A model generated the notes under the pieces. The model was not told where the DNA came from. It saw only the letters and a list, made by a program, of their open reading frames with translations, and made no database searches. Position numbers and translations under genes: made by a program. 32,409 nucleotides of DNA, taken from NCBI GenBank assembly GCA_029555025.1, contig JAKPTZ010000027.1, positions 1-32,409 on the forward strand, read 5' to 3'. Shown here in pieces: positions 1-32,409 of the stretch. This DNA is from Deltaproteobacteria bacterium (GTDB lineage Bacteria; Myxococcota_A; UBA9042; DTJE01). Numbering within the stretch: position 1 is the stretch's first letter; every line of letters begins with the position of its first letter.

Positions 1-568
1 CGTTAAGCATCGGGGCATCAAACGCGGCTGCCGGCACTTCACGACCGGGAGCCAGACGCACGACAGCACCCGCCTTCAGCAGGTGCAGCAGGCGGACAAG
101 GCGCTGGGCCTCCTCTTCCTTCTCGCGGCACCGGTTCAGCATGTTCATGATGTCCAGCCAGGCCCGGCTGTGGATCATCAAGCCGACATCGACACGATCC
201 TCGGTGACCAGGACGCCAAGGAATCCGTGCCTGTGATACTCGCCGGCATCGCTTATCTGGTCCGGAAGCGCGACCTTTCTGTCCAGGACGGGGGCAATCG
301 CCTTCTTCTGCTCGGCGGTCCTTGTGAAATAAAGGGCCATCTCGGCGACCTGACGGCCATTGAAGACCGACGGAGTATGCGGCGTCACGGCCCGGGCGAA
401 TGTAACATCCGACTGGCGCAGGGCCTTTTCCGCCGCATCACCCACGATGTTCAGCAACTCGCCGACGCGCATCCGTTCCATGTTGTACATGTTGGACGCC
501 CGCTTCTTCTGCTGGAAGGCGGAAAATACCGCGTCGTCGAAACCGTTGAAAGCTTCAGCCGAAAACAC
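1..568 (-). CDS. Unrecognised protein, 3' end cut by the window edge
   Basis: An open frame runs leftward from a GTG at 566-568 to the left edge without a stop, giving about 189 visible residues. The GTG is chosen because an AAGGGG ribosome-binding sequence lies about six bases upstream. The protein has no signal peptide or membrane segment and is probably cytoplasmic. The first 60 residues are mostly helical and charged (for example FSAFQQKKRASNMYNMERMR). A later part, FLGVLVTEDRVDVGLMIHS, reads like a beta-strand pair, and a basic helical stretch near the edge holds CREKEEEAQRLVRLLHLL. Codon pattern and GC match the neighbours. I do not recognise the family and assign no function. It reads in the same direction as mazEF, which lies 175 bases upstream, but no clear promoter was seen between them. 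Confidence 0.7.
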   Translation of the reverse strand, partial: MFSAEAFNGFDDAVFSAFQQKKRASNMYNMERMRVGELLNIVGDAAEKALRQSDVTFARAVTPHTPSVFNGRQVAEMALYFTRTAEQKKAIAPVLDRKVALPDQISDAGEYHRHGFLGVLVTEDRVDVGLMIHSRAWLDIMNMLNRCREKEEEAQRLVRLLHLLKAGAVVRLAPGREVPAAAFDAPMLN

Positions 569-743
569 TGCGAACCCCTTGAATCATCCGAACCGCGTCA
601 CGGTAAACCACCGGACAGGCCCGCGCACGCGGCGCAGGGTCGCAAGTGTAATCGAAGCGGCGTGGATTGTGTAGGGGCCATCTTGGTCACCGGCAGGCCG
701 AAGAGCCGATAATCCGCCCGAAGGTCGAAACCGTGGATGAAGA

Positions 744-1094
744 TCAGGAAATCAGCGAGGCGATTCGTTCGATCACCGCCCTGATCCGGTCATCGGAAAG
801 ACGTCCTGCCAAGCTGGCGTTACGTTCCCGCCATGCAACGCTTCGAACCTGGTCGCAGAGCACGGCGCCAACCACGCAGCCCCCGGTCGGCAACGGTACC
901 TCGAACGGATACCCCTTGATATGGCTTGTAATTGGGCACATCAGGGCCAGGCCCACCCGTCTGTTGTAGTCGTCCGGCGATACGACGACCGCCGGCCGTC
1001 GCCCGGCCTGTTCATGTCCACGGGCTGGATTCAAATCGATCCAGACGATATCACCGCGACCTGGAACAAACGGAATCCTGTCGTCGGCTACCAT
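744..1094 (-). CDS. mazF: MazF/PemK-type mRNA interferase toxin
   Basis: This 116-residue protein has the MazF/PemK layout. An N-terminal GDIVWIDLNPARGHEQ strand-loop is followed by the hallmark GRRPAVVVSPDDYN, then a central CPITSHIKGYPFEV strand region and a C-terminal VLCDQVRSVAW segment. The family cleaves single-stranded mRNA at short sequences and is held inactive by its antitoxin. Length is normal and no key segment is missing. Its start overlaps the end of the upstream antitoxin frame by 7 bases, so the two are translationally coupled as in a classic mazEF operon. The target sequence cannot be read from the gene. Confidence 0.93.
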   Translation of the reverse strand: MVADDRIPFVPGRGDIVWIDLNPARGHEQAGRRPAVVVSPDDYNRRVGLALMCPITSHIKGYPFEVPLPTGGCVVGAVLCDQVRSVAWRERNASLAGRLSDDRIRAVIERIASLIS

Positions 1095-1330
1095 GCTTCG
1101 CCCCCGACCGGGTCACCAAAGTCTTCAGACGCATGCATATTTTCAGGGGTTACCTTCATCAAGGCATCTGAAAGGCGGAATTCGTGCGAACTGACAGCGC
1201 GTATGAATATGCGGTCGCCCTCGAGATCAATCTGCACCAGGCCGTCCTTCACAAGGCCGATCTGCCTGGCAAAGGCCATTGGTATGCGCAGCGCCAGACT
1301 GTTTCCCCACTTCTGAACCTTTGCTTCCAT
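1088..1330 (-). CDS. mazE: MazE-type antitoxin (AbrB/SpoVT fold)
   Basis: An 80-residue protein beginning MEAKVQKWGNSLALRIP, the typical swapped-hairpin DNA-binding start of MazE antitoxins. The acidic C-terminal half (for example TPENMHASEDFGDP) would wrap and block MazF. An in-frame start 20 codons further upstream exists, but it is rejected because a sigma-70 promoter covers that region and because the ATG at 1328-1330 has GGAC about six bases before it. The gene is first in the operon and overlaps mazF by 7 bases. Members of this family usually repress their own promoter, and a short inverted repeat over the -10 region would fit that. The pair could serve in stress response or plasmid/island stabilisation. 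No mobile element is seen here. Confidence 0.9.
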   Translation of the reverse strand: MEAKVQKWGNSLALRIPMAFARQIGLVKDGLVQIDLEGDRIFIRAVSSHEFRLSDALMKVTPENMHASEDFGDPVGGEAW

Positions 1331-1357
1331 TTCATGTCCGCAAATGAATCTACATTG

Positions 1358-1386
1358 AAGATACAATCCATACTCCAGAGTGTCAA
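1358..1386 (-). promoter_or_regulatory. Sigma-70-type promoter of mazEF
   Basis: On the minus strand TTGACA (1381-1386) and TATCTT (1358-1363) are separated by exactly 17 bases. The expected transcription start lies near 1351, about 20 bases before the mazE ATG. A short inverted repeat, ATCT (1348-1351) and AGAT (1359-1362), spans the -10 and start site and could be an antitoxin operator. That last point is speculative. Confidence 0.75.
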
Positions 1387-1606
1387 ACATGAATGAATAT
1401 ATCGGATGGTTCCGCTTGTTGTTTCAAGGTATCGGCGTGGATCGGTCGCCTTCATCCGGGCACTGGACGGGGCTGATAATGAACGCTTCCACGACGTGTC
1501 CGATTTTGCTAGATTACACCGTGAAAATGCACGCCGCGCCGCGATTTTGGCAAGGGTGCATTCACCAGTCGCCATCATCGGGCGGAACTTCTGTCGGGGT
1601 GACTTC

Positions 1607-2761
1607 TTGAAACGGACATTGACGGCTTTCCTGCTGCTCGCTTCATCCGGAGCCTGCATGCTGTCCTGCGCGGCGCGCGAATCCGACGACCGGACGCAGT
1701 ACACGGTTGTTGCCGATGACAACTTCGGGCGGAAGTTCCCCGGCGACAAATGGATCGTCGGTATCGGTGAATCATCCCGGGGCCCGGCCGACGCCGGCGT
1801 CCAGGCCAGGGCAAGAATTGCCGAGCAGCTTGAATCAAGCATCAGGACTGAATTCAAGTCGGCAACGCGGCTGGATTCAAAGCAATCCGGGGATGCGGCG
1901 CCAGTCTCTTCCGAGCGCCATTCGATCACTTCGGAATCCATCGTGCGTTCGACCTTTGAACACGCCGAACTGATCCGGGTCGTTGATGACATGGGTTCAT
2001 GCAACGGCGGACTCTGCACCGCCGTGGCCGTGTTGAACCGGGATCAGGCTGCGGCCGTCTTCCAAAGGGAATACAACCAGGCGGTGATTGATTTCCAGGC
2101 CGCGGCGACCCAGGCACATGTGCTGGCCGGCGGCGGTACCCCGGCGGATGCGGGTGAATCCGACATCATTTCCAGCGAAGGCGGGACGCCCGTCGTCCGG
2201 ACGGATGACCTTTCCGCGTTCGCCTCGGCTTACAACGCCGCTGCCAGGGCGTACAAATCAATCGACACCGCCGCGGCCAGGGCCGCTGCCGTCGGGCGCC
2301 CGTTGAAGGTCGCGGCCGACATCATGGCCGCATGGTCCGGGCTGCGGGCCGCGCGTGCGATGATGGCCGCTTCCGTTTCGCCGATGGTGACCGTCGAGCC
2401 GCCGGAACCAGGACCGGGTGGGGAAATCGTTCACACGATAATCCGGGCACTTTCCGACCTCGGGGTGACGGCCGAGGCCTCCAGCACCTGCAACGGGGCC
2501 GTCCATCTGCGCCCATCGTCGCCGATTGATTGCCGACGCGCCCGAATGGGTTGGGACTGCGCCGCCACTGTAAGGATTTCGGCTTCGGGATGCCGGCCGG
2601 GGTCGGCCGCATACGAGTTTGTCATCGATGGTGAACGCCTTTCAGGAACATCCCCATACGACCAGGACAAGGCAAGGGCGGCCGCGCGGCTTGCCGTGAC
2701 ACCCGAAGCCATCATGGACGGCATCAGGAACGGCCTGAAGGATTTCATCCCGCTTGACTGA
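1607..2761 (+). CDS. LPP20-like envelope lipoprotein
   Basis: A 384-residue protein. The start is the TTG at 1607, because GGGGTGA lies directly upstream and the frame then opens with a lipoprotein signal: KR, a hydrophobic run TLTAFLLLASSG, then two candidate lipid cysteines at residues 17 and 21. The frame is open further upstream, but that part has no RBS and would bury the signal. Residues around 45-75 (DKWIVGIGESSRG, then ADAGVQARARIAEQL) match the LPP20 family pattern of a W-x-x-G-x-G strand followed by an Ala/Arg-rich helix. Later parts hold alanine-rich helices (VIDFQAAATQAH and AYNAAARAYKS) and a C-terminal domain with paired cysteines (STCNGAVHL, PIDCRRARMGWDCAA, SGCRPG). LPP20 proteins are outer-membrane lipoproteins of mostly unknown role, some linked to flagella or motility. 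It is transcribed away from mazEF. Confidence 0.75.
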   Translation: MKRTLTAFLLLASSGACMLSCAARESDDRTQYTVVADDNFGRKFPGDKWIVGIGESSRGPADAGVQARARIAEQLESSIRTEFKSATRLDSKQSGDAAPVSSERHSITSESIVRSTFEHAELIRVVDDMGSCNGGLCTAVAVLNRDQAAAVFQREYNQAVIDFQAAATQAHVLAGGGTPADAGESDIISSEGGTPVVRTDDLSAFASAYNAAARAYKSIDTAAARAAAVGRPLKVAADIMAAWSGLRAARAMMAASVSPMVTVEPPEPGPGGEIVHTIIRALSDLGVTAEASSTCNGAVHLRPSSPIDCRRARMGWDCAATVRISASGCRPGSAAYEFVIDGERLSGTSPYDQDKARAAARLAVTPEAIMDGIRNGLKDFIPLD

Positions 2762-2839
2762 TCGTTGCATTCGGATTTCACGGGACAGACGAAAAAGAAC
2801 CAGGGTTCCCGCGCAGGCATTCAACGCAGAGTATCAGCA

Positions 2840-2885
2840 CAGGCCGTCCGCGCATGCCGTCCGAACAGGCCGTCCGCGCATGCCG
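2840..2885. repeat. Two copies of a 20-base direct repeat
   Basis: The 20 bases at 2840-2859 recur identically at 2866-2885, giving a 26-base period. They lie in the 149-base gap between the convergent ends of the LPP20-like gene and hutH. The flanking bases contain further partial copies of GGCCGTCCG. No reading frame explains the pair. Confidence 0.85.
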
Positions 2886-2910
2886 ACCGCGCTGTCCGAC
2901 AGCCCCGCCG

Positions 2911-4455
2911 TCACCACCGGCCAAGCCCCGCAACCGGCCAGGCCGTTTCGACCAGGCCGCCACCCGGGACAAGCAGGCGGTCAATGGCTTCGATGTCGTA
3001 TGAAATCACGCGATCCGTGCGTAATGGTTCAACCACCTGGCGAACGGTATCGAGCGCGGCCGCGATTGCCGGCGCCGGACGCCCACGGTCGTGCCGCAGG
3101 TCGATGGCGGCGCAGGCGGCCAGAATCTCGACGGCAATGACCCGGCGCGTATTGACCACGACTGCGGCGGCCTTCAGGGCGGCGGTCATGCCCATGCTGA
3201 CGTGATCCTCGCGATTTGCGGATGTCGGGATTGAATCGACGGATGCCGGGTGCGCAAGTATCTTGTTTTCCGAAACAAGCGATGCCGCCGCGACCTGCGC
3301 AATCATCAATCCGCTGCAAAGCCCGGAGTCCGGGGCCAGGAAAGCCGGAAGGCCGTACGACAGCTTCGGGTTGACCAGGTGTTCGACGCGACGGTCGGAA
3401 ATCGAACCGAGCTCGGCCACCGCGATTGCCAGCAGATCCAGGGCAATGGCGACAGGCTCGCCGTGAAAATTTCCGCCCGAGACGATGTCGCCGTCAAAGA
3501 AGACGAGCGGATTGTCGGTTGCACTGTTGATTTCGATTTCGATGACTCGACGGATATGGTCCAGGTTGTCCCGAACCGCGCCATGAACCTGCGGCATGCA
3601 CCGGTACGAATACGGATCCTGGACGCGCCCGCAATTGACATGCGCGTGTCGCAACTCACTGCCATCAAGCAAGGCCCGAAGGATGCGGGCGGATTCGATC
3701 TGGCCGGGATGCGGCCTGGCCGCGACGACCCGGTGGTCAAACGCGTCCGGCGTTCCCATCAATCCTTCCAGCGACATGGCCCCGGCAAGTTCCGCCGCCG
3801 CGACAAGATGATACGCATCCATCAGGGCCAACAGCCCGACGGCCGTCAGCACCTGGGTACCGTTGACCAGGGCCAGGCCCTCTTTCGGCATCAGCGTGAC
3901 CGGCTTGATTCCGGCCGCGTCAAGCGCCTGGATGGTTGGCACCACCTTGCCCTGATACTCGGCCCGCCCTTCCCCGATCATCGAAAGAGCAATATGGGCA
4001 AGCGGCGCAAGATCCCCCGATGCCCCTACCGACCCGCGGGAAGGAACGACCGGGTGAATGCCGGCATTCAGCATGTCAGCCAGGGTCTGTGTGGTTTCCA
4101 GGCGAATCCCGGCATTCCCCGTTGCGAGGACTGCCACGCGCAGACACATCGCGGCGCGGACCACATCGGTCGGCAGCGGGTCGCCAACGCCGGCGGCATG
4201 TGAACGAATAAGGTTGAATTGAAGCGCCGACAGGTCATTCGGGCTTATCGCGACCTCGGCCAACGCACCGAACCCGGTATTAATTCCGTAATGGGCCAGC
4301 CCGTCACCAAGACGGCCTTCGACAACCGCCCTTCCCCGCCGAATCCTTTCGACCGCATCAGCGGAAAGGGACACCCTTGCGCCATTGCGCGCGACCTCGT
4401 GAACCATTTCGATTGTCAGCGGGACTGCACCGATTATCACTTCACTGGAGTTCAT
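2911..4455 (-). CDS. hutH: Histidine ammonia-lyase
   Basis: Converts L-histidine to urocanate and ammonia, the first step of histidine degradation, in the cytoplasm. The 514-residue length is normal. Residues 145-147 are the Ala-Ser-Gly triad, in [14 protein letters not shown], that cyclises to the MIO electrophile. Tyr56 in HYGINTGFG matches the catalytic tyrosine, and [11 protein letters not shown] carries the Ser-His pair that separates histidine lyases from tyrosine lyases. The catalytic glutamate segment reads [11 protein letters not shown], with Arg where many family members have Gln. The start ATG at 4453-4455 has only a weak RBS (CTGAG). No hutU, hutI or hutG is in the window, so the rest of the pathway must be elsewhere or absent. 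It is transcribed divergently from nfu. An aromatic ammonia-lyase role is less likely but not excluded by eye. Confidence 0.95.
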
Positions 4456-4482
4456 CTCAGCACCGGTTCAAAGACTGGGCTG

Positions 4483-4510
4483 ATTCTATCCGAACCGACC
4501 GCGAATCCAA
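4483..4510 (-). promoter_or_regulatory. Possible hutH promoter
   Basis: On the minus strand a good -10 box, TAGAAT (4483-4488), lies 16 bases from a poor -35 (TTGGAT, 4505-4510), about 28 bases before the hutH start. The divergent nfu side has a TTGACA at 4540-4545 but no convincing -10 at 16-18 bases. Both are weak calls. Confidence 0.35.
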
Positions 4511-4595
4511 CAGTCTTACGGGGATTTTTGACCAGCCGGTTGACAACATTCACGCCAGTAAGCATCCTTCACTTGCCTTTTGCTGGGGAATCCAG

Positions 4596-4874
4596 ATGTC
4601 CGACGAACTTAACAACAAGCAGGAAGCAGTACTGAACGCGGAAGAACACCGCATCGCCATCGATCGCGTCGTCAATGCCATCAGGCCGGCTCTTCAGCGG
4701 GACGGCGGCGACTGCGAAGTCGTCGATGTTTCACCCGATGGGAAGACGGTCTTCATGAAACTGAAAGGGGCATGCAGCCACTGCCCGTCGGCGATTTACA
4801 CGCTGAAATTCGGAATCGAGCAGACACTTCGTGAAATGGTTCCGGGTGTTGAGACCGTTGAACAGGTCTGGTGA
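4596..4874 (+). CDS. Nfu-type iron-sulfur cluster carrier (NifU C-terminal domain)
   Basis: A 92-residue protein consisting of little more than the NifU C-terminal (Nfu) domain. Residues 25-90 contain IRPALQRDGGDCEVVDV, a strand, then GACSHCPSA with the CxxC pair that holds a 4Fe-4S cluster between two subunits, and the closing helix TLKFGIEQTLREMVPG. Such proteins carry and deliver iron-sulfur clusters in the cytoplasm. There is no SufE/IscU-like N-terminal domain and no suf/isc gene nearby, so it is a stand-alone carrier. The ATG at 4596 is chosen because TGGGGA precedes it at good spacing. Frame extends upstream but without homology. The gene sits just before the tRNA pair, which has its own promoter. 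Confidence 0.92.
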   Translation: MSDELNNKQEAVLNAEEHRIAIDRVVNAIRPALQRDGGDCEVVDVSPDGKTVFMKLKGACSHCPSAIYTLKFGIEQTLREMVPGVETVEQVW

Positions 4875-4928
4875 TCGCCACGTGGGTATGATTTTTTCCG
4901 GGTAAATGCGGCGGCCATCAAAAATTTG

Positions 4929-4957
4929 TTGACAGAAGGCCGTTCTGACCGTAAATT
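4929..4957 (+). promoter_or_regulatory. Strong sigma-70-type promoter for the tRNA pair
   Basis: TTGACA (4929-4934) and TAAATT (4952-4957) are spaced by exactly 17 bases. The expected start point is about 10 bases before the first base of tRNA-Val. This is the best promoter match in the window together with that of mazEF, as expected for stable RNA. Confidence 0.85.
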
Positions 4958-4975
4958 CACCCTCGCTTTTGCCCC

Positions 4976-5048
4976 GGGCGAATAGCTCAGTCGGGAGAGC
5001 ATCGGCTTTACACGCCGAGGGTCACAGGTTCGAACCCTGTTTCGCCCA
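4976..5048 (+). tRNA. tRNA-Val (anticodon TAC)
   Basis: The acceptor arms GGGCGAA and TTCGCCC pair fully. The D stem GCTC/GAGC, the anticodon stem TCGGC/GCCGA with loop TTTACAC, and the T stem ACAGG/CCTGT with loop TTCGAAC are all intact. The anticodon is TAC, valine. The sequence after the discriminator A is CTG, so the 3' CCA is not encoded and must be added by tRNA nucleotidyltransferase, unlike in the next tRNA. Confidence 0.97.
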
Positions 5049-5075
5049 CTGTTTCCTGACTGGAATTGACAAACT

Positions 5076-5152
<77 letters not shown>

Positions 5153-5156
5153 GTTG

Positions 5157-5186
5157 AAAAACCCCGCTTCGGCGGGGTTTTTTTTT
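5157..5186 (+). terminator. Intrinsic terminator of the tRNA operon
   Basis: A perfect six-base GC stem, CCCCGC (5162-5167) and GCGGGG (5172-5177), with a stable TTCG tetraloop is followed by nine T residues (5178-5186). Four A residues precede it, so it could also act on the other strand. Confidence 0.95.
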
Positions 5187-5242
5187 GACCGTCGGATCGA
5201 TTTTTTGAAGTATTCTGGGCTTCGGTTTCATTCGGGGCTTCG

Positions 5243-6436
5243 ATGGTTCATACGGGATTATCAATTCTGGTCGAGGACGCTCTTGGATACGGCAGCGTTC
5301 CGGCCGTGCCGCGCGGCGCCCGTGTCGGCCTTGTCTGCCACGGCGCTTCCGTTGATCAGCATCTTCGATACACGTTCGACCTGCTTGCTGCCGCCGGATA
5401 CGATCTGCGTTTTATCCTCGCGCCCGAACACGGGCTTTTCGGCGATGTTCCGTACATGCAGCGGGTTGAACATTCAAGGCTTTCCCACCTTGGCGTGCCC
5501 GTCGTGAGCCTTTACGGCGACTCGATTGATCAGCTTCGCCCGCCACCGGGCCTTCTTGAAGGAATCGACTGCCTGGTCTGCGATATTCAGGATGTCGGAA
5601 GCCGGTATTACACATACATTGCGACCATGGCCATCCTGATGGAGGTCTGCTCCGGCACCGGCATAAGGTTCGTGGTGCTGGACAGACCGAATCCGATTGG
5701 GCTGGATCTGGTCGAGGGAAATATCATCCCGCCGACGATGCGTTCTTTTGTCGGATACATGCAGCTTCCTGCCCGGCATGCGCTTACTCCGGGCGAGGCG
5801 GCGCTTCATTATCGCAATGTCACCGGGCTTGACCTGGATCTCCAGGTGGTTGCCTGCCGTGGACTGTCAAGAACCATGACCTGGCACGACATGGATCTTC
5901 CCTGGATTCCGCCGTCGCCAAACATACCGACACCCGAGACCGCGCTTGTCTATACGGGAATGTGCCTGCTGGAGGGCACCAACCTCAGTGAGGGTCGCGG
6001 AACAGCATCACCGTTCTTCCTCGCGGGGGCGCCGTTCATCACGGATCCCTGGGGCCTGGTGGCCGAGCTGAACCGAGCGATGCTTCCAGGCGTCGCATTC
6101 AGGCCGGTAAGGTTCACGCCGGCTTTCGACAAATGGGCTTCGAAATCATGCGGCGGCGTTCACGTTGTCGTGACCGATGAGTACGAGTTCAAGTCGCTTC
6201 TGACCGGGATGGTTCTGATTTCCACCATCGCCCGCATGTACGCCGGCCAGTTCAGCATCCGGACGCATGCATACGAGTTCGTCAGCGATACCCCTGCCCT
6301 GGATCTGCTGATTGGCGACCGCACAACGGGGAAGGCGCTTGTCATGGGTGTCGATGCGATGGATCTTTACAACGATCTGCAGGACAGGAATCATTCCTGG
6401 TGGGATCTGGTCCAGGACGTCCTGCTTTACAGATGA
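5243..6436 (+). CDS. namZ: DUF1343 / NamZ-type exo-beta-N-acetylmuramidase
   Basis: A 397-residue protein with the DUF1343 signature motifs in order: GLVCHGAS (start of the Rossmann-like part), LAPEHGLFGDVP, CDIQDVGSRYYTY, VVLDRPNPIG, PPSPNIPTPETALVY and EGTNLSEGRGTASPF. The characterised member, NamZ of Bacillus, removes N-acetylmuramic acid from the non-reducing end of peptidoglycan fragments, so a role in muropeptide recycling or salvage is likely. Length fits the family, slightly short because there is no N-terminal export signal: from the ATG at 5243 the first residues are MVHTGLSILVEDAL. It may therefore act in the cytoplasm. It starts 56 bases after the tRNA terminator and leads a rightward run that continues with nadD. 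Confidence 0.88.
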   Translation: MVHTGLSILVEDALGYGSVPAVPRGARVGLVCHGASVDQHLRYTFDLLAAAGYDLRFILAPEHGLFGDVPYMQRVEHSRLSHLGVPVVSLYGDSIDQLRPPPGLLEGIDCLVCDIQDVGSRYYTYIATMAILMEVCSGTGIRFVVLDRPNPIGLDLVEGNIIPPTMRSFVGYMQLPARHALTPGEAALHYRNVTGLDLDLQVVACRGLSRTMTWHDMDLPWIPPSPNIPTPETALVYTGMCLLEGTNLSEGRGTASPFFLAGAPFITDPWGLVAELNRAMLPGVAFRPVRFTPAFDKWASKSCGGVHVVVTDEYEFKSLLTGMVLISTIARMYAGQFSIRTHAYEFVSDTPALDLLIGDRTTGKALVMGVDAMDLYNDLQDRNHSWWDLVQDVLLYR

Positions 6437-6480
6437 TAGTGTCCGCCGGACAAGACCGGCGCGAAAACGGGTGATCGCAT

Positions 6481-7032
6481 ATGAGGGGTTTCACGGCAGT
6501 CTTTGGTGGAAGTTTCGATCCGCCGCACCTGGGCCATTCGCAGGCCGTATCCTGGCTTCTGGCACGCGGCGGGTGCGGCCGGGTCATCGTAATTCCGGCA
6601 TTTTCCCATGCCTTTGGCAAGGAAATGGCGGACTTCGAGCATCGGCTCCAGATGTGCCGGATTGCCTTTTTTCAGTTCGGCGCCGCAGTTGAGGTCTCGG
6701 ATATCGAGGCAATGTTGCCCACGCCTTCGTTTACAGTGAACACGGTTACGACCCTTCATGCCATGTATCCCACGGAAAACCTTCGCCTTGTCATCGGATC
6801 GGACATTCTTGCCGAAACTGATGACTGGAAGGATTTTGACCGGATTACGGCGATCGCGCCGCCAATCGTTCTTAACCGGGGCGGGTTTACCGGTGGCGGA
6901 CTGGGCAGTTTCCCGGCGATTGCGTCGTCAGGCGTTCGCGGCCGGATTGCGGCAGGTGATCGATGTGATGATGCCGTGGACGGCGATGTAATGAATTACA
7001 TTGAAAAATTCGGGCTGTATGGCCTGACTTGA
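6481..7032 (+). CDS. nadD: Nicotinate-nucleotide adenylyltransferase (NadD-like)
   Basis: A 183-residue nucleotidyltransferase. Residues 9-19, GGSFDPPHLGH, are the family ATP-binding motif with the HxxH-type histidines. EHRLQMCRIAF, LPTPSFTVNTV and LRLVIGSDIL are the next conserved blocks of NadD, which joins nicotinate mononucleotide and ATP to give deamido-NAD. The C-terminal motif, usually S-[ST]-T-x-x-R, reads ASSGVRGRIAAGD here, with Gly in place of Thr. The segment IPAFSHAFGKEMADFEHR also departs from the common substrate loop. It is therefore either a divergent NadD or a sister nucleotidyltransferase. A GGGTGAT sequence precedes the ATG. It follows namZ by 44 bases and is probably in the same operon. 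Confidence 0.82.
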   Translation: MRGFTAVFGGSFDPPHLGHSQAVSWLLARGGCGRVIVIPAFSHAFGKEMADFEHRLQMCRIAFFQFGAAVEVSDIEAMLPTPSFTVNTVTTLHAMYPTENLRLVIGSDILAETDDWKDFDRITAIAPPIVLNRGGFTGGGLGSFPAIASSGVRGRIAAGDRCDDAVDGDVMNYIEKFGLYGLT

Positions 7033-7106
7033 AGGCTGGCATCGCGCCTGGGGCGGAACCGATGGCCGGATGTCGGCTTTGGGCTGACAGCGGCACCAGG
7101 ATCGAA

Positions 7107-7961
7107 ATGACAAGGGAAGATGAAATCGCTGGTTACCGGCCGACGGTCGAAGTCAGGGTCGTCGTTTGCGGTCACGGACGGGTTGGCGGTTCCTTCGCGC
7201 GTTCATGCGTGCTTGCGGCAATACCGACATGGGTCATCGACGTTCAGAGCGTGGTGTATCAAATGCCCACGATTCTTCCAATCGGAATGAATGCCGCGAT
7301 GTCGGTGAAGTTCGTCCCGCCGGTTTCCTTGCCGACTCTCTGGTACCTTTGCACGCCCGAGCACGTCAACGACGACCTTGTCCGACAGATTTGCGAGTCG
7401 CCCGGATTCAATCGGGCAACCGACTGCATTGCGGTGGCGAGCGCGACCTGGGACACAAGTCGCGTGCCTGAAGACCTCGGCGCCAGTGTCGGCAGGGCCC
7501 ACCCTCTTCACCCTTTCCCGCCCGCGGCGACTTTGATGCCGGTGCCGTGCGGAACGCCGTTCGGGACATCCGGACTTCCCGAGTTTGCGATCCACCTGCT
7601 TGAATCAATGGGTTTCGTGCCGTTCGCACTTGATGATCAGGATCGTTACCTGTACCACGCCGCGGCTGTTCTTGTGTCCAACCTTCCGGCGGCCCTGGTC
7701 CAGCAGGCGGCCGGGATTTTTATGAGATGCGGCGTCCCCGATGGCCACGTCGTCGCTGCCGGAATGCTTTGTGCGCTTGCTGAAGTGATTTCGACATCTG
7801 GCCCGGCATCCGTTCCTGGCCCTGCGGCCCGTGGTGACCATCTTACCGTCAAGGCCGACCAGGACGCAATCGACCGGCATGACCCGGATACGGGCCATGT
7901 GCATCGAATTCTTTCGGAAGTGATCGTGAAGATGACATCCGGCAGCGACAATTCACGATAA
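7107..7961 (+). CDS. Rossmann-like and DUF2520 domain protein
   Basis: A 284-residue protein. The N-terminal half carries a dinucleotide-binding fold opening VRVVVCGHGRVGGSFARS, with the glycine-rich loop at about residues 17-22. The middle holds GASVGRAHPLHPFP, the conserved stretch seen where the Rossmann part joins the helical DUF2520 dimerisation domain. The C-terminal half is helical (LYHAAAVLVSNLPAALVQQA, then AGMLCALAEVI). Relatives resemble pyrroline-5-carboxylate reductase or F420-dependent oxidoreductases, but no substrate is known to me. The ATG at 7107 is chosen for its CAGGA six bases upstream. Frame is open back to 7029, where it would overlap the nadD stop, but those extra residues do not look folded. 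It is probably cotranscribed with nadD. Confidence 0.75.
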   Translation: MTREDEIAGYRPTVEVRVVVCGHGRVGGSFARSCVLAAIPTWVIDVQSVVYQMPTILPIGMNAAMSVKFVPPVSLPTLWYLCTPEHVNDDLVRQICESPGFNRATDCIAVASATWDTSRVPEDLGASVGRAHPLHPFPPAATLMPVPCGTPFGTSGLPEFAIHLLESMGFVPFALDDQDRYLYHAAAVLVSNLPAALVQQAAGIFMRCGVPDGHVVAAGMLCALAEVISTSGPASVPGPAARGDHLTVKADQDAIDRHDPDTGHVHRILSEVIVKMTSGSDNSR

Positions 7962-7970
7962 GGAGAAAAA

Positions 7971-8627
7971 GTGGAAAAGGAACAGGGAACGAACGGTTCA
8001 GACGAATGTAAGGAAGACGATGTCAGTGTAAAGAACACGCCGGAATCCGTCGAAGATAACCTGGTGGAGATCGGCGACGCGGAAGAGCTCGCCGAGGACG
8101 GAAATGTGGAATCCATACCGACATCCGGTCAGGACGCGGCCGATATGCCAAACCGGCCCGAGAAAGGATTTTTTGGCCAGGTTGTCAGCCGAAGGCACCC
8201 ACTGCTGATTATTCTTGTGCTTCTGTTCGCCTTCTTCCTTGCCGTGGCTCCGCTGTTGTTCCGTTACCAGAAAAGCGCGATGACCAACGCACTTGAGATT
8301 TACCAGGCCCTGTGCCAGAAGACGACGTCCGACCGAATCACCGACGACTGGATGAAGTCAATATCAGGGCCGGATCTGCTGCGGCTACGATCGTCGGACA
8401 GGGAGGCGTTCTTCCGTTCGGTTCAGTGCGTTGACCTGGGACAGTACAAGACCGCCCTTCGTCCGTTGAAGGGCCGACAGTTCGGCGCCAACCGCGCATA
8501 CGTGCTTTCCATTCACCAGGGATCGGACGTTGTCGAGGCCGAAAAGAAGGGAATGCCCGTAATCAATCTGTTCTTCCCGGTCGTAAACGAAGAGTTGAAG
8601 ATCGATGTCATGCCGGTTTCCCGGTAA
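7971..8627 (+). CDS. Single-pass membrane protein of unknown function
   Basis: A 218-residue protein starting at GTG 7971 after a clear AGGAG. Residues 1-70 are very acidic, low-complexity and probably disordered in the cytoplasm. Residues 77-97 (PLLIILVLLFAFFLAVAPLLF) form one membrane helix, preceded by RR. The remaining 120 residues form a soluble domain with two cysteines (ALCQKTTSD and SVQCVDLG), probably periplasmic if the helix runs in-to-out as the charges suggest. I do not recognise the domain. It lies 9 bases after the DUF2520 gene and ends the rightward run, so it is likely in that operon. Confidence 0.8.
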   Translation: MEKEQGTNGSDECKEDDVSVKNTPESVEDNLVEIGDAEELAEDGNVESIPTSGQDAADMPNRPEKGFFGQVVSRRHPLLIILVLLFAFFLAVAPLLFRYQKSAMTNALEIYQALCQKTTSDRITDDWMKSISGPDLLRLRSSDREAFFRSVQCVDLGQYKTALRPLKGRQFGANRAYVLSIHQGSDVVEAEKKGMPVINLFFPVVNEELKIDVMPVSR

Positions 8628-8668
8628 CTCCGACGTAAGGACACTTTCTGACGGGTTCTGTTGGCGAT

Positions 8669-8808
8669 GGGCGAGGTTTCATTCTCCCCTGCGGTTCGCA
8701 GCGGGCGGATGTAATCCGCCCGTACAAGGACGCAGCGGTAATCCGTTCGCACAATGACGGGAACGGGCGAATTTTCATTCACGGATGCGGGCGAATTCTC
8801 ATTCGCCC
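8669..8808. repeat. Decayed tandem array of REP-like palindromes
   Basis: The gap between convergent genes is filled with palindromes of one theme. GGGCGGAT/ATCCGCCC with a 3-base loop lies at 8703-8721, and GGGCGAAT/ATTCGCCC with a 4-base loop at 8789-8808. Partial copies lie at 8669-8689, about 8733-8750 and 8765-8780. The last hairpin touches the stop codon of the leftward gene and may protect or end both transcripts. Confidence 0.75.
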
Positions 8809-9066
8809 CTACTTGAAGGTGGTTTCCTTGGCGGTTTCGAGCATCGGCTCGACAAAGGACTTCTTCAGGCGCAGCAGGCGGTCAAACTTGACCTTCTGGC
8901 GGGCGTCCGTGAAAAGGGTTGTTGGCTTCTTGATATCACCGTCGATCAACTGGTCGGAAAAGTCATAGAACTTCGACTTGACGCCGCCGGAAGTCTGGGC
9001 GATTGCAACAGGCATCACGCCGGCGAACACGGCCGCGAAAACGATCGCGAATACGAGCTTCTTCAT
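8809..9066 (-). CDS. Tiny secreted protein, last gene of the Glt/Nfs-like cluster
   Basis: An 85-residue protein with a clean signal peptide (MKKLVFAIVF..., cleavage likely after AIA at residue 23). The mature part is only about 62 residues: a segment FYDFSDQLIDGDIKKPTT followed by a basic helix (DARQKVKFDRLLRLKKSF). No cysteine, repeat or membrane segment follows. A strong GGGGGTAA RBS precedes the ATG. It lies 66 bases downstream of the TPR lipoprotein gene and is the last gene on this strand before the palindrome array. I do not recognise it firmly. Its position after the GltE/NfsE-like gene suggests a small periplasmic partner, possibly comparable to GltF/NfsF, but that is inference from order alone. 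Confidence 0.75.
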   Translation of the reverse strand: MKKLVFAIVFAAVFAGVMPVAIAQTSGGVKSKFYDFSDQLIDGDIKKPTTLFTDARQKVKFDRLLRLKKSFVEPMLETAKETTFK

Positions 9067-9132
9067 CTTACGTTACCCCCAAAATCCGGGTCAGCGCGTC
9101 AATGATACGCACGCGACCCGATTCGATCAACT

Positions 9133-10746
9133 TCACTCCGCCGCAACCGGCGCTTCGGCCGCTTCAGGAGCCGGTTCAACCGCCGGAGCCGCTTCAGGTG
9201 CTGGTGCAGGCGCGGGTTCAACGGCCGGGGCCGGTTCAACGGCCGGGGCCGCTTCGGGTGCCGGGGCCGGTTCAACCGCCGGAGCCGCTTCGGGTGCCGG
9301 AGCCGGGGCCGGTTCAACGGCCGGGGCCGCTTCAGGTGCCGGAGCCGGGGCCGGTTCAACGGCCGGGGCCGCTTCAGGTGCCGGAGCCGGTTCAACCGCC
9401 GGAGCCGCTTCGGGAGCCGGTTCAACCGCCGGGGCCACAGCGCCATCGGCCGGTGGCGTCTCTTCTGGCATCATCGGCTCTTCAGGCGGCATCAACATTC
9501 CGCCGTTCTTGATCATGTCCTGAAGAACGGGGATACGTCCGCGGATCGGATCGTTTTCCGGGGCCTGGGCGACTTCAAGATACTTCTGGTAGTACTCGAC
9601 CGCCTTTTCCAGACTGTTCAGCTTCGTCTCGTACATCTTGGCGACGCGCAGGTACAGATCCGTATTCTTCGGTGCAATCCTCATCCCCTTCAGCCAGGTA
9701 TCAACGGCCTTCTGGGGATCAAGCAGCCCGGCATAGCACGAGCCAAGGCCGATCATCGCTTCAACGCTGTCCGGAACCATCTTCAACGCTTCCTCGTACA
9801 TCTCACGGGCCGCATTGTAGTGAAGATAATTCAGATAAATGGCCGCGACATTCATGCGCGCTTCAAAGTTATTCGGATCAATCTGCAGCGCCTTTTCAAA
9901 CGACGTCACGCCCATCGGGGTGTTCCCCATGCGAAGGTACGTGATCCCAAGGTTCGTCAACGCCTCGATTGAGTTCGGGTCGAAACGAAGCGCCTTCTGC
10001 TCGAAAACCCACTTCGCGATCTTCAGGTTGCCTGCCTGCAGATTGATCAGCCCGCGGGTGTTCAGCGCGACGACGTCCTCGGGCGCCTTCAGGAGAACCT
10101 TCTGGACATAGCTTTCGGCCGTCTTGGTGTCGCCCTTGAAAAGCCAGTAAAGTGCCAGCGAGTTGTTGGCCTGAATGTTTTCCGCGTCCTCGGCGATGAC
10201 TTCGTCGAATATCTGCTTTGCCGCAACTTCCTGGCGATCAGCCTCGGCGAAATTCCCGAAGTCACGCGCCTTCTTGGCCAGGCCAAGATAGACCTTTCCG
10301 ATGTACGCGCGTGCATCAAGCTTGCGATCCGTCTTGTCGGCGGCCTGCTGATACAGCCTTACGGCATCGTCGGTCTTTCTCTGGCGCTCGTAGATCTGGG
10401 CCAGGTTGATGTACGCCTCGGCGAAACCTGGATCAATCTGGATTGCCTTCTGGAGAGACTCAACCGCGCGGTCGTACATCGGAGGGAACTCGTGCAGGAA
10501 CAGAACTCCCTGCCCGAACGCATCCTGGGCGTCTTCCTTGACGCCTTCGACGTACTTGAACTCACGCTGGATGATCTCGCGATAAGACAGATCTTCCTTC
10601 GTCTCGACCTTGGCCGGGGCCGGTTTCGCGGCCGCCTGCACCTGGGTCTTGTCGCCGTCCTTCCTGGTCTGCTTCGAGACGGGACCGCAAGCCGCAATAC
10701 CGGCACACACGACGCCGGCGGTGATCATTACGAAAACCTTCCTCAT
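9133..10746 (-). CDS. TPR lipoprotein, GltE/NfsE (AglT)-like
   Basis: A 537-residue outer-membrane-type lipoprotein. MRKVFVMITAGVVCAGIAAC places the lipid cysteine at residue 20. From about residue 60 to 400 there is a chain of tetratricopeptide repeats with the usual A-x-x-x-x-x-x-L/I-x-P spacing (for example AVESLQKAIQIDPGFAEAY, SIEALTNLGITYLRMGNTPM, SVEAMIGLGSCYAG). The last 100 residues are a Pro-Ala-Glu repeat tail, likely extended. In Myxococcus, GltE (AglT) and its paralog NfsE are TPR lipoproteins of this length, in the gliding and spore-coat machines. The ATG overlaps the stop of the upstream TPR gene by four bases (ATGA) and has GAGGAGG before it, so translation is coupled. Another TPR lipoprotein role cannot be excluded. 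Confidence 0.7.
   Translation of the reverse strand: MRKVFVMITAGVVCAGIAACGPVSKQTRKDGDKTQVQAAAKPAPAKVETKEDLSYREIIQREFKYVEGVKEDAQDAFGQGVLFLHEFPPMYDRAVESLQKAIQIDPGFAEAYINLAQIYERQRKTDDAVRLYQQAADKTDRKLDARAYIGKVYLGLAKKARDFGNFAEADRQEVAAKQIFDEVIAEDAENIQANNSLALYWLFKGDTKTAESYVQKVLLKAPEDVVALNTRGLINLQAGNLKIAKWVFEQKALRFDPNSIEALTNLGITYLRMGNTPMGVTSFEKALQIDPNNFEARMNVAAIYLNYLHYNAAREMYEEALKMVPDSVEAMIGLGSCYAGLLDPQKAVDTWLKGMRIAPKNTDLYLRVAKMYETKLNSLEKAVEYYQKYLEVAQAPENDPIRGRIPVLQDMIKNGGMLMPPEEPMMPEETPPADGAVAPAVEPAPEAAPAVEPAPAPEAAPAVEPAPAPAPEAAPAVEPAPAPAPEAAPAVEPAPAPEAAPAVEPAPAVEPAPAPAPEAAPAVEPAPEAAEAPVAAE
9136..9435 (-). repeat. In-frame Pro-Ala-Glu coding repeats
   Basis: Residues 438-537 of the TPR lipoprotein repeat the 12-residue unit APAPEAAPAVEP (36 bases), with 14-residue (42-base) and shorter variants, about seven copies. 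The copies are near-identical at DNA level, alternating GGCCGGGGCC and GGTTCAAC blocks. This suggests recent expansion by slippage or unequal recombination. Confidence 0.9.
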
Positions 10747-13700
10747 TTCGCGGCCTCCTCGATGTACTTGATTTCGACGTCGCCGCGCTTCAGTGACTTG
10801 ATGAAGCTGGTGGAAGTGACGGAATCCTTGATCCTGTCGGACTTCACCAGTTCATCGCCGGCAACCGGGAACGTATCCTGGTTAACCTTAGCCGCGTATT
10901 CAGCGCAGGACTTGGAGAAGTTGTTATAGACCTTCTTTTCGTGCGCCAGGTTAAGCGCCTTCTCGAACGCGCGCATCGCCTTGGCCTCGACGGGCTCGAC
11001 GATCTGGTCGATGACGCCCTGGTACTCGACGATGTACTCTTCCGGCAGATCCTCCGGAATCGGCAGGTTCAGCAGTTCTTCCTTGAACGTGTAGTACAGC
11101 AGACCGATCTTGAACAGCGCGCCGGCAGACCACGGACCGCTCTTGAAGTCCAGGACTTCGTTGAACGAGCCTTCCGCCTTCTGCTGGGCTTCGGCCTTGT
11201 CGGTCAGCGCCTTCTTCAGCACGGCCGGCTTCAGTGTCGAGGGAATCGGCAGCTTCGCGAAGTCGTCATACAGGTAATCGGAAAGCTCGAACTTGGCCTG
11301 GGCCGCGAAGTTGCGGGCATAGGCCAGCGCCTTCTGGTCGTCGCCAATCGCGTTGAACTGCTTGATCGCCTGGTCGAATGCCTTGACCGCTTCGTTCCGG
11401 CGCTTGGCCTTGTCAATCTTCTTCAGCATCGCGCCGATGCGGGTGTACGCCTCGACGGTCAGATCCGGAGCCTTGTACTTCTTCAGCAGCCACTTCTGGT
11501 GCGCGGCCACGGCCTTGTTGAAATCACCGTTTTCTTCGTGAATCAGGCCGGCCCTGAAGGAAACCCGGGGAGCATCGACATGCGACGGGAAAATCGCGAC
11601 GAACTGATCATAGGACTTGATCGCGCCCGAGTAATCACCGAGCGCCTCGCGAATAAGGCCGGCGTTCTGCAACGCGTCGCCCATATCCTTCTGAAGCTGT
11701 TCCCAGTTGGCCACCTTCTCCGTGTCGGTCGGCTTCTTCTTGTTCTTGAACTGCGTCATGCTCTCGAACGTCTTGGCGGCGTCCTCGAACTCGGTCTGGC
11801 TTTCCTGGATTGAACCGATTGCAAATACCGCCTTCGGGGCAACCTCGGAATCCGGGTACTCCTTAACGACGCGCTTGTAGGTCGCAATCGCCTTGTCAAC
11901 GTTGCGCTGGTCTTCGTAAAGAACGGCGACGTTGTAAAGGGCGGCAGACGCCATGACCTTGTCTGACTTGAATTCGTCATAGACGCGCATCGCTTCCTTG
12001 CCGGCGGCATCAAACCGCTTTTCCATCGACAGGACGCGCGCGTTCTCGGTCATCGCGATGGCGACGATCTTGCGAAGTTCCGATTCCTTCTTAACCGTGA
12101 AGTTGCGGGCCGCGATCAGCTTTCTGGCCCACTCCTCAACCTGCGGCCACCTGTTCAGGCGCTGGTAGCAGTCCAGCAGGGTGAAGACGGCGTATGCGGC
12201 GTACTTCGACGTGCTGTCATAGGCAAACAGTGTCTGAAGACGCTTGACCGCTTCCTCGAACTGTCCATGTTCATAAAGAACGTCGGCGGCCAGGAACATG
12301 ATTTCGGGAATCGCCTCGCCGCGCTTCGGGTTCTTCTTTCTGACTTCCGGATCGGTCAGAAGATCGGTCAGCAGGCTGACGTACTTGTCCGCGGCGGCCA
12401 CGTACGAAGCCTCCAGCGGGTGGAGTTCGGTACGTTCAAAGGTCTTCTTTGCCTTCCTCGGATCGACCTGGTACGTCTCGAGCTTGCCGCTCTTTGCGAA
12501 CTTGCGCAGGCCTTCCTTGTCCATCAGCTCGCCGTAACAGTAGATGACGCCCAGCGCGGCTTCCTCGACGTATTCGCCCTTGGTATCGCGGGCGATAACG
12601 GCGTTGTACTGGTCGGCGGCGGCCTGGTAGTCGGAGAGCTCGGTGTAAAGGATTTCCGCGTAGTAGAAGTTAACGACGTAGGCGCGCTCCCAGTCCTTGA
12701 ACCGGGTCAGGTACAGGCTGTACTTGTCGGATGCCTTTGCATAAAGTTCCTTGGCCAGCCTTGTCTCCTTCTTCTCTTCCGCCTTCTGGGCGCCCATGTG
12801 GTAGAAGTTCGCCATGTAGAAGACGTACTTCTCGACGAGCGTGTCGGCTTCCTTGACCGTGTCCTCGTCCTTCTTGTTGGCGGTTGCCCACGTGCCCCTG
12901 GGATCGAAATAATCGACGACTTCAAGCGTCACCTTGTCCAGGTTCGGCGTGTCGTTCGTGTTCTGGTAAAGCGAAAGGATGATTGTGTAATACTCAACGA
13001 TGTTCTTCGAGGTTCTTTCACGTTCGATAAAGTGACGGAACAGTTCGATCGCCTCGAGAACCTTGTCCTGGCCGACGTAAAGGTCAGCCAGGGCGCGCAT
13101 CTTCACGTACGCCTCGTCTTCCGGCAGAACGCTCTTGAAGTAATCAAGCGCCGTCTCCCATCCGTTCTCGACTTCCGCGAAACAGACGACCAGGTCGTTC
13201 AACGCCTGGTTCCTGAACTCGATGACGCCCTTGCTCTTGCCGGTCGAGACTGCCTTGACGACCATCTTGAAGCCGTCAATCGCCTTTTCCATCTCGCCCA
13301 TGTTGAAGTAAACCCACGACAGCTTGTACTGCGCGTAGTTGTACATGGACGACTTCGGGTACTTGTTCAGGATGGTCTCGTAATTCACCTGGGCGTAATA
13401 CAGCTTGTTCGTTTCGAAATAGAACTCGGCCATGGCCAGGTGTGCCTGCGGCAGCCACTCACTCTGCGGATAATTCTTCACCAGGCGGTCAAGATAATTG
13501 ACGCCCTCCTTCTGCAGGGTGATGTTCTTCTTCGCCTTGCCTTCCTTCATCGCGCCCTTGCCGATGTAAAAAAGCACCTGGTCGTAACGCGGATAATCCG
13601 GGAAGTCCTTCAGGACCTGGCGGTAATACTCCAGCGATACGGTGTAGTCCTCGGTGGGCTCCGGCGGCAGTTCCTTCAGGATGCCCTGATCGTACTGCTC

Positions 13701-14087
13701 GTAGGCCTTGTCCCACTGCTCGCGGGCCTTCATGTACTGGTAGAAAGACTCTTCCCAGTAGGCTTCGGCAAGCATGTGGATGACTTTCGGGGCGCGGGCC
13801 GGATCCTTGCGGTAATCCGGCTTCGCGAGCAGCGCCTTCATGTTGGTGATTTGCTGCTGGCGCATCTGGGAGATCTGCGCCATCTTCTCCTTGACTGCCT
13901 CACCGACCATCAGTTCGGCCTGCTCGAGTGTGAACTTGCCGCCCTGAACCGCCTTTGGAGCGTCAGAAGCGCCTTGTTCCGCAGCCTGGCCTTCCTGGGC
14001 CGCCTCCTGGGCAACCGCCGGCAAACCGACCATCACGACAAAAGTCGTCAGGATCGAAGCGGCGATGGACGCGATGTACCTTTTCAT
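10743..14087 (-). CDS. Large periplasmic TPR protein, GltD/NfsD (AgmU)-like
   Basis: A 1114-residue exported protein. The signal peptide spans residues 1-26 (MKRYIASIAASILTTFVVMV, then GLPAVA|Q). The rest is helical and repeated, with many TPR-type units. Clear ones are LDRLVKNYPQSEWLPQAHLA, YETILNKYPKSSMYNYAQYK, YKRVVKEYPDSEVAPKAVFA and YDQFVAIFPSHVDAPRVSFR, several ending in the YP/FP-S motif typical of TolA-partner and Glt-type repeats. There are no catalytic motifs, so it is a scaffold. AgmU/GltD of Myxococcus, as I recall about 1200 residues, is a periplasmic TPR protein of the gliding complex, and NfsD is its sporulation paralog. Size, export and gene order fit. It is second of a tight trio and overlaps the GltE-like gene by four bases. 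GAGGGA precedes its ATG. Confidence 0.7.
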   Translation of the reverse strand: MKRYIASIAASILTTFVVMVGLPAVAQEAAQEGQAAEQGASDAPKAVQGGKFTLEQAELMVGEAVKEKMAQISQMRQQQITNMKALLAKPDYRKDPARAPKVIHMLAEAYWEESFYQYMKAREQWDKAYEQYDQGILKELPPEPTEDYTVSLEYYRQVLKDFPDYPRYDQVLFYIGKGAMKEGKAKKNITLQKEGVNYLDRLVKNYPQSEWLPQAHLAMAEFYFETNKLYYAQVNYETILNKYPKSSMYNYAQYKLSWVYFNMGEMEKAIDGFKMVVKAVSTGKSKGVIEFRNQALNDLVVCFAEVENGWETALDYFKSVLPEDEAYVKMRALADLYVGQDKVLEAIELFRHFIERERTSKNIVEYYTIILSLYQNTNDTPNLDKVTLEVVDYFDPRGTWATANKKDEDTVKEADTLVEKYVFYMANFYHMGAQKAEEKKETRLAKELYAKASDKYSLYLTRFKDWERAYVVNFYYAEILYTELSDYQAAADQYNAVIARDTKGEYVEEAALGVIYCYGELMDKEGLRKFAKSGKLETYQVDPRKAKKTFERTELHPLEASYVAAADKYVSLLTDLLTDPEVRKKNPKRGEAIPEIMFLAADVLYEHGQFEEAVKRLQTLFAYDSTSKYAAYAVFTLLDCYQRLNRWPQVEEWARKLIAARNFTVKKESELRKIVAIAMTENARVLSMEKRFDAAGKEAMRVYDEFKSDKVMASAALYNVAVLYEDQRNVDKAIATYKRVVKEYPDSEVAPKAVFAIGSIQESQTEFEDAAKTFESMTQFKNKKKPTDTEKVANWEQLQKDMGDALQNAGLIREALGDYSGAIKSYDQFVAIFPSHVDAPRVSFRAGLIHEENGDFNKAVAAHQKWLLKKYKAPDLTVEAYTRIGAMLKKIDKAKRRNEAVKAFDQAIKQFNAIGDDQKALAYARNFAAQAKFELSDYLYDDFAKLPIPSTLKPAVLKKALTDKAEAQQKAEGSFNEVLDFKSGPWSAGALFKIGLLYYTFKEELLNLPIPEDLPEEYIVEYQGVIDQIVEPVEAKAMRAFEKALNLAHEKKVYNNFSKSCAEYAAKVNQDTFPVAGDELVKSDRIKDSVTSTSFIKSLKRGDVEIKYIEEAAK

Positions 14088-14170
14088 TCGTCCCTCATTC
14101 CGTCAAAGATTCAACCGAAAGGCCACTACGGGCCGTTCGACCGCACTGCCACAAAATTCCGGCCGGGCGC

Positions 14171-16063
14171 CTACTCCGAGCACTTGCTCTGGAGCTGGCT
14201 CCGGAAGTACGCGACTTCGTCAAGCCAGTACTCGCCGATGAACGGCCACACTTCGGTGTCGCCGCCGATGACGATCGTGCTGCGGTTCACCGACTGCTGG
14301 ACTGTCTCTTCCTCGGCGCCGCCAAGAACCGCCAGTTCACGGCTGGCCGTATCGATGGCCGCCGCGCTGACGTCAACCTGGATTTCCGTCTGCTGGATCT
14401 GCGCATTCTCGATTGCCGCATCGACTGACTTCAGCACGCGCTGGATTGTGACGCCGCAACGAACGATGTTGTCCTTGCGCAGGATATCGAGACGGGACTG
14501 CATGTCTTCAGCGAACGCACCCAGGGCGCCGGAGTTGCCCTGAATCATCGAGATTTCCTTGTCAATCTGCTTGATCGTCCGGTACAGGTTGTAAAACTCG
14601 ACATCGGACATCACCGGCAGGGTCAGAACCTGGGGCAGGCTCTTGTCGTCCGGCTCGTTAACCGACTTAAGGAAGGCGTCGTAATAGTTTTCCAGGCTCG
14701 CCTGGGCATCCATGAAACGCCGCAGCGGGATCTGGTGCACGACGATTTCCTGATCGAACATGCCAAGAGCCTTTTCCGCCTTGTCGAAATGGCACAGGTC
14801 GCCATAGACGCGCGCTTCCAGGATCCACAGATCCGGCAGGAACGCATCGCGGAAATACGGCGAACGGATGGCATGGAAGGTACCCAGGGCGCGACTGTAG
14901 TCGGCCTTCATCAGATACGTCCAGGCCAGTTCGAAGAACACCGTGCCGGCCCTGGGGCTGTCGGTCGGAACTTTCTTGTAATAGAAGATTGCGGCGTCGA
15001 AATTTTCCGCTTCGTACGCGATTCGGGCCAGCGCCATGTACGCCAGGTCGCGCACGCCGGAATCCTTGAACGCGCCTTCCGCCAGGTTGACGGCGCTCTG
15101 GAAAGATTCAACGGCCGACTTGTACATCTGGTTGCGAACCTGAACAAGGCCCACAAGGTACCTTGCCTTGGCGGCATCCGGACCGGCATCCCCGACCTGG
15201 TTCAGGTGGGTCACCGCGCGTTCAAAATCGCCGATGTCATAGAAATACTGCCCCATGACGTAGTTGAATTCCACCTGGAAGGTCGCGTCGAACGCCACCA
15301 TCGGGAATGTCGTCAGGGTTTCGAGTTCGTGCGGGGTGTAATTGACCCTCTGGCGAAGCACGCGCAGCTTGCGGAACGCTTCCTGGAAGAACGGCCGCTC
15401 TGTTCCCTGCAGAAGTACTTCGACAAGGAGCCTGGCGGCACTCTGGTACAGGCCCGCGTTCGTCAGCGCCGCCGCCATTCCGTACTTGGCGTTATAGACT
15501 TCAATCGAGTCGTCGGCATAGTTCTCTTCCGCCAGGAAGGACTGAAAGAGTTGCAGTGCATTGACCCAGTCGCCCTGGTCGGCGAGTTCAAGGCCCTTGC
15601 GAAGCTTTCCGGAGGCATAGGCCCGGCGACGGGCTTCCTCGGCGGCCTTCATTTCCGCCTCGCGCGCGGCGGCCTGCTCGGCGGCAAAGCGTCGTTCAGC
15701 TTCAATTTCCTCGGGGGTCTTTTCGCGAACGACCGGCGCCGCCGGAACCGCCGCGGCCTGCTGCTGCTGAACCGCGGGGGCCTGCTGGACAGGCTGCGCG
15801 AACCTGGTCGGGGTCTGCATCATGAACTTGATTACCGCATCGGGCACACCGGCCTTGCGAAGCTCGAGAATATCGGAGATTTCCAGCTTGAAAATCGACC
15901 GATCCTTCTCGATCGTCGCGATGATGTCGGCTTCAGGAACCATAAGCTGCGTTGCAAGAACGATTACTTCGTCCTTCGTGATTGCCCCGGCCGGTCCGCT
16001 GACAAGGACAGTTCCGGTAATCACAACGGCAAGCAGCAGCTTTGAAAATGAAAATCGAGTCAT
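14171..16063 (-). CDS. Periplasmic TPR/coiled-coil protein, GltC/NfsC-like
   Basis: A 630-residue protein with a signal peptide cut after GPAGA (residue 27). Residues 28-84 contain a helical module (KDEVIVLATQLMVPEADIIA, then LRKAGVPDAVIKFMMQ) of the kind found near the start of many exported bacterial proteins, ending in the KAGVPDxVI pattern. A Pro/Gln/Ala linker and an Ala/Glu/Arg coiled coil (about residues 110-150) follow. TPR-like repeats then run through to about residue 400 (GDWVNALQLFQSFLAEENY, GDFERAVTHLNQVGD, YKSAVESFQSAVNLA), before a long helical C-terminal region. GltC of Myxococcus is a periplasmic protein of similar size, acting between outer-membrane barrels and the GltD/GltE TPR proteins. 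It lies between the barrel gene and the GltD-like gene, as in nfsA-H. Identification rests on order, size and architecture. Confidence 0.65.
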   Translation of the reverse strand: MTRFSFSKLLLAVVITGTVLVSGPAGAITKDEVIVLATQLMVPEADIIATIEKDRSIFKLEISDILELRKAGVPDAVIKFMMQTPTRFAQPVQQAPAVQQQQAAAVPAAPVVREKTPEEIEAERRFAAEQAAAREAEMKAAEEARRRAYASGKLRKGLELADQGDWVNALQLFQSFLAEENYADDSIEVYNAKYGMAAALTNAGLYQSAARLLVEVLLQGTERPFFQEAFRKLRVLRQRVNYTPHELETLTTFPMVAFDATFQVEFNYVMGQYFYDIGDFERAVTHLNQVGDAGPDAAKARYLVGLVQVRNQMYKSAVESFQSAVNLAEGAFKDSGVRDLAYMALARIAYEAENFDAAIFYYKKVPTDSPRAGTVFFELAWTYLMKADYSRALGTFHAIRSPYFRDAFLPDLWILEARVYGDLCHFDKAEKALGMFDQEIVVHQIPLRRFMDAQASLENYYDAFLKSVNEPDDKSLPQVLTLPVMSDVEFYNLYRTIKQIDKEISMIQGNSGALGAFAEDMQSRLDILRKDNIVRCGVTIQRVLKSVDAAIENAQIQQTEIQVDVSAAAIDTASRELAVLGGAEEETVQQSVNRSTIVIGGDTEVWPFIGEYWLDEVAYFRSQLQSKCSE

Positions 16064-16129
16064 TTTCCCACCGTCAAGTTAAGTTCCGTGCGGCCAGAGA
16101 CCGCAAAATCGCCAACAGCGACCGCATCA

Positions 16130-16891
16130 TCACTTCGGGGCCGGGGTGACGTAAGTCAGGCCGAAGGAAATTTCGGCCAGCGAGCTGACGCCATTGGTCC
16201 ATTCGCCCTTGCTGACGTTCTGGGCGTCAAACCCCGGGGCCTTCGGATAGATGTAATGACGGTAATCGATTCCGACCGCCAGGTAATCCGTGACCCAGAA
16301 CTTGATGAAGGCGCCAAGGTTGGCCATGATGTTGAACGGGATCGCGCCGTCGTACGACCAGCGGGTCTCGAGCACACCCTGCTTGTAAACCTTCGATCCG
16401 ATCACGCCGACGCCGACCAGGAGGCCGGCATCGAACGACGTGATGCGCTTGTTCATGACCTGGAACTTGCCATGGAACGGCGCCCACTTGATGTTGAAAT
16501 CGACGTACCAGTTCATGCGCTCAAGCAGTTCACCACGCTTGATCGCCGAACCGGTGTCACGGACGATGTCATTAAGAAGCTGGGTGCTGGCAGAGGGCGC
16601 GTAGCAGCCGGCAGCCTCGAAGGACAGGGACTCCATGAAGTGATACTCGTAACGAAGTCCGATGGGAACAAACACATGGAAAGGATCGTTGGGAATGACC
16701 CCAAGGAAAATTCCCACTTCGTGCCTGTAGTCCGGCAGGAACTGCTTCTTCTCGATGACGTTCAGTTCCCTTTCCTTTCCCCAGATCTTGTCCAGATTCG
16801 AGTCCAGGTTGGTTTCCTGCGCAAATGCAGGCATCCCCGCAACCAGAACTACGAAGCTGATGATGGTCCGAATTGCCCACCGTCCGTTCAT
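16130..16891 (-). CDS. Outer-membrane beta-barrel protein, GltA/B- or NfsA/B-like
   Basis: A 253-residue outer-membrane protein. The ATG at 16889-16891 is chosen because it opens a standard signal peptide (IRTIISFVVLVAGMPAFA|Q) and has GCGAGGG upstream. The frame extends further upstream only into the terminator region. After a short charged stretch, alternating strands follow: HEVGIFLGVIPNDPF, VPIGLRYEYHFMESLSFEAAG, WYVDFNIKWAPFHGKF, TSFDAGLLVGVGVIG, PFNIMANLGAFIKFWVTDYLAVGIDYRHYIY and a closing SLAEISFGLTYV. This pattern of paired aromatic-rich strands resembles the myxobacterial outer-membrane beta-barrel family (TIGR04565 as I recall) and the GltA/GltB and NfsA/NfsB barrels. It leads the cluster C-D-E. 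Only one barrel gene is present here, where Myxococcus has two. Confidence 0.7.
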   Translation of the reverse strand: MNGRWAIRTIISFVVLVAGMPAFAQETNLDSNLDKIWGKERELNVIEKKQFLPDYRHEVGIFLGVIPNDPFHVFVPIGLRYEYHFMESLSFEAAGCYAPSASTQLLNDIVRDTGSAIKRGELLERMNWYVDFNIKWAPFHGKFQVMNKRITSFDAGLLVGVGVIGSKVYKQGVLETRWSYDGAIPFNIMANLGAFIKFWVTDYLAVGIDYRHYIYPKAPGFDAQNVSKGEWTNGVSSLAEISFGLTYVTPAPK

Positions 16892-16947
16892 GACAAGCCC
16901 TCGCTTATTGCTGTTGGTTATCCGGCACTTCATGCCGCCAATTCCCC

Positions 16948-16974
16948 AAAAAAGTGAGGGGCGGGAGGCCCCCC
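16948..16974 (-). terminator. Probable intrinsic terminator after the VWA gene
   Basis: On the minus strand GGGGGG (16974-16969) and CCCCTC (16961-16956) form a six-base stem with one G-T pair and a 7-base loop, followed by AC and six T residues (16953-16948). It lies 13 bases after the VWA gene stop. It suggests that the barrel gene has its own promoter, though none is obvious in the remaining 56 bases. Confidence 0.65.
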
Positions 16975-16986
16975 GAAAATCCAAAA

Positions 16987-19476
16987 CTAGCCCGCACTGG
17001 GAATGCACTCGCCGCCCTGACATTTGCCGCCGGTGCAATCCGTGCCGTCGTCCTTGTTCTTATACGTGCAACTTGACTGATTCAACTCGCTGGTCTTGCA
17101 TTCCTTGTCGTTCTTCGGAACGCAAATCCCCTTGCAGCACTTGCCTTCGGCCGAGCATTCGGTCTCCGCCTTGGCCTGGTAGTTGCAGCCCTCGTCCAGA
17201 ACATCTTCCCTGCACTCGTTATCGTTCGGGGGAATGCACTTGCCCCAGCAGCAGCTTCCGCCGGTGCATGGGGACGAGAACGCCATCTCGCCGTAGCTGC
17301 AGACAGCGAATTCGTCGTCGAAGGCCACAGCAAGACACTCGACATCCCTGGCCTGCATCTGGACATTGGAATTGTTCAGATCCTTAACCGTGGAAACCAG
17401 GTCATCGGCAATTGAGCAAAGCGGGAACCACGACAGACAGTCGCTGGCATTCTTCCCTTCGGGCAGCCTGACAGCGCCACGCATGTCGATCTTCTTATCG
17501 ACGACGAAGGCGCTGCTGGCCGACGACGGGAAAACCGAGTCTGTCAGGTCCTCGACGAGCAATGCCCTGATCCGGCCATCAACCGCGACCGAAGCGCCGG
17601 TGACAACGCCGGTACCCTTCTTCGTGCAGTCGCAGGGCGAATCCTTCTCCTGGCAAGTGCCGGGGCTGACCACCGGAGGTTCGTTCGTGTCTTCTTCAGC
17701 CACATCCGCCGGGCCTTCGTCCGCGGAAGGAACGTCCACAACGTTGGTGTCTTCGGCCGGAACGTCGGCTGAAGCATCATCCAATACGTCCGGGGTGTTT
17801 GTATCCACCGCGGTGTCCGGCTCGTCAACGTCCGGCTCATTGGTATCGGTGACGGTCACGTCCTCGATCACATCACCTTCGGCGCGATTGACAACCGGCT
17901 GGAAATCCTGCGTGAAACTCACATTGATCGCCGAGAAGGCCGCCGACAGGTCGTTAACCTTGACCGCCATCCTCCACACGCCGGACATGGCATTGCGGAA
18001 CCTGGTAATCGGCGTCAGCAGTGCCTGCTCAAGCGGATGCTGGCCGGCCCATGCCGCCAGGTTGTCCTTGTTCTCCTCACGGCTGGCCGGAAGATCGTTC
18101 GAATTGATCCAAGTGTAATGACCGCCGGTCAGACAGGCGATTTCCTGCTGAGCCGGATCGATCATCGGATAACCCTTCGACTGCATCTGTATAAAGGTAA
18201 TGTGAACCGGAATCTGGTCAATCGGCTTCGGATTGCCATTCTGGTCGTAAACGTCGTCATGGATGTGAGCCAGGAACGCCTTGTAGGACGTATCGGAACA
18301 TGCCGCGCTCTGGTCGCCGAGTTCCCACTCCTTGGTGCTGACGCGGAAATATCGCACGTACGGCAGGAAGTCCGGCGAATCCTGGGCGCAGGTGTCCGGA
18401 CCGTCGGTTATCACGACGATGTGCTTGACCGGCGTCGTTTCGGTCTTCATGAAGTCATAGACGTCCTTGACCGCCATCCACAGCGGCGTACGACCCCTGG
18501 GGGTATTCTGCAGATCGGAAAACACCGGTGAATTGAGAATATCCCGATTGATTCCGAAGCAGTCGGCACGATTCAAGCTCTCGTCGTCGTTCGCGGACGT
18601 GCACAGAATCCTGGCGCCGTCGGCGCTCACGTCCTCGCCGAACTTGAAGATACCGGCGCGATCGCCCTTGTTGAGAAGGCCGAACAGCCGCTGGGCGGCC
18701 GTGCGCCGGAAGGCGTTGTAATCGGTTGCCCTGTCGGCGAAACCTTCCGAGGAAACGTTCGCCGGGGCGAGGTTTGCCGTCTTCAGGCCGGGGCTGTACT
18801 CAACCTGGGTCAACGGCTCAACATAGCCAATCATCGAACCGGACTGATCGATCATTACTGCAACGGAAAGATTCGACTCTTCGGGCTTGCCGCGGAACGG
18901 GCCGCTGGTGAAATTGCTCTGGTAATTCAGAGTGTCCGGCCGAGCATCCTTGATGGTCTGCTTTGTCGAACAAGCCTTCTCGAAGCCCGCCAGCGGATAC
19001 GGGGACAGACAGTCAATATCCACGCTGAAGTGGCTTGGCCGCAGCAGGCGATAGCCGCTCGGGGCACAGGTCTGGCCCTGCTTGTCGGGATCCGTGCAAG
19101 GAATGCTGTCAACGCCGTCAACGCCAAGGGTCAGGTACTCCTCGTCCGGCGTCTTGATAAGCTCGCCCGGGCGGATCGACAGATCGCGATCATCAGCCTC
19201 GCCGGCCGTGGTCTGGCTTCCGGGGCTGAGGATGTTGAAAGCCAGTTCAAGGGCGTTCACCCCCGCTCCGTCATCGCCGACGCAGTGACGCTGGGGCGTT
19301 CCGCCGGTCAGTTCAACAGGGACGGCCGAAACGAACTCGACGTTCGACGCAACATAGGTGGAACGGTAGTAGGTGAAATCGTACTGGCATCCACCGATTG
19401 CCGCCAGCACCAGCAAAACAGCCGATGCCGGGAAAAGGTACCCGCCTGCGCGCCGCAGAATTTCGAAACGCATCAT
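16987..19476 (-). CDS. VWA-domain surface lipoprotein with Cys-rich tail (CglB-like)
   Basis: An 829-residue lipoprotein. The signal ends at LAAIGGC with the lipid cysteine at residue 30. A von Willebrand A domain spans about residues 203-450. Its metal-ion adhesion site is complete: D210-Q-S212-G-S214 in AVMIDQSGSMIGY, T330 in RGRTPLWMAVKDV and D358 in IVVITDGPDTC. Residues about 535-605 form an acidic Asp/Thr/Pro linker. The C-terminal region carries three related cysteine modules (SCCWGKCIPPNDNEC, KCCKGICVPKNDKEC, KCQGGECIP). CglB of Myxococcus, the gliding adhesin, is an outer-membrane lipoprotein with a VWA domain and many cysteines, but only about half this length. The position directly upstream of the Glt/Nfs-like cluster supports a link. 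A paralog lies at 31315-32409. GGGGAG precedes the start. Confidence 0.78.
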   Translation of the reverse strand: MMRFEILRRAGGYLFPASAVLLVLAAIGGCQYDFTYYRSTYVASNVEFVSAVPVELTGGTPQRHCVGDDGAGVNALELAFNILSPGSQTTAGEADDRDLSIRPGELIKTPDEEYLTLGVDGVDSIPCTDPDKQGQTCAPSGYRLLRPSHFSVDIDCLSPYPLAGFEKACSTKQTIKDARPDTLNYQSNFTSGPFRGKPEESNLSVAVMIDQSGSMIGYVEPLTQVEYSPGLKTANLAPANVSSEGFADRATDYNAFRRTAAQRLFGLLNKGDRAGIFKFGEDVSADGARILCTSANDDESLNRADCFGINRDILNSPVFSDLQNTPRGRTPLWMAVKDVYDFMKTETTPVKHIVVITDGPDTCAQDSPDFLPYVRYFRVSTKEWELGDQSAACSDTSYKAFLAHIHDDVYDQNGNPKPIDQIPVHITFIQMQSKGYPMIDPAQQEIACLTGGHYTWINSNDLPASREENKDNLAAWAGQHPLEQALLTPITRFRNAMSGVWRMAVKVNDLSAAFSAINVSFTQDFQPVVNRAEGDVIEDVTVTDTNEPDVDEPDTAVDTNTPDVLDDASADVPAEDTNVVDVPSADEGPADVAEEDTNEPPVVSPGTCQEKDSPCDCTKKGTGVVTGASVAVDGRIRALLVEDLTDSVFPSSASSAFVVDKKIDMRGAVRLPEGKNASDCLSWFPLCSIADDLVSTVKDLNNSNVQMQARDVECLAVAFDDEFAVCSYGEMAFSSPCTGGSCCWGKCIPPNDNECREDVLDEGCNYQAKAETECSAEGKCCKGICVPKNDKECKTSELNQSSCTYKNKDDGTDCTGGKCQGGECIPSAG

Positions 19477-19536
19477 GTCAAGCTCCCCACTTCAAGGCCT
19501 GATCGGACGAATTAAACGCCGAAATGCACGGCGGGT

Positions 19537-19567
19537 AGTTTACCCTTTGTAAGCCATTGGTTGTCAA
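19537..19567 (-). promoter_or_regulatory. Possible promoter of the VWA gene
   Basis: On the minus strand a perfect TTGACA (19562-19567) lies 19 bases from TAAACT (19537-19542). The spacing is longer than ideal. It sits about 60 bases before the VWA start, in an AT-richer stretch, in a 219-base gap with no gene. Confidence 0.45.
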
Positions 19568-19586
19568 CAAATAATTGTCAGGGATG

Positions 19587-19620
19587 CCGGGGGATTCGGG
19601 GCCGGCGGGCGTCCCCCTGG
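19587..19620 (-). terminator. Imperfect GC hairpin after the large lipoprotein gene
   Basis: GGGGGA (19589-19594) can pair with TCCCCC (19612-19617), extended by CC/GG at the ends, around a 17-base GC-rich loop. There is no T run after it, so factor-independent stopping is uncertain. It lies about 75 bases beyond the end of the lipoprotein gene. Confidence 0.3.
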
Positions 19621-19695
19621 AAAGAACAACGATTAAGCATCAAAATACGGGATGTTATGAAATCGAAACCGGTGGGGAAAACTGTTCAAAAACGG

Positions 19696-21945
19696 TCAGA
19701 ACCAACTGCCCGAAACGGTCATGTCATCGGCATCGATAACCATCATTCGACCGTTCGATGAATCCAGGGTGAAAAGTGTATCGCCCGCCACGATGACGCC
19801 GGTCGGCAGGCCGCCGATGTCGTTCTGGAACGGCAGGCGACCAGTTTCCATGGCAAAGGAAATGATCGTGTCTCGAACGGGCGGAATAACGACCGGCTTA
19901 TAATTCGAATCGATTCGACAGCCCGGGACGATATTGAATTCGAACATCGGATTCCTGAACCTGGCGGCATCCCAGTCGATGTACATGTCCCCGCCGCGAA
20001 TGACGGGACAGCTTTCGACCACGACGCTTGCCGCTTCAGGCATCGACGTGATTGCCCGTCCGGTGAATATCGGATCGGCGCCAGGGCGACGGACGCATGC
20101 GAAGGACTCGTCGGTCATCCAGGGATGAAGGAAGCCGGTTCGGGATCCACTGACGATCCACTGACCCGACGCCCTTACCCGCCAGTTGACATCCTTGTAC
20201 TGACAACCTTCGGGAATGCTTATCTGCGCGCCGCTCGCCGTCAGCGGGCCAAGCCGCAACTGACCGCCTGAAACCCGCACGAGCCGGAATTCCATCGTGG
20301 AACCGGCCAGTTCACCGCATTCGGTGTCCCATGGAAGATCGATTTCCACGGTATCGCCGACGTAGTCACCGTCGGCCGCCTGAACCCCGAGATCACAGAA
20401 TCCGGCATACGAAGTGGTGGCAAGCGTCCAGGTACTGAACCACCCCTCGCCGGTGTCGTACATGAGCCTTCCGCAGCCGCCCTCTGCACCCGGAATCACG
20501 CCCTCGTACGTTGCAGACCAGACTTCGGGAAGTTCGGCCTCGATATCGCCGTTGAACGTAATGCCGTAATACACGTACTTCTCGTCATCGACCTTCGGGA
20601 TCACGACCTGCGTCCCGCCGAACGAGGGAAGATCCGTCCTGGTAAGGATGGCGCGCTCAAGTTCAGCCCCCTGCCAGGTCACGACCGGCATGTACGCCGA
20701 ACTCTCTACCTCGAGCAGATCGTTTTCGGCCCTGTGCGGCCACGGAACGGTATCGGATGCCTCTGGCAATACCCGTACGATCTGGCCGCCATAAAGCCAG
20801 GCCAGTGCGCGAAGGCCGTCTTCGGTCTGGACGAACGTGACGCCGAGAGCCGGCGAATCCATCCTTATGTCCGCATAGCCAAGCCAGCCCGCCAGCATGT
20901 TGGCTATATTCCAGGGCTGATCCGGAATGGTGGTATCGGTCATGTCGAGACCTGGAACCGGGATGTGCGTATCGACCCTGGCGAGATCGGCGTCAAAAAC
21001 GGCAATGCCGGAGGGTACGGCCATCGGGACGTATATGAAGTCGCCGCCGGGCATCACGGCGGGCCGTCCCGACACGTAACCTGACGCCACCGACTGCGCC
21101 TGGCCATCGCCACAACCGGCGGCCACGCCTTCGGATCGGTACTTCGGCACAATCCGGCTGTCGTTGACAACAGGAACCGTGGTGACTGATGTCGCGCCCG
21201 GAACAAGCCCGTCGAGCGCGACAAGATGATCCCAGTGAAGGTACTCAGGCTGGGGAAGATCGGCCGAAACCACCATCACCCTTCCCTCGCCCGTCGATAT
21301 CCATCTGGCACGCCCCGGGATCTCCGCAACCAGCCCCATTGAAACGAACGAACCTTCAAGCGACCGGAGATCACCGGCCGGGGGCTCAAGACGCCACACC
21401 TGGGATCCTGACGTACACGACAGAAGTGCCGCAATTGCATACCCGGCAGGCGCTTCGGCGTCCTCCATTACCGTCATGTCCGAAAGGGGACACGGGAGAT
21501 CAACCGAAGAAATCGCCCCGGCCATGGAAAAGAAATCACCGTCGATAAGGGTCAGGGCCGGCTTCGATTCAACGCCGCCATTTGAAGCGACGAAAACGTA
21601 CCTTGAGTCCGGCGACGGTTCGATCGCAACGGCGTCCTGGCGAACCGGCATCGGGGAATATCCCGGAAGAACCGGGTCGAAATCGAAATGATCACCATCT
21701 GGGAGCGAGCTTACGAAGACGCCGTCCAGGTCGCCGTCCAGGATCCATGAAACGGCCAGACCATCGGTTGCTCCGCAATCCTTGACGGGCATGAAACTGC
21801 GGTCGGCGGAAACGCACGTCACGGCGAAATCGACCGGTCGTGACAGGATGGAGCCGCTGTATGCCTTTTCGTCCGCGCAGGCCACCAGGCCGACAAGACC
21901 TGCCAGCGTCGCCAGAACGATCAACGCAGAAAAAGACCTTTTCAA
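19696..21945 (-). CDS. Large lipoprotein, probable beta-propeller
   Basis: A 749-residue lipoprotein of unknown role. The start is TTG 21945, supported by GGAGG six bases upstream. MKRSFSALIVLATLAGLVGL leads to LVAC with the lipid cysteine at residue 23. The mature protein is rich in short beta strands: repeated x-Y-V-F/V-A-x-N/D turns (DSRYVFVASNGGVESKPALT, GGDFIYVPMAVPSGIAVFDA, TGVIVAGDTLFTLDSSNGRM). These resemble YVTN/NHL-type propeller blades around a central domain with paired cysteines (CGDGQAQ, GFCDLG, DTECGE, EGCQYKD). It resembles myxobacterial lipoproteins with no assigned function. It follows the next lipoprotein gene by 18 bases, so the two are cotranscribed. Surface or periplasmic binding is plausible but unproven. 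Confidence 0.7.
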   Translation of the reverse strand: MKRSFSALIVLATLAGLVGLVACADEKAYSGSILSRPVDFAVTCVSADRSFMPVKDCGATDGLAVSWILDGDLDGVFVSSLPDGDHFDFDPVLPGYSPMPVRQDAVAIEPSPDSRYVFVASNGGVESKPALTLIDGDFFSMAGAISSVDLPCPLSDMTVMEDAEAPAGYAIAALLSCTSGSQVWRLEPPAGDLRSLEGSFVSMGLVAEIPGRARWISTGEGRVMVVSADLPQPEYLHWDHLVALDGLVPGATSVTTVPVVNDSRIVPKYRSEGVAAGCGDGQAQSVASGYVSGRPAVMPGGDFIYVPMAVPSGIAVFDADLARVDTHIPVPGLDMTDTTIPDQPWNIANMLAGWLGYADIRMDSPALGVTFVQTEDGLRALAWLYGGQIVRVLPEASDTVPWPHRAENDLLEVESSAYMPVVTWQGAELERAILTRTDLPSFGGTQVVIPKVDDEKYVYYGITFNGDIEAELPEVWSATYEGVIPGAEGGCGRLMYDTGEGWFSTWTLATTSYAGFCDLGVQAADGDYVGDTVEIDLPWDTECGELAGSTMEFRLVRVSGGQLRLGPLTASGAQISIPEGCQYKDVNWRVRASGQWIVSGSRTGFLHPWMTDESFACVRRPGADPIFTGRAITSMPEAASVVVESCPVIRGGDMYIDWDAARFRNPMFEFNIVPGCRIDSNYKPVVIPPVRDTIISFAMETGRLPFQNDIGGLPTGVIVAGDTLFTLDSSNGRMMVIDADDMTVSGSWF

Positions 21946-21963
21946 CTCCAGCCTCCAGCCGGC

Positions 21964-23313
21964 TCAGTCCCGGGGCTCGACGATACCGACCTTATGATAG
22001 TCGGGCCTTAAGGAATCGACGCCGAACCAGCTTACTGTCGAGTCCTCGAAGTTCGCGACAAAGGCGCGCCCGTCGGCAATCGCGATACCGGAAGGCGCCG
22101 CGCCGACAAAGACCTTTGAAACCACCGCCATCGAAGCGGGATCGATTACATACACAAAATCCAGCGAGGACTCGGTCACATAGACGACTTCCTTGCCGTT
22201 GTCGTTAAAAATCGCCACCCCGGACGGGGTACCATCAAGTGGAATCAAACCACGGTAACGTAAGCCGCCACCATCGAGAATTTCGAAAATTGTCAGCGAT
22301 GATGGGGAACGGAACGCCGCGTAAAGAAGTCTTCCGTCCCCGGAACGAACCATCTCGCGGAAGTAATCGCCGGAAGAACCGAGCAGGTCGGCCGACACGG
22401 AAGGCATCGGGATCTCGCGGACATTCCCGAAGCGATCGAAACGCAGCTTGATGATGTCGATCAGGTTGACGCTGCGATTGGTAATCCACAATACGCGCGT
22501 GAACTCATCGACGACGTACTCCATGATCGAATGGGCGCCCTCGGTGATTGGAAGCGTGGCTCGCCATTGCAGGGAACCATCGGCGGCGACCGTAAAAACG
22601 GCCACGGCGCTTCCAACGATTCCCGACACATAGACGGGATTCACAACATCGCCGTCGAAGGTCCGCATCTGATTTCCAACGGAAATGCCGTAAGCATCGT
22701 TGGCCCAGAAAGTCGTGCCTTCCTCATCGACGAAATCGTAATCCCTCAAATCGATGACGTGATCCCCACGACATCGATGAAAAGCGTATGCGTCGCCGTC
22801 AGCGCCAGGCTCGGCCTTTTCGCGGCTTTCCTGTGCAAGGCACTCCAGCTCGGGAAGGTTCGATGCGTCACGGACGGAATCGACCAGATCGAGCTGGTCG
22901 CCGTCACGGATCGGGACCCAGATCCTGGTCGTGCCGTCTCCAAGCAGGGACACCGCGGCATCACCGCCGAAAGGCCCAATCTCCACGGCCGCCTTCGAAA
23001 CAGGAACCGGGGCGCCGCCGTCCTCCGGCCTGACCTGTATCGGAATCAGCGTCCCGCCGGTGTATCGGGAATCGAAGTTGGTCGAGACGACATATACGAA
23101 ATCACCCGCGGGGTCTGCGACGATGGCGCCAGGCCAGGCGAACTGGCCCGGATCCGGGGTTATTTGCCGGTAATTGTCGATGCACGCCGCATGAAAGATG
23201 ACGGAAATGGAAAGAAGCAAGGCCACGGACCGGGCCGCGCCGCCGACGAACGACGCCGGAAGCGGCCGGTGCGCGCCGGGATTCAAGTTAGCGTGGCCCG
23301 ATCCGTATGTCAC
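21964..23313 (-). CDS. Lipoprotein with YVTN-type beta-propeller repeats
   Basis: A 449-residue protein. The start is GTG 23313, because GGAAGG lies six bases upstream, just past the ppdK stop. The frame is open further upstream inside ppdK but without an RBS. After a long basic n-region, SVALLLSISVIFHAAC gives a lipid cysteine at residue 44. Blades are visible as ADPAGDFVYVVSTN, GDGRLLYAAFRSPSSLTIFE, PSGVAIFNDNGKEVVYVTES, LDFVYVIDPASMAVVSKVFV and PSGIAIADGRAFVANFEDST, the PSGIAI-x-D/N pattern being typical of YVTN propellers. Such proteins act as surface or periplasmic scaffolds, and no enzyme motif is seen. It lies only 16 bases after ppdK and 18 before the next lipoprotein gene. Confidence 0.72.
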   Translation of the reverse strand: MTYGSGHANLNPGAHRPLPASFVGGAARSVALLLSISVIFHAACIDNYRQITPDPGQFAWPGAIVADPAGDFVYVVSTNFDSRYTGGTLIPIQVRPEDGGAPVPVSKAAVEIGPFGGDAAVSLLGDGTTRIWVPIRDGDQLDLVDSVRDASNLPELECLAQESREKAEPGADGDAYAFHRCRGDHVIDLRDYDFVDEEGTTFWANDAYGISVGNQMRTFDGDVVNPVYVSGIVGSAVAVFTVAADGSLQWRATLPITEGAHSIMEYVVDEFTRVLWITNRSVNLIDIIKLRFDRFGNVREIPMPSVSADLLGSSGDYFREMVRSGDGRLLYAAFRSPSSLTIFEILDGGGLRYRGLIPLDGTPSGVAIFNDNGKEVVYVTESSLDFVYVIDPASMAVVSKVFVGAAPSGIAIADGRAFVANFEDSTVSWFGVDSLRPDYHKVGIVEPRD

Positions 23314-23329
23314 CTTGCACCTTCCATTG

Positions 23330-26047
23330 CTAGTTGCCCTTCCTGGCGGCGATATTCGCCTGAGCCGCCGCGACGCGGGCGACCGGAACGCGGAACGGGC
23401 TGCAACTGACATAGTTCAGACCCGCCTGGTCGCAAAGGGTCACCGAATCCGGATCGCCGCCGTGTTCGCCGCAGATACCGCACTTCAGATCCGTGCGGGT
23501 CGTGCGACCACCGTTAACGCCCAGCTTCATCAGCTCGAAAATCCCGTCGTCAAGCGTGGCGAAGGGGTCGTGCTTCAGGATGCCGTTTGCGATGTAGATC
23601 GGCATGAACTTGGCGTAGTCGTCACGCGACATGCCGAAGCCCATCTGGGTCAGGTCGTTGGTTCCGAAGCTGAAGAATTCGGCGACCTCGGCGATCTGGG
23701 CCGACGTAACCGCGGCTCGTGGAACCTCGATCATCGTGCCGACCAGGTACTTGACGGTGATGCCCTTCTCGGCGAACACCTCGGTGGCGGTCTTGCGGAT
23801 GATCTGCTCCTGGACCTTCAGTTCGTTGACATGGCCGACCAGCGGAACCATGACTTCCGGGTTGACTTCCAGGCCTTCCTTCGCGACGTCGCAGGCGGCC
23901 TCGAAAATCGCGCGGGCCTGCATCTCCGTGATTTCCGGGTACGTGTTGCCCAGGCGGCAGCCACGGTGACCCAGCATCGGGTTCAGTTCATGCAGGTCTT
24001 CCAGGCGCTCCTGAATTTTGGAAATCGGGGTGCCGGTCTTTGCGCTGAAATCCTTCTGGTTCTTTTCGTCGCCGGGCAGGAATTCATGCAGCGGCGGATC
24101 CAGCAGGCGGATGGTGACCGGATAGCCCTTCATCGCCTTGAAGATTCCATAGAAGTCCTCGCGCTGGTACGGCAGCAGTTCCGCAAGCGCCGCGCGACGC
24201 TCGGGTTCCGTCTCGGCCATGATCATCTTGCGCATGGACGTGATGCGGTCGCCTTCAAAGAACATGTGTTCGGTCCGGCACAGGCCGATGCCCTTCGCGC
24301 CGAACTGCATGGCGCGGGTTGCGTCAAGCGGGTTGTCGGCGTTGGTGCGAACGGACATGCGGGTGAACTTGTCGGCGATATCCATCAGACGCGCGAACTT
24401 GCGATAGTTCGGGGCGTCTTCCGGCGCCAGGGTCTTGTCCAGAAGAACCTGGATGACCTCGGACGGCGCGGTCTCGATCTTGCCAAGGTAAACCGTGCCG
24501 GTCGATCCGTCGATGCTGATCCAGTCGCCTTCCTTGACGATGTGATCGCCAATCTTCATCTGGCGGTTCCTGTAATCGACTTCAATGTCGCTGCAGCCGG
24601 CGACGCAGACCTTACCACGCTGACGGGCGACCAGGGCCGCGTGTGACGTCATGCCGCCGCGCTGGGTCAGGATGCCTTCGGCCGTTTCCATTCCCTTGAT
24701 GTCTTCGGGGGATGTCTCGATACGAACCAGGATTGCCTTGTCGTTCCACTTCGCGACCTGGGCCTGAATCTCGTCGCTGAAGAACGCGACGCGGCCGGAA
24801 GCGGCACCCGGGCCGGCCGGGAGTCCCTTTGCAACAAGGCGCCCTTCGGCCTCGGCTGCCTTGACGGCCTTCGAGTTGAAAATCGGGCGCAGCAGGAACA
24901 TGACCTGGCCGGCCTCGATGCGCGTGATAGCGGTTTCCTCGTCGATCATGCCTTCGTTGACCATGTCGATGGCGATGTTGACCGCCGCAAGGCCGGTGCG
25001 CTTTCCGGACCGGCACTGCAGGATGTACAGCTTGCCCTTCTCAATCGTGAATTCCAGATCCTGCATGTCGCGGTAATGGTTTTCCAACCTGGTGCGAACC
25101 TGGCAAAGCTCTTCGTACGCATGCGGCATGACCTTGGCCATTTCCGCGATCTTCAGCGGAGTTCTGATGCCGGCGACAACGTCTTCACCCTGGGCGTTCA
25201 TCAGGAATTCGCCGTAAAACACGTTTTCGCCGGTCGCGGCGTCACGCGTGAAGGCGACGCCGGTGCCGCAGTCGTTGCCCATGTTCCCGAACACCATGGT
25301 CTGGACGTTGACTGCGGTGCCCCAGTCTTCGGGAATGCGGTAAATGCGGCGGTATTCAATGGCCCTGTCGTTCATCCAGGAATCAAAGACCGCGTTGATC
25401 GCCAGGGTAAGCTGTTCACGGGGATCGGTCGGAAAGTCGCGGCCGGTGCGATCGCGGACGACCTGCTTTTCAAGCCTGACAACCTCTTCCAGTTCGGCTG
25501 CGTCAAGTTCGGTATCGAGCTTCTTGCCCGCCTTGTGCTTGACTGATTCCAGAGCGGACTCGAAAGGATCGTGCTCGCCCTTCTTGCCCTTGATACCAAG
25601 GACGACGTCGCCGAACATCTTGATGAAGCGACGATAGCTGTCCATCGCGAAACGACGGTTGCCGGTCGAGTTGGCAAGGGTCTCGACGGTCGTATCGTTC
25701 AGACCAAGGTTGAGGATGGTGTCCATCATGCCGGGCATGGAAGCGCGGGCACCGGATCGAACCGACACCAGCAGCGGATTGGCCGTGTCACCCAGCTTCT
25801 TGCCGTTGACCTTTTCAAGCCACTCGATGGCGGCATCGACTTCTTCCTTCAGGCCTGGCGCCCAGGTATTGCCGTTCTTGAAGTAATGGACGCACGTGCC
25901 CGTCGTGATTGTGAATCCCGGGGGAACGGCCAGGCCGATCCTGCACATTTCGGCCAGGTTCGCGCCCTTGCCGCCCAGGGTATTCTTCATGTCCTTGTCG
26001 CCTTCGACGAAATCCTTTGAGAACCGGAAGACCATCTTGTCTGCCAT
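23330..26047 (-). CDS. ppdK: Pyruvate, phosphate dikinase
   Basis: Interconverts pyruvate, ATP and phosphate with phosphoenolpyruvate, AMP and pyrophosphate in the cytoplasm. The 905-residue length fits. The N-terminal nucleotide-binding domain opens with KNTLGGKGANLAEM and VPPGFTITTG and includes SVRSGARASMPGMMDT. The central swivelling domain carries the phospho-histidine H469 in QRGGMTSHAALVARQRGK. The C-terminal PEP/pyruvate barrel has GIGLCRTEHMFF, LGHRGCRLG, SFGTNDLTQMGFG and the catalytic cysteine region CGICGEHGGDP. The start MADKMVF at 26047 is chosen because GAGG precedes it and it matches the usual family N-terminus. It follows glyS by 4 bases, so it is in the glyQS operon, an arrangement I also recall from other former Deltaproteobacteria. 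Confidence 0.97.
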   Translation of the reverse strand: MADKMVFRFSKDFVEGDKDMKNTLGGKGANLAEMCRIGLAVPPGFTITTGTCVHYFKNGNTWAPGLKEEVDAAIEWLEKVNGKKLGDTANPLLVSVRSGARASMPGMMDTILNLGLNDTTVETLANSTGNRRFAMDSYRRFIKMFGDVVLGIKGKKGEHDPFESALESVKHKAGKKLDTELDAAELEEVVRLEKQVVRDRTGRDFPTDPREQLTLAINAVFDSWMNDRAIEYRRIYRIPEDWGTAVNVQTMVFGNMGNDCGTGVAFTRDAATGENVFYGEFLMNAQGEDVVAGIRTPLKIAEMAKVMPHAYEELCQVRTRLENHYRDMQDLEFTIEKGKLYILQCRSGKRTGLAAVNIAIDMVNEGMIDEETAITRIEAGQVMFLLRPIFNSKAVKAAEAEGRLVAKGLPAGPGAASGRVAFFSDEIQAQVAKWNDKAILVRIETSPEDIKGMETAEGILTQRGGMTSHAALVARQRGKVCVAGCSDIEVDYRNRQMKIGDHIVKEGDWISIDGSTGTVYLGKIETAPSEVIQVLLDKTLAPEDAPNYRKFARLMDIADKFTRMSVRTNADNPLDATRAMQFGAKGIGLCRTEHMFFEGDRITSMRKMIMAETEPERRAALAELLPYQREDFYGIFKAMKGYPVTIRLLDPPLHEFLPGDEKNQKDFSAKTGTPISKIQERLEDLHELNPMLGHRGCRLGNTYPEITEMQARAIFEAACDVAKEGLEVNPEVMVPLVGHVNELKVQEQIIRKTATEVFAEKGITVKYLVGTMIEVPRAAVTSAQIAEVAEFFSFGTNDLTQMGFGMSRDDYAKFMPIYIANGILKHDPFATLDDGIFELMKLGVNGGRTTRTDLKCGICGEHGGDPDSVTLCDQAGLNYVSCSPFRVPVARVAAAQANIAARKGN

Positions 26048-26051
26048 TGCG

Positions 26052-28274
26052 CTACCTCGTGGAAATTCTTGTGAAATCAGCAAACCAGTTAAACTGGCAG
26101 AAGATTCGGTCAAGCAGGGCCAGGCGGGCCAGCCGCTTTCCTTCATCCTTTTCCAGCAGAACCGGAACTCCATCCTTGCCGGTGCCGATGAACCGCGCCA
26201 GCGGTCCCTCGAACGAAGCCATCAGTTTCAGAACCGCCGCATAATCATGATTCATCTTGGCGCTGCGGCATCTTTCCATGCCGGCCACGCGCGCGGATTC
26301 AAGTTCGATTTCCACCGGATCAAAAAATGTCGCGGTGTAATCGCGATCGGGATCGGACATCGATGCGGCGGCGTCACGCCATCCAGAAAAATCTTCGTCG
26401 GCCTTGCGGATCAGATTGCCGACCCGCTTGAAAACGTTATCCAGGAAAAGACGGAAAGACTCGTCGGCAAGCGCGTCGCGTATCGCGACGGCACGGCCGC
26501 AGAGGCAAGCCGGCGACTGGGCGTCCGAACCAGAAAGATAACCGATAACAGAATTTGGAACGTCGCCACCCACGCCGTACTCGTCGGTCAGGATGCCACG
26601 GAACCGCTCGGCCATGAATTCGTCAACCGTCACCGGGGCCTTTTCGCCCTTTCCCTGTTTCGCGCCTTCCTTTCTTGATAACTGCGCGACATCCTGCCGG
26701 AAATCGTTGGACCCGGCCATAAGTTGACGCGAAACGCGCGTCATTTCGAGAAGCCCGGGAACGGTAAGTTCGCGCATGCGCGGCATGCTTATAATGATCC
26801 GAAGAACCGCAATGGCCGCGCGGCGCAGGGCCAGCGGGTCACGGGATCCGGTCGGAATCGCGCCGACATGGAAACAGGTCGCGATGCTGTCGATGCGGTC
26901 GGCAATCGCCAGCGCGGCAGAAACATCAGCGGACGGAAGCGCGTCACCGGCGAACCTGGGAAGGTAATGATCCCGGATTGCCGCGCAGACCTCCGGGGCC
27001 TCGCCGCCTTCCGCGGCATAATACGAGCCCATGATCCCCTGGACTTCCGGCAGTTCGCACACGACCGACGACATCAGATCCGCCTTGCAGAGCGTCGCGC
27101 CCCGAACCAGATCCGCCTTTTCGATTTCGTTGAACCCGACCGCGTCGGCAATGTCCTCGCAGATTCGGCGGATCCGCACCATCTTTTCGTACATGGTTCC
27201 GGCGTCCTTCAGGAAAAGACGCTGGCCAAGCCGACCGAGCATGCTGTCCAGACCAGTCTGAAGGTCGTTTTCCCAGAAGAACCGGCAGTCATAAAGGCGG
27301 GCCGCGAGAACGCGTTCATTTCCGCGTCCGACGACCGCCATGTCGTTGGCCTGGTTGTTACAGACGACTCCGAAGGTGCGCGTCAGCCGACCGGCGGAAT
27401 CCTGCATCGCGAAATAGCGCTGATGCGCGGCCATGGCGGTTGTCAGAACCTCGACCGGCAGGCGCAGGAAATCCTCTTCAAAATTGCACGTTATCAGTAT
27501 CGGCTTTTCGACGATGTTCGATATCTCGTCGAAAAGCGCGTCGTTGCGAATGAACTTCAGGCCGGTTTCCTGCTCGACACGATCCATCTGGGAACGAATC
27601 AGATCGACACGTTCCTGGCTGCGGACTATAACGTGCCGGGCGCGAAGCATGTCGGCATACGCGGCAGGCGAGGAAACCGTGAACGAATCGCCCGACATGA
27701 AGCGGTGTCCCCTGGATTCACGCCCCGAACGAACACCGATGAATTCGAAGTCGATGACTGAATCGCCGAACAGGCAGCAAATCCAGTGGATTGGACGCAC
27801 GAAGGGACCACGTCCATCGGCCCAGCGCATTGCCTTGGGGAACTTCAAGCCGCCGAGTGCCGCGGGAACGGCCTGTGCCAGCACATCGATGGTGCGGCGT
27901 CCGGGGGTATCGATGCGAAGCGCCACCACCCTGCCCTTGGGGCTGTCGGTTTCGACAAGGTCTTCAACCGTGCGTCCCCTTCCGCGGGCAAAACCGGCCG
28001 CCGCGGCAGTGAATCCGCCATCACCGGTCCTTGCGATTGCGACGGACGGGCCGGGAACGAGTTCGCTCCGGTCGGCCTGCGCTTCCGGAACGCCGCGCAC
28101 CAGAACCGCCAGACGCCGCGGCGTAAAGAATCGTTCCGATCCCTGATGTGCAAGACCCGCCGCATCCAGCGCCGACAAAAGCAGCCCTTCAAGATCCTGG
28201 GCGGCGCGGGCGAGCATCCTGGCCGGGATTTCTTCGGTTCCGACTTCAAGCAGGAAATCGAGGTTGTTCATCAT
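26052..28274 (-). CDS. glyS: Glycine--tRNA ligase beta subunit
   Basis: The tRNA-recognising subunit of the bacterial alpha2-beta2 glycyl-tRNA synthetase. The N-terminus, LDFLLEVGTEEIPARML, is the family signature. FTPRRLAVLV, PKAMRWADGRGPFVRPIHWI, LTTAMAAHQRYFAM and LADRIDSIATCF follow in the expected order. The last 150 residues form the anticodon-binding DALR-type helical domain. At 740 residues it is somewhat longer than the roughly 690 usual. The extra length may include a Lys/Gly-rich loop (KEGAKQGKGEKAP) before VDEFMAERFRG. Two adjacent ATG codons can start it, with GGCGGTGA upstream. It follows glyQ by 33 bases and precedes ppdK by 4, so it is cotranscribed. Confidence 0.96.
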   Translation of the reverse strand: MMNNLDFLLEVGTEEIPARMLARAAQDLEGLLLSALDAAGLAHQGSERFFTPRRLAVLVRGVPEAQADRSELVPGPSVAIARTGDGGFTAAAAGFARGRGRTVEDLVETDSPKGRVVALRIDTPGRRTIDVLAQAVPAALGGLKFPKAMRWADGRGPFVRPIHWICCLFGDSVIDFEFIGVRSGRESRGHRFMSGDSFTVSSPAAYADMLRARHVIVRSQERVDLIRSQMDRVEQETGLKFIRNDALFDEISNIVEKPILITCNFEEDFLRLPVEVLTTAMAAHQRYFAMQDSAGRLTRTFGVVCNNQANDMAVVGRGNERVLAARLYDCRFFWENDLQTGLDSMLGRLGQRLFLKDAGTMYEKMVRIRRICEDIADAVGFNEIEKADLVRGATLCKADLMSSVVCELPEVQGIMGSYYAAEGGEAPEVCAAIRDHYLPRFAGDALPSADVSAALAIADRIDSIATCFHVGAIPTGSRDPLALRRAAIAVLRIIISMPRMRELTVPGLLEMTRVSRQLMAGSNDFRQDVAQLSRKEGAKQGKGEKAPVTVDEFMAERFRGILTDEYGVGGDVPNSVIGYLSGSDAQSPACLCGRAVAIRDALADESFRLFLDNVFKRVGNLIRKADEDFSGWRDAAASMSDPDRDYTATFFDPVEIELESARVAGMERCRSAKMNHDYAAVLKLMASFEGPLARFIGTGKDGVPVLLEKDEGKRLARLALLDRIFCQFNWFADFTRISTR

Positions 28275-28307
28275 TCACCGCCACGGGCCAAATGGCCATG
28301 GGCCCCG

Positions 28308-29174
28308 TCAGGAAGCCTTTTCAGGATTCAGGAACCCCTGTGTCTTCATCCAGGCCGTCGCGCAGCCCCTGGCCATTGCCCGGACACGTCCGATATAAGC
28401 CTGGCGCTCGGAAACCGAGATGGCGCCGCGGGCATCAAGGACGTTGAAGGCATGGCTGCTTTTCATGCAGTAGTCATAGGCTGGCAGCGCCAGCCCGTGC
28501 TCCAGCAGACGCAGGCATTCCGCCTCGTATTTGTTGAAAAGATCCAGGTGCAGCGACACGTCGGCAAGCTCAAAGTTGTAAGTCGAGAATTCGACTTCCT
28601 GACGGTGCGCGACATCCCTGTACGAAACGCCGTGCCCCCATTCAAGATCAAAAACGTTGTCGATTCCGGTCAGGTACTGGGTAATCCGCTCGAGCCCATA
28701 AGTCAGCTCGACCGGAATCGGATTCAGGTCGAAACCGCCGCACTGCTGGAAGTAGGTGAACTGACTGACTTCCATGCCATCGACCCACACTTCCCAGCCC
28801 AGGCCCCAGGCCCCGAGGGTCGGTGATTCCCAGTCATCCTCCACGAAACGGATATCGTGTTCACGTGGATTGATGCCAAGCTCGTAAAGACTGTCCAGGT
28901 AGAGCTGCTGAATATTTTCCGGGGCCGGCTTCATGATTACCTGAAACTGGTAGTAATGCTGAAGCCTGAAAGGATTGTCGCCGTAACGACCGTCGGTCGG
29001 GCGGCGCGATGGCTCGACATAAGCGGCGTTCCAGGGCTTCGGGCCAAGCGCGGCCAGAAAAGTCGCCGGATTGAACGTACCCGCGCCCTTTTCCAGGTCA
29101 TACGGCTGAATGATCAGACAGCCCTTCTTCGCCCAGAAGTCCTGCAACCGCAAAATTACTTCCTGAAAAGTCAT
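28308..29174 (-). CDS. glyQ: Glycine--tRNA ligase alpha subunit
   Basis: The catalytic subunit of the alpha2-beta2 glycyl-tRNA synthetase, which activates glycine with ATP. The 288-residue length is standard. The N-terminus [18 protein letters not shown] is the family signature, followed by [68 protein letters not shown] and ELTYGLERI. The ATG at 29172-29174 is used because GGGAGGTG lies just upstream. It is the first gene of a leftward run (glyQ, glyS, ppdK and two lipoproteins), with a plausible promoter about 25 bases upstream. Confidence 0.97.
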
Positions 29175-29198
29175 CAAGCACCTCCCAAGGCGCGCGGT

Positions 29199-29227
29199 AC
29201 TCTAGCAGATGTCACGGGGGCTAACAA
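29199..29227 (-). promoter_or_regulatory. Probable glyQ promoter
   Basis: On the minus strand TTGTTA (29222-29227) and TAGAGT (29199-29204) are separated by 17 bases, each matching four of six consensus positions. The expected start lies about 18 bases before the glyQ ATG. Confidence 0.5.
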
Positions 29228-29254
29228 TCGGTAATGTGGCTGGGCGATCAGGGC

Positions 29255-29273
29255 GGGCTCGCAAGGCAAGCCC
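29255..29273. other. GC hairpin between lipoprotein and glyQ
   Basis: GGGCTCGC (29255-29262) and GCAAGCCC (29266-29273) pair with one mismatch around a 3-base loop. It lies 45 bases beyond the end of the leftward cysteine-rich lipoprotein gene and could stabilise or end that transcript. There is no T run. Confidence 0.4.
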
Positions 29274-29318
29274 GGGAATCCGCCAATCCCCGACCACCGG
29301 CAGCGGCTGGTGACGTGA

Positions 29319-29789
29319 TCAGTCCGCCGTGTAGCCGACAATCTCAGCGGGCTCGAAACTCACCTGCTTGCAAATCGAACAGGCGTTTCCAGGATTCTCC
29401 GTGCTCTTATTCACGTAGTTGCCGTCGGTATCTTCACCAGAAGCCAGGCACAATCCATCGGAACAATGTCTGCCTTCCGGGCAGCGGTTGAACACGCTGC
29501 ACCTGGCGGTACAGAAAGCTTTTGAGGGATCGACATCGATGAAACGCCCTGCGGCGCAGACCTCATCGTCCGCACAGGTGTCCTGTCCGATACACTCCAG
29601 AACGACACAGCGATCCGTTCGGCACACGAAGCCGCCCTCGCAATCGGTTGAATCCAGGCACTTCTCCCGGCCGCAACCGATAAACGCGATGACGGCAGCC
29701 AGGGCCGACAGAATCCAGACCCGATGCATGTTGCTGCAAACCCGGGGGAATGAATGGAATCGATCAAAAACGGTCATAACAACGGCCAT
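29319..29789 (-). CDS. Small cysteine-rich lipoprotein
   Basis: A 156-residue protein of unknown function. The ATG at 29787-29789 is chosen because GGAGG lies five bases upstream. A later ATG (29729) would also give a normal lipoprotein signal but has a poor RBS. The hydrophobic run VWILSALAAVIAFIGC puts the lipid cysteine at residue 39. The mature part holds over a dozen cysteines in short modules: CLDSTDCEGGFVCRTDRC, CIGQDTCADDEVCAAG, CSVFNRCPEGRHCSDGLC and CSICKQ. These resemble the EGF/Dickkopf-like cysteine modules common in myxobacterial lipoproteins. It is divergent from the flavoprotein gene 131 bases away. Extracellular binding is plausible but no partner can be named. Confidence 0.72.
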   Translation of the reverse strand: MAVVMTVFDRFHSFPRVCSNMHRVWILSALAAVIAFIGCGREKCLDSTDCEGGFVCRTDRCVVLECIGQDTCADDEVCAAGRFIDVDPSKAFCTARCSVFNRCPEGRHCSDGLCLASGEDTDGNYVNKSTENPGNACSICKQVSFEPAEIVGYTAD

Positions 29790-29920
29790 TATGGCCTCCA
29801 GCCGGATGAAATGATTTCTGCCGCGAATCTTATTCCCGACAAACAGGACTTTCAAATGCCATCGTGGTTGGGCTTCACCTGAGGCACGATTCGGATAAGA
29901 TTCGGCCATGAGGTGGCTTC

Positions 29921-31300
29921 ATGGGCGTTGTTGAAAACATTGTCCGCGCGGTCGGGCCACGGGCGGTCGTGCTGACCGATCCGGCTGCCCAGGCTGGAAT
30001 GCGTTCGGATCAGTCGGGTATTGTCGGACCCTTGCCGCTGTGCACGGTCAGGCCGGGTGACGCCGAGGATGTGCGGCTTGTCGTGTCGGTGTGTCGTGAC
30101 GATGGCGTCCCAATCGTCGCCAGGGGCGGTGGAACCGGCCTCGAGGGTGGATGCGTCCCCGTCCTGGATTGCGTCGTTATCGACACGTCCAGCCTTGACG
30201 CGATCCTCCGCATAAGCCCGGAGGATCGCCTTGCGACGGTGGGAGCCGGCGTCACCGCGGAAAGACTGAACAGCCTGGTCGCCGAACATGGACTGTTCTT
30301 TCCGGTGGCCCCCGCCGGTGCGGCGGAAAGCGCGACCATGGGTGGCATGGTCAGCACGAACGCGCGCGGGATGCACGCGGTCAAGTACGGAAGCGCGGGG
30401 GATAACCTGCTTGCCGCGACCGTGGTTATGGCGGATGGAACCCTCGCCCGCTTCGGACACGACGTTTTTCACAGCAGCAGCGGACTGCGCATGGCAGCCC
30501 TGCTTGCCGGGGCCGAAGGCATTCTGGGCGTAATCACCGAAGTCACGGTTCGCCTTCACCCCCTGCCGGAAGCTCGCAAATCGATTCTTCTTGAATTCGA
30601 TAACCTTGAGGACGCCGCCGACGTCTGCGCCCTGATTGCGGCATATGTCCCGGACGCGGCCGCCATTGAAATTGTTTCGGCGCCCACAATTTCCGTTCTT
30701 CTGTCGGCGTTTCCCGACGCCGGCTTCCCGCCCGCGGGCGAGTCGCTTGTAATGATTGAGCTTCATGGCGGCCCGGAGTCAATCGGCTGTGCCGCCGACA
30801 CGGTTCTTGATATCGCCGCCGACCATGATGGGCGCCCTTTCGTGCCACCACGTGGAACGGATCCCTGGGCAGACCGCCACCGGTTCACAAGGGCGATTTC
30901 CGCGATGTCTTGCGAAGGAAGACCCTGTCGGTTCGACGCCGCGGTTCCCCTGACCCGCCTTACTGAATACATTCGTTGCCTTGAACAAGCGGCCGCTTCG
31001 GTTCCGGGCCGTCCGACCACATGCATTTTTGGGCACGCGGGGGCCGGTATTGTGCACGTACTGCTTCCGATCGGGGACAAACCTGGGCTATGGGGCACTG
31101 CGGCCGCGGCGGCCTTTCGGTTGGCCTCCACGAAAACGGCACTTTCCCTGGGCGGTACGGCAAGCGGCGAGCACGGAATCGGTCTTTCATCAATCGGGCC
31201 CTGCGCCGCGGAAAACGCCGGTTCAATTCACTGGATGCGCGCCGTCAGGCTGGCACTGGATCCCCAGGAAATAATGAATCCGGGCAAGGTTCTTCTTTAA
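29921..31300 (+). CDS. FAD-linked oxidase, GlcD / D-lactate dehydrogenase-like
   Basis: A 459-residue flavoprotein of the vanillyl-alcohol-oxidase superfamily, which oxidises 2-hydroxy acids such as glycolate or D-lactate. FAD-binding motifs are clear: residues 67-80 ARGGGTGLEGGCVP, then 131-160 PAGAAESATMGGMVSTNARG and VKYG, with GILGVITEVTVRLHPLP closing the FAD domain. The C-terminal substrate domain ends with GGTASGEHGIGLS, carrying the conserved catalytic-site histidine, and the typical DPQEIMNPGKVL. GAGGTGG precedes the ATG. No glcE, glcF or lactate permease lies beside it, so the electron acceptor and substrate are open. No signal peptide is present. It is convergent with the VWA paralog, with only 14 bases between their stops. 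Confidence 0.9.
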   Translation: MGVVENIVRAVGPRAVVLTDPAAQAGMRSDQSGIVGPLPLCTVRPGDAEDVRLVVSVCRDDGVPIVARGGGTGLEGGCVPVLDCVVIDTSSLDAILRISPEDRLATVGAGVTAERLNSLVAEHGLFFPVAPAGAAESATMGGMVSTNARGMHAVKYGSAGDNLLAATVVMADGTLARFGHDVFHSSSGLRMAALLAGAEGILGVITEVTVRLHPLPEARKSILLEFDNLEDAADVCALIAAYVPDAAAIEIVSAPTISVLLSAFPDAGFPPAGESLVMIELHGGPESIGCAADTVLDIAADHDGRPFVPPRGTDPWADRHRFTRAISAMSCEGRPCRFDAAVPLTRLTEYIRCLEQAAASVPGRPTTCIFGHAGAGIVHVLLPIGDKPGLWGTAAAAAFRLASTKTALSLGGTASGEHGIGLSSIGPCAAENAGSIHWMRAVRLALDPQEIMNPGKVLL

Positions 31301-31314
31301 TTGAAACCGAAAGA

Positions 31315-32409
31315 TTAGTCTGGAGCCTTTGTCGTCCAGTTGCAGTTCTCATCAAGCTCCCAGATGTTCTCGTCATCAGGCTTGGAAAGGCACTGACCCT
31401 GACAGCAGAGTCCCTGGGAACATGACTGGAATTCATACTCGTCAAAAACCCGACACACAGGCAGATCGCCGACGGCAACGGAATTCATGCACTCGACCGA
31501 TTTAACTATTTCCGCCATGGGATTCTGACTTGAATCCTTCATGGCGTGGGACATCTGGGCGGCAATCGAACAAAGCGGCATGTACTCGTAGCAGTTCGGG
31601 GCGCCATCCCCGGCCGGAAGATAAAATACCGCGCGGCGGTCGATGCCGTTATCGATTCCAACGGTATCGGATTGAACCAGATCCGGATTCAGAAGCGTTC
31701 TTGCCAAATCACTGAAGGCTGGCCCCAGCCTTGCATGAAGGGAAACATGGGTTCCACCGAAAACCTTGCTCCAGTCAACCTCGGGATCCTCGCACGGAAT
31801 GGATTCGGACCGCTCGGCGGCACGTTGAACGCCGGGGTCATCAAGGTCGCGGAGCTCACGGGTGTATTGGCTTTCCAGATCGGGCAGCCTGAAGGTTCCG
31901 GCCCATGCGCCGGAAAGCGATGCGGCAAAACGTTCGACGGCATCGCCCAGATATGCCTGCAACGGATGGGAACCGTTCCACCTGGCCAGCACATCCTGGT
32001 CATACACGTTGCTTGGGGGCAAAGTGGCTGAATCAATCCAGAAGTAATGTCCGCCGGTCAGGCACGCAACCTGCTGCTGACCGGGATCGACATCACGGTA
32101 ACCCATGCTGGACATCTGTATGAAACTGACATGAACCGGAATCTGCTCCGACGGAAGCGGATCCCCATTTTTATCGGTTGTATCCTCGATGACCAGTTCA
32201 AGAAAATCGTCCAGGCCGATCCCGGAACACTCATCCTGAATCCCGGTCTCAAACTTCCGGGTGGATGTCCTGAAGTACCGAATCACGGGGGCAAAATCGG
32301 CGGACGACCGTGCGCACGTATCCGGACCGTCCGTAATGACAAGAAGGTGCTTGACCGGGGTATCCTGCGAATGCTTCAAGTAGCTGTAAACATCCTGAAC
32401 CGCTGCCCA
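31315..32409 (-). CDS. VWA-domain lipoprotein paralog, 5' part missing
   Basis: The C-terminal 364 residues of a protein whose frame continues through the right edge (first visible residues AAVQDVYSYLKHS). It is clearly a paralog of the gene at 16987-19476. Shared parts include TPVKH-x-x-VITDGPDTCA, IPVHxxFIQM, VACLTGGHYxWI, CxxxxPLCSIA and a final QGLCCQGQC-type cysteine module. The MIDAS aspartate in ITDGPDTC is present, but the DxSxS and Thr parts lie outside or at the edge. It lacks the long acidic linker of the other copy and has one terminal cysteine module instead of three. The role is presumably surface adhesion or display, judged only by family. Confidence 0.85.
   Translation of the reverse strand, partial: WAAVQDVYSYLKHSQDTPVKHLLVITDGPDTCARSSADFAPVIRYFRTSTRKFETGIQDECSGIGLDDFLELVIEDTTDKNGDPLPSEQIPVHVSFIQMSSMGYRDVDPGQQQVACLTGGHYFWIDSATLPPSNVYDQDVLARWNGSHPLQAYLGDAVERFAASLSGAWAGTFRLPDLESQYTRELRDLDDPGVQRAAERSESIPCEDPEVDWSKVFGGTHVSLHARLGPAFSDLARTLLNPDLVQSDTVGIDNGIDRRAVFYLPAGDGAPNCYEYMPLCSIAAQMSHAMKDSSQNPMAEIVKSVECMNSVAVGDLPVCRVFDEYEFQSCSQGLCCQGQCLSKPDDENIWELDENCNWTTKAPD

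Follow-up and report, generated by a model that had tools for sequence, protein, structure and literature searches.

A Glt/Nfs-like gene unit linked to a vWA lipoprotein in a deltaproteobacterial genome

The analyzed stretch of DNA (32,409 nucleotides, hereafter the window) spans contig C94 in full. The draft genome to which it belongs (3.49 Mb, 158 contigs, 97.6% complete) was searched by family and by stretches. Five genes encoding exported proteins are found in a row on the minus strand at positions 8809-16891 (Table 1), exactly as in the original prediction. The left limit of the cluster had been placed correctly, but the right one falls one gene short, the vWA lipoprotein gene next to the barrel gene having been omitted. 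gltD and gltE overlap by 4 bases, and the remaining gaps among the five genes measure 66-83 bases. The barrel ORF opens upstream at a TTG (17038), and an ATG is located ahead of the signal peptide at 16891. Two beta-propeller-like lipoproteins (19696-23412, minus strand) are constant neighbors of the unit in the window's family only. The 749-aa lipoprotein was modeled with modest confidence (pLDDT 69), and its Foldseek matches are only beta-propeller-like.

Table 1. Genes of the unit and its neighbors in the window
Feature	Position	Strand	Evidence or remarks
GltF/CglF, 85 aa, secreted, signal peptide	8809-9066	-	NF033764 gliding_CglF; hhalign to C81 GltF
GltE, 537 aa, TPR lipoprotein, Pro/Ala-rich tail	9133-10746	-	Lipobox IAAC; NF033758; hhalign
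GltD, 1114 aa, periplasmic TPR scaffold	10743-14087	-	Signal peptide, TPR; hhalign
GltC, 630 aa, periplasmic TPR protein	14171-16063	-	Signal peptide; NF033756
Outer-membrane beta-barrel, resembling GltA/GltB in type of family and location	16130-16891	-	TIGR04565; signal peptide; place between the vWA gene and gltC conserved
Candidate surface adhesin, an 829-aa vWA/MIDAS lipoprotein; its gene opens the class-wide unit	16987-19476	-	Lipobox IGGC; MIDAS; fold; synteny
Beta-rich lipoprotein, 749 aa	19696-21945	-	Lipobox VAC; family-specific neighbor of the unit
Beta-propeller lipoprotein, start codon uncertain	21964-23412	-	Pfam Lactonase/NHL, NCBIfam beta_rpt_yvtn; family-level synteny
PPDK	23330-26173		Upstream of the two beta-rich lipoproteins

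GltC is recognized by the NCBIfam model NF033756 (gliding_GltC; E 9e-49, the next best match being a generic TPR model at 4e-12) with 166.7 bits, below the equivalog cut-off of 450 bits. The tiny secreted protein of the original prediction is present, and can now be named GltF, as residues 26-81 of its 85 fit the CglF/GltF model NF033764 (gliding_CglF; E 1e-9, 38 bits versus a cut-off of 90). In single-sequence searches GltE matches NF033758 (gliding_GltE; E 1e-19), with generic TPR models scoring higher, and GltD matches generic models only, the curated GltD model not being among the matches. Because the best scores of both are those of generic TPR, YbgF and BamD models, neither is distinguishable from generic TPR proteins by this type of search. 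Profiles made from relatives were compared with a second Glt cluster that the genome carries on contig C81, in which GltD and GltE are fused in a 1421-aa protein. The matches are colinear. By hhalign, GltD aligns to residues 103-1048 of the fusion (100% probability over 908 columns) and GltE to residues 1089-1373 (99.8% over 285 columns); GltC and GltF align to their C81 counterparts with 100% and 96.9% probability, respectively. The barrel fits TIGR04565 (outer-membrane beta-barrel; E 1.9e-23) above cut-off. Comparison to solved structures retrieved generic TPR relatives only for GltC, and no credible match for GltF.

A generic TPR scaffold (BamD, YbgF, PrsT) was ruled out on the basis of the GltC and GltF models, the colinear profile alignment and synteny. 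The Glt/Nfs-like identity originally proposed is upheld by the GltC and GltF models, although below equivalog cut-offs, and by the colinear alignment of GltD and GltE to the second Glt cluster; the same alignment answers the suggestion that the proteins may belong with BamD- or YfgM-type families. Since all Glt matches fall below the strict equivalog cut-offs of NCBI, the proteins are to be regarded as distant relatives or paralogs, and their job may differ. Divergence of this degree is normal for the family, as GltC and NfsC of M. xanthus are only 19% identical (PMC4488436). From their sequences, the components can be assigned with strong confidence to the outer-membrane and periplasmic half of a putative Glt/Nfs-type trans-envelope complex.

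Two paralogous forms of GltC occur in the window's order, and GltC was found in each of the 14 genomes. Wherever contigs allow, the window's family (f1) features the invariant order propeller - 749-aa lipoprotein - vWA - barrel - C - D - E - F, and the sister family (f2) the order vWA - barrel - C - D - E - F. Of the 52 genomes of the window's class, 47 encode a member of the vWA family. At the class level the vWA gene lies directly upstream of the barrel gene in 14 of 17 loci, and gltC comes next where the locus reaches that far. Among the longer loci, the full order vWA-barrel(-barrel)-C-D-E-F was found in four further families (f3, f4, f7, f10), and up to the contig end in f8. The six-gene order is shared by at least six families of the class, and is looser in Bradymonadia. 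In these, and in some other Myxococcota, the organization is lipoprotein - barrel(s) - C - D - E - F - GltJ. The window's unit has one TIGR04565 barrel; two are found in Bradymonadia and in family f10. The gene following gltF in Bradymonadia is gltJ (E 1e-39 and 5e-35), which ties this type of cluster to an inner-membrane Glt partner. The arrangement is not fortuitous, because the order recurs in every family relative with an intact contig and in other families of the class. Mis-assembly or contamination were ruled out, the same neighborhood being found in many independent genomes.

In the GltC tree, the form encoded in the window groups with that of Bradymonadia, apart from the C81 form, which groups with a canonical GltC above the NCBI cut-off and with Bdellovibrio GltC. 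Deep splits have moderate support (SH-aLRT 85-86), and several branches are long. With GltC model matches in 314 of 373 Myxococcota genomes, systems of the Glt type are in themselves common across the phylum.

As pointed out in the original prediction, aglRQS, gltG and gltJ are missing from the window; all were found on other contigs of the same genome, in line with the earlier guess that the complex may be energized from elsewhere. Contig C145 encodes a 589-aa GltG (E 5e-40) followed by AglR, AglQ and AglS, that is, one MotA/ExbB-type and two ExbD/TolR-type genes in a row. Relatives within the order have the same four-gene locus, unlinked from both glt clusters. GltJ is encoded on C153; the match is weak (NF033761, E 6e-13), and the order zinc ribbon, GYF, TonB-like tail is visible. 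The paralogous cluster on C81 is organized as gltC-gltD::gltE-gltF-gltG-TPR, includes no motor, and encodes a GltG of its own (E 3e-75). The fused GltD and GltE form a single ORF (L019:11471-15736), and the fusion recurs across the order. In another locus (L106:1296-4400) two tandem GltG-like ORFs are located upstream of a C81-type gltC. Some relatives (L178, L179, L180) host a third, complete C-D-E-aglR-Q-S-gltG cluster beside genes resembling Wza/Wzc-type polysaccharide export genes; no such cluster was found in the window's genome. MotA/ExbB genes on C23, C148 and C61 were discarded as candidate motors, being weak AglR matches (28-54 bits), and C61 looks like Tol-Pal. A myxo_SS_tail match on C3 does not correspond to any clear full-length Glt protein. 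In this draft assembly, where absences are not absolute, one AglR-like match at E<=1e-20 and two GltC copies were counted, and motor sharing is the simplest reading. AglR of M. xanthus binds GltG as well as NfsG, and the motor there changes from one complex to the other (PMC3858216). The two Glt complexes are probably served by one motor, as are Glt and Nfs in Myxococcus.

The vWA lipoprotein carries the lipobox IGGC. In 12 homologs the cysteine C30 and the MIDAS residues D210-x-S212-x-S214 and D358 are invariant; the MIDAS is degenerate in the Lujinxingia homolog. Pfam VWA_2 matches 4 of 16 family members, and the window protein itself has no Pfam match in a single-sequence search. The AlphaFold core (pLDDT 80-97) retrieves by Foldseek significant matches that are largely VWA domains, including those of the adhesins PilB (S. 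sanguinis), RrgA, GBS104 and Mfa5, and of the sporozoite protein TRAP. The protein is a probable surface adhesin, and lipobox and gene company suggest that it is located at the outer membrane. The M. xanthus vWA adhesin CglB is loaded in the Glt complex of the outer membrane and co-purifies with it (PMC12288465, PMC13104615); five outer-membrane Glt proteins were recovered together with CglB (PMC12288465). The architecture (a vWA domain with MIDAS on a lipoprotein) and the Glt partnership match CglB; the likeness is one of architecture, and no CglB model matched the family in the NCBIfam scan. In the literature searched, the scope of which did not include the main CglB paper, no report of a vWA lipoprotein within a glt operon was found. 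A second vWA lipoprotein copy, 49% identical over 172 aa to the first, is located at 31315-32409 on the minus strand; it runs off the right contig end and is not followed by a barrel gene or gltC.

The unit plausibly, though by no means certainly, encodes that half of an Agl-Glt/Nfs-type force transducer which lies in the outer membrane and periplasm; the transducer would display, move or anchor the vWA adhesin and operate without the MglA/MglB switch. The lipid-anchored vWA protein would be loaded on or through a barrel-GltC complex at the outer membrane. GltD, GltE and GltF would link this complex across the periplasm to the TonB-like tail of inner-membrane GltG, or GltJ, which would in turn be moved by the proton-driven AglRQS motor. 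The motor, encoded with GltG on another contig, would probably energize the paralogous Glt complex too. Most likely, the system would use force to display, move or anchor the adhesin on surfaces or prey, and no MglA/MglB polarity switch would take part in the process. Several points weigh against this explanation. The window components score below equivalog cut-offs as distant paralogs and may do a different job; the unit has one barrel, whereas GltA and GltB of M. xanthus need each other; the MIDAS is degenerate in Lujinxingia; and in a draft assembly absences are only relative.

That the unit belongs to a true gliding machine of the M. xanthus type, with the vWA protein as focal adhesin, is unlikely. 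The potential-glider markers of Luciano et al. (AglRQS, GltC, D, E, F and G, and a GltA/B-like barrel; PMC3169522) all have a counterpart in the genome, which encodes GltJ and the vWA lipoprotein as well. According to the same authors, however, the core alone is insufficient for motility (PMC3169522). Moreover, profile models detected no MglB (Robl_LC7) gene with an adjacent small Arf-like GTPase gene (MglA) either in the window's genome or in six relatives of its family. The genome has one weak Robl_LC7 match, with an internal stop, and its Arf matches are IF-2 and ObgE. With these models, Robl_LC7 genes next to small Arf-like ones were retrieved from several other Myxococcota, and a Robl_LC7 match from Lujinxingia. 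Regulated gliding in the style of Myxococcus is therefore unlikely. Bradymonadia, which host a related cluster, have been described as gliding or weakly gliding (PMC7188933), but their movement was later ascribed to type IV pili (PMC11509652); as the reports conflict, these bacteria do not settle the function.

Two paralogous complexes with one motor mirror Glt and Nfs (PMC3858216), and would also suit a polymer-wrapping or coat-building machine that moves exported polysaccharide along the cell surface. The third cluster of some relatives, adjoining genes that resemble polysaccharide export genes, points the same way, but it was not found in the window's genome; in the families examined no polysaccharide genes are found near the unit, whose constant companion is the vWA lipoprotein, and an Nfs-like job is quite improbable. 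Even less credit can be given to a static, non-energized scaffold of generic TPR proteins, involved in envelope tethering or outer-membrane assembly. It would account for the generic best scores of GltD and GltE and for the lack of an adjacent motor, but not for the GltC and GltF matches, the colinearity with a cluster that includes GltG, or gltJ directly following gltF in Bradymonadia.

Ever since Luciano et al. 2011, the role of Agl-Glt core machines outside gliding and sporulation has been a standing question. In these uncultured bacteria, where no gliding switch is detectable, an operon found across the class combines the transducer with one constant surface protein, the vWA lipoprotein, and so provides a concrete candidate cargo. 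The linkage suggests an old association of the CglB-type adhesin with the outer-membrane Glt complex, an association known in Myxococcus from biochemistry only. The unit may even represent a distinct, ancient Agl-Glt branch, a motor-driven, non-gliding adhesin system with the adhesin hard-wired in the operon, one motor for two complexes and no MglAB, possibly illustrating a pre-gliding state; this broader view is tentative, and rated as somewhat less than an even chance.

In M. xanthus cglB lies away from the glt genes. These are organized as gltK-B-A-C and gltD-E-F-G-H-I-J (PMC3169522), and GltA, GltB and GltC form an outer-membrane/periplasmic subcomplex (PMC4488436). The window shares with this system the barrel-C and D-E-F orders, the GltC and GltF profile matches, GltG, GltJ and AglRQS elsewhere in the genome, and a vWA lipoprotein that probably acts as partner, like CglB in Myxococcus. 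The relation to Glt, originally drawn from sizes, export signals and a gltB-C-D-E order, is upheld, but the order itself is not the one found, as the window joins both M. xanthus clusters, A-C and D-F, in one operon. It differs further in having one barrel rather than two, in including the vWA gene in the operon, in the failure to detect MglAB, and in a GltC falling in a separate clade. The Nfs spore-coat complex (nfsA-H) of M. xanthus similarly has barrel, C, D and E genes in one operon, and a motor provided in trans and common to a paralogous complex, as is probably the case in the window's genome; the window unit in contrast lacks an NfsG gene, has one barrel, adds the vWA protein, and is not linked to polysaccharide export. 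The group B core of Luciano et al. 2011 (Gammaproteobacteria, Geobacter, Fibrobacter) also comprises GltC, D, E and G and AglR, Q and S, but in one cluster without GltA/B and GltF, whereas here the genes occupy two or more separate loci and include those for a barrel, GltF and the vWA protein. The C81-type cluster of the same genome has colinear paralogs of C, D, E and F, but features no barrel or vWA gene, has GltD fused to GltE, and carries its own GltG.
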